From positions 566,858 to 630,857 of the forward strand of contig OY979724.1 in assembly GCA_963855995.1 (NCBI GenBank): a stretch of 64,000 nt of DNA, in the 5' to 3' direction. The translations under genes were made by a program, and so were the position numbers. Origin of the DNA: Muricea muricata (lineage: Eukaryota; Cnidaria; Anthozoa; Malacalcyonacea; Plexauridae). The notes beneath the pieces were generated by a model that searched no databases, was not told the DNA's origin, and was given only the letters and a program-made list of their open reading frames with translations. Below are positions 1 to 64,000 of this stretch, piece by piece; within the stretch, counting starts at the first letter, position 1, and each line of letters starts with the position of its first letter.

Positions 1-83
1 ACATCGGAGCTGAAATGGCAAGAATATCTGCGACATTCCTCGAAGATTGGAATATATTTGTGCCCGATGATGACGAGGATTAA
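1..83 (+). CDS. C-terminal end of an unidentified protein (partial)
   Basis: The frame starting at base 3 is open from the window edge to TAA at 81-83. It reads as 26 residues ending in a strongly acidic tail (PDDDED). The start lies outside the window. Composition is coding-like, with a tryptophan and an alternating hydrophobic pattern (FLEDWNIF), but no family can be named from so short a stretch. The AT-rich sequence that follows, with a possible ATTAAA near 168-173, would fit a 3' UTR. It could also be a chance open frame. Confidence 0.4.
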   Translation, partial: IGAEMARISATFLEDWNIFVPDDDED

Positions 84-3000
84 CGCTATTATGAATTAAC
101 ATTTTATATATTTATCCTTGATTTCATGAGGTAAATATTTAACTTCTCAAGTGCTGCTATAAAAAATTATTAAATGTTGTGCCCTGCACAATCGATGGCA
201 CTCGCTTACTCTCGAGAATCGAGATGGTGACTAAAAGAACCCCTTAATGCACCGTTCTCATTGCAGAAACATCCCCAAAACCACAGAATCTGCTGTTGTA
301 GCTGTTTAACCAGTATATCTGGACAGTTTTGCAGTATTATTTCAAGTGTAAATACTCAGTCAATGCAAGGCACCCCCCCCCCCTACCTGAAAAGGTAATT
401 ATGTTTTCCTAGGCATTCCAGATCATTTTTGTCCATTTCTTCTTTCTAGGCTGCATTCAGGATGTCTATGGTTAATTTATTGAACACAAAATAGATTTTT
501 CTACACTTTATTTTGTCAAGCAATGTAAACATGATGATCTGCCATGTAAAATACAATGGACTCAAATACAAGTACATTATTTTTTTGACATTTTTTACTG
601 TGCCAATGAAGAGTGCATGTTGTGTAGTGCATATTGTTTTTATAGTGTATTTATTATTTGTAATGCTTCATAAGGTGATGTTCAACCTTCCCCTTTAATC
701 CAATCCCCCCCCCCTTCATTGTGTAATTGTGACATGGCAGCCTCCCTCCCCCAGGGTAATCATTGTAAAGATGAAGTATATGAAATTAATTAAGAATGCT
801 GACATTAGGACCACCCCCACCCCCAACAGAACTACATAAATGGTCACAGAGGTGTGTTTAGTAATCAATTATGTTCCAAGTCTTCCAAATTCTTCCTTCA
901 TAAGATCACTGAAGACATTAGTCTTTACCAGTATCTCTCAACTTGTTCTTCTAAGTGCTCCTGTGCTGCAACAAGATAATCCCTCTTCCCCTTGTTGAGA
1001 ATTGAGATACCCAATGTGTTGGTCCTATTTTACCCATTGTAATGCCAACAGCCTACACAAGCTATGGCTGTGACAGACACATGCTCAGGTAAATTTTGAA
1101 TAGGCTGGTCCTTAACTTTGTCATTAAGGGTCATTACTAGTAATGACAATAAACCAGTCAAAAACAACACACACAACACATGTCTTTAAGAGGCCTTAGG
1201 CTATGGGGATTTGCCTGTGCTAGTTGGCACACTGTTGGTAAATTTATAGAATATAGGCCAGTTGGCAGACAGTATACCCAGTAAGTGAATCTCAACAAAC
1301 TAAATGTTTGCAAAAATATCACTAATTTTGAAATGCTTGACTTTAATCCCCAGCCATAAAAACAAACAAAACGTGACAAAACTTATAGCTCAAAAAGGTG
1401 TGATATGGCAACAATATTTTTAGTGTTAGGTGTTGACATAAACATGCTTAAGTAAGCTCACAAGTCACTGGAGCACAACGGAAAAGCTTATATAAGTCAT
1501 TAGAAGCTCATATTATAGCCATATATTTCCTGCGCGTTGCTCAAACGAAGATAAAAACACTAGGATAACTTGAAACACGCAAAACCTAGTACCTGGATAG
1601 AATCTGATTATTAATAACAACTGGGCTCTATGTTTTCAAACTGCGAAAGTGTAAAATTTAATTTCAAACCGACCGGAAGACTCTCAAGTCAAAGCACCCT
1701 GTGGAGTAAACTTTTTGTATTTATTTTGTCAAAATGCCAAAAGACACTCGTTAAAAATATCAAACTCCCGCTGATATTGCCAGTTGTCTGATACCATCCT
1801 AAAGTCTAGCAAACCTTTCCAGTTTTCATACAGACTTTGCACTAGGAACCGAAAACGAAAGCATCTGTAAAACTAAACAAATATTTGTTAATTGTATATC
1901 ATCGTTTCGCTATTTTGACCGCCTTTGTAATTTAATTCCTTTGGATTAAAAATGTACTAGTCAAAAAGTCACAGCGAAAACGTTTTCTTTAACAAGACAA
2001 ATATAATAATATTGGTATTGATGTATGCATTTTCTAATCTTTGTATATTCTGTGAAGAACTGACAAAATGTTGCAGACTTCGAAGTAAATAGTTGAAATA
2101 CCAAACTTGTTTTTAGAACGTGATTGCATAATACTTAAATTTGCATTCTTTTGAAATGTAAACAGACTTTGAACCCGGTAAAGTAGCGCAGCACATTATT
2201 GAACAATGTACCTTCACAGAAACCACCAGTTTCCCGCCATTGTAACAAAAGCTTTTTTATGGCTCTTTACAACTTTTCAAACTTATTTTCGCTGTTTATT
2301 TTTGTGACATTAGGTGAATTCCATTTGCAAATTTCTATCCAGAGAATGTTCACACCATTTTTTTGCTGTAAAAGTTCAGTTTATTTATTTTTCTTTCCTC
2401 TGCTACAACAATTACAAATGTGGTAGTTTATTAAGGCACATATGTTTTGCCCTAAGGTTCGCCAAAGGCAAACGCATTCTAGAATGTCCGTTCGTCTCAA
2501 CTTATTTCCTGTTTGAAGTTTGTATGTAAACACGTTTTTCAGAACTATTAAATAGAATCACCGTAGTTATTACAGTTAAACTAGAAAATTTATAATGTAC
2601 AGCTAGACGAATGTCTGTAAATTAATTATATCAAACGAAAAGCAAACTACACTCTTTGTAAGTTTATACAGCTAGTGAACAAAATATGCAATATTTACTA
2701 CACAAGCCCCAACTGGCAACTTTAATATCTAACAATGTCGTTTTACAGTTCTTATAGGCTACAATAAACAACCTAACGTTAAAACGTCTCTTTTTTAAGT
2801 ATCGACAAGAGCAATCGCTTTTTCTTCGACTTTCTTTTCACGAGAAGCCGGTTTGTCACATGTCTTCACTTCCTTTACACTTCACCTTTCCGATTTCGCA
2901 GAGTTTTAATCTTTGAATAAGGCAGTACCGTCTTTAATGAGAATATTACATCTTTATATAAATACTACGTCTTTATATGAGCGATCGTCATTGCTGCCAT

Positions 3001-3274
3001 TCTCCTTCTCTTCTGAAGTTACTCAATGTTTACGTTCGTGGACTTTACAACAGCACCAAATCCCACTTCTTTTGCCACCAATTTTATGTTCAAAGACACT
3101 TGTCGAATCTTTTCTAGTCTTTATGATATAAATTACTTGATCACGGTGCACAATAAGATCAATTTTATATGAAATCAACGGTATTTTTGACAAAACCTTG
3201 CCCGCCTGCGGACAAGGTGTCTTCTACAACTACGATATACACAACAACGGTAGCGTGGTCGACAATCAATGCTT
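84..3274. other. Intergenic / UTR stretch without a recognised gene
   Basis: No exon with family resemblance was found on either strand. The stretch holds poly-C runs (371-383, 705-714), an AT-rich background and only short chance frames. The part next to 3275 is probably the 3' UTR of the minus-strand UBALD gene. TTTATT at about 2378-2390 would be an AATAAA signal on that strand, which would imply a UTR of about 0.9 kb. Confidence 0.5.
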
Positions 3275-4368
<1,094 letters not shown>

Positions 4369-4380
4369 TTTGGCGGGAAA
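4369..4380 (+). promoter_or_regulatory. E2F-type site TTTGGCGGGAAA
   Basis: The 12-mer TTTGGCGGGAAA is a classical E2F/DP recognition sequence. It lies 69 bp before the preferred ATG of the HMG-like gene and overlaps the more distal ATG at 4380. That position supports use of the downstream ATG at 4449. Regulation by E2F is inferred from the site alone. Confidence 0.6.
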
Positions 4381-4448
4381 TGGTTGTTTTGCACTTCGCA
4401 AAAAGAACAATTTTTTTAGGTTCGAAAATTTTACAAAAGCGACTGAGT

Positions 4449-5765
4449 ATGAGGCCAAGAAAGCAAAAACATCCCAAATACAAAGCTTATTTTTCTCACC
4501 AGTTGCGAATACTGAAAGAGAGGTTTCCTTTTCTGAGTTCACAGCAAATTAAAGCGAAAATTTTATCAACTTGGGAAGGTTTGTCGCCAGAAAAGAAGAA
4601 TGACTGGGGAATCTTACCGAAAGCAAAACTCCAGAATGGTAGGTAGTTTTAGAAAAATATATAGCTTTTTCGCTTGTAGTGACATAGGGTATTGTACAGA
4701 ATACGAACAATGTTTCGACAGACGTACTAAACAAAAGATATTCATTTACTCAACTGCCAAGAACAACAAATAGAACATAACTAGACCATCCTCGTACTCA
4801 GGTCTGGGAACGAGGATGCAACTAGACAACAAACACGGACAAAAATGGCAGGAAAATGTCTCTGATCGAAACGTGTTCTAAACACTAAATATACGAAAAT
4901 ACTTGCTCACCATTTTGCAGCAGAATCATGTCTAACATAAAAGCCTTATGAAGAACACTCTTCCTAATTAGGCAACAATGGTACATTGATGAGCCCCTGT
5001 CACAGTTCACCGCCACGCTGCCTTACCCCCTACGAAAGAACTTCCCCACACCGCAAAGACAGCACCAAGAAGGTACGATTTTCCCAATTCCTCAGTCCCA
5101 ACAGCCTGCCTGGTCCAGAGTTGCCAGAAGACGACTCGATGGAAAATTCTGAGAATTCTGAAGCTTCTCTCCCGGAATTTTCCGCATGGCCAGTTGTAGA
5201 CGAGTTTAATGCCATTGTGGAACACGAGTTAGCTGTGGAAGAAAAAGGCAAAGACAGTGAATCATCTGGTGATGAAGAAATGCCATCAGAAGAGAGAAAT
5301 GTTTGGCCCGCGTTATTTGGAGATACTACTTCCATATGGAAAGCAGTTAAAACGAAAGAAAATAGCAAAGACAAGGTAATTATAAAAAATATAATATGTG
5401 ACGTACTAATTTATCTTTCATGTAAATAACTGGTACAATAGCTAAGTAACTGTTTTCAATAACTTTTACTACATAAAGTATTGCCAATTTACCACTGATT
5501 TCCAGGAACAACCCATGTGTCACTTATTTCAAGAAGTAGAACGGAAGCATTTCTCAAAACGCAGGCAAGTATTCGTGTCTTTCCATAATTATTCAAACAT
5601 TCTTGTAATTTAAAAGATTTTTTTAGAAAATCTCCGGAACCATTGCCAAAAAGTTCTTAGAATTTTTTTCTAAATCCTAGAATTCTGGCAGGACTCAGTC
5701 CAAAAGAAATTAAAGCAAGCACAGATTTATTTGAAGGAGAAAATGATGACGATATCTTTACCTGA
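4449..5765 (+). CDS. HMG-box-like nuclear protein with cell-cycle-type motifs (245 aa)
   Basis: Four exons: 4449-4638, 4972-5375, 5506-5564 and 5681-5765. The joined length is 738 nt including the stop, and phases agree at every junction. Intron 3 would use a GC donor (AG|GCAAGT). Residues about 5-55 resemble an HMG box: a basic start (RPRKQKHPKYKAYF), an amphipathic middle and a STWEGLSPEKK segment matching the end of HMG helix 2. Then come SP/TP sites (residues 82-89), a PP1-docking-like KVRF (97-100), a long acidic Ser/Glu-rich middle, a KEN box (192-194) and an RxxL (217-220), ending in an acidic DDDIFT tail. An E2F site lies just upstream. Chromatin binding and cell-cycle control are inferences and no specific family is recognised. 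An alternative start at 4380 would add 23 residues. Confidence 0.72.
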
Positions 5766-5889
5766 TGTTATAGAAACAGTTTCGTAAAAACGTACGAGTG
5801 AATATATTAGTGAACAGTTTGCTGGTTGTTACCCTGCGTTCGGCCACATTCATCCTGGATAATACTACCTAGTGTTACTGTTAAACTTT

Positions 5890-5895
5890 AATAAA
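5890..5895 (+). terminator. Poly(A) signal AATAAA
   Basis: AATAAA lies 125 bp after the stop of the HMG-like gene, in AT-rich sequence, and is the first canonical hexamer downstream of it. Confidence 0.55.
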
Positions 5896-6690
5896 CGTAA
5901 TATAACATCTCAAACTAATGTTCCAACAGTCGGCAGCTATGGCAGTCAAAGGCATGCAAAAACAGAGGATCTTTCACAGCCACGAAACGTCGAAATGTGT
6001 TCATATCGTTTCGGATATTGGTAGATATTCAGTTTTTGTGCAATCAAATAGTCCTAGGCAAGCATTCTATAAAGACAGAACAAAGAAATGCAGTGAAGTG
6101 TTCGACATAAGCATCGGTCATTGATATATGGGATGGACGGGTGGTAGGTTTTAAAGATGCCGGCTGTTTTTTACATTCTTAAAATTAAAACGAATCAACA
6201 ACCAGACATTTATGACATTTCTAAACCCCGCCCTAACCCTGAACTTAACCTCAATTTAGGAATGTCTTAGGAATGAATTTTTAGAATCTGCAAAAACAGC
6301 TGCCATCTTCAAAACCTTCGTCCATCTCCTTTAGCCATCGCCCATACGCATCCGCACAAGATTACGAGCATAAGCTATGGTAGAAGAAAAGCAAATTCAA
6401 AAGAAAGTTCTTTTGGCATTGTCTTCGTAAACCTCAGAGAAAAACTTAGTTGTTATGGTGCCTATATCTCTTGTAAGGAAATCAAAACACGAGGTTTAAT
6501 TCACATTTCATTTTTCATCTGCATTTCAGCTCGACTTTCCAATCAGAACTATTCACTTATGTAGCATGCATCTTGAGACATACTGAAAGTAATTAGTGTT
6601 CACTTGAAATATTTCTACATTATTCACAGCTGATTGTTCACAGTTATTTCGTTTACTCGCGTTGCTCTCTGTCAGAACTCAAGTCAAAAT
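5896..6690. other. Intergenic stretch
   Basis: Nothing recognisable as coding was seen. The right part is probably the 3' UTR of EXOC7; TTTAAT at 6493-6498 reads ATTAAA on the minus strand, about 195 nt after its stop. Confidence 0.4.
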
Positions 6691-9600
6691 TCACGCTGAT
6701 AAATCAAACAGCGTTGACAATTGTCTCTGAACCTCTTCAGGAGTGTACTTTATGTATTTCTCCACGTTCTTCGTGAAGGGTATGGCCATGTGTCTAAAAC
6801 AGCAAGTGAATTACAATTCTGTTATAATTTCTCGCACTTGAAAACAGCCTTACGTTTTACAGTTATACACATAAAAATAACGCAAATTGAAGATTGTAGC
6901 AATCCCGCCAAAAAGCCGTCAACAAAACTGGTTGTCCCAACAAATTTGGAACAAGTTTTTTGGCAACTTGTGGCAAACATGACGGAGATATCAGATTTGT
7001 TACAAGGTTGTCCTAACCACTCTGATACAGACCTGTTGTAACAAGATCGTCACAAAGTTGACAACACAAGACTGTAACGATATTTTGTTATTAAAGTATC
7101 AGTCTTGCTGGAACAACCTTGTAACAAGTGTGATAGTCCCATCAAGCTTGTTACAAGTTGTTAACAGTTTGTTCCAAACTTGTTCCAACAACAGTGCACA
7201 CACTTACAAACAACTTGTAAACAGAGGTTGTTACAACTTGTGTGTTTTCAGTTTAAAAAGAAAACATCAGAAGAACATTTTGGCTAGGGACGAAGTTCAT
7301 AATTTTGCTTGCTATTACGATTAACTTACTCCAAAGTTTTGCCGTGAAGAACGTGTATTTATAGCCATGCCATATAAATTGCCAGAAAACTGACATTTCT
7401 GTGTTAACTGTTACTTACTTTTCTCGAAATGATCGGTAACTTTGTACAACTAAATTAATATTTTCTTGACGTAATTGATCTCTGAGGTTTTCATCCGGGA
7501 CTGCATACGTCTTTTGGGTCTGACAGATTTCTTCAAAATCGTTGTTGAAACCCTGAAGGGAAGAATACATATAGTATTTATTCATATATATAGGATAGCT
7601 CTATCAGTTCTAACCTTTTCTTCATAAAGGTCTAGTAAGGATCACCTCTTATTGATCCAGTGTTACTACAGGAGGAAACAAACTAAACTAACTTTAATTA
7701 TAATGGATAGCTCTATCAGTTCTAAACTGTTCTTCCTAGAAGTCCAGTAAGGATAATTTCTTATTCCTCCTTACTACAGGAGGAATCTAGTAAGTTCTAT
7801 CCCAGCTCACGCTCTAGCAGAATCAATCTATGGGAAGGGTACTTAATCATACCTTGAACTTGTCTTTGATAAGTTGTTTCTGCTTTTGACCAACCTAGAG
7901 TATCAAATATAAATAACATCTTCAGTTATGCCAGATTGGATTTCAACTAAAGTCTCCAGAGCACATTACCTTGGCGTCTTTACTTTGGGTGAAAGGCTTT
8001 TCTGTCTCAAGAAGGTAATTCATGATTTTTCCCCAACTAAAAAATAACCATTAACACTATCAACTGGACTTTTTGTCGACATTAATTTCTTTTGTCTGTT
8101 CTGTATTGAAACTCTAGTTAGATCAAGATAACGCTTGCTTTAGTTAGTATTTTAAATCCTACAACATTTCCAACATAACTTGAAAAGTTTCCCACCCTTT
8201 CTGGTAATTAGCCTTCTGTTCGTGAATAAGTTTGGCGTATTGTTGCTCAATTTCGGTGTAACCACCTTCATTCATTAGGGCCAAAACTCCGGTCCTATAT
8301 AAAGCATCGCATATCATATGTTACCATGAACAGAACAATTAAGATAAACATTGGGCATTATTAAACAATTATTGAACGAGGTCGAGCAGTATATGAGGAA
8401 TTAAGGCAGAGGTTTGTGAGGTAACGCAAACCGAGGCCTTAATAATTCCTCATATCCTGCGAGAACCGAATTCAATAATTGTTTTATTATTTTTTGAAAA
8501 TATTTTAAACTCAGTTTAAACGCTTGCTTTGTACGTAAGAAGACACAAGCTGCTAATAATGGAACAGCATGAAATTGTTTGAAAACTTTAATAAGCCAAT
8601 CAGACTACGGAAAAATATTCTCAAAACAATTGTCAGATTACGACGAAAGGTCGATTAACAAAGGTCAGTCAATATACGACGAAATGAGTCAATAATGTCG
8701 TGTTTTTTTTTTTCAATATACGATGAAATGACTCGTAATGTCGTATATTTATTTTCAACCCCAAATTTGGGCAGCTACCAAGCGGATATGACGATTTCAC
8801 CTTTAGCTCTTAACCAATCAAAACTCCTAAAATATTTTCAATAAATAATAAAGTTTGATACACCACTAAAAGATATATTGGGCATTAGATTTTAATATAT
8901 CCAAAACACATGAAAACATGTGGTCTTTTACTACCTGAAACGATAAGCGGATTGGACGTGGTTTGGAGTGGAAGTCCTTCATCGGGCCTTACATTGTTCC
9001 GGGTGGTAAAAGAGCTTATGGTTTTGACCAGATTGATATACATCTACCTTTGAAGTCCTTTCAAGATGTAGTTATAGTTGTTGAGTAAGAATATTCCCGC
9101 CAGAGCAACTTGTCCCGCGATGTGGACGTAACTTTTGGATTTTAGTTCAAGATTCAATCCGAGAGCACCAAGAACACGAGCTTGGAAAAATATTTCGGAA
9201 TATGAGATGATGGACGCAGTTGTTGTGATGATGTTGATTATAGTGATTATAATGCTGATTATTACGATTATTATTCAATGATTATAACGGTGATTATCAA
9301 GATGATTATGACGATAATGATAATGGTGATTATAATGATAATTATGATAATAATTATGATGACGATTGAATAATGATAACAGTGATTATGGTAATGATTA
9401 TGATGACGATTCAATAATGCTAACGGTGATTATCAAGATGATTATAATGATAATGGTGATTATGATCATAATAATAACGAAAGCCGAATTTGACCTCAGG
9501 CGTTTAGCGTAAAGGGTTGTTCATTTAAACTTCAAAAACACTTTTACAACTTGTGCGCAACCGTACAACTTGTGAAGTTTAATCGAATCAATATTTATTT

Positions 9601-12600
9601 TTGGGTATAATTGTTCTTCCCACGTTAAAACATCTAGCTGGTTACTTCACGCAATGTAAAAACTTGTTTTATATTTTCGACATATTCACCATTTATGATA
9701 AACCTCTTTGATGCAACCGGCCCAGATATTTTATAGCAGTGACTTACAGATGTATTTGGCGACACTTGTCTTCGGTGTTTCAATGTCACCTGTACGTGGA
9801 TCTGACGCTTGATCTAAATTGAAAACCGCGTAAGAAGACACACATAAAGAATGTAAAAATCTCGGTGGGATATGAGTTATGCCTCTTACCTTGAGCATTT
9901 AACATGTTTCCGACGGTGTTTGTGTAGCCAAGTAAATTTTCCAAAAATATCAACGTCTAGGTTAGAGAAGAAAACTAACAAATATAATAACGCATAGGAC
10001 TAACAATTATTACATTGTAACATTCCTGCAACATACATTACTGGTTAGCTCATGGACGGTACCATCTTTTGGCATATTGGATTGCTTGTCTGGATCATGC
10101 TGCAAGTAAAAATACAAAGTAAAATAAACTAAAGAAAGTGAGTTTGGGACAAATATTATTTCGCAACAACACGTACTTTTATATTCTCAGTAAAATCTTC
10201 CAATGCTTTTGCTCCCTGTAATAAAAGTTTCAATTACAACCACTGAAAAAAACAAACAACCACAACATATACCACTGAAAAAACCCAACCAGAGCAAAAT
10301 TCACGAAAAATACTTACTACAAGTTCGAGATTTATGAATAGATTAGGTATGGTGCCTTTTGTCGAATTACGAACGTCCTGACAACACAAAGAATGAAAAT
10401 ATGTTGCTGCGTTCTCTAATTGAGGATATGCAGGGTGTAACTAATTTTGCTAACTTCAAGCAGCGAGTGTTAGGAGAGAAAGACAGCATATTTGTTGCTG
10501 GTGGTTGATGGACAAACACAGGTTCAGATTTGGCTTCCAATACCTCTATCGCCACCTTAATCTACCTTTCAGCCAATCAGACGTGCCGGACCTACCAGAT
10601 TAACCAATCAAATTGTTTAAAAATCGGGAAAAGGTAGCGGTAGTGGCAGAGAAAGTCAAATCTGAACCTCTCTAATACTGAACACACTGCCGACGTTGTC
10701 TTTAGTCAACTGAAAGCCTGAGCTGATGTGCAAACGACACTGCCATCGTGTCAAGGTGAAGTCTAATTTAAAATGACCGTTTGCAACCATCGTTTGGCTC
10801 GTGTCTGATCACGGAGAACAGCTAGGAATAGCCATTAGACATTGGGTCGTAGCTACTAGTTAGATTGTCCAATTTTACATGAGTATGTGAATTTCACCTA
10901 CGTACATTGTATTTTCGTTGTCATATGAAGGGATACTCGTGCCCGTATTCCATATTTTACAAAACGCAATGTTTTTCTACAAACGGCACTATATAACAAT
11001 GCTTGAAGTATCGCTGCTCATATACCTTGAGAACTTTTGAAAACTTTATGAGAACAGATCCGAGATATTTCAAAACTGGCAGCAAAGGAAGTAATGAGAA
11101 ATATTCTCGTCTGGCAATCAATCTTCGCGCCGAGTTTGCCATACCCTTAAAACAACAATAGTACAACTAGCTTAATCTCGGTCGCCAAAGGAAGCCTTAA
11201 ACCCAACCACTGCATGAAATTGGTGGTTTGCAGATATACAGCGTTTTTTCAGGACCGTAAAATGCCCTCAGAAACTCGATTTAATCACGCTACGGTCAGT
11301 AAATTAACTTACATCGCCATCAGACACGAGAGTTTCTATTGAACTTTGAATCAACACGTCGAATATATCACTTTGATGAGTTTCAGGAATGATGATACTG
11401 ATCAGACTTTGTTCGCTCTGTAAGATGATATTCTGCTTCACAAATACTGCCTTCACATCACACTTGCTTACAAAACTCTTCTTTATAAAAATGTTTATAC
11501 CTCGAGTAGTTTCAAGAGAGCGCCACACAGTGTTATAAAACGACCTGCTTCAATCTCACTGAAAACGGAAAGAACAGGAAATTGGGAAGAGTTGGGAAAA
11601 TTCTCATACAAACTCTTAGTTGTCATAATTCTCATAACACTCATCGTCGGTTAATCTGGCCTTTAAATTCTTACTGGATATAATTGCAGTATGCTCCATG
11701 AGATTGCAAATGGAAATATTGCTAACAGAACAGGTTAGCGACGTCACTTACTCGTCTTCTTCTCTCTGGCCTGGAGAATCAAACGTTGACGCCGGAGAAT
11801 TGATCTTTCTACTTCCTCCTAAAAAAAGATAAGTTTATTTTCTCAAAATCATGTGAAACATTGTTTAGCAAGCGAGCAAGGTGCTCAGTCATTTCTACGC
11901 TCGGCTTAGAGCTAAGTTGAATTACAAAGGAGGCAATTCAATCAGATCCAGTGGAAGAAGGGCTACGGCGGCTCAGACAGCGACCTTATGACCCATGTCT
12001 GATCCAGTGAACTTTATCATGCTGTATCCTGGCTTATAATCACGAATCATAGCCTAAACTTATGATCATTTAGGTTCTTATCATGATCACGTCCAAATAC
12101 TTCATGCGCAGTTCTGAGGAAATATTATCATAAAAAAAAAACATAAGGATCTTTCACTACCAGAAACTCAGGGGCATAACCAGCGCTAAAAACGTGTGTG
12201 GGGGGATGTGTGCACACGCAGGTGGCTGCTTTTCCAAGACGCCTGTACCGTCTAATCCTTTTATTTTAGGTGGGGACAATTTACATTTCTTGTTCTGAGT
12301 AAAAGTGCGGTGGGGGGGGGAGAATCCGTACCTCCCCATTCCCCCAGTGGCTATGCCCCTGCAGAAAGTAAAACCAGGAGGATTTAATGTGTCAAGCGAA
12401 GGTGATTCGTCGGTCAGTTAGCTGTGACTCCCAAACAAAGGACCTTGCTGGAAACATCAAATTCTGTTTATAACGTTTCTGGTGCTAAAAGATCCTCTGT
12501 TTCTGTCGGCTTTTGACATCGCTACCAACACTGACAACTGGTCAGGGCTCTCACAATCTGAGGGAATTTCTTCAGATTTATGCTGTTTCTATGGGGCAGT

Positions 12601-15600
12601 GGCGAAGCCAGCCCGACTTTTGGTCATGCAAATGCAAATTTTTCAGTGTTTACAAACCGTATAAGGATCAATTTCTAAAGAAATGAACAATGATAACGAT
12701 TTAAATTTGCATAGCATGACCAAATTGTCGGGCTGGCTTCGCTACTGTATGGGGGTGGTATAAATAGTCAGAATGAGGATGCATTATTTTCAGAAGTTTA
12801 TTGTTGCCTCATTCATAATTAGCTACCCCCATAGAAATATGGTTATGGAAATTAGTTGTGAGAGCACTGCTGACAACGTTAGTTCGACACATTACCATAT
12901 TCATAGGCTTTAGATGGTACTCGACGTACAACACTTCTTTTCAACGTTGATTTTCTCTGTGGAGCGGAACCTGCCATAGAAACAAAGATGTTCTAGTTTT
13001 GGTCGACTGAGCTGGACGAAATCAACGAGCACAGTGAATGTTTCATATCTGTATAAACTTCCAGGCGAATATTTATATTCCTGCATTCTGATCGGTCAAC
13101 ATTCATTGTCGATTATTACTTGTAAACACCTGGAAATTTATACTAAAACAATTAATTAGTCGCCTCAGGCCCAGTCATTACAAGCCTATATTCACTTTGC
13201 TATTACAATTCTATATTCACTATAGGCTTGTAATCACCTCGCCTTCCTTCAGTGCCTAATTGTTGAATACACTTCTGGAGGTTGTTGTATAAAATTCTTC
13301 ATCACTTTTTAGTCATTGTTTTATAGTTAAAAAAGTGATTACAGTACATACGACATATGTGGCTTGGATTGCTTGACATTTCCACTAATCATAGTTAACG
13401 TTAAATGTGATATTTATGGGTAAATGTGATATTTATGGGTAAATGTGATATTTATGGGTAAATGTGATATTTATGGGTAAACGTGATATTTATGGGTAAA
13501 CATGATAATTATGTGTAAATGTGGTATTTATGGGTAAACGTGATATTTATGGGTAAACATGATAATTATGTGTAAATGTGATATTTATAGGTAAATGTGA
13601 TATTTATGGGTAAATCATGGGTAAAGTGCAAATTACACACATATGTATCAAAATTTGAGAACGGTTGAGAAAAAATCATCATGATTAATTTTATGTGCTC
13701 AGGCAGGAATTAAACCTATGCCTTGTACAGTAGATGCTGGTGCAACGCTCAGACCACTAAGCCATGGAGCTAACCCCTTGTTCATGAAGTCATGAACTTT
13801 CATGAAATTTTGATTAATCAAAATTGAGTTCATGAACTTTGTGTTCATAAACATATTAATTCATGAATGTTCATGAATGCTCATATCGATTATTTCATGA
13901 ACAAATTATTCATGAAAATTTCATTAGTATTGGTTGATGCAGGGCCTCTTTTAAGGATTTGTCACTGGGGGGGGGGGCATATTTTGTGGGGGACAATACA
14001 ACCAAGCATACATACCCTATATATGTATATGTGCGTGCGTGCGTGCGTGCGTGCATACGTGCGTGTATGTATGTATGTATGTGTGTATGTATATATATAT
14101 GTATGTATGTATATATGTATGTATGTATGTATATATGTATGTATGTATGTATATACGTATGTATGTATATATGTATGTATGTATATATGTATGTATATAT
14201 GTATGTATGTATATATGTATATATGTATGTATATATATGTATGTATGTATATATGTATGTATGTATATATGTATGTATATATATATGTATGTATGTATAT
14301 ATGTATGTATGTATGTATATATGTATGTATGTATGTATATACGTATGTATGTATATATGTATGTATGTATATATGTATGTATGTATATATGTATGTATAT
14401 ATGTATGTATGTATATATGTATGTATATATATGTATATATATATATCTATATATATAGATTCGAGACTCGGTAATATCAGTTTTATCGCTCTCGTTACGA
14501 TATCATATTTTGTCCCTCGTTCGCTGCGCTCATTCGTGACAAAATATGATATCTCTCTCGAGCGATAAAACTGATATCACCTCGCCTCTCATATGATAAC
14601 CTATTTATCACATACTTGTGCCTTTATCTAGAGCAAAAACCAGATTATATTTTCAAATTATTTACACTTCGAGTACATTTCAAAATGAATTCAAAATGAT
14701 TGTTTAAAATACACTAAACAGGTAGAAATCACAAAAAACAAATAAAAAATAACTTATCTTTTAATAGGTGCAAATTTCTTTGTGTCATTTTCCTTGTATT
14801 ATTTAATATTTTTATTCTTATCTCTCATCGATCATTCAGTCGGACGCCATCTTTGTTTTGAGTGGGACAAAAAACGATATCGCGGGACAAAAAACGATAT
14901 CACGAGACATATCGTTTTTATGTCACCGTGTTATCGCCCGGATAAAGGCACAAGTATGTGATAAGTGTATGTATGTATGTATATATGTATGTATGTATAT
15001 ACAGCTAATTCAAATAAGGTTGACATCAACAATAGTCAAATGGCAAATGTGCAATATGCATGAGCATAAAAAATGATGGTAATAATATAGTTTTAAATAA
15101 GATCAACACATCAGCAGCCTTGCTGGATTATAAATATGGTATCTATATAATGATATCTTTTACATTCGCATGTAAAGAATCTTCATTCTTTTGGCACTCG
15201 ATCGATCATATTGCACATTTGACTATTGTCAATGTCAACCTCAATTGAATTAGCTGTATGTATGTATATATATATGTATGTATATATATATATATAGAAA
15301 CATTTAACAAATGGCCCACTATGACTTATGGAATTTATATGTTCACATCCCAAAAGGACAAAACATGAAAAGGGACCGGGCACTGGGGGGGGGGAGAAAT
15401 TTGCTGACTGGGGGGGCAGTAAGAGGGCTGGGGGGGACATGTCCCACCCAGCCTATACTATTAAAAGAGGCCCTGGGTTGATGACAATACCATGAAATAT
15501 TTTTTCATGAAAGCCATGAAGAATTCATGAATATTTGTTCATGAAATGTTCATGATGGATTTTGATGGATGTTCATGAACAATTTTCATGAACATTTCAT

Positions 15601-18600
15601 GAATAATTCATCAAATTTTCGCCGGGGAACTGACATTATGAGTATTGATTTAGGGGCAATGCCTGTGATTAGGCTGTCAGGGTAAACCGATAATGATTTA
15701 CTGTTAAATAATACATACCTGCACTGTGTTTAATCTTGGTGTTCATCATCTGAAAAATAAGACGAGTAAAGTGATACAGAATTATGCATGTCTTATGTAA
15801 TACAGTCAAAGTAAATGCTATACATGATTACTAACAAGTTCAACTTACAATATTTGCTGGCGAATAACTTTCTACTTTGCCTTGTGAATGTGCTTCAATT
15901 AATCTAACACAACACCAAACACAACAGACATGTCTGAATATCTCTGTTTCACCACAGTGATCCAACTTTATCATTGCTCAGACAGAAAGTCAATGTGTGA
16001 TGTATAGTCCAGTCATCATGCAAGACAATCACATCTTGATTGCAAGACAGATAAAATTAATAGATAAATCGATAGATATTTCTATGATATGCATGCAGAC
16101 AACTTTATTTAATGAGGGTGAACACTTGACAGCCCACACTAATAAACTAGTGGCCTGAACTCAGGTTAGGTTAGGTTAGGTTAGATTAGGGACTTTTACT
16201 TTAAGTCTTTATTATTATAGAAGCCCCTCCATGCAGGCTATTATCATGGATATCACTGCCTAGTGGCCCTAACTTGCCCAATATGAATTGATCTTAGTGA
16301 GAGGGGAAAACTGTAGTACCTATAGAAAACCCTGGAAGCATGGGAGAGATCAACTACCATATATATTGGGAACTCAACTCATGTGAAATACCAAATGCAA
16401 AACCAGACTTGATTTCACAGTGGCAAGACGCATAGCATGCCAACTGCTTGCCTTATGCTTCCATGTGAAAATGAGTGTGTATGTAAGACGACATACCCTT
16501 GCAATGTCCTCGTCAACATGCTGGACCTGATTTGTACGTACACATTCATAAAATCTATAGCAACAGAGACAAAAGATTGACTCTGCCTAAATGCTGATGA
16601 ATTATTATCTCAAACTAATGTTTCCAGTGTTAGGTGAATGCAGTCAAAAGCACAAAAGCTGTAGGTTCTTACATTACTTAAAATATGTGAAAACAGAAAA
16701 CAGAACAACATATCTGACAAACAGAATCAGACCCTTCTCGAGTTGTTCACTAACTTCTGTAAACAAAGAGCTTTCACACAAAACACTGGCATTGAATTCT
16801 GTTCATAGGGTAGTGTAAGAGCAGTATATCTGTGTGCTTTATTATATTAATAATCTTACCATTACTCTTTGTCTCCTGAACTAACCATGTAGCAATTTTG
16901 CTCAAATCATCAATCACTTCATCTGATAAAATTGACAAGAGCAAAAAATAAAAATTTACGTGGTGTTTCCACAAAGCTAAACAAGTATAAAAAATAAAAA
17001 ACTTGTACGTTTCACATACATATACAAGCAAGGACAAAAGCTCTATTTACTTGTAATCAAAATAAAACACATTCCAAAGAAATACATCATGTAAACTCAA
17101 AACTTGAGTTAAAAACAAGAAACAGTTGGGACTGCAATGTTTCGGTTTTATTTCAAAACCATCATCAGACAGAATGATGGCTTTGAAATAAAACCAAAAT
17201 ATTACAGTCTGAACCGTTTCTTGTTTTTAACTTGGAATATGTTTTATGTTGGATTTAATCAAATGGTTGTCCGGTCAATGTTTCTGTTTACTTGTAACCA
17301 ACCTCACTAAAAAGTCCTTATACTATACCATTTATCTGTTTTATTTGAGGTTCAGCATCACCTTCTTGAAGCTCTATAAGTAAAAAATAATCTCTTCATA
17401 ATTTCTTCTTTCATTTTCTTCAACCAGTACAAAGTAAACCCAGACTGTTCATACCTTCACCTGCATTCAGAATATCCAGCAATGTGTTTGCAGTTACTGG
17501 ACTGCTACTTCTATTTAGTAAATTTCTGAAAGATCTTTCCATTTGTTCACGGCCTGTTTCCATCAAGGAGGTCTGCAAAGTATAAGAGATGACTATAATA
17601 TGGGTTGTACTAAATTGTCACAAACTATCTTGTCATTGTTTGTTTATATTATTGTCATTGTTATTGTTTGCTGTTAATTGGCTAATTATTATCGATGTAA
17701 CTGTTTTTTGTATTTGTAAATGTTGTAGTTGATGTTACTGTTGTAATTCTTGTTTGTTGTGATATGTTGATATATATAATTGTTGTTGCTTTTGTTGCTA
17801 TTGTTCGTCGTTGTTGATGTTACATTCTTGATGTTTTTGAAGTTGTTGTTTGTTATTAATGTTTAGCATTGTTCCTGATGATGTTGTTTGTGTCGTTGTC
17901 AGTTGTTCTTGTTTCCTTTGTTCTTGTTCATTGACAGTTTTTGTACACACTCACCAAAAGTGATAACTCAGGACTATTGGGATTATTTCTTTCAAAGAAA
18001 CCAATAGCATCTTTGACATTTTCTAAGCTCCGTAAGTAACTGTCAACATCTGCACCGGGCCTTGTAGGAACATTAAAACATTGATGCATTAGTTATCTTA
18101 GCATTGATATTTTTAATATTAAAGCACAATGCTATATACTACACAAAACATATACATTCTTTCAGTATTTGAAACTATTCGTCAATTTCACAGCTCAGGT
18201 ATATAGTGAAAGAACCTCTACCTTGCATGTTTATTATTATTGACAACCTTAGTTCAAAATAAAGTATTATATACCAACCCATCTCTAATATCTTGGTCCT
18301 CGCTTGAAGCTACATTATGATAACTAATGACATTATCAAAGCTACGCAACACTTTGTCAATATCTGGTTTGGCTGTTAAGAAATGATGCTGTGAGTAACA
18401 CCCCTCAACTCTCACACATTCCACATTAGTCTCACACTATGCACTTCTCTATTACGCCACAATTCATTCAAGCATTTTGAGAGTCAGTGAGTGGGCTATA
18501 TAAATGACACAATATATATATATTATCAGGGACAAAACTAGAGTGTGTTAATTGGGGGGGGGGGGGGCTGGTGCATATTTATATATTTGTGTTCTGTTCA

Positions 18601-19884
18601 ACAAATGAATTTCTTTTGAAAACTGTTGTCATTAGAGTTGATTTTAAAAAACATTTGCGGGCAGAACACAAATATACGAATATACACCCATCCAATTAAC
18701 ACTCCAGTTACATCTCTGTTTATTATACATTCTAGTGAGACACCAGCTGCGCTGTTGGCTCAATATGTTACGCACTATTTACAACATTAGCAGCCGTGTT
18801 GTATCAGCATATACAAACTCGAGCCGAAGGTGAGAGTTGTATATCTGGTACAACACGGACGCAATTTTGTAAATAGCTTGTGAAGCTCTCCAATTTTATA
18901 AATCAATTTGCAAAGTAATTTTGAAAATACATCTTATATAAGAAGAGAACATAAAAGTTAAAAGTTATGAAAATCAACAGAATTCTGTATCAGATTATAC
19001 AGACTCCTTCAGGCTCATGATTTCTTTTGTGTTTTCTTTATGAATTATTAATGAGTTTCAAAAAATTATATACAGTTATTACAACTGAAGTGCATTTTCC
19101 TTGTTTTAAAGCAATGTATATAAGAATGTACTATCTTACAATACACAAGATACCATAAGATTTATAACCCAGGATCTATGTCCATGTGTGATACACAATA
19201 TTCAAATCTCAGTCTGCAAAATTGGGCAACTGGACATATTTAGCTCGTTCGTTCATGCAATGTAAAAACTCGTTTTATATTTTCGACTTATCCACCGGAA
19301 GCTAAATGCCTTTGATAAAACTGTCCCCTGGTACAATTGAGGTGTTGCTTGAAGGGGGGGGAGTGTCAACTGACTTAATGATTTGGAAGGATACTTTTCT
19401 GTCTTCTTTGCAAGTCAACTGTCTCCCGGTGTACAGGAAGAATATTTTTCTCCAACTTACTAAGTCGACTGTCAAATGACGACAGAATTCCGAGCTGAAA
19501 TGACAAAGATTCAATTTTTCATTCAATGTGGCTTGCTTGGTCAAAGCCCAAAGGTGCAAACGACCCTTGGCACTATTTGTATATACATGCAAAAACAGAT
19601 AAATATGGAATCCTGGTAGTTCATAATTTTTAGCAAGCCCAAACGTACCATGTTTTGCGTCAGTTGTTCGCTTTTATTCAAACTTTCCTTTAGTAACGAT
19701 AAATTGGCTTGTTCCTGTACATAAATAAAAGTACAACACATCAGTTTCGTCGAGTGTCACATCTCTAAAAATAGCAGAAGGTTTGCGCTAGAGAGAAGCT
19801 TGAAGATATTTTTACCTTTGACAGCTTTTCTGCCAAAACTTTCTTCCTCACAGAAACATCCTCTGGTCTTCCTTCAAGCGTCAT
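6691..19884 (-). CDS. EXOC7: Exocyst complex component 7 (EXO70), complete, 27 coding exons
   Basis: Exons in order: 19884-19816, 19714-19649, 19494-19395, 18372-18279, 18060-17955, 17572-17455, 17373-17329, 16922-16860, 16554-16497, 15903-15849, 15749-15719, 12970-12896, 11818-11752, 11558-11501, 11417-11313, 11145-11026, 10377-10318, 10215-10177, 10099-10037, 9956-9890, 9813-9748, 9180-9048, 8294-8196, 8036-7970, 7894-7853, 7552-7419, 6793-6691. They sum to 2,103 nt (700 aa plus stop), phase-consistent throughout. Exo70 hallmarks: N-terminal coiled-coil start ([12 protein letters not shown]), [13 protein letters not shown] (452-464), LLNNYNYIL (540-548), and C-terminal PFTKN plus EKYIKY (672-683). 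The family tethers secretory vesicles at the plasma membrane within the octameric exocyst and binds PI(4,5)P2 through its C-terminal domain. Human isoforms are about 650-735 aa. Odd points are the weak donors GTATCC (exon 3) and GTGGGA (exon 23). The longest intron (15718-12971) is packed with transposons. No lesion was seen. Confidence 0.97.
6930..7245. repeat. Degenerate TTGTAACAA-word repeat (EXOC7 intron 26)
   Basis: Many overlapping copies, on both strands, of words such as AACTTGT and TTGTTACAA form dyads. The result is a self-complementary, simple-repeat-like region of about 300 bp. Open frames across it show no coding character. Confidence 0.6.
8367..8483. repeat. Palindromic repeat (EXOC7 intron)
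   Basis: Left arm (CAATTATTGAACGAGGTCG ... ATGAGGAATTAAGGC) and right arm (GCCTTAATAATTCCTCAT ... GAATTCAATAATTG) are imperfect inverted copies of about 45 bp around a short spacer. This is a MITE-like or fold-back relic. Confidence 0.6.
9209..9480. repeat. GAT/TAT-rich low-complexity repeat
   Basis: Imperfect runs of GATTATNAT-type triplets (gatgattat, gataatgataa) over about 270 bp in the intron between EXOC7 exons 22 and 21. Confidence 0.75.
10520..10669. mobile_element. MITE, copy 1 (AGGTTCAGATTTG termini)
   Basis: Begins AGGTTCAGATTTG and ends CAAATCTGAACCT, so it has inverted termini. The interior includes CAGCCAATCAGACGTG and CTACCAGATTAACCAATC. A second copy with the same interior lies at 52890-53047, which shows that it is a dispersed family. 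No coding capacity. Target duplication unclear. Confidence 0.7.
12170..12361. mobile_element. hAT-type MITE with CAGGGGCATA termini
   Basis: The left end CAGGGGCATAACCA and the inverted right end CAGGGGCATAGCCA form terminal inverted repeats. Flanking 8-mers CAGAAACT (12162-12169) and CAGAAAGT (12362-12369) differ by one base and fit an 8 bp target duplication. The CAGGGGC start and 8 bp duplication are typical of hAT elements. It is 192 bp long, non-coding and non-autonomous. Confidence 0.75.
12539..12869. mobile_element. hAT-like MITE carrying a nested MITE
   Basis: The ends are CAGGGCTCTCACAA (from 12543) and TTGTGAGAGCACTG (to 12869). Perfect 8-mers CTGACAAC flank it at 12531-12538 and 12870-12877, leaving four extra bases at the left end. 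Its interior halves (left TTTCTATGGGG, right CCCCCATAGAAA) are complementary and are interrupted by another element at 12597-12747. Confidence 0.6.
12597..12747. mobile_element. Nested hAT-type MITE (CAGTGGCGAAGCCAGCCCGAC)
   Basis: Inverted termini of about 21 bp begin CAGTGGCGAAGCCAGCCC and end GGGCTGGCTTCGCTACTG. Flanks share TATGGGG on both sides. The interior contains ATTTCTAAAGAAATGAA, shared with the copy at 20105-20256, so both belong to one family. Confidence 0.7.
13110..13270. repeat. Dispersed palindromic repeat, copy 1
   Basis: Contains TTACAAGCCTATATTCACT followed shortly by its inverse AGGCTTGTAATCACCTCG. The flank AACACCTGGAAATTTATAC is shared with the two related copies at 49803-50100. 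Non-coding. Confidence 0.6.
13403..13611. repeat. 19 bp minisatellite, 11 units
   Basis: Eleven head-to-tail copies of a 19-mer (AAATGTGATATTTATGGGT). Units 5-6 and 8-9 carry the same pair of variants (AAACGTGATA..., AAACATGATAATTATGTGT), which suggests duplication of a larger block. Lies in EXOC7 intron 11. Confidence 0.9.
13697..13771 (-). other. tRNA-like sequence (SINE head or tRNA pseudogene)
   Basis: The minus strand shows an A-box-like TGGCTTAGTGG followed about 45 nt later by a B-box-like GGTTTAATTCC. The ends GCTC and GAGC can pair as part of an acceptor stem. The cloverleaf is imperfect, so a tRNA-derived SINE promoter or pseudogene is likelier than a working tRNA. Confidence 0.45.
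14017..14455. repeat. TATG/TA microsatellite, about 440 bp
   Basis: Runs of GTATGTATGTATATAT, preceded by GTGC repeats at 14032-14056. Tyr/Met/Val/Cys-rich frames translated through it are artefacts of the repeat. Shorter tracts of the same repeat recur at 14966-15000 and 15257-15296. Confidence 0.95.
14472..14966. repeat. Fold-back inverted repeats
   Basis: ATATCAGTTTTATCGCTC with CATATTTTGTC at 14474-14518 is inverted at 14538-14578. TTATCACATACTTGTGCC at 14605-14625 is inverted at 14943-14963. GACAAAAAACGATATC occurs twice in direct orientation at 14867-14900 and once inverted after it. Confidence 0.7.
15002..15256. mobile_element. Tc1/mariner-type MITE inserted in the microsatellite
   Basis: A 255 bp element with inverted termini of about 55 bp starting CAGCTAATTCAA and ending TTGAATTAGCTG. 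TA dinucleotides flank it at 15000-15001 and 15257-15258, and the TATG microsatellite continues on both sides. TA flanks suggest a Tc1/mariner-type MITE. Confidence 0.75.
16164..16191 (+). repeat. Short TTAGG tract
   Basis: About five consecutive TTAGG-type pentamers (GGTTAGGTTAGGTTAGG, then TTAGATTAGGG). Too short to be telomeric. Confidence 0.6.
17106..17233. repeat. Inverted repeat containing a hammerhead-like core
   Basis: Two imperfect arms of about 62 bp (GTTAAAAACAAGAAAC ... and GTTTCTTGTTTTTAAC) lie head to head in the intron between EXOC7 exons 8 and 7. The left arm, read on the minus strand, has a nearly complete hammerhead ribozyme core; the right arm holds a decayed version. Confidence 0.7.
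17130..17168 (-). ncRNA. Hammerhead-ribozyme-like core
   Basis: On the minus strand CTGATGA (17168-17162) is followed by a perfect 6 bp stem II (GGTTTT/AAAACC, loop GAAAT), then GAAAC (17143-17139), six bases, and GTC (17132-17130). This is the conserved core order CUGAUGA, stem II, GAAA, short stem III, cleavage triplet. The 2 bp stem III matches the minimal hammerheads known from Penelope-like retroelements. Pairing in stem I is not convincing, so activity is doubtful. Confidence 0.5.
17640..17935. repeat. TTGTTGTT-rich low-complexity tract
   Basis: Irregular TTG/TGT triplet runs in the intron between EXOC7 exons 6 and 5. No coding potential. Confidence 0.6.
18527..18718. mobile_element. 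hAT-like MITE (192 bp)
   Basis: Ends CAGGGACAAAACTAGAGTG and, inverted, CAGAGATGTAACTGGAGTG, followed by GTTAATTGG on both arms. Flanking 8-mers TATATTAT and TTTATTAT differ by one base. A G-run follows the left terminus. Confidence 0.65.
18745..18885. repeat. Imperfect inverted repeat
   Basis: The left part (CTATTTACAACATTAGC, CCGTGTTGTATCAGC) is complementary to the right part (GGTACAACACGG, TTGTAAATAG) around a short central region. Non-coding. Confidence 0.55.
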
Positions 19885-20104
19885 AGCGTCAAGCGGACGC
19901 TGCAAGCTTTACTTCTCAAAGCTAAGACTGCGAGACACAAGGAAATACTTTCAAATATTTCGTGTTTTGAAATGTTCACAACAAGTTCACGAAGGTTCGA
20001 CATCGGAAAGCGTCGGATTGTCGGAAGCACTCGGTAATTATCGAAATGTCTCCTGTTTGACTAAAAATCATTACGCACTGTACTGTGTAAAATATAAATA
20101 TTTT

Positions 20105-20256
20105 CAGTAGCGTGGTCCCGCTATGCAAATATTTTCGTGTTCATTGACTGTGAAAACAATGAATTTCTAAAGAAATGAATAATGCTAAAATAATAACTTG
20201 AAAATAACTTGAAATTTGCATAGTGGGACTAAATTGTCGGGCTGGCTACGCCACTG
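20105..20256. mobile_element. hAT-type MITE, relative of 12597-12747
   Basis: Begins CAGTAGCGTGGTCCCGC and ends GGCTGGCTACGCCACTG. The interior ATTTCTAAAGAAATGAA is shared with 12597-12747. Flanking AATATTTT (20097-20104) and AAGATTTT (20257-20264) give 7 of 8 matches as target duplication. Confidence 0.75.
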
Positions 20257-20857
20257 AAGATTTTAAACAATAACTATTATAGTACTACCTTTTTCGGCGA
20301 TAGGAACGATGTGGACAGAGAATTTATATATATTACAAGGACTATGTATAAAAGACCAAAAAAAGTTAAAATGAAACTCAAAAAAAGTTAAAGTTCACAA
20401 AATTGTGCACAAAACCTCAAAAAGTTCATAAAATGTTCACAAATTTTTCATGTTAATAAAAAGTTTACTTGGAGAACAAAAAGTTTGCAAATCAATGCGC
20501 ATTGACCCACTAAACACGACCACACCAACTTCAGACCGAACATTCACCCTCTTGACAACACTCCTTTCCACACCCTGCCCTCACCTCGCCCAACACACAC
20601 CTTCTTAAATTTTAGCCAGCTCAGCTATTCGCGGGATTCTGGAAGGTGCTATCATTTTTCTAAGTGTTGAAAAAAGGTTTTTGGTAAGAAGAAATAGGAA
20701 GCGAAGCTACCTATTTTTTCGTCCTCTCGCCCGCCCGCCCGCGTGCTCACCGCAAACTCAAGAGGCAGACTCCTTGCAAGTCTAAGTCCCTACACAGGCG
20801 AGGTAGGCTAGGTCGAAGGTGCACACAAAGACTCGCAGGCCTTCTAACGTGTTTTAC

Positions 20858-21194
20858 CATAGTTAATAGAGCTAGATGGTTTGGAAACTCATTAGAACTA
20901 CAATATAAGTCATTATCTATGTTTTTGTTCTGGTTTATGCTGGAATGAGGTCCTTCGTCGTCACGTGCGTATTGTATTTTCACCTAACTAACCAATAGAA
21001 ACGTTTTAGGAAATTTAGCCATCCGCGACTTGAACAATAGGGTAATTTAAGAACTCCTATTGGTGGATTTGGCAAAAAAACAATACACACGTGACGATGA
21101 AGAACCATATTTTTGAATAAACGTTGACCAACATATATAATGAGTAATATTGTTATTCTAATGAGTTTCCAAACCATCTACTCTATTAACTATG
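20858..21194. mobile_element. Fold-back MITE with CATAGTTAATAGAG termini
   Basis: The outer inverted repeat of about 45 bp (CATAGTTAATAGAG ... GGAAACTCATTAGAA) is followed by an inner one around CGTCACGTG. GTTTTAC flanks both ends (20851-20857, 21195-21201). The CATAG terminus and 7-8 bp duplication resemble the larger element at 44746-45673. Confidence 0.7.
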
Positions 21195-21201
21195 GTTTTA
21201 C

Positions 21202-21657
21202 CGATCATTGTATAGACGCTTTGATCTTTTTCTGAGAGGGAAGACGGAGCGTGAAATGAAACCCACTTGTAAAAGAGCGAACGTAATTGCATAGTTCGAG
21301 GAAGGAAGAAGGTACAGTGAGGGTTAGGATTTCAAGGGTTAGTTTTACAGTCCCTTTTTTACTAATTGAGTCCAGTCCACATGCCAGCGCCAGAGCTACC
21401 TATTTTTTCGCTCGCTCTCTGTAAGTTCAAGAAGCAGACTTGGTGTAAGTCAAAGGATTCAGGTGCATCTATGGTCGAAATTCATCTCTTAAATTTCAGC
21501 GTGTTCAGCTTTTAGTAGAATCGTGGAAGGTGGGGTGATTTTCAATGTGTTGTAAAAGATTTCGGTAGACTTGCAAGCTTGACCTTGAATTTTCGGGTAA
21601 GCGAGTAAAAAAATAGCAAGCAAAGCTAGCCAAAGGATTGGAGTGCGTCTAAGGGCC
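21202..21657. other. Intergenic stretch with short repeats
   Basis: Contains repeated words (GAGCTACCTATTTTTTCG, AAGCAGACT) also present at 20703-20780, so it is part of a degenerate dispersed repeat. No gene seen. Confidence 0.4.
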
Positions 21658-21874
21658 TTATGCGAGCATTTTGCGCGCCAGATTTAACCTAAGAGGCATA
21701 TGCATGTCTGCAGGTCCTATAAAAGAGGACCTAAAAAGAAATTTTTTTACTATTATTATTAAATATTTGTACAGGAACATTTCGTTTAGCATTACTGCTA
21801 GTTTAACAAAGTCCTGTGAATTATTACTAAAACAATACATAATTACATGAAAATTAATGAAGTCTATTAATTGT

Positions 21875-22075
21875 TCATAATTGTTTATCAAGTGATTTAA
21901 AATGCCGCTTGGCTTTGATCTTAAACGTCTGGAATTCACTTATGTTATAGAGTCTTAGAGTATTAAAAGTACGTGCTCCATTATACCTAAGACTGCCCTG
22001 GTACTTAGTTGTTTTAGCTAAGGGTAAAATCGCGATGTCTGGTGTTATAAGTATGAAACTGAGGGGCGTATTCAA
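21875..22075 (-). pseudogene. LINE-type reverse transcriptase 3' remnant
   Basis: The minus-strand frame contains QGSLRYNGARTFNTL, then a short gap and FQTFKIKAKRHFKSL. This matches the pattern at the C-terminus of CR1/L2-type LINE ORF2 proteins (LRYxGxxxWNxLP ... SFKxxLKxHL). Key residues have changed (the WNSLP equivalent reads FNTLR). The upstream reverse transcriptase domain is absent, so it is a dead 5'-truncated insertion. Confidence 0.5.
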
Positions 22076-22678
22076 ATTCAGCTAGCAAATAGGCCGGCGA
22101 CTGTTTTATAATAAAATTGTAAAACATTTACACTGTTTTATAATGAAATTAAACTCCAATATACATGGTACCATACTCCAAAAGGGAAAAATTAGGTTGT
22201 CGTATGCCCAATATATTTTCTCTGCTAAGACTAAAATGATAGAATGCAAGAGTTTAAAAACAGTTTTGTTCTATAGTTAAATTAAACCATAATGTTTAAT
22301 GCATTACATTATTTTGAGGCACCGGAAAATTAAATCGTCGTAGGCCACATGATCATGTATATATTTTGTCTTGTTGTAAAGTGCTATCACGCAAACGAGT
22401 CTAATAGTAATAACAATCCGAGGTCATGCATTGAAGTGAGCATGAATCCTGATTTTTTAATCTAACAAACCTATTGCATGCGTGCAGATGCTGTAAAAGA
22501 CTCGCTTATAAACGCTTACACTGTTTCATAATGATCATTAAACATGATATACATAATTCCACTGCCAAAATTAGGTCGAGCCACTTTGTCTAATATATTG
22601 AGTGTCATGGAAATAAAATGATGGAACATAAAAAAGAGCTTAAGTCCACTGTTTTGAAGTGAAAATAAACCCTATTGT
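22076..22678. other. Intergenic flank of the tandem array
   Basis: AT-rich, with two weakly similar blocks (both contain CTGTTTTATAATGA or CTGTTTCATAATGA and AATATATT). No gene seen. Similarity to the array starts at CCACGCAAATT (22679). Confidence 0.4.
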
Positions 22679-25600
22679 CCACGCAAATTATATTTTGATG
22701 TTTATGATAAAACTCATACATCACGTTAATAACAGCAGCCTACATATAGATGCATGTGCGCATGGCAATAGTGCCTACCTGGTCGTAATTCAACCACAAT
22801 CAGTGCAACAGCAAAGCATGACGTATATAAATACAAATCGGTCGTACTATAGTATCACCGATTTGTATTTATATACGTCATGCTTTGCTGTTGCACTAAT
22901 TGTGGTTGAATTACGACCAGGTAGGCACTATTGCCATGCGTGATCATTTGCTTTTCTTCTTTTAAAATATCTGCCTGTACTTAGGGGAAACAGGCAGATC
23001 TCTGGAAACAAGAAAGGCTGAACACATCAGAAACGTTAAGGAACATAATAATGGTTCAAACATCGAAAAACGTGCAACGCGAAAATCATTGACACAGGGA
23101 ATTTCCGTAGTCGCCTAACACTAGAAAGTCTAGAATCATGGCATACAGCTGCCAAACACAGCAATGCTGATAACAACTCAAAACCGCTTCCTCGACAATG
23201 TACAATCTTAATAAAGAAAACATAGTATCACCTTATCGTATTTCACAGTGCACATGTATACACGTCATATCTAGCTTCATTTCACACTTTTACAGTTTAC
23301 TGCAATCATTATAAATATACCCGTTGAAGGCTACAGACTGGTGGCCGAAAGCTCGTAAACAAATAAATATATTTTAGTCAGAGAACGTCTCACCCTTTTC
23401 ATTTATGTCTAATTGACACATCTACGATTTTTAGTGGTTTATATTGTTTAACCGTTTCTTAAAGCTCATTCAGTGAACAACGGGTAAAATAGGGCGAGTG
23501 TAATAGCCCTCGCGGTCTGGTGGTAAGGCAATGTGGCGGTAAATAAACAACGCAGCTGAACGATAATTCCCTTGCTCTGAATTCTTTTCTTGTTTTAGAA
23601 TTAATTATAGGCTAGAGAAAAGCCCGCTTAAACAATTTAAGTGGCAAGCGCGTGATAGCAAACATGTATAGTCTAGTGGCCAATGCAAAATGTCTCAAGT
23701 CAACGAGTTTTTGGTCAAACCTAATTGCCCTTGTCACAAACCCCATAGGTTTTTGTCTGGGGTAAGAATTATTATAAATATACACGCTAGATTAAATCAA
23801 AGTTATTCGAAGCCATTCGCGAGCTTTTGTTCGCATTTCATCGAATAATATTTACTCATACTCTGTCGAGGAAGATCTTGAAGTTGCTTTTGAGTGTAAC
23901 TACATTTATATGCACAAATTTATTTCTAAATAAATCCAATTGAGTCTTTTGCAATATCACAATAACAAAAATGGGTAAGATCACAACTTGCATGAGCATA
24001 CAGTAGGTTTCTGGTGCTACGAATTTTAAAATCCCATATTTTTGTAAGTAGAACATTTGAAAGATAAATGTGTGTTGAAATCAGCCTTCTCTTATACTCG
24101 GAGAAGACCATGTAAATTCTGATCAAACATACATTTCCAAATTTAATGACCCAGCTATATGACGTTCAATATATATCATTGAACTAAACAGATCACTATT
24201 TAAATCTAATGTCGAAGAACAATTTTATTGCTGAGGCACTACAGACACGATAAGTATTAAATAAATGGAAATGTTTTTCGCTGATTGCATAAATGACCAC
24301 GCAAATTATATTTTGATATGATAAAACTTATACAGCACGTTAATAACAGCAGCCTATATATAGATGCATGTGCGCATGGCAATAGTGCCTACCTGGTCGT
24401 AATTCAACCACAATCAGTGCAACAGCAAAGCATGACGTATATAAATACAAATCGGTCGTACTATAGTATCACCGATTTGTATTTATATACGTCATGCTTT
24501 GCTGTTGCACTAATTGTGGTTGAATTACGACCAGGTAGGCACTATTGCCATGCGTGATCATTTGCTTTTCTTCTTTTAAAATATCTGCCTGTACTTAGGG
24601 GAAACAGGCAGATCTCTGGAAACAAGAAAGGCTGAACACATCAGAAACGTTAAGGAACATAATAATGGTTCAAACATCGAAAAACGTGCAACGCGAAAAT
24701 CATTGACACAGGGAATTTCCGTAGTCGCCTAACACTAGAAAGTCTAGAATCATGGCATACAGCTGCCAAACACAGCAATGCTGATAACAACTCAAAACCG
24801 CTTCCTCGACAATGTACAATCTTAATAAAGAAAACATAGTATCACCTTATCGTATTTCACAGTGCACATGTATACACGTCATATCTAGCTTCATTTCACA
24901 CTTTTACAGTTTACTGCAATCATTATAAATATACCCGTTGAAGGCTACAGACTGGTGGCCGAAAGCTCGTAAACAAATAAATATATTTTAGTCAGAGAAC
25001 GTCTCACCCTTTTCATTTATGTCTAATTGACACATCTACGATTTTTAGTGGTTTATATTGTTTAACCGTTTCTTAAAGCTCATTCAGTGAACAACGGGTA
25101 AAATAGGGCGAGTGTAATAGCCCTCGCGGTCTGGTGGTAAGGCAATGTGGCGGTAAATAAACAACGCAGCTGAACGATAATTCCCTTGCTCTGAATTCTT
25201 TTCTTGTTTTAGAATTAATTATAGGCTAGAGAAAAGCCCGCTTAAACAATTTAAGTGGCAAGCGCGTGATAGCAAACATGTATAGTCTAGTGGCCAATGC
25301 AAAATGTCTCAAGTCAACGAGTTTTTGGTCAAACCTAATTGCCCTTGTCACAAACCCCATAGGTTTTTGTCTGGGGTAAGAATTATTATAAATATACACG
25401 CTAGATTAAATCAAAGTTATTCGAAGCCATTCGCGAGCTTTTGTTCGCATTTCATCGAATAATATTTACTCATACTCTGTCGAGGAAGATCTTGAAGTTG
25501 CTTTTGAGTGTAACTACATTTATACGCACAAATTTATTTCTAAATAAATCCAATTGAGTCTTTTGCAATATCACAATAACAAAAATGGGTAAGATCACAA

Positions 25601-26786
25601 CTTGCATGAGCATACAGTAGGTTTCTGGTGCTACGAATTTTAAAATCCCATATTTTTGTAAGTAGAACATTTGAAAGATAAATGTGTGTTGAAATATGCC
25701 TTCTCTTATACTCGGAGAAGACCATGTAAATTCTGATCAAACATACATTTCCAAATTTAATGACCCAGCTATATGACGTTCAATATATATCATTGAACTA
25801 AACAGATCACTATTTAAATCTAATGTCGAAGAACAATTTTATTGCTGAGGCACTACAGACACGATAAGTATTAAATAAATGGAAATGTTTTTCGCTGATT
25901 GCATAAATGACCACGCAAATTATATTTTGATATGATAAAACTTATACAGCACGTTAATAACAGCAGCCTATATATAGATGCATGTGCGCATGGCAATAGT
26001 GTCTACCCGGTCGTAATTCAACCACAATCACTGCAACAGCAGAGCATGAGGTATATATATACAAATCGGTGATACTATATCTTGATGGTCTGATTCGAAG
26101 ATACAGGGTTTTAGCACTTACGGTCTGGGGGCCGCTTCTACCCTCCCCTATATTTCGAACCAGAGGTGGTGGAGTTATGACACAAGACGGTTGAGGCAGT
26201 CAATTCGATGTCGTTGTCGAAAGGCAACGGCACTTGGTGGGTTGTCGAGGCCAATTGTGTGCGAAGCCATCCGAGTGCCATCCGCGTGCAAACTTTTATT
26301 ACAATACCCCGGTCCTTTTTACCATCGTTATACATTTCCAAGGCTAATCCTTCGAAGGTAGCAGAATTCCTGACACCTTTTGGAACTTTCTAATTTAAAT
26401 TGGTTACGCTAGTGTGCAATCTCTTATGATTCTTTTCAATAGCCCTAATGTAAGTGGTATAGCATAATTCTTTTCAATTATTTACTTGGGCTTTTTTGCA
26501 AAAAAAAAAAGATGGTTCCCACCGTTAAGAAAAACTATAGCATTTTGAGCACGGTGTTTTGTCCAATTTTTTTCGATGATTTTTTAAAACTGTTATTTTC
26601 TCCATTTACCAGAAATTTTGTCAGTGCGGTTAAGAACGAAATAAAAATTTTCACTTATCAGACTGTATGATACAAAGAAGTTGTGAAATTTTGACGACTT
26701 CTTTTCTAAAAAAAATTTCAAAATAGACAAAAAGATACTTTGGAAAGGGTCATAATTCTTCCACTTGACGAAAACTATTTAATGCA

Positions 26787-26850
26787 TGGGCAGGAATTGA
26801 TCCTAGCCACCTTTGTTGAGTCATTTTTACTTGACCACTGGATTACGTTG
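26787..26850 (-). other. tRNA-like promoter relic in each B half
   Basis: On the minus strand an A-box-like TCCAGTGGTCAAG is followed by a B-box-like AGGATCAATTCCTGC at tRNA spacing, resembling the copy at 13697-13771. It recurs every 3,312 bp (30099, 33411, 36723, 40035, 43347). Probably the head of a tRNA-derived SINE captured in the array; no intact cloverleaf. Confidence 0.35.
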
Positions 26851-27684
26851 GTTACTAGTGAGGCTCCGGCAGGTGGGCTTAAGTTGTCTAAACGTTCTAG
26901 CCTATGCTTAATGCTTAAAACTGACCAAAGCCAGAACGATTTTTGGCAAAGCTAGGGAGGTATTGTTCCCGGACTCAGTGATTGATTTTGATGGATACAT
27001 ATTGTCTTTACCACTAGACTATGTTAGTTACCACTTTCCATGTTAGTTACCACTTTCAAAGGGTTAAGAATTATCATAAATATACACGCTAGATTAAATC
27101 GAAGTTATTCGAGCCCATTTGCGAGCTTTTGTTCGCATTTCATCAAATAATATTTAATCATACTCTGTCGAGGAAGACCCTGAAGTTGCTTTTGAGTGTA
27201 ATTACATTTTTAAATTATGTACAAATTTATTTCTAAATAAATCCAATTGAGTCTTTTGCAATATCACAAATAACAGAAATGGGTAAGGTCAAAACTTGAT
27301 CATATAGTAGGTTTCTGGTGCTACGAATTTTAAAAGCCTATATTTTTGTGAGTAATAAAACATTTGAAAAATAAATGTGTGTTGAAATCAGCCTTCTCTT
27401 ATACTCGGAGAAGACCTTGTAAATTCTGATCAAACATACTTTTCCAAATATAATGACCTAGCTATAGGCGTCCAATATATATATCATTGAACAAAGCAGA
27501 TCACTATTTAAATCTAATTTCGAAGAACAACATTATTGCTGGAGCACTACAGAGACGATAGGTATTAAATAAATGGAAATGTGTTTCGCTGATTGCATAA
27601 ATGACCACGCAAATTATATTTTGATGTTTATGATAAAACTTACACAGCACGTTAATAACAGCAGCCTATATATAGATGCATGTG

Positions 27685-27866
27685 CGCATGGCAATAGTGC
27701 CTACCTGGTCGTAATTCAACCACAATCAGTGCAACAGCAAAGCATGACGTATATAAATACAAATCGGTCGTACTATAGTATCACCGATTTGTATTTATAT
27801 ACGTCATGCTTTGCTGTTGCACTAATTGTGGTTGAATTACGACCAGGTAGGCACTATTGCCATGCG
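27685..27866. repeat. 182 bp near-perfect palindrome in each A half (8 copies)
   Basis: Two 84 bp arms, differing at one position, flank a 14 bp centre (CGTACTATAGTATC) that is itself almost palindromic. The arms begin CGCATGGCAATAGTGCC and end ACAAATCGGT. Other copies: 22759-22940, 24373-24554, 30997-31178, 34309-34490, 37621-37802, 40933-41114, 44245-44426. B halves contain only the left arm (for example 25987-26066) and then unrelated sequence. A 98-residue frame running through the palindrome is an artefact. Confidence 0.95.
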
Positions 27867-27894
27867 TGATCATTTGCTTTTCTTCTTTTAAAAT

Positions 27895-28151
27895 ATCTGC
27901 CTGTACTTAGGGGAAACAGGCAGATCTCTGGAAACAAGAAAGGCTGAACACATCAGAAACGTTAAGGAACATAATAATGGTTCAAACATCGAAAAACGTG
28001 CAACGCGAAAATCATTGACACAGGGAATTTCCGTAGTCGCCTAACACTAGAAAGTCTAGAATCATGGCATACAGCTGCCAAACACAGCAATGCTGATAAC
28101 AACTCAAAACCGCTTCCTCGACAATGTACAATCTTAATAAAGAAAACATAG
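27895..28151 (+). pseudogene. Decayed 3' end of a Penelope-like retroelement (GIY-YIG region), one per A half
   Basis: The frame from 27910 reads GETGRSLETRKAEHIRNV, typical of the GIY-YIG endonuclease that ends Penelope-like proteins, and runs to a stop at 28042-28044. A second frame (28044-28151) continues with TLESLESWHTA and NADNNSKPLPRQ, the usual extreme C-terminus. The break between them is a frameshift, and the catalytic GIY and YIG parts upstream are missing, so it is dead. A 3' UTR-like stretch and a hairpin (28254-28272) follow. Copies sit at the same offset in every A half (from about 22969, 24583, 31207, 34519, 37831, 41143); the copy near 44455 has an extra deletion. Confidence 0.75.
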
Positions 28152-31100
28152 TATCACCTTATCGTATTTCACAGTGCACATGTATACACGTCATATCTAG
28201 CTTCATTTCACACTTTTACAGTTTACTGCAATCATTATAAATATACCCGTTGAAGGCTACAGACTGGTGGCCGAAAGCTCGTAAACAAATAAATATATTT
28301 TAGTCAGAGAACGTCTCACCCTTTTCATTTATGTCTAATTGACACATCTACGATTTTTAGTGGTTTATATTGTTTAACCGTTTCTTAAAGCTCATTCAGT
28401 GAACAACGGGTAAAATAGGGCGAGTGTAATAGCCCTCGCGGTCTGGTGGTAAGGCAATGTGGCGGTAAATAAACAACGCAGCTGAACGATAATTCCCTTG
28501 CTCTGAATTCTTTTCTTGTTTTAGAATTAATTATAGGCTAGAGAAAAGCCCGCTTAAACAATTTAAGTGGCAAGCGCGTGATAGCAAACATGTATAGTCT
28601 AGTGGCCAATGCAAAATGTCTCAAGTCAACGAGTTTTTGGTCAAACCTAATTGCCCTTGTCACAAACCCCATAGGTTTTTGTCTGGGGTAAGAATTATTA
28701 TAAATATACACGCTAGATTAAATCAAAGTTATTCGAAGCCATTCGCGAGCTTTTGTTCGCATTTCATCGAATAATATTTACTCATACTCTGTCGAGGAAG
28801 ATCTTGAAGTTGCTTTTGAGTGTAACTACATTTATACGCACAAATTTATTTCTAAATAAATCCAATTGAGTCTTTTGCAATATCACAATAACAAAAATGG
28901 GTAAGATCACAACTTGCATGAGCATACAGTAGGTTTCTGGTGCTACGAATTTTAAAATCCCATATTTTTGTAAGTAGAACATTTGAAAGATAAATGTGTG
29001 TTGAAATATGCCTTCTCTTATACTCGGAGAAGACCATGTAAATTCTGATCAAACATACATTTCCAAATTTAATGACCCAGCTATATGACGTTCAATATAT
29101 ATCATTGAACTAAACAGATCACTATTTAAATCTAATGTCGAAGAACAATTTTATTGCTGAGGCACTACAGACACGATAAGTATTAAATAAATGGAAATGT
29201 TTTTCGCTGATTGCATAAATGACCACGCAAATTATATTTTGATATGATAAAACTTATACAGCACGTTAATAACAGCAGCCTATATATAGATGCATGTGCG
29301 CATGGCAATAGTGTCTACCCGGTCGTAATTCAACCACAATCACTGCAACAGCAGAGCATGAGGTATATATATACAAATCGGTGATACTATATCTTGATGG
29401 TCTGATTCGAAGATACAGGGTTTTAGCACTTACGGTCTGGGGGCCGCTTCTACCCTCCCCTATATTTCGAACCAGAGGTGGTGGAGTTATGACACAAGAC
29501 GGTTGAGGCAGTCAATTCGATGTCGTTGTCGAAAGGCAACGGCATTTGGTGGGTTGTCGAGGCCAATTGTGTGCGAAGCCATCCGAGTGCCATCCGCGTG
29601 CAAACTTTTATTACAATACCCCGGTCCTTTTTACCATCGTTATACATTTCCAAGGCTAATCCTTCGAAGGTAGCAGAATTCCTGACACCTTTTGGAACTT
29701 TCTAATTTAAATTGGTTACGCTAGTGTGCAATCTCTTATGATTCTTTTCAATAGCCCTAATGTAAGTGGTATAGCATAATTCTTTTCAATTATTTACTTG
29801 GGCTTTTTTGCAAAAAAAAAAAGATGGTTCCCACCGTTAAGAAAAACTATAGCATTTTGAGCACGGTGTTTTGTCCAATTTTTTTCGATGATTTTTTAAA
29901 ACTGTTATTTTCTCCATTTACCAGAAATTTTGTCAGTGCGGTTAAGAACGAAATAAAAATTTTCACTTATCAGACTGTATGATACAAAGAAGTTGTGAAA
30001 TTTTGACGACTTCTTTTCTAAAAAAAATTTCAAAATAGACAAAAAGATACTTTGGAAAGGGTCATAATTCTTCCACTTGACGAAAACTATTTAATGCATG
30101 GGCAGGAATTGATCCTAGCCACCTTTGTTGAGTCATTTTTACTTGACCACTGGATTACGTTGGTTACTAGTGAGGCTCCGGCAGGTGGGCTTAAGTTGTC
30201 TAAACGTTCTAGCCTATGCTTAATGCTTAAAACTGACCAAAGCCAGAACGATTTTTGGCAAAGCTAGGGAGGTATTGTTCCCGGACTCAGTGATTGATTT
30301 TGATGGATACATATTGTCTTTACCACTAGACTATGTTAGTTACCACTTTCCATGTTAGTTACCACTTTCAAAGGGTTAAGAATTATCATAAATATACACG
30401 CTAGATTAAATCGAAGTTATTCGAGCCCATTTGCGAGCTTTTGTTCGCATTTCATCAAATAATATTTAATCATACTCTGTCGAGGAAGACCCTGAAGTTG
30501 CTTTTGAGTGTAATTACATTTTTAAATTATGTACAAATTTATTTCTAAATAAATCCAATTGAGTCTTTTGCAATATCACAAATAACAGAAATGGGTAAGG
30601 TCAAAACTTGATCATATAGTAGGTTTCTGGTGCTACGAATTTTAAAAGCCTATATTTTTGTGAGTAATAAAACATTTGAAAAATAAATGTGTGTTGAAAT
30701 CAGCCTTCTCTTATACTCGGAGAAGACCTTGTAAATTCTGATCAAACATACTTTTCCAAATATAATGACCTAGCTATAGGCGTCCAATATATATATCATT
30801 GAACAAAGCAGATCACTATTTAAATCTAATTTCGAAGAACAACATTATTGCTGGAGCACTACAGAGACGATAGGTATTAAATAAATGGAAATGTGTTTCG
30901 CTGATTGCATAAATGACCACGCAAATTATATTTTGATGTTTATGATAAAACTTACACAGCACGTTAATAACAGCAGCCTATATATAGATGCATGTGCGCA
31001 TGGCAATAGTGCCTACCTGGTCGTAATTCAACCACAATCAGTGCAACAGCAAAGCATGACGTATATAAATACAAATCGGTCGTACTATAGTATCACCGAT

Positions 31101-34100
31101 TTGTATTTATATACGTCATGCTTTGCTGTTGCACTAATTGTGGTTGAATTACGACCAGGTAGGCACTATTGCCATGCGTGATCATTTGCTTTTCTTCTTT
31201 TAAAATATCTGCCTGTACTTAGGGGAAACAGGCAGATCTCTGGAAACAAGAAAGGCTGAACACATCAGAAACGTTAAGGAACATAATAATGGTTCAAACA
31301 TCGAAAAACGTGCAACGCGAAAATCATTGACACAGGGAATTTCCGTAGTCGCCTAACACTAGAAAGTCTAGAATCATGGCATACAGCTGCCAAACACAGC
31401 AATGCTGATAACAACTCAAAACCGCTTCCTCGACAATGTACAATCTTAATAAAGAAAACATAGTATCACCTTATCGTATTTCACAGTGCACATGTATACA
31501 CGTCATATCTAGCTTCATTTCACACTTTTACAGTTTACTGCAATCATTATAAATATACCCGTTGAAGGCTACAGACTGGTGGCCGAAAGCTCGTAAACAA
31601 ATAAATATATTTTAGTCAGAGAACGTCTCACCCTTTTCATTTATGTCTAATTGACACATCTACGATTTTTAGTGGTTTATATTGTTTAACCGTTTCTTAA
31701 AGCTCATTCAGTGAACAACGGGTAAAATAGGGCGAGTGTAATAGCCCTCGCGGTCTGGTGGTAAGGCAATGTGGCGGTAAATAAACAACGCAGCTGAACG
31801 ATAATTCCCTTGCTCTGAATTCTTTTCTTGTTTTAGAATTAATTATAGGCTAGAGAAAAGCCCGCTTAAACAATTTAAGTGGCAAGCGCGTGATAGCAAA
31901 CATGTATAGTCTAGTGGCCAATGCAAAATGTCTCAAGTCAACGAGTTTTTGGTCAAACCTAATTGCCCTTGTCACAAACCCCATAGGTTTTTGTCTGGGG
32001 TAAGAATTATTATAAATATACACGCTAGATTAAATCAAAGTTATTCGAAGCCATTCGCGAGCTTTTGTTCGCATTTCATCGAATAATATTTACTCATACT
32101 CTGTCGAGGAAGATCTTGAAGTTGCTTTTGAGTGTAACTACATTTATATGCACAAATTTATTTCTAAATAAATCCAATTGAGTCTTTTGCAATATCACAA
32201 TAACAAAAATGGGTAAGATCACAACTTGCATGAGCATACAGTAGGTTTCTGGTGCTACGAATTTTAAAATCCCATATTTTTGTAAGTAGAACATTTGAAA
32301 GATAAATGTGTGTTGAAATCAGCCTTCTCTTATACTCGGAGAAGACCATGTAAATTCTGATCAAACATACATTTCCAAATTTAATGACCCAGCTATATGA
32401 CGTTCAATATATATCATTGAACTAAACAGATCACTATTTAAATCTAATGTCGAAGAACAATTTTATTGCTGAGGCACTACAGACACGATAAGTATTAAAT
32501 AAATGGAAATGTTTTTCGCTGATTGCATAAATGACCACGCAAATTATATTTTGATATGATAAAACTTATACAGCACGTTAATAACAGCAGCCTATATATA
32601 GATGCATGTGCGCATGGCAATAGTGTCTACCCGGTCGTAATTCAACCACAATCACTGCAACAGCAGAGCATGAGGTATATATATACAAATCGGTGATACT
32701 ATATCTTGATGGTCTGATTCGAAGATACAGGGTTTTAGCACTTACGGTCTGGGGGCCGCTTCTACCCTCCCCTATATTTCGAACCAGAGGTGGTGGAGTT
32801 ATGACACAAGACGGTTGAGGCAGTCAATTCGATGTCGTTGTCGAAAGGCAACGGCATTTGGTGGGTTGTCGAGGCCAATTGTGTGCGAAGCCATCCGAGT
32901 GCCATCCGCGTGCAAACTTTTATTACAATACCCCGGTCCTTTTTACCATCGTTATACATTTCCAAGGCTAATCCTTCGAAGGTAGCAGAATTCCTGACAC
33001 CTTTTGGAACTTTCTAATTTAAATTGGTTACGCTAGTGTGCAATCTCTTATGATTCTTTTCAATAGCCCTAATGTAAGTGGTATAGCATAATTCTTTTCA
33101 ATTATTTACTTGGGCTTTTTTGCAAAAAAAAAAAGATGGTTCCCACCGTTAAGAAAAACTATAGCATTTTGAGCACGGTGTTTTGTCCAATTTTTTTCGA
33201 TGATTTTTTAAAACTGTTATTTTCTCCATTTACCAGAAATTTTGTCAGTGCGGTTAAGAACGAAATAAAAATTTTCACTTATCAGACTGTATGATACAAA
33301 GAAGTTGTGAAATTTTGACGACTTCTTTTCTAAAAAAAATTTCAAAATAGACAAAAAGATACTTTGGAAAGGGTCATAATTCTTCCACTTGACGAAAACT
33401 ATTTAATGCATGGGCAGGAATTGATCCTAGCCACCTTTGTTGAGTCATTTTTACTTGACCACTGGATTACGTTGGTTACTAGTGAGGCTCCGGCAGGTGG
33501 GCTTAAGTTGTCTAAACGTTCTAGCCTATGCTTAATGCTTAAAACTGACCAAAGCCAGAACGATTTTTGGCAAAGCTAGGGAGGTATTGTTCCCGGACTC
33601 AGTGATTGATTTTGATGGATACATATTGTCTTTACCACTAGACTATGTTAGTTACCACTTTCCATGTTAGTTACCACTTTCAAAGGGTTAAGAATTATCA
33701 TAAATATACACGCTAGATTAAATCGAAGTTATTCGAGCCCATTTGCGAGCTTTTGTTCGCATTTCATCAAATAATATTTAATCATACTCTGTCGAGGAAG
33801 ACCCTGAAGTTGCTTTTGAGTGTAATTACATTTTTAAATTATGTACAAATTTATTTCTAAATAAATCCAATTGAGTCTTTTGCAATATCACAAATAACAG
33901 AAATGGGTAAGGTCAAAACTTGATCATATAGTAGGTTTCTGGTGCTACGAATTTTAAAAGCCTATATTTTTGTGAGTAATAAAACATTTGAAAAATAAAT
34001 GTGTGTTGAAATCAGCCTTCTCTTATACTCGGAGAAGACCTTGTAAATTCTGATCAAACATACTTTTCCAAATATAATGACCTAGCTATAGGCGTCCAAT

Positions 34101-37100
34101 ATATATATCATTGAACAAAGCAGATCACTATTTAAATCTAATTTCGAAGAACAACATTATTGCTGGAGCACTACAGAGACGATAGGTATTAAATAAATGG
34201 AAATGTGTTTCGCTGATTGCATAAATGACCACGCAAATTATATTTTGATGTTTATGATAAAACTTACACAGCACGTTAATAACAGCAGCCTATATATAGA
34301 TGCATGTGCGCATGGCAATAGTGCCTACCTGGTCGTAATTCAACCACAATCAGTGCAACAGCAAAGCATGACGTATATAAATACAAATCGGTCGTACTAT
34401 AGTATCACCGATTTGTATTTATATACGTCATGCTTTGCTGTTGCACTAATTGTGGTTGAATTACGACCAGGTAGGCACTATTGCCATGCGTGATCATTTG
34501 CTTTTCTTCTTTTAAAATATCTGCCTGTACTTAGGGGAAACAGGCAGATCTCTGGAAACAAGAAAGGCTGAACACATCAGAAACGTTAAGGAACATAATA
34601 ATGGTTCAAACATCGAAAAACGTGCAACGCGAAAATCATTGACACAGGGAATTTCCGTAGTCGCCTAACACTAGAAAGTCTAGAATCATGGCATACAGCT
34701 GCCAAACACAGCAATGCTGATAACAACTCAAAACCGCTTCCTCGACAATGTACAATCTTAATAAAGAAAACATAGTATCACCTTATCGTATTTCACAGTG
34801 CACATGTATACACGTCATATCTAGCTTCATTTCACACTTTTACAGTTTACTGCAATCATTATAAATATACCCGTTGAAGGCTACAGACTGGTGGCCGAAA
34901 GCTCGTAAACAAATAAATATATTTTAGTCAGAGAACGTCTCACCCTTTTCATTTATGTCTAATTGACACATCTACGATTTTTAGTGGTTTATATTGTTTA
35001 ACCGTTTCTTAAAGCTCATTCAGTGAACAACGGGTAAAATAGGGCGAGTGTAATAGCCCTCGCGGTCTGGTGGTAAGGCAATGTGGCGGTAAATAAACAA
35101 CGCAGCTGAACGATAATTCCCTTGCTCTGAATTCTTTTCTTGTTTTAGAATTAATTATAGGCTAGAGAAAAGCCCGCTTAAACAATTTAAGTGGCAAGCG
35201 CGTGATAGCAAACATGTATAGTCTAGTGGCCAATGCAAAATGTCTCAAGTCAACGAGTTTTTGGTCAAACCTAATTGCCCTTGTCACAAACCCCATAGGT
35301 TTTTGTCTGGGGTAAGAATTATTATAAATATACACGCTAGATTAAATCAAAGTTATTCGAAGCCATTCGCGAGCTTTTGTTCGCATTTCATCGAATAATA
35401 TTTACTCATACTCTGTCGAGGAAGATCTTGAAGTTGCTTTTGAGTGTAACTACATTTATATGCACAAATTTATTTCTAAATAAATCCAATTGAGTCTTTT
35501 GCAATATCACAATAACAAAAATGGGTAAGATCACAACTTGCATGAGCATACAGTAGGTTTCTGGTGCTACGAATTTTAAAATCCCATATTTTTGTAAGTA
35601 GAACATTTGAAAGATAAATGTGTGTTGAAATCAGCCTTCTCTTATACTCGGAGAAGACCATGTAAATTCTGATCAAACATACATTTCCAAATTTAATGAC
35701 CCAGCTATATGACGTTCAATATATATCATTGAACTAAACAGATCACTATTTAAATCTAATGTCGAAGAACAATTTTATTGCTGAGGCACTACAGACACGA
35801 TAAGTATTAAATAAATGGAAATGTTTTTCGCTGATTGCATAAATGACCACGCAAATTATATTTTGATATGATAAAACTTATACAGCACGTTAATAACAGC
35901 AGCCTATATATAGATGCATGTGCGCATGGCAATAGTGTCTACCCGGTCGTAATTCAACCACAATCACTGCAACAGCAGAGCATGAGGTATATATATACAA
36001 ATCGGTGATACTATATCTTGATGGTCTGATTCGAAGATACAGGGTTTTAGCACTTACGGTCTGGGGGCCGCTTCTACCCTCCCCTATATTTCGAACCAGA
36101 GGTGGTGGAGTTATGACACAAGACGGTTGAGGCAGTCAATTCGATGTCGTTGTCGAAAGGCAACGGCATTTGGTGGGTTGTCGAGGCCAATTGTGTGCGA
36201 AGCCATCCGAGTGCCATCCGCGTGCAAACTTTTATTACAATACCCCGGTCCTTTTTACCATCGTTATACATTTCCAAGGCTAATCCTTCGAAGGTAGCAG
36301 AATTCCTGACACCTTTTGGAACTTTCTAATTTAAATTGGTTACGCTAGTGTGCAATCTCTTATGATTCTTTTCAATAGCCCTAATGTAAGTGGTATAGCA
36401 TAATTCTTTTCAATTATTTACTTGGGCTTTTTTGCAAAAAAAAAAAGATGGTTCCCACCGTTAAGAAAAACTATAGCATTTTGAGCACGGTGTTTTGTCC
36501 AATTTTTTTCGATGATTTTTTAAAACTGTTATTTTCTCCATTTACCAGAAATTTTGTCAGTGCGGTTAAGAACGAAATAAAAATTTTCACTTATCAGACT
36601 GTATGATACAAAGAAGTTGTGAAATTTTGACGACTTCTTTTCTAAAAAAAATTTCAAAATAGACAAAAAGATACTTTGGAAAGGGTCATAATTCTTCCAC
36701 TTGACGAAAACTATTTAATGCATGGGCAGGAATTGATCCTAGCCACCTTTGTTGAGTCATTTTTACTTGACCACTGGATTACGTTGGTTACTAGTGAGGC
36801 TCCGGCAGGTGGGCTTAAGTTGTCTAAACGTTCTAGCCTATGCTTAATGCTTAAAACTGACCAAAGCCAGAACGATTTTTGGCAAAGCTAGGGAGGTATT
36901 GTTCCCGGACTCAGTGATTGATTTTGATGGATACATATTGTCTTTACCACTAGACTATGTTAGTTACCACTTTCCATGTTAGTTACCACTTTCAAAGGGT
37001 TAAGAATTATCATAAATATACACGCTAGATTAAATCGAAGTTATTCGAGCCCATTTGCGAGCTTTTGTTCGCATTTCATCAAATAATATTTAATCATACT

Positions 37101-40100
37101 CTGTCGAGGAAGACCCTGAAGTTGCTTTTGAGTGTAATTACATTTTTAAATTATGTACAAATTTATTTCTAAATAAATCCAATTGAGTCTTTTGCAATAT
37201 CACAAATAACAGAAATGGGTAAGGTCAAAACTTGATCATATAGTAGGTTTCTGGTGCTACGAATTTTAAAAGCCTATATTTTTGTGAGTAATAAAACATT
37301 TGAAAAATAAATGTGTGTTGAAATCAGCCTTCTCTTATACTCGGAGAAGACCTTGTAAATTCTGATCAAACATACTTTTCCAAATATAATGACCTAGCTA
37401 TAGGCGTCCAATATATATATCATTGAACAAAGCAGATCACTATTTAAATCTAATTTCGAAGAACAACATTATTGCTGGAGCACTACAGAGACGATAGGTA
37501 TTAAATAAATGGAAATGTGTTTCGCTGATTGCATAAATGACCACGCAAATTATATTTTGATGTTTATGATAAAACTTACACAGCACGTTAATAACAGCAG
37601 CCTATATATAGATGCATGTGCGCATGGCAATAGTGCCTACCTGGTCGTAATTCAACCACAATCAGTGCAACAGCAAAGCATGACGTATATAAATACAAAT
37701 CGGTCGTACTATAGTATCACCGATTTGTATTTATATACGTCATGCTTTGCTGTTGCACTAATTGTGGTTGAATTACGACCAGGTAGGCACTATTGCCATG
37801 CGTGATCATTTGCTTTTCTTCTTTTAAAATATCTGCCTGTACTTAGGGGAAACAGGCAGATCTCTGGAAACAAGAAAGGCTGAACACATCAGAAACGTTA
37901 AGGAACATAATAATGGTTCAAACATCGAAAAACGTGCAACGCGAAAATCATTGACACAGGGAATTTCCGTAGTCGCCTAACACTAGAAAGTCTAGAATCA
38001 TGGCATACAGCTGCCAAACACAGCAATGCTGATAACAACTCAAAACCGCTTCCTCGACAATGTACAATCTTAATAAAGAAAACATAGTATCACCTTATCG
38101 TATTTCACAGTGCACATGTATACACGTCATATCTAGCTTCATTTCACACTTTTACAGTTTACTGCAATCATTATAAATATACCCGTTGAAGGCTACAGAC
38201 TGGTGGCCGAAAGCTCGTAAACAAATAAATATATTTTAGTCAGAGAACGTCTCACCCTTTTCATTTATGTCTAATTGACACATCTACGATTTTTAGTGGT
38301 TTATATTGTTTAACCGTTTCTTAAAGCTCATTCAGTGAACAACGGGTAAAATAGGGCGAGTGTAATAGCCCTCGCGGTCTGGTGGTAAGGCAATGTGGCG
38401 GTAAATAAACAACGCAGCTGAACGATAATTCCCTTGCTCTGAATTCTTTTCTTGTTTTAGAATTAATTATAGGCTAGAGAAAAGCCCGCTTAAACAATTT
38501 AAGTGGCAAGCGCGTGATAGCAAACATGTATAGTCTAGTGGCCAATGCAAAATGTCTCAAGTCAACGAGTTTTTGGTCAAACCTAATTGCCCTTGTCACA
38601 AACCCCATAGGTTTTTGTCTGGGGTAAGAATTATTATAAATATACACGCTAGATTAAATCAAAGTTATTCGAAGCCATTCGCGAGCTTTTGTTCGCATTT
38701 CATCGAATAATATTTACTCATACTCTGTCGAGGAAGATCTTGAAGTTGCTTTTGAGTGTAACTACATTTATATGCACAAATTTATTTCTAAATAAATCCA
38801 ATTGAGTCTTTTGCAATATCACAATAACAAAAATGGGTAAGATCACAACTTGCATGAGCATACAGTAGGTTTCTGGTGCTACGAATTTTAAAATCCCATA
38901 TTTTTGTAAGTAGAACATTTGAAAGATAAATGTGTGTTGAAATCAGCCTTCTCTTATACTCGGAGAAGACCATGTAAATTCTGATCAAACATACATTTCC
39001 AAATTTAATGACCCAGCTATATGACGTTCAATATATATCATTGAACTAAACAGATCACTATTTAAATCTAATGTCGAAGAACAATTTTATTGCTGAGGCA
39101 CTACAGACACGATAAGTATTAAATAAATGGAAATGTTTTTCGCTGATTGCATAAATGACCACGCAAATTATATTTTGATATGATAAAACTTATACAGCAC
39201 GTTAATAACAGCAGCCTATATATAGATGCATGTGCGCATGGCAATAGTGTCTACCCGGTCGTAATTCAACCACAATCACTGCAACAGCAGAGCATGAGGT
39301 ATATATATACAAATCGGTGATACTATATCTTGATGGTCTGATTCGAAGATACAGGGTTTTAGCACTTACGGTCTGGGGGCCGCTTCTACCCTCCCCTATA
39401 TTTCGAACCAGAGGTGGTGGAGTTATGACACAAGACGGTTGAGGCAGTCAATTCGATGTCGTTGTCGAAAGGCAACGGCATTTGGTGGGTTGTCGAGGCC
39501 AATTGTGTGCGAAGCCATCCGAGTGCCATCCGCGTGCAAACTTTTATTACAATACCCCGGTCCTTTTTACCATCGTTATACATTTCCAAGGCTAATCCTT
39601 CGAAGGTAGCAGAATTCCTGACACCTTTTGGAACTTTCTAATTTAAATTGGTTACGCTAGTGTGCAATCTCTTATGATTCTTTTCAATAGCCCTAATGTA
39701 AGTGGTATAGCATAATTCTTTTCAATTATTTACTTGGGCTTTTTTGCAAAAAAAAAAAGATGGTTCCCACCGTTAAGAAAAACTATAGCATTTTGAGCAC
39801 GGTGTTTTGTCCAATTTTTTTCGATGATTTTTTAAAACTGTTATTTTCTCCATTTACCAGAAATTTTGTCAGTGCGGTTAAGAACGAAATAAAAATTTTC
39901 ACTTATCAGACTGTATGATACAAAGAAGTTGTGAAATTTTGACGACTTCTTTTCTAAAAAAAATTTCAAAATAGACAAAAAGATACTTTGGAAAGGGTCA
40001 TAATTCTTCCACTTGACGAAAACTATTTAATGCATGGGCAGGAATTGATCCTAGCCACCTTTGTTGAGTCATTTTTACTTGACCACTGGATTACGTTGGT

Positions 40101-43100
40101 TACTAGTGAGGCTCCGGCAGGTGGGCTTAAGTTGTCTAAACGTTCTAGCCTATGCTTAATGCTTAAAACTGACCAAAGCCAGAACGATTTTTGGCAAAGC
40201 TAGGGAGGTATTGTTCCCGGACTCAGTGATTGATTTTGATGGATACATATTGTCTTTACCACTAGACTATGTTAGTTACCACTTTCCATGTTAGTTACCA
40301 CTTTCAAAGGGTTAAGAATTATCATAAATATACACGCTAGATTAAATCGAAGTTATTCGAGCCCATTTGCGAGCTTTTGTTCGCATTTCATCAAATAATA
40401 TTTAATCATACTCTGTCGAGGAAGACCCTGAAGTTGCTTTTGAGTGTAATTACATTTTTAAATTATGTACAAATTTATTTCTAAATAAATCCAATTGAGT
40501 CTTTTGCAATATCACAAATAACAGAAATGGGTAAGGTCAAAACTTGATCATATAGTAGGTTTCTGGTGCTACGAATTTTAAAAGCCTATATTTTTGTGAG
40601 TAATAAAACATTTGAAAAATAAATGTGTGTTGAAATCAGCCTTCTCTTATACTCGGAGAAGACCTTGTAAATTCTGATCAAACATACTTTTCCAAATATA
40701 ATGACCTAGCTATAGGCGTCCAATATATATATCATTGAACAAAGCAGATCACTATTTAAATCTAATTTCGAAGAACAACATTATTGCTGGAGCACTACAG
40801 AGACGATAGGTATTAAATAAATGGAAATGTGTTTCGCTGATTGCATAAATGACCACGCAAATTATATTTTGATGTTTATGATAAAACTTACACAGCACGT
40901 TAATAACAGCAGCCTATATATAGATGCATGTGCGCATGGCAATAGTGCCTACCTGGTCGTAATTCAACCACAATCAGTGCAACAGCAAAGCATGACGTAT
41001 ATAAATACAAATCGGTCGTACTATAGTATCACCGATTTGTATTTATATACGTCATGCTTTGCTGTTGCACTAATTGTGGTTGAATTACGACCAGGTAGGC
41101 ACTATTGCCATGCGTGATCATTTGCTTTTCTTCTTTTAAAATATCTGCCTGTACTTAGGGGAAACAGGCAGATCTCTGGAAACAAGAAAGGCTGAACACA
41201 TCAGAAACGTTAAGGAACATAATAATGGTTCAAACATCGAAAAACGTGCAACGCGAAAATCATTGACACAGGGAATTTCCGTAGTCGCCTAACACTAGAA
41301 AGTCTAGAATCATGGCATACAGCTGCCAAACACAGCAATGCTGATAACAACTCAAAACCGCTTCCTCGACAATGTACAATCTTAATAAAGAAAACATAGT
41401 ATCACCTTATCGTATTTCACAGTGCACATGTATACACGTCATATCTAGCTTCATTTCACACTTTTACAGTTTACTGCAATCATTATAAATATACCCGTTG
41501 AAGGCTACAGACTGGTGGCCGAAAGCTCGTAAACAAATAAATATATTTTAGTCAGAGAACGTCTCACCCTTTTCATTTATGTCTAATTGACACATCTACG
41601 ATTTTTAGTGGTTTATATTGTTTAACCGTTTCTTAAAGCTCATTCAGTGAACAACGGGTAAAATAGGGCGAGTGTAATAGCCCTCGCGGTCTGGTGGTAA
41701 GGCAATGTGGCGGTAAATAAACAACGCAGCTGAACGATAATTCCCTTGCTCTGAATTCTTTTCTTGTTTTAGAATTAATTATAGGCTAGAGAAAAGCCCG
41801 CTTAAACAATTTAAGTGGCAAGCGCGTGATAGCAAACATGTATAGTCTAGTGGCCAATGCAAAATGTCTCAAGTCAACGAGTTTTTGGTCAAACCTAATT
41901 GCCCTTGTCACAAACCCCATAGGTTTTTGTCTGGGGTAAGAATTATTATAAATATACACGCTAGATTAAATCAAAGTTATTCGAAGCCATTCGCGAGCTT
42001 TTGTTCGCATTTCATCGAATAATATTTACTCATACTCTGTCGAGGAAGATCTTGAAGTTGCTTTTGAGTGTAACTACATTTATATGCACAAATTTATTTC
42101 TAAATAAATCCAATTGAGTCTTTTGCAATATCACAATAACAAAAATGGGTAAGATCACAACTTGCATGAGCATACAGTAGGTTTCTGGTGCTACGAATTT
42201 TAAAATCCCATATTTTTGTAAGTAGAACATTTGAAAGATAAATGTGTGTTGAAATCAGCCTTCTCTTATACTCGGAGAAGACCATGTAAATTCTGATCAA
42301 ACATACATTTCCAAATTTAATGACCCAGCTATATGACGTTCAATATATATCATTGAACTAAACAGATCACTATTTAAATCTAATGTCGAAGAACAATTTT
42401 ATTGCTGAGGCACTACAGACACGATAAGTATTAAATAAATGGAAATGTTTTTCGCTGATTGCATAAATGACCACGCAAATTATATTTTGATATGATAAAA
42501 CTTATACAGCACGTTAATAACAGCAGCCTATATATAGATGCATGTGCGCATGGCAATAGTGTCTACCCGGTCGTAATTCAACCACAATCACTGCAACAGC
42601 AGAGCATGAGGTATATATATACAAATCGGTGATACTATATCTTGATGGTCTGATTCGAAGATACAGGGTTTTAGCACTTACGGTCTGGGGGCCGCTTCTA
42701 CCCTCCCCTATATTTCGAACCAGAGGTGGTGGAGTTATGACACAAGACGGTTGAGGCAGTCAATTCGATGTCGTTGTCGAAAGGCAACGGCATTTGGTGG
42801 GTTGTCGAGGCCAATTGTGTGCGAAGCCATCCGAGTGCCATCCGCGTGCAAACTTTTATTACAATACCCCGGTCCTTTTTACCATCGTTATACATTTCCA
42901 AGGCTAATCCTTCGAAGGTAGCAGAATTCCTGACACCTTTTGGAACTTTCTAATTTAAATTGGTTACGCTAGTGTGCAATCTCTTATGATTCTTTTCAAT
43001 AGCCCTAATGTAAGTGGTATAGCATAATTCTTTTCAATTATTTACTTGGGCTTTTTTGCAAAAAAAAAAAGATGGTTCCCACCGTTAAGAAAAACTATAG

Positions 43101-44745
43101 CATTTTGAGCACGGTGTTTTGTCCAATTTTTTTCGATGATTTTTTAAAACTGTTATTTTCTCCATTTACCAGAAATTTTGTCAGTGCGGTTAAGAACGAA
43201 ATAAAAATTTTCACTTATCAGACTGTATGATACAAAGAAGTTGTGAAATTTTGACGACTTCTTTTCTAAAAAAAATTTCAAAATAGACAAAAAGATACTT
43301 TGGAAAGGGTCATAATTCTTCCACTTGACGAAAACTATTTAATGCATGGGCAGGAATTGATCCTAGCCACCTTTGTTGAGTCATTTTTACTTGACCACTG
43401 GATTACGTTGGTTACTAGTGAGGCTCCGGCAGGTGGGCTTAAGTTGTCTAAACGTTCTAGCCTATGCTTAATGCTTAAAACTGACCAAAGCCAGAACGAT
43501 TTTTGGCAAAGCTAGGGAGGTATTGTTCCCGGACTCAGTGATTGATTTTGATGGATACATATTGTCTTTACCACTAGACTATGTTAGTTACCACTTTCCA
43601 TGTTAGTTACCACTTTCAAAGGGTTAAGAATTATCATAAATATACACGCTAGATTAAATCGAAGTTATTCGAGCCCATTTGCGAGCTTTTGTTCGCATTT
43701 CATCAAATAATATTTAATCATACTCTGTCGAGGAAGACCCTGAAGTTGCTTTTGAGTGTAATTACATTTTTAAATTATGTACAAATTTATTTCTAAATAA
43801 ATCCAATTGAGTCTTTTGCAATATCACAAATAACAGAAATGGGTAAGGTCAAAACTTGATCATATAGTAGGTTTCTGGTGCTACGAATTTTAAAAGCCTA
43901 TATTTTTGTGAGTAATAAAACATTTGAAAAATAAATGTGTGTTGAAATCAGCCTTCTCTTATACTCGGAGAAGACCTTGTAAATTCTGATCAAACATACT
44001 TTTCCAAATATAATGACCTAGCTATAGGCGTCCAATATATATATCATTGAACAAAGCAGATCACTATTTAAATCTAATTTCGAAGAACAACATTATTGCT
44101 GGAGCACTACAGAGACGATAGGTATTAAATAAATGGAAATGTGTTTCGCTGATTGCATAAATGACCACGCAAATTATATTTTGATGTTTATGATAAAACT
44201 TACACAGCACGTTAATAACAGCAGCCTATATATAGATGCATGTGCGCATGGCAATAGTGCCTACCTGGTCGTAATTCAACCACAATCAGTGCAACAGCAA
44301 AGCATGACGTATATAAATACAAATCGGTCGTACTATAGTATCACCGATTTGTATTTATATACGTCATGCTTTGCTGTTGCACTAATTGTGGTTGAATTAC
44401 GACCAGGTAGGCACTATTGCCATGCGTGATCATTTGCTTTTCTTCTTTTAAAATATCTGCCTGTACTTAGGGGAAACAGGCAGATCTCTGGAAACAAGAA
44501 AGGCTGAACACATCAGAAACGTTAAGGAACATAATAATGGTTCAAACATCGAAAAACGTGCAACGCGAAAATCATTGACACAGGGAATTTCCGTAGTCGC
44601 CTAACTCTATGGCATACAGCTAAAGACCGGAATGCTGATAACAACTCAAAACCGCTTCCTCGACAATGTACAATCTTAATAAAGAAAACATAGTATCACG
44701 TTATCGTATTTCACAATGAACATGTTTCGAGTTGCGATAATAAAC

Positions 44746-45673
44746 CATAGAAATAATAGATATAGAATGCGTACTCGGTCACGAATCATGTCGCCACTTT
44801 TTTTCGCAAGTGCCCTTTTAAATCCGCCATATTGAATTTAACCAGAAGTTGAACTCGGCAGAGTGTATATACAAAGTTCATCATAAATAAATCACTTAAA
44901 TAGTATCACATTTACAGTTTAGAATATAGCGCTCTTGAAGAAACAAAATGAAATAAAGATAGTTTTTCATATAGTCGTGTATTTAACACAAAAAACTGTT
45001 GTAGTTTTGCGTAAACATGATTTAATTTTGAAACATTTTGCATTCCCAAAGCATGACTGAAAATTTCGCTATAAGCAAAGCCAAAGTGGCCAAATGATCG
45101 TTTTTTCATTGACTTTTGAAGCTTAATAATATATCTTTAAGTTTCCGTTTCAAAAAACAGCAGCTATGTAAACTATAGTAAACTATATTATGTTGAGTGT
45201 AAAATGTAATTGTATGAGCAAATATCGATTACTTGAAATTGTCATTGCCAAATTGCATGCCTTTTAAATATATTTTCTTAAGAAACACAGACAAAAACCA
45301 CCAAAGGTAACCCTTTCGTTCTTTGTAACTATCAATCATCGTAACTGTTTTCATATATATGTATTTTAAAACGCTAAAACACACCTGTTGAGACTGTTTT
45401 TCATCCTCTGACTCTGTTTTTGAGTTTTATCTTTTTCGGCTTTTGCAGCAATATTTCTCTGTATTATCTGCTCAGAACCAATCCTTTCTCGTAAAAAACT
45501 CATAAAATTCGTTTTCCTTTGTTTAAAAGTTTTTATGAACCATTTTTCCATGTAAAGTCGTGAATTTTTATCTTTCTGTAAACTTTGCTTGACAAAAAAA
45601 AACAATCGCACTCCTCGCAACCGCGCGAAATTCTTTGGACTATGGTACGCATTCTATATCTGTTATTTCTATG
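44746..45673. mobile_element. Non-autonomous DNA transposon, 29 bp TIRs, 8 bp TSD
   Basis: Left terminus 44746-44774 (CATAGAAATAATAGATATAG...) and right terminus 45645-45673 are inverted copies with one mismatch in 29 bp. Perfect TAATAAAC duplications lie at 44738-44745 and 45674-45681. The 928 bp interior encodes no transposase; its minus-strand frames are short and Lys/Phe-rich. An 8 bp duplication fits the hAT or P superfamilies; the CATAG start does not settle which. Confidence 0.85.
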
Positions 45674-45884
45674 TAATAAACTTACGTGGTGTTTCCACAA
45701 AATTATATGCTAATTTGACTTTGAATTGATTATCTTTACTGGCGAGAGCCACTGAGCTCTATATATGATATTGCTGCTGGAGAATAATATATTTCACCCT
45801 CTGACCCCGGGTAGTGCCCAGGTAGTGCCCTGGATTGACCTGAGCATCTAGCACAACTGAACATGCGCTCAGCCAAAAAGCAAG

Positions 45885-46179
45885 ATGGCCACACTTTATA
45901 GAAAGAGTGTAAATTTTTTAAAGCTAGCTTGGATCCAGCAGCCTGTATTATTTGTCTCTACGGTAATTGGAGCTTTAGGTAAGATGCACTATATTCTTGT
46001 CTATTGATTTATGAGTTTCAATTGTAATTTCACATGTAATGTTTGTGACAAGAATGTGTTCAATATTTCTGCACCAATACTTGTCTGACCTATATTTGTA
46101 GGTCCGCTAATTGTGTTTATCAGTCCTCTCAGTGAAGGAGCTATCAAAGCAACACAAGATATACCAATGAAATATCCAT
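45885..46179 (+). CDS. NDUFA3: NADH dehydrogenase 1 alpha subcomplex subunit 3-like, exons 1-2 (partial)
   Basis: Exon 1 is 45885-45978 and exon 2 is 46102-46179, joined in phase 1 (donor gtaaga, acceptor tatatttgtag). The 56 residues match NDUFA3: a short basic N-terminus, FLKLAWIQQPVLFVS leading into a single membrane segment (about 18-41) and, after PLS, an amphipathic segment ending DIPMKYP, corresponding to the family's ATPYNYP. NDUFA3 is a small accessory subunit of mitochondrial complex I in the inner membrane, usually about 84 aa. Exon 2 ends at a phase-1 donor (gtatgt). The last exon (PVPVRDDG in the family) was not found before 53 kb. It may be very diverged, or the gene may be broken by the repeats downstream. 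Reading through the donor gives unrelated residues. Confidence 0.75.
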
Positions 46180-46341
46180 GTATGTATGTAATCTTATGTA
46201 CTTCACTTGCACAACTGCCTGCATGGATAGTTGTTAAAAGAACTGTTCTTTATTATTGGCAAATTGCATTTTCCACACATGGGGTTAAAGTGCAAAAGTA
46301 CAGGGGTAGAAGCATTGATATAGGAGACATAGATTGCTGAC

Positions 46342-47817
46342 GTATACCCAGTGGATGTGGGGTCAACAAGAGAAATCCAACATGGGCAACAAGAGGGCAA
46401 AAGACAATAGAATCTATTACAAAATCGACGATTTTTTGCAGATTCTGCCATCCCTTTGTTTCGAAACTCATCTGATCAAATTTTAAGCATATATTTGAGT
46501 AAATTTGATAAGAAGTCGCAAAACTATTCATTGATAAAAGTTTATGTGAAATGGTCTCTTGGTGAGTTCAAGCGTTTCATTGCCTGAAATACTGCAATAT
46601 GTTGACATATAGCCTCTTGAATAGTTTCCTATACTTGTAACAAGCATTCTGAAAACAATAGAGGAATAGTATGAGAAATAATTGTAGTAATCGTATTCGT
46701 TCAGAACATTCAAGAAGTCCTATTAGGCTTGGAATCACATGCTGTGTCCATCCGAGATTGCTTGCAGTGTTTATTTAATCAATTTCATATATCTGCTTCT
46801 GCAGGCTGTCCGTGGACGAATAAATTTTCAGTTTTATAGACCTTTCCGGTAGTTACGTTACGGCTGAAGACATGACCATAGTGTCAATTATAGTGTGTCT
46901 AAACTAAAAATATTCTTGCTAATTTTTAAACTAAATTGGTGCTGATCCTGCAGTTTCAGTAATTTCTGAAATGAAAGTAAATTGATATTAGTCATCACAA
47001 TGTTCCAACTTTGTGTTGGTAAGTGTTCTCACCCATGTCACTACCAGGCACTTATTAATGGAGGCGATTTACCTGGCTAAACAAGTTGAAAACTATATGT
47101 GATGAAAGCTAATGAGCACAAGCCTTTGATCTTATTATGCCCTTTTCAACTTTGGTAAGTCACCTCAATATAATAAACACCTTATTTCAGTGTTAAAATT
47201 ACTTAAATTTGATAGCAGTTAACTGAGTAATATATAATATCAGTTGAGTTGAAAGCCTGAAATGACACTCAAGTTAACAATTAAAACTGAAAATTTTTTT
47301 GTCCATGGACAGTCTGTAGAAGCGGATGTATGAAATCAATAAACAAACACTGCAACCAAATGAACCAATCTCGGATGAACACAACATGTGATTCCACGCC
47401 TCATAGTCTTGAATGTTCTGAGCGAATACGATTACAACAATTATTTCTCATACTATTCCTCTATTGTTTTCAGAATGCTTATTACAAGAATAGAAAATGA
47501 GGCTATATGTCAACATAGCGTAGTATTTCAGGCAATGAAATGCTCAAACCCACAAAGAGACCATTTCACATGAACTTTTATCGATGAATAATTTTGCGAC
47601 TTTTCATCAAATTTACTCAAATATATGCTCAAAATATTTGCATTATGTTTCTCCTTCCTATAAAACTGGATCAGATGAGTTTCGAAATGGAGGGATGGCA
47701 AAATTTGCAAAAAATTGTTGATTTTGTAATAGAGTCTATAGTCTTTTACCCTCTTGTTCTGCCATGTTGGATTTCTCGTGTTGACCCCACCTCCGCTATA
47801 AGTATACAAAAATGAGT
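46342..47817. mobile_element. Fold-back element with ~500 bp inverted arms
   Basis: The left arm (46342-46838) and right arm (47282-47817) are long imperfect inverted copies around a loop of about 440 bp. Both ends start GTATAC and then carry GTGGGGTCAAC and AGAAATCCAACATGG. Frames seen in the two arms on opposite strands are mirror products of the same DNA. No transposase. Confidence 0.85.
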
Positions 47818-48242
47818 TTAACTGGCTAGAAATGATGTTTTTAATAAAAGAAGACATATTCTATCATTTTTGCAAAGTTTCAAGAGATTTCAAGTCAATA
47901 TGCCAAGTTACCATATTTCAGCCCCAAATACCAAATTACCAAATCAGGCATTGGATCAGGAGACCATAGGTAAAATTTTGAAAATTTGCAAAAATGAGTT
48001 TGACTGGCTAGAAATGAGTTTTTTCATAAAGGAAGACATATTGCATCGTTTTTGCAAAGTTTCAAGTGATTTCAAGTCATGCCAAGTTAACATATTTCAA
48101 CCCCAAATACCAAATTACCAAATCATGCATTGGATCAGAAGACCATAGGTGAAATTTTGAAATAACTGGCTAGAAATGAGTTTTTTCATAAAAGAAGGCA
48201 TTCTTGATCATTTGTGCAAAGTTTCAAGTAATTTCAGTGATT
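47818..48242 (+). repeat. ~180 bp satellite, first block
   Basis: About 2.4 head-to-tail units marked by GTTTAACTGGCTAGAAATGA, TTTGCAAAGTTTCAAG and CCCCAAATACCAAATTACC. The same unit resumes at 49433-49800. Confidence 0.85.
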
Positions 48243-48690
48243 GCCACTAAGTTTAAATTGTCTGAGCGGGGTTTTCTCTAGCCTATATTAATTCTTAAAC
48301 ATAGCCAAAACGAAAATAATTCAGACCAAGAGAATTATCGTTCAGCTGCGTTGTCGAATGTGGTTTGAATTATTTACCCATTTTTAATTGAATGAGGCAC
48401 AAATTTTTACAAAAAATGCCATAAAATATTTGGAAAAAATACGTTATACCACTTATATTAGGATTTTTGAGAAGTACCATATGAGATTACATACTAGCGT
48501 AAGTCAGGAATTCTGCTACCTTCGAAGGATTAGCCTTAAAAAAGAGAGCATAGCGATGGTAAAATGGACCAAGTTTTGTTATAAAAGATGGCTTTGGACA
48601 TTTGGCTCTGGGGGGGTTGGACGTTGTTTTCGCCAACATTAACATCCAATTGACTGCCTTCGCCTAATATCGATATCGTGAATATTTTAC
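48243..48690 (-). repeat. Inverted, independent relative of the 3.3 kb array module
   Basis: Read on the minus strand, it contains AAGGCTAATCCTTCGAAGG with GCAGAATTCCTG (as in B halves), then CCTAATATAAGTGGTATA, then CAACGCAGCTGAACGATAAT and ATATAGGCTAGAGAAAA (as in A halves). In the array these parts lie about 2.1 kb apart, here about 175 bp. This copy may therefore preserve the original continuous element. Confidence 0.75.
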
Positions 48691-48965
48691 CCAGGTTATG
48701 TGTATCTTTTGGGAAGTTTAAGAGCAAATATATGCGATTGGAAGACAGAAAAGGTTAACATTGTCGCTGAAATGTGACAAATGTGACTGTACATAAATTG
48801 ATTGTCTGGCTGATTCTAAAACCTCACAATGCGTATTAATAGGTAGGTGAACTAAGGACTGACCGCGAGTTATAAGCGTGAAATATTCTTGCGCAAAAGC
48901 AAGAGGAAAATACAACCTAGCCTAACTTTCCGTAAACAATCACCAACTATATTTAAAGCTGATAT

Positions 48966-49313
48966 TCACGCCGAGGGCGTAAGAGGAGTACTGCCATTCT
49001 GAACTTTATGAAGTGATGTTCCAATCGAATCAGTCTTAATGTCTTTTTTAATATGAGATTTTATTTTCTCATCTTTCTTTCCATCTATATCAGTCTTTTC
49101 TGCTGTTTTTTTTTCAAGCTCTAAGTTCTTCTGCATTCTTACTGCAAGTTCTTGATGCAGATCTGAGGACACAAAATGTACTTTAACATTCTTTTAGGAA
49201 TATCAGAATTCATACAATGTACGCCTTGCTTCATCTTTTCATCTTTAGACTTTTTCAACTAACGTCTCCTTTTCATCTAGTTCATTTTCCAGTATTGCCT
49301 TTCTTTGAATTCC
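48966..49313 (-). CDS. Possible 3' exons of a coiled-coil, Lys-rich protein (uncertain or broken)
   Basis: Two minus-strand exon-like segments. 49313-49251 has acceptor tttttcag and reads RKAILENELDEKETLVEK. 49162-48966 has acceptor cctcag and reads DLHQELAVRMQKNLELEKK, then a Lys/Asp-rich stretch and GSTPLTPSA before TGA. Both are helical and charged like a coiled coil. Phases do not join cleanly: the first ends in phase 0 at GTCTAA while the second needs phase 1. A short exon is missing, or there is a frameshift. No family recognised and no upstream exons found. Confidence 0.3.
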
Positions 49314-49432
49314 CTGAAAAAATGATAAATACCTGTCAAAGTCCAAATTCACCACCAACTCCACAGGAAACATACAAATAAATTTAGACCATGTTGCAAA
49401 TACTAATTCAGTCGCTGTTCAAGGTGTTCTAG

Positions 49433-49800
49433 TGATCTTTTGCAAAGTTCCAAGTGATTTCAAGTCATTGTGCCAAGTTAACATATTTCACCCCCAAATA
49501 CCAAATTACCAAATCAGGCATTGGCAGAGGAGACCATAGGTGAAATTTTAAAAACTTGCAAAAATTAGTTTAACTGGCTAGAAATGACTTTTTTATAAAA
49601 GAAGACATATTCCATCATTTTTGCAAAGTTTCAAGCGATTTCAAGTCAATATGCCAAGTTACCATATTTCACCCCAGATTTCCCCAGATACCAAATCATG
49701 GATTGGCACAGGAGACCATAGGTGAAATTTTGAAAACTTGCAAAAATGAGTTTAACTGGCTAGAAACGATTTTTTTCATAAAAGAAGACATATTCCATCA
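49433..49800 (+). repeat. ~180 bp satellite, second block
   Basis: Two further units of the satellite at 47818-48242, in the same orientation. The last unit is cut off at CATATTCCATCA by the next repeat. Confidence 0.85.
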
Positions 49801-49802
49801 GG

Positions 49803-50100
49803 CTGCTGATTACAAGCCTATGTTCACTTCACCTTTGGCTCAGTGGTTATAGGCTTGTAATCACCTCCCCTTTGGCAACTAATCGTTGAATAGCCTTCGA
49901 CGGCAGATTCCAAATAGAGTTCAAAGTCGGAAGTAAACACCTTTTGTAAACACTTGGAAATTTATGCTAAAACAATTAGTCACCTCAGGCTCGGTGATTA
50001 CAAGCCTATATTGACTTCACCTTCGGCTTAGTAAATATAGGCTTGTACTCGTAAACCTTGCCTTCGGCGACTAATCATTAAATAGCCCTCAACAGGCAGA
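49803..50100. repeat. Dispersed palindromic repeat, copies 2 and 3
   Basis: Two tandem copies of a palindromic module (GATTACAAGCCTATGTTCAC ... TATAGGCTTGTAATCAC; GATTACAAGCCTATATTGAC ... AAATATAGGCTTGTA), with AACTAATCGTTGAATAGCC and AAACACTTGGAAATTTATGC between them. Related to 13110-13270. Confidence 0.7.
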
Positions 50101-50582
50101 TTACAAATAGAATTCAAAGGACACTAGTAAAATAAGTGGTGTGTAGCTTTAAACCTAATATAATATAATATAATATATATTGAGTAATCGGGAATATATA
50201 CATATAAATTGCATGACATGATAGATCTGTGCGGTTTGTGATATGCTACAAGTTTTTCTTAATGAGCATGGTATATTGCCCAGGAAGTAGCATAGAGTTA
50301 TTGTCAGCATGTTTTCAAATATTACTTTATTTGATGTAGATCACATTGTTGCTGAAGGTAGAAATTCTGAAGAATGAAAAGACGTGACATTTTATGTAAA
50401 TACAAACCATTATTGACCTTAACTATAGTTTATGTATGAAGGTACTATTTTGAAGATGAATTTGTTGAATGTGTGAATTGCAAGGGATAGTATGTGTTTT
50501 ATTTCTAGTTTGTAGTTAGGGTCATTACTTTTGTTAATTTATGGTGTCTGTGCTTTTATCTACATCACTATCTATTAGAACT

Positions 50583-50815
50583 CCCCCCCCCCCCTTCATT
50601 GACCCCCACTGCTCAGTTACCAGTTGCTCAGTGATCACCCCTGCTTAGCAAACAGTGATCCTCCACCCCCTCCCTACTCAATAGTTCAATAGTCTCTCGT
50701 GCTCAGTTGTTCAGTAATCCTCCCCCCTCCCTCAGTTGATCCATTATCTCCCACCCTGCTCAGTTGCTTCATTATCTCCCCCCCTGCTCAGTTGCTCAGT
50801 GATAAACTGCTTCGA
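50583..50815 (+). repeat. C-rich degenerate minisatellite
   Basis: Repeats of TGCTCAGTTGCTCAGTGAT alternating with poly-C or CTCCC tracts, unit about 35-40 bp, strongly diverged. A short ATATAATATA run at 50156-50180 precedes it. Confidence 0.7.
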
Positions 50816-52889
50816 GTTATGAATTTGAATGAGGACACCTATTAGAGTCAGTGCACTTGAAATATAATTTTTTATTCCATTTTCAAGTATAAGGTATTTT
50901 TACTCTCGTTTGCTTTTGTCCTTATTTCAGAGGGTACAAATTTTGGAAATTTTAAGAATCGCTTAGTTTCCAATGTGCAATTCTTCTTGCAACTTGCAAT
51001 GCAATCTGACTTAGGTTGTTAAGTGAACGGCAGTCGAAAGAAGGTAAAACTTGGTCCTCTGCCAGAATGTTCCATAGCATTTCTTTTGTAATTCAGCTCT
51101 TGAAGACGGGGTTTTTATCAGGTTAACTAACTATAATGCTAAACAAATAGCATTGGCCTGAGTCAGAATTGAATTGCAAGTTTCAAGGAAAATTGCAATA
51201 TGTTACAGCGAAAAACAGCTTCTTAATCTAAAGCTTTATACTAATTTCCATCCTATACTCCTGGTCAAAGATCAATACAGCTGAAGTTATCGCTCACGAA
51301 TATCTCTCTTACAAAGACGTCTCATAAGTATTCAAAACTAATTTAATAATAGCTATGCTTGTTTCATTGCACGCAAATTTTGAAAAGTCCGCCGCGGGGT
51401 GGCTTGTATGCACAAAAGACGATCAAAAGTATCGTGAGAAACTTGTCGCTTTGTTTTGAAATTATTACAGCAAGGAAATTAAGTAGAGCTAAGACATTTT
51501 ACTCAAGCTTGCCGACGGTATTTCTTGATTAAGGGATGACGTTCTGAAAGGAATAACAACCGCTGTATCGAGGTAAGAGCTATTTCCTTTTCATGCGCGG
51601 TTAAGAAAGCTTTCGAACCGTTGAAAAATGGCAGGGAAAATCAGTACGACGCATTTATAACTTGGCTAAACTCAAGGGCGGCAAAACCTGCTTGAATTTT
51701 GAGTGGAAAAGTTGGAAAGAAGAGCAAGAAATTTACAAGGAAATTCTCGCATAACAGCTACTTTCTTTCAGTCACTAATCGAAATTCTTTAACTGAGTTT
51801 CATCAAAATTTGAGCAAGTTGTTGGTTTGTACATATGCTTTATTAGGGGATCAATGTGTTCTTAATGACTTTGTGATGTGTGGACAAACTTCAATACATC
51901 CATACGCCCCGTTGAAATATTCTGCGATTGATAATTGGACATGTTTAATCGTTGATTAGACGAGAATAGCAAAATTTTACATTTAAGTTTTCTAGCATGC
52001 AACTTGAATGAAACGAGAAAAAGGAATTGCGTTAGAGTTGATTAGATAATGCTGAAAGTTTTCAAGTATTTAGACTTGCGTCAAGAGTGCACGGGTTGAA
52101 GTAGACGAATGTTAATAGCACAATATCAGGCGTTGATGTAGCGAAGACTTTCGAAATCTCTGAAGAAAATTTAACTACCTCAAAGTTAATATATAGTCAT
52201 AGAGCTGCATGACCATTGTGCATAAGAGTTGAATTTCTCGTCGACTCGTGTTCTTGTACAACTCAGAACTATCAGGGTAACAGAATTTCAAATATCAGTA
52301 GACGGATAAAAGATACACGACACGACTTTGTGAGGACATAAAAAGAGCACCCATGATTGTTGACCGGAATTCCTGCGCGATTAACTCACGCTAATTGCAA
52401 CTTTTACGGGCAAAGTTACAGTTGTCAAAATTTGATTAATCTCAGTATTAAAGATGCGGGTATGATTTTACATATAATGAGAATAAATTATCTGAGCCAG
52501 TGATTCCCACTTGATGGACACACGACAGGGTATTCTTTGAGATATTATGTGGTTAGTCAAACAGTGGACCCCAGCGTGATCCTCGTATTAGAGATAATAG
52601 TAAATTAAGACAGCTTTTTTTGTCAAGATGTGTTCGCAATTTGAACACATGTTGAGATAAGCGTAGGTACATTTTGGATTACTTCGCCCACCCCTGCAAA
52701 AGAATGTTCTGTTCAAAATGTGGGGTAATCCGGGGTGTATGGGTAGTTTGTAACAATTTTATCACGTTGTATCCCTTAGTAAAACGTCTGAACCAGACAA
52801 CTCTATGTAAAATACTGGAAAGATAGCGCAGCCTCGTGTTTGGATGAAGCCAAGATGGCAAAAATTGACGTTCAATAACTGTAAATAGA
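50816..52889. other. Intergenic stretch, probable promoter side of the scaffold gene
   Basis: No convincing coding exon. CGAG|GTAAGAGC at 51569-51578 is a good splice donor and could end a 5' untranslated exon of the gene at 53399, joining at the acceptor TATTTTTGTAG before 53370. That link is inference. Confidence 0.3.
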
Positions 52890-53047
52890 GAGGTGCAGAT
52901 TTTGCTTCCAATACCTCTAGCGCTACCTTAATCTATCTTTCAGCCAATCAGATGTGTCGTACCTACCAGATTAACCAATCAAATTGTTTAAAAACTGGTA
53001 AAAGGTACAGGTAGTGGTAGAGGAAGTCAAATCCGAACCTCTCCAAT
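52890..53047. mobile_element. MITE, copy 2 (family of 10520-10669)
   Basis: Starts GAGAGGTGCAGATTT and ends AAATCCGAACCTCTC, with inverted termini. The interior is collinear with the copy at 10520-10669 (CAGCCAATCAGATGTG, ACCAGATTAACCAATCAAA). Confidence 0.75.
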
Positions 53048-53398
53048 GTCGTAAACAGTTCTAATGCCATTTTCCGGAGCTTGAACTTTTATATTGAGTT
53101 GGTGTTCCAGTTGCATTACAGTTCACTAAGAGCCGCTTAGCTTAACCCTGGTTTAACGTAAAATTTCTTTCGAAACTTCCAAGCAGTTTGTAACCTTGAT
53201 AATATTTCTTCAGAAATCATGTCGGGATCAATAGTAGTTTTGGTTTCGAAAGTGTTGAAATAAACGGAGGTGTAGGAATACTGAAACGAAAACATTGGGT
53301 TAAACTTTAACCCAGTGCTAACCAGCTTTGAACAACTGGTCCATAGTTCTGTATGTATTATTTTTGTAGACTTGTTGTATGGGCAAGAGTAGGACACG

Positions 53399-56300
53399 AT
53401 GAAGCAATTTCATTTGGAAGTGAAAGAAAATGAAGAGCTTGCACGTGGTAGAAAGGTATTTGATCAAACCATTTATGTTTCCGCCTTGGAGCGAGGAACG
53501 CGCGATCGTTCCCCGAGGCGAGTTGGACCGCTGCCCGATCGTATTGAGTTTAAAATATGCCCACAAAAAAATCATCGCGGGCGCATGAACTACTATCGGG
53601 CTCGTAGTATCCCGGAATTGTGCCGCATCACGCTTACACCCACCGGGGAAACGTCCCAGCAACAAGGCCGCATGGAAGAAGTATACATCACACAATATAC
53701 TCACTCCTTTGACCGTGAGATTGAGAAGCCCCATGTAGTAGCCTGGAAACGAGCTTTCGAAGACAGTGACGTAGCTCACAGAGATAGCAAATTGTGTATA
53801 GTTAATTCCCCGGTGGGGTCAAAAAACGAGGGCTACCCGGAACGTCGGAAATCTGCCCCTCCCGGGTCATTTGTCTTCAATTACGATACTCTGGATGTGC
53901 CTGAGCCCGTACTCCGCAGATCGAAGTCCCTGGGAACAAATATGAACGACCTCGTAGATTTTGATAATATGGATACCCAGGAAGGAGCAAATGCCAGTGG
54001 GAACATTGATCTCGAAATGGGAGAAAGTACCGGTGGAAAGATGCCGGTGAGACCCCTGGCCCACGAGACAATATCTGCTCAGAAACAAGAGCAAGTTGAA
54101 AGTGTGGATTTGAGTTTTTGGGTGGATGATGCTTTCAAAAAATTTGACGATGGAGAAACTTCCAACAACACGACCAATGGCGTCAGAAATGGTCACGTCA
54201 CAGCTGGTGATACTGTGGTCGATAATGTTGCAGCTGATAGCGCAACAACGAGCTACGTCAGAAATGGTGACGTCAGAAGTGGTGACGTCACAACTAGCTA
54301 CGTCAGATATGATGACGTCAGAGGTGGTCACATTACAACCAGCTACGTCAGAAGTGGTGATGTAAGATCTGATGACCTTTCTAATGGATTGAATGTTCCA
54401 TGTGATGAGATCACACACGATTCACGCGAGCACAACAACATGCAAGATCCAACAAAACAAGCCCTTTCCTTGATCAGCACCCTAAGGTCGACGGTAAAGA
54501 AACCAGACAGTCAAATGTTCCTTCGCTCCGTCCATGCAACTCAAACATCCTCGGAATCCACCGGCAAGAATCATGTGCCCCGGAAAAACCAATCAAAAGA
54601 CCCCACACCACAGAAACTCCCTGAGCAGGGTGTTTTATACCGTAGCACAGTCCAACCAAGAACTTCGTCCACCAGAGAGTATCCACAGAAAGTAACACCT
54701 CGGATAATATCCAATCCTCGCAAAGAATGTACATATCAAACAGTCAGACAACACGAAGTTCTTCCCCGGGAACCTGTACTCCCAGAAAAAAAGTCACGTA
54801 AGAAACTACCTGCGGAAATTATGCCTGGGAAAGTTGTAGCACGGGAAGATTTACCCCGGAAGGATACTCAAGTAGAAACTGAGCTAAACAGTGATCCAAT
54901 GAGGAATCACCCAAAGGATAAAGCTCAGGTGAACCATGAATATGGTTTGGTAAAAAAGAAATATATTTCGAAATATGAACCAACAACAACAGTTCCAAAC
55001 CATTCAACATCAAAACCAAATAATTCCTATCCACGATCAGATGAGAAAGAAAAACCTTCCAAACGCAAAGTTGACCAAGATGGAGTCAAAACTAGTCACT
55101 TTTCGCGGCCCAAAAAACAGACAAGCTCTGAGCTTCAGGACACAAGTTACGATTCATATGAAAATGTTCACGTAAAGTCCGTTGCCTCGACGAAAGTTTC
55201 GGATAAAAATCACCCATCTCTTGGCAGCTCTGAATTTAGATTTGAAAGTGCTACAACGAATCAGAAAGAAGACTATTACCAAGAGCCAAAATTGATACTG
55301 AACACCATGGAAGGATCTGAAACACATTACAGCATTCTTCCAAAATATTTTGAAAACCATCAACCAAAGTCTGCAATAAACGTGACTGCTGAGCACATGA
55401 CACCTGATCAAAACGGAGACCATTATCAAGAACCAAAACCAATACTAAACACAGTGGAAAGATCTGAAGCAGATTACAACACTCCTCAACAACATGGTGA
55501 AAACCATCAACCGAGGTCTGCAATGAACATTACTCCTGAGCAAGTAACACCTAAACAAAACGAAAAATATTATCAGGAACCTGATCGTGAAGTTAGGCGA
55601 AATAAGACAGTTAAAACAAACGATTACAATCATCTCACGCGGTCACAATCTACTGAGGGTCCAGCGTCTGAGCAAGTCTCGAAACAGCACTATGAAGAAT
55701 ATCATCAAGAGCCAAACTTCGAAGAAAAGACATTGAGTGGTTACTCCAAGCAAGATGGGAATACAGTGCTTAATATAAACTCTACATCAAGCGTACTTCC
55801 TGGAGAAGAAGGTAGCCAGACCCTAAATGAAGATTATTACCAGAATGTCGATAAAAGAACGAGGGAAATGGTCGTAACGAATTACAGTGTCCATTCTAAG
55901 CAAGATGGTTGTACAGTAAAAGACCATAAAAATACTTCAAATGTGTCGTCTGAGCAAGTTGAAAGAAATGAAGATCACTACCAGATTCCCAATTCTTTAG
56001 TGATGAAGTTGAAACCGTCTGAAACAAGTCCTGGTAGTCATGTTAAACAAGCTAGACACACAACATACCGCACAACTATTGAAGGAACAACCTGCAGTCA
56101 GGAGGAAGATTACTATCAACACACCAACTCTGATGTAAACACATCAAAAACAGTCGAAGTTGATCAGAGTTTTCATCTGAAACAAGAGAGAGATTACAAC
56201 AAGAATGGTAAACCCACACTTGAACAAGGGGAAAACTATTATCAACAACCGAATCCGAGTGCTAGAAAGATGGAAGCACAAAATCAACCTCAAAGATACG

Positions 56301-59300
56301 ATGAAGATGCACGTTATCACTACGACTCACAAATCGCTGGTGGAACGTCAGAATCCCGCACACCAGATGAGCACTATTATCAGCAACCTCGATTCGATCC
56401 AAAAACATTTCCCGCACCAACTATTTTAACAAAGCTACAGACGAACACAAACGTTTACGAGGAACCCAAACATTCGACAACGTCTTTACAAAAATGTCCA
56501 CTGGATCAAAGTGATAGGCAAAGAAACGACAACGATTACAATAAATCACTGCCTGAAGTTCCAACTGAACGGAAAACAAGTGAAACGTATTATGAAACGC
56601 CAAAAGATGCACACCCTTCATCTATGAAATGTCCAATTGACGACACTGACGCCGAAAGAAGTGTAACCGGAGATTATTTTGGGCAGACGGTTGAACATAT
56701 TTACGAACAACCAAATTTTGAAACAGAAAGAGTTTATGAACAATTTGATTATGAAAAGATGAACGCGCCTCAATCAAAGTTGCCTAGCAGTAGTTTTAAG
56801 AAAGTGAGCGACTCTGAAAAGGACGAAATGTATGAGCAACCAGACAAAATGGTTTATGTAAATGTGGAAGATAAGACAGACAGGAAACATCTCGATTCCA
56901 GGATGAGGTGTAAAGTCGTCAAGACAGAACATCTTGAAGATACGCCCGGTGAAGTCTGCCATAAGCCTTCTATGAAGCAAGAAAATACAAAAAGAAGTGG
57001 AGCTCTAGTCCCAGAAACTCTTCACACCATTCAAGCTGATAAGCAGAATAATAACACCAGTTCTACAGTTTCCACAGCGAAAACACCCCATCATAGTGAT
57101 GCTGTCAATCCAAACCACAAACAAACTGATTATCAACAATCTTCCATAACATCTCTGAGGTCCATGAATGATTTAAAGAAAGATTTGAAGAGTGCTGATC
57201 AATCAACTCGTGTCAAATACGGCGGTGAAATTAACACAAAAAAATCAATGGTGTCTTCTACGTCATCGCTACCACCCAACCAATCAGATGACAGGATTTC
57301 CAACAATAGTCCGAACAGTCAAAGTGCGTATTCTGAGGGTGAAGTATTACCCCAAAAACCAGAAGCGGAAGTGAGCAAGGAGAGAACACGGGTAAAACCT
57401 AAGGCAGTTAATGGTGAAAAACCGCAATACGATGAAATCTCTCCCAGTACTTACAGCAAGGATAATAGCGGCAACACAAGTCTTGCCAGATTTTCGTCTT
57501 TCAATAGTGAAGCCTCTTATAAACGAAGATTGACATCCGCCTGGATTGAACAGCAAAGAATAAACTTTAGAAAGAATGTAAGTCGAGAGCCGAGTTTAAG
57601 AAGAACAAAGTCGGTTGAGCTTCATAAAGAACGTGCAGCGTCTGAAGATACTGCCGATTATAAACTGAAACATTCTAAAAGTGAACTAAGTTTTGAACAC
57701 CTTGATGCAATGTACGAACCGTTTGACGACAAGCATTTTGATACGAATCCTAATAAACACCCAGTGAAAGTCGTGCATGCTGCTCCGTCTGAAGTGTTTA
57801 CAAAAGCGAAGTCACTTGAGCGTCGCGTTGAAAAGGCTGAAGAGCCTGAATATTTTTCGCAAGAGAATATTTCATCAAACACGGAAAGCTTGACAAGATC
57901 GCGAGGAGAGAACGCAAAGGATGAAAATCCTGAAAGTAGACGAATATTTGTAGAAGGAATTATATCCAGACAAGATGGTATGGCGACGAACAGTGAGGTC
58001 AATCCATGGAGAGAACCGAATAAAAAATCTAAAGTTCGTCCTAAATCTGCTGATGTCTCTGAGTTTGATAGAAGAACTTTTAATGATCAGACTGAACGGT
58101 TGTGGATCGGGGAGAGGTCCTTGCGTGATGCTGAGTTCAGTCAAAGATCTAAACCTCGCCCGAACTCCACAGACGTGTCAGGATTTGATGTAACCAGGTT
58201 TAGCAATGGAGGAACAAACCTCCCGATGAGAGAAAATAATCGTGGGCTAGAAAACAACAAGAGTAAACCCAGTTCTGTCCAGAGGTCAAGAGTTCGACCA
58301 AAATCTGCGGATGTTACCACATTTGACATAACAAGCTACAACGAAAGACAACAAATCGTGTCGATGGAAGAAAAAGATGAAAGACTTGCAAAAAACCAAA
58401 GCAAAACCGGTTCTGTTCAAAAGTCAAAAGTTCGACCAAAGTCAGCTGATGTTTCCGGATTTGATGTCGCGACTTATAATGGCGATGAACCCACACTGAA
58501 ACATTCAAAGAGCGAAGTCAGTGTGAATCAGTTGAAGGCCATGTACGATCCATACGATCAGAACTCCTGGTTCTCGCCTGACCCTGCCTCGCAACATGTA
58601 AACCAATCAAATACAGTGCAAGTTGAAGCGACCGTACATGACGTAGTTCATCGGAGGACTCGTTCTGAGCCCGAGAGTAGGCCGGACAGTTCAAAAACTG
58701 GCAGGAAAATGGACCAGATTGAACCAAAAACAAGCAAAGGAGAAATAAGAAGTTTAGAAAGTGAGCCAGTCAAAAATATCACGAAGTTAGATAGTTCCTC
58801 GGTATTGTTATTGAACGTTGTTGAAGTCGAACAGAGTGGTCAACCTAAGAACTCAAATTTTATAAGAAATGTTTCTGGGAAATCGAATTCAAATATCGTG
58901 TCCGTTAGAGCAAGTGAGATTGAAAATAAGAAGCATTTGACAATGTCAGAAACCAAAGTAAGAGAATCGACAAGAAATACGAAACAAAACAACAGTGATA
59001 ATGCTACGAAATCTAGTACAGATCAAATAATTCAGAATGAAAAACCTATTGAGAAACATAGAGCTCGTTATATCACAGGTGGTGAGAGAGCTAGCGTGAG
59101 ATATTTGTCGAAATCAACCGATGAACTTACGTCTAATGATAATGAAACAATGAAGGAGATTTTACCCGAACTGCAGGGAGAACAAAAACCATCGAAAGCT
59201 CCGAAAAAAGACGGAAGATTCTTGAATTTCTTTGGAAGACTAAGAAAATCAAAGTCGGAACCAAATTTAGACAAAAATTTCGATATTCTTGATATCGATT

Positions 59301-62300
59301 CCGATCATGGCGGAAAGAAAGAAAATTCTCAGACATTCAAAGAACCCGAGAAAAATTTCAGTGAAACACCGCACGAGAACTCCAAAGGAAAATCACCGAA
59401 TAGTTCCAGGAGTCTTAAGAATTCGTTTTATCCAAAGCTTAAGAATTTAGCGAAGAATTTCTCGAAATCAAAACAAAGCAAGACTGATAGTAGTTTTAAT
59501 GATAGTGGTGTGGATTCAGGAAAGGATATTTCAACGAATCAAGAATTCGCAGAAACGTCGGTTATCTCGGAAAGTAAGGTAGAAAGAGAGAATGTTGAAA
59601 TTACAGAAAGTCAGGTTGTTCGTTCTCAGAATGTTGCATCCAGAAAAATCGATTCTTCGATATCGTCCCAAAGCGTTGATTCTACTAAATCTTCACAATA
59701 TCACGCAAATAAACATGAAACACCACAACTATTCGTCCAGATTGAGCAGCAGTCAGTGCAAAAAGATAAAGAAACTGAACCTATTTCTCCATCAAGTCCC
59801 GTTACATCCCCGAAAAGCGCAAAGAAACGGTTCTTCCAAGGAGGAAATCGCGTTAAACCAGTTACCGTTACAGTAAAGGATTCTGACAATAATCCCGGTA
59901 AGACACAGGGGAAAACTACGTCGAATAGTGTAGTGACTTCTCAAGGGAGTCAGAAAAGCATAGCAAATGAAGAAAGTCTAGAGAAACGCAACAGAATAAT
60001 CAGTACCTCATTGCCACCCACACCTATAGATAATCATCAGGACAGGATCACCGAGACACCAGTTTCAAGAAGTGTGGACGATACAGCATTGAATTCAAGA
60101 CCAGTCTTTGAAGCTGACTCAAAATTGCCTGAAGATCAAATGCAATTGCATTCCACTTCAAATGAAAGCATGCACAGGGAAGCCAAAGAGAGAACGACAA
60201 GTTACCGCATTACTGAAATCACAGGCAAAAGAGGAAGTGTGAGCGATGGAAATAATTCTAGATTTATTGGCAGCTCCACAAGACGAGAACACTTGAAATC
60301 CATTGATCAGTCAGCCTCAGACTCAGTCGTCACTTACAAGAATAATACAGACAAGATTTGTGAGATTACCCTTCAAGGCGATGATAGCAAGAACCCTGAT
60401 ATAAATTCAAAACGCGAGGAGTCCAAGGCCAAGCAGAGCAAAGAATCTGAAATTGCTAAAACCAAGCATCGTTCCTTCTTTAAGACAAAAATCTCAACGA
60501 GTGCTGGAAAAGCGAGCTCGTCCCAAGGTCGAGACAGTCCTGAAAGAAAAGGGAAGAAAGAAGATAGGAAAGAGTATGAAGGTACAAGAGAGACAGAGGG
60601 TAGGAGTAGTGAGGATCCTGGTCAGGACTCTACAGTGATAAAAGATGATACGCTGGACAATTCCAATCCGGTTTTGAAGGAAGAATCTACTTTAAGTAGC
60701 AGCAAAGAAATTGCCAAGAGCCGTGAAGCACTGAAAGAAGAAAAGAAAGTTAAGAAGCAATCTTTAAAAGATAAAGAAGATAAAGAGAAGAGTGAATTCG
60801 GGACGAAAATCAAAGGATTTATCACGAAGGTTTTACCCCAAAAGGACGCGAAGAAAAGCTCGTCAAAAGAAAATAGTGTGAACGAAACTCCTGGAAAAAC
60901 AACTGTGGCTGAATCAGGATCCCCAGATGAAAACAACAATCCTACCACAAGTTCAAACGATGATAACCAACAACCAAATACCTCCTTCATTACGAAGTCT
61001 AGAAGGTCCATCTTTGTGGCGAAGCATTTGGGCGAATCTGATACGGAGAAAACAAGAACATCCGAGGAAGAAGGAGGCGAGGTGCGAGTTGAAACAAAGA
61101 AATTGACCACATCACATCCGGATAAAAGTGAGCGAAGATATGCATCAAAGGCGAAGCACTTAGGTGATCATAAAACTATAAAAACAAAAAGCTTTGAGTC
61201 CGAAAAACACACCGGTCAAAGATTTTTGACTGTAGAAGCAGACGATATCGTGCGGGAAAATTTGAGAGGGAGTGGAGTTGGTAGTACGAATGGCAAACGT
61301 TCTTTCCCTAAGAGAGATGCATTCGAACCGAAACGACTACAAAATGAGAGCATTACCAAAACAGAGGTTGTGGACAACGTCGAAGCCTTTGATTCAGTTT
61401 TTGATTTTTTCGAAAACGAATTCAATGATGAAGAAAGTAAAGATGGTAAGGAGGAATCTTTGCCAAAACCGGATGCACAAAAACATTCAAAAGAATTTAA
61501 AAAAGCAAGCAGTGGTTTGGTTGTATCAAATAACACCCTAGAACACGGGAGAAACTTTAGAGTTTCGAACGAGAAGGAGAATAGAGCGAAGAGAGATGAC
61601 AATCAATTGGCGAGAGGTGATAGGATTAATGGATTGAAGGGAAGTGGTGGACATATATCGACTACACATGTTAATGTGAATACAACTGATGCAAAGTGCC
61701 AAGAAATATCCCCAAATGTACACACCAAAGGGGATATACCAGAGGAGACGACAGCTGATGAAAAACAGAGAAATTTGGAGCAGATCAAAGGATTTACGAT
61801 CAAACACACGAAGACAAGCAGTCTGATTCTGAACAAAAGTATTGAAGATGATTTGGACAAACTTGGTGAAGACAGTGATGAAAATCCTCAGGGGAATTTG
61901 AAGCATCGAGAGTTGAATACATACCAAGGTAATCATATTATTTCACTATTAATATCACCTTTTTGTTTTTTGTATTTCAAAAGAAAACATGTTTAATCAG
62001 TGGCTTTATAAGTAATCGTCCTGATTAGTATAAACTTTAAATATAATCTTATTGAACGACTATTTGAGTGCTTTTTTTGTAGTTGTTTACGAAAGTTGCG
62101 TCGGTCTCGTGCGAAGCACTCGTATCTTTTTGCTGCACACTAATAAACAACGGCCACTCGTCAAAATCGCGGGCTACATTTTAATTGAAATCACCTGACG
62201 GTAAAGTTAGTAAAATCAACTAGTTAGTTGTCCTTATATTTTTTTCAGTGGAATCTCCGAGAAACGTCAAAACTCACATCACTACAAGTGGCAACAAAGC

Positions 62301-63767
62301 AGACCATGGTAGATCCATTGAGATTGACAAGAATGAAACAACACCTAAAACGACAGCGAGTTCCTCAGCAGGATTTCTAACGAAAGACGAAGAAGACACG
62401 GACCAACATTTGAAATACGTCGAGAAAGTCATGGTATTGGTTCACCGTGGTGCGAGTGATGTCAAAAGACTGGTGCAAGAATCTAACGCGCAATCCAGCG
62501 ACGTACACTCGACCCCAGCTTCCACACCATTATTACACAGCCGTCAGAGTTCTGGAGAAAGCTATGATGGTCAAAGCTCGAGGATGGACCTTACTCGTGA
62601 AATGTCTGGCGCTGAAAAAAAAGTAGTTCGCCCAGTAGAGAAGAGCTTACAAAACGATATAACAAGCGACGAGTCTTCGTTTTCAGGTCGTAGACCTTCG
62701 GAACACAATCGGACCGGTTCTAGAGACGACGACAGCAGGAGCAAAGTTATTTTAACTCGTGAAATGCCTGCTGAGAATGCCATGATAACTCGCTTGAGCC
62801 CTGAGAGAAATTTCAGAAGCGTCATCACAAATCAGGATAAAAAACGCGTTTTGAAGATGAACGGAGATTGGGGTGATGTTGTTGAAGAATTTCTCATAAC
62901 AAATAAAACAGAAACAACATCGAGTGATGTGAAGAAGCGGCATGGAGATGAATTGTTTGAATTTATTGAAGAACAACTTGTTCTTGAAAAGACTTCCGAA
63001 CAACTGCAACCTGAAGACTCCTCGACCCCCATCCAGGATGAGAACATGAAGAACCGTGGTAAGTCTGGTCACCATGATTTCACCAACAGCTCGTTCAGCA
63101 GCACCTCTCGTACAACAAGCAAGTCGTTAGAAATGGTGGATAAAACTGATGGGGGACGCCTCGGCACGCGTGCTGATGTAGAAGGTAATGTCCAGAAATA
63201 CCACAGCACAGCATAGCATAGCATACCATTCCATACTATTAACATTACTTTTTCCTGATTTAGAAACCAAAGAATTCAGTACATCCAGAAATGCAACCAC
63301 CTCTTCACGACTGCATATTACCACAGCTCCAGCAGCCAATTCTACTTCTACGAATTTGGTAAAAACGTCAGAAATGACCACCAGTCTACCACCATCAAAT
63401 GCGGCTACCGTATCGCGAACGAAGATCCGAACCAGACCTCTATCTGCAAATTTTGAAGAACAACGAACAGAAAGCATTACACGCACAGCAACTTTATTAC
63501 AGCAACAAAACGAGACGGTTGCCAGTCAGAAATTGACCAGACCCAAGTCGTTCTTGAATAAGAATACAAAGAAAAATTCAGTGATAGTTTCAATGTCGGA
63601 CGGTGATAATCGCTTGAAAGAAACAGCTGATTCAAATGGCGTTTCCTCCTCAACGAAGAACACGCAAAGAAATTCGAAGAATGAAGTATTGAATACAAAT
63701 GTTGAATTAAAGGAAAAAGCCAAACGGGAGCCGCCTCCTGTTCTGCCAAAACCACAACGAAATAAAG
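53399..63767 (+). CDS. Giant low-complexity scaffold-type protein with YxxP and RPKSADVS repeats (partial)
   Basis: Exons 53399-61928, 62249-63184 and 63264-63767, all joined in phase 1 (donors gtaatc, gtaatg and a final gtaaac; acceptors ttttttcag and tgatttag). The start is firm: TAG lies in frame two codons before the ATG. About 3,323 residues are visible. Residues 1-130 look moderately ordered; the rest is Ser/Lys/Glu/Asn-rich and mostly disordered. Residues about 280-325 repeat GDV and TTSYVR. YxxP motifs occur at Y627, 676, 693, 725, 861, 948, 994, 1020, 1065, 1102 and 1145. RPKSADVS-type repeats lie at about 1547, 1587, 1633 and 1679. Basophilic sites such as RRSKSLG, RRTKSVE, RKSKSEPN and RTRSEP recur, and the last exon ends in PPPVLPKPQR. 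YxxP clusters are known as docking sites for Crk-type SH2 domains in p130Cas, so a tyrosine-phosphorylated scaffold is inferred. No family or domain is recognised. If the last donor is unused, TAG at 63779 ends the protein. Confidence 0.85.
54230..54375 (+). repeat. In-frame minisatellite with TGACGTCA octamers
   Basis: Degenerate repeats encode GDVRSGDVTTSYVR-like units. The DNA has three perfect TGACGTCA palindromes (54268-54275, 54283-54290, 54313-54320) and further TACGTCA words. TGACGTCA is the CREB/ATF consensus, but coding repetition explains it as well. Confidence 0.7.
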
Positions 63768-64000
63768 GTAAACGACGGTAGTTCTTGTTGGGCTCAATAC
63801 GACCCTATATATAAAACAATAGAACTTATTCTGATGTAGTAAATCAAGTCAACTCTGCCATGCAAGTGTAAAGGCTGGATGAAATGAAATCCTATTGTGA
63901 CAGAGGATATTTTGAGCTTCAGACTGAAAAAGTAAAGGAACATGTGTTTTGGCTATGTTTTCACTTCAAAATACATGATTGTGCTGGGAAAGCATCAAGT
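63768..64000 (+). other. Probable intron of the scaffold gene
   Basis: Starts with donor GTAAAC after phase-1 AATAAAG. No acceptor with a continuing open frame is seen before the window ends. Confidence 0.5.

Follow-up and report, generated by a model that had tools for sequence, protein, structure and literature searches.

Comparison with known YxxP docking proteins

Dense clusters of YxxP motifs are known from p130Cas/BCAR1, whose substrate domain is reported to contain 15 of them in 306 residues (PMC3983058). The occurrence of at least three YxxP motifs in a 100-kDa intracellular protein is described as rare (PMC2689226, citing Feller et al.). YxxP repeats without an SH3 domain were reported for the choanoflagellate Salpingoeca protein PTSG_05573 and others, so that independent docking arrays are known in principle; these proteins are transmembrane, and the two phosphopeptides of PTSG_05573 tested there, both YDVP, bound the Crk SH2 domain of Monosiga (PMC5043372). 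The transmembrane receptors DCBLD1/2, which contain CUB and LCCL domains, exhibit seven or eight YxxP sites that are targets of Src-family and Abl kinases; the SH2 domain of CRKL binds DCBLD1/2 and that of Abl binds DCBLD2 (PMC6029619). Three sites of DOK1 (p62DOK) combine an acidic residue at +1 or +2 with proline at +3 (pYAEP, pYDEP, pYELP) and are read by Nck1, Abl1 and others, two of the three also by RasGAP (PMC3514216).

The gene studied here belongs to a cnidarian-like animal genome and starts in a 64-kb window (the whole stretch of DNA analysed, to which all positions without a contig name refer). Its product shares with p130Cas/BCAR1 the dense YxxP cluster, the disordered region and the acidic residues ahead of many tyrosines, but SH3, Serine_rich and CAS_C domains were not detected. 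The array is mostly of the type Y[QE]xP, whereas the Cas protein of the same genome has mostly YDxP; some YQxP sites are also carried by vertebrate Cas. DOK proteins are defined by PH and PTB domains and GAB proteins by a PH domain. Neither these domains nor CUB and LCCL were found in exons 1 and 2 of the scaffold gene (Pfam, E<=1), which sets the protein apart from the DCBLD, DOK and GAB docking proteins despite the likeness of the motifs to those of DOK1 and DCBLD1/2. Like the choanoflagellate proteins it stands outside the Cas architecture, but it uses YQEP/YEQP instead of YDVP, and the comparison with these transmembrane proteins (PMC5043372) was made by Pfam domains only, none of which was significant in the scaffold. 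The proline content is 6.9% in the array, compared to 10.0% in the substrate stretch of the genome's Cas and 19.9% in mouse CasSD (PMC3983058). Among titles and abstract openings we found no cnidarian protein of this kind described, which does not prove its absence in print.

We tentatively favor, at slightly less than an even chance, the reading that the gene product is a giant and largely disordered scaffold, in which residues 620-1150 would form a multivalent phosphotyrosine docking array, similar in its working to the Cas substrate domain without belonging to the Cas family.

Gene structure and repeats

According to a sequence-based five-exon model the scaffold gene is spliced and encodes a predicted protein of 3,563 aa. 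The open frame of 2,865 codons at 53399-61996 carries all 11 YxxP motifs of the array. The model comprises the following features:

53360 to 53369, + strand: putative 3' splice acceptor atttttgtag, identified by eye, directly 5' of the ATG
53399 to 61928, + strand: predicted exon 1, with ATG start, residues 1-2843, the entire YxxP array and donor GTAATC
62249 to 63184, + strand: predicted exon 2, acceptor TATTTTTTTCAG, donor GTAATG
63264 to 63767, + strand: predicted exon 3, acceptor TTCCTGATTTAG, donor GTAAAC
C9:630930-631252 and C9:631677-632075: predicted exons 4 and 5, both outside the 64-kb window

The putative acceptor raises the possibility of an intron within the 5' UTR. The original prediction had assigned 53399 to 63767 to the gene. 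Its start coincides with the ATG of exon 1, but its end is that of predicted exon 3, which closes with the proline-rich stretch REPPPVLPKPQR, and the gene model continues through exons 4 and 5.

Within exon 1 the following elements were distinguished:

53414 to 53989, + strand: N-terminal module, residues 6-197, with two truncated copies on contig C11
54245 to 54367, + strand: 45-bp tandem repeat, encoding TTSYVRxGDV-type repeats
55268 to 55581, + strand: 147-bp (49-codon) tandem repeat, 2.1 copies, 77% match, containing the first YQEP sites
55277 to 56842, + strand: YxxP array, residues 627-1148, 13 units E-x-[YH]-Y-[QE]-x-P with 11 YxxP
58031 to 58468, + strand: second repeat family, four [KR]xRPxSxDV units at residues 1545, 1585, 1631 and 1677

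The N-terminal module is 76-77% identical to its copies on C11, with dN/dS values of 0.19 and 0.16. No relative of it was found in Pfam, and neither a profile of this N-terminal region nor a search with exon 1 gave any match in the PDB (0 each). The AlphaFold model of residues 1-210 reached a pLDDT of 31. In a charge-hydropathy analysis 4.2% of the 50-residue windows fell on the folded side of the line. Compared to shuffled sequences, there was no enrichment of 14-3-3 mode 1 motifs (4 seen, 1.6 expected, shuffle maximum 7) or of SH3 ligands of class I and class II (1 seen and 1.2 expected for each). Xin repeats were considered as the identity of the GDV motifs and rejected by eye.

The YxxP array

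Recounting in frame yielded the eleven YxxP motifs previously claimed, at residues 627, 676, 693, 725, 861, 948, 994, 1020, 1065, 1102 and 1145. Nine are indeed YQEP, YQQP, YEQP, YEEP or YETP, the remaining two being YNTP and YQIP. Chance clustering was rejected by two kinds of evidence. When the whole frame was shuffled 500 times, its densest stretch of 520 residues contained on average 2.3 YxxP (maximum 7), and 5,000 shuffles of the array region itself gave a mean of 2.4 and a maximum of 9, compared to 11 observed. Furthermore, among the 80 tyrosines of the frame, proline at +3 occurs in 11 of 37 at residues 601-1160 but in none of 43 elsewhere. The full gene model adds one further motif, YKSP at residue 3516. 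The scaffold exceeds 100 kDa, yet all YxxP except this one lie within 520 residues.

A repeat of about 49 residues had also been proposed. The repeat is real, a distance of exactly 49 residues separating the first YQEP sites, but it is worn, with other units spaced 26-47 residues. In a self-alignment, offset 49 scored best (-0.12; best of 300 shuffles -0.16), and the second-best offset, 45 (-0.29), lies inside the range of the shuffles. Across the array the period is about 45 residues, with 13 aligned units.

Relation to the Cas family

The absence of a visible SH3 domain was borne out: Pfam found none in exons 1-5 or in the 8.9 kb upstream (44500-53402, three + frames), and the same scan recovered the SH3 domain in the Cas gene of this genome. 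Exons 1 and 2 matched 0 Pfam families at E<=1, and exons 4 and 5 matched 0 at E<=10. In exon 3 three weak matches remained below the cut-off, none of them to Serine_rich (PF08824) or CAS_C (PF12026), and the upstream region gave only weak matches, all below the cut-off.

The true Cas/BCAR1 gene, with SH3, Serine_rich and CAS_C, is located on contig C7. Its SH3 domain has BCAR1 as best PDB match (6.7e-21), Serine_rich and the FAT-like CAS_C both lie at C7:1757214-1758854, and the latter is the one match to PF12026 in the genome. The array is thus distinct from Cas, since the gene with all Cas domains sits elsewhere, and orthology of the scaffold to Cas was rejected. The genome also encodes Crk, Nck and a cluster of Src-like kinases. 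The GFP family, used as a marker for the clade, gave a single match carrying three stops, too weak to be decisive.

Array sites compared with human SH2 preferences

Positions +1 to +3 of the array sites and of the genome's own Cas sites were scored against the preferences of human SH2 domains (PMC3514216, Table 3). The two sets differ already at +1, where D is present in none of the 11 array sites but in 5 of 8 Cas sites, and Q or E in 10 of 11 and 0 of 8, respectively. The CRK preference, D-[V/L]-P, is matched by 0/11 array and 4/8 Cas sites. The type pY-[D/E]-[D/E]-P, for NCK1, ABL1, LCK and LYN, is strictly found in one array site, but in eight if Q counts as E, and in no Cas site. Four of the eight Cas sites fit HCK. 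The preference of SRC itself, with D at +1, fits four Cas sites as well but no array site, so that a 'Src-family' reader would apply to some members only. None of the 11 array sites has the +4 proline that is part of the CRK, LCK and LYN preferences.

Could the array, when phosphorylated, nevertheless recruit mainly Crk, with many weak sites offsetting the poor fit of each? A Crk orthologue is present, and all array sites have, by definition, proline at +3, where the Crk SH2 domain is stated to need Leu or Pro; Crk also appears as a binder of pYSDP and of a pYETD peptide phosphorylated at three sites (PMC3514216). The same source argues against it, as Crk bound pYELP with 23.7 uM and pYDVP with 0.35 uM, an about 70-fold difference, and is absent from the list given for the DOK1 sites pYAEP and pYDEP, which bind Nck1 and Abl1. 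The values for Crk and FGFR1 pY463 differ within that paper, with 380 nM in the text and 44 uM in the table. We regard predominant recruitment of Crk as doubtful: given the lack of any match to its preference in the array as opposed to the genome's Cas, Crk docking appears less likely than initially assumed. Of the Cas-like recruitment of Crk or Nck in the original prediction, the Crk part is therefore less supported, whereas Nck is still plausible. The SH2 domain of Abl is likewise a plausible reader.

Probable selection on the array cores

Alternatively, the array might be what remains of tandem duplication in a disordered region that evolves fast, its YxxP motifs being inherited copies without a role in phosphotyrosine signaling. 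The still detectable 147-bp repeat, a dN/dS of 0.77 for the two closest units and the loss of the motif from three units are in line with this. Inheritance alone does not predict, however, that diverged units keep their core when saturation has been reached in the flanks and at synonymous sites. Over the 13 aligned units Y is found in 12, Q or E at +1 in 13, P at +3 in 11 and E or D at -3 in 11. The counts for Y and P are partly circular, because 10 of the 13 anchors were picked for being YxxP, but positions +1 and -3 were not used for anchoring. At the core positions Y, +1 and +3, pN is 0.145 and pS 1.06 (a crude count, saturated), compared to a pN of 0.65 and 0.67 in the flanks. The cores are not fresh copies, since proline is encoded by each of its four codons and Tyr by either of its two. 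This suggests that the array cores are under selection, and we consider the relic explanation unlikely.

It is quite improbable that YQxP/YExP is the ligand of a non-SH2 partner (e.g. a cytoskeletal or adhesion protein) that recognizes the motifs without phosphorylation, the protein then carrying several distinct kinds of repeated linear motif: the four RPxSxDV units and the TTSYVRxGDV repeat are indeed repeat families without YxxP, but acidic -3, Y and P at +3 in combination are the known kinase/SH2 pattern, and we know of no non-SH2 reader for it.

Proposed mechanism and significance

In a phosphotyrosine docking array, Src- or Abl-type kinases would first phosphorylate the sites of the type E-x-[Y/H]-Y-[Q/E]-x-P; we propose these kinases since both P at +3 and the acidic residue preceding the tyrosine are compatible with them. 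Many units carry Tyr at -1, which Src does not usually favor. The resulting pY-[Q/E]-[E/Q]-P would then bind the SH2 domains of Nck, Abl and some Src-family members rather than that of Crk, as these may tolerate an acidic or amide side chain at +1/+2 together with P at +3. With SH2-bearing kinases among the readers, phosphorylation might become processive. Spaced by about 45 residues, the numerous weak sites would provide avidity and local clustering, and the N-terminal module and the other repeats may localise the scaffold.

A further-reaching and rather doubtful possibility is that the genome has two parallel YxxP scaffolds with split codes. YDVP-type sites of Cas would be read by Crk, and YQEP/YEQP-type sites of the unrelated giant protein by the SH2 domains of Nck and of Abl- or Lck/Lyn-like kinases, beside the local cluster of Src-like kinases. 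The independently evolved array would then generate kinase feedback on itself rather than a route to Crk.

A second array beside Cas in one genome would show that multivalent tyrosine docking evolved convergently in a protein not built like Cas, and YDVP and YQEP arrays in the same genome would allow a clean test of how +1/+2 route to Crk versus other SH2 domains.

Gene model and genomic setting

The gene studied lies on contig C9 of the 453-Mb, 74-contig genome (the window is C9:566858-630857), and its predicted model comprises five exons; positions without prefix are those of the window.

53399-61928, + strand, exon 1, ATG at 53399
62249-63184, + strand, exon 2
63264-63767, + strand, exon 3
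C9:630930-631252, + strand, exon 4
C9:631677-632075, + strand, exon 5, ends in stop

All four introns of this sequence-based model would be GT-AG with the frame kept throughout, giving a predicted CDS of 10,692 bases (3,563 residues). The open frame is rich in S, K, E and T (W 0.2%, C 0.5%), and the charge-hydropathy line places just 4.2% of the 50-residue windows of the whole model among folded sequences, in agreement with the huge disordered protein of the original prediction. The SH3 domain reported there as not visible was likewise absent from Pfam scans of exons 1-5 and of the three + frames of 44500-53402. Exons 1 and 2 gave zero matches at E<=1 and exons 4 and 5 zero at E<=10; exon 3 gave just three weak matches and the upstream region one (E 0.053), all below cut-off. 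A PDB search with exon 1 found no relative.

Downstream of the gene are ubiquitin-conjugating-enzyme exons (Pfam UQ_con), where a start, MSGIALGRLSEERKAW, resembles UBC9, and beyond them a gene with a DUF4485 match below its cut-off, which we take to be CEP112-like. Within the window, a 3,312-bp unit is tandemly repeated at 26086-44426, with a 98-codon frame starting at 27573, 30885, 34197, 37509, 40821 and 44133 and a 91-codon frame starting at 26086 and five further steps. A long microsatellite at 13867-14576 has open frames on both strands, and the open frames at 3560-3943 (-) and 4302-4643 (+) carry a UBA-like domain (UBA_8, UBALD-like) and a sub-threshold HMG-box match. The last contig of the genome carries cox1 on one strand and cox2, atp8 and atp6 on the opposite strand; this layout and the sequence of cox2 seem cnidarian, with a medusozoan-like character. 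Introns and the Src-like, Crk, Nck and Cas genes mark the genome as that of an animal in any case. COX1 was matched again at C1:38414782-38416095 (L054), there with a stop codon, which could reflect mitochondrial DNA copied into the nucleus or contamination.

The YxxP array

Eleven YxxP motifs were found at residues 627-1145 of the open frame, confirming the predicted cluster. Proline occupies +3 at 11 of the 37 tyrosines in residues 601-1160 versus none of the 43 elsewhere among the frame's 80 (Fisher 8e-5, region chosen post hoc). Unlike this test, a shuffle test is region-free; the densest 520-residue stretch holds 11 motifs, above the maximum of 7 in 500 shuffles.

We aligned 13 units anchored at residues 627, 676, 725, 769, 814, 861, 906, 948, 994, 1020, 1065, 1102 and 1145, ten of them YxxP and three decayed (YHQEP, YYQNV, YYQHT); the remaining YxxP (YNTP at 693) did not serve as an anchor. 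As the anchors were chosen on Y/P, core Y and P counts are partly circular. The +1 and -3 residues played no part in this choice, and Q/E is present at +1 in 13/13 units and E/D at -3 in 11/13. Because flank identity among units (10.6%) exceeds that of random tyrosine anchors (6.8%; 400 draws, maximum 9.0%), the units are of common, ancient descent. The proposed old repeat of about 49 residues stands, though worn; the spacings are 49, 49, 44, 45, 47, 45, 42, 46, 26, 45, 37 and 43.

At the Y, +1 and +3 positions pN is 0.145 and pS 1.06 (saturated in this crude count), compared with pN of 0.65 and 0.67 and pS of 0.72 and 0.63 in the flanks. Because pN is low in the core and high in the flanks, selection probably holds the motif while the remainder of the units drifted. 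The dN/dS of 0.77 between the two closest units counts against such selection, as does the partial circularity of Y/P anchoring.

Among scored candidates, the exon-1 frame had 19 matches in its own genome (one self, three to the C11 copies described next and 15 weak ones to residues 192-350), none of which falls on the array. Residues 5-201, the N-terminal module, match two copies on C11 with 76-77% identity to the window sequence (homologous block 549 bp; dN/dS 0.19 and 0.16 against the window). Both copies appear truncated and are probably dead: the one examined for flanks lacks an in-frame ATG before the block and has a stop directly upstream and an ~80-bp satellite flanking it, and the other has a stop inside the match, which is spread across two frames. 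They are located at C11:8779306 and C11:8967112 (L008, L011), inside two duplicated stretches (longest blocks 95-98% identical) adjoining ~80-bp satellite and transposon-like frames.

Relation to Cas and candidate SH2 partners

The single PF12026 match of the genome is on C7, in a frame with Serine_rich and CAS_C. The preceding open frame encodes an SH3 domain (best PDB hits BCAR1 and CRK-associated substrate) and contains 8 YxxP motifs, of which five carry D at +1. Cas orthology of the array gene is rejected, as exons 1-5 and 44500-53402 showed no SH3 and the PF12026 match sits on C7 instead. The Cas gene (C7:1755311-1756606, L052) further carries YDxLP at five positions out of register with the YxxP motifs; four of these, one YDHLP and three YDQLP, recur at 9-residue intervals. 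Some YQxP sites occur in vertebrate Cas, too.

Furthermore, the genome encodes Crk on C16, with its SH2 and SH3 exons correctly ordered and Crk/CrkL as best PDB hits, and an Nck SH2 exon on C3 (best PDB hits NCK2 and NCK1). Six of the 22 SH2 matches cluster on one strand at C15:9.587-9.708 Mb (L036-L040 and C15:9650467); the one locus tested, L036, combines SH2 and kinase domains with best PDB hits to Src.

We scored the sites at +1 to +3 against human SH2 preferences given in PMC3514216, with Q=E as our own assumption. These include D-x-pY-D-[V/L]-P-P for CRK, pY-[D/E]-[E/L]-[P/V] for NCK1, pY-[D/E/S]-[D/E]-[P/N/D/E] for ABL1 and pY-[D/E/G]-[D/E]-P-P for LYN. The NCK1, ABL1, BLK, LCK and LYN preferences were each matched by 1/11 array sites strictly, 8/11 with Q as E, and by 0/8 sites of the Cas gene. 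For HCK the values were 1/11 (9/11 with Q as E) and 4/8. SRC matched 0/11 and 4/8, which disfavours a simple 'Src SH2' reading of the array. The CRK preference was likewise matched by 0/11 and 4/8. The CRK, LCK and LYN preferences also include P at +4, which is present in 0/11 array and 2/8 Cas sites.

Of the predicted Crk/Nck recruitment, the Nck part is plausible if Q is read as E, and Crk is a less likely partner of the array. In PMC3514216, DOK1 pYAEP and pYDEP bound Nck1 and Abl1 with Crk not listed, and Crk bound pYELP at 23.7 uM versus 0.35 uM for pYDVP. In favour of Crk, it is listed there for pYSDP and a triply phosphorylated pYETD peptide, and for FGFR1 pY463 with two inconsistent values.

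Cas orthologues are known in Hydra and Nematostella, and YxxP arrays without SH3 have been reported in choanoflagellates (both in PMC5043372), so a non-Cas YxxP array is not a new idea. Literature searches, which named neither the protein nor the YQEP motif, found no description of this family or of a YQEP-type array among the papers listed. On sequence grounds, our leading but tentative reading is that the gene product is a phosphotyrosine docking scaffold that would work like the Cas substrate domain without being a Cas, its partners probably tending towards the SH2 domains of Nck, Abl and certain Src-family members.
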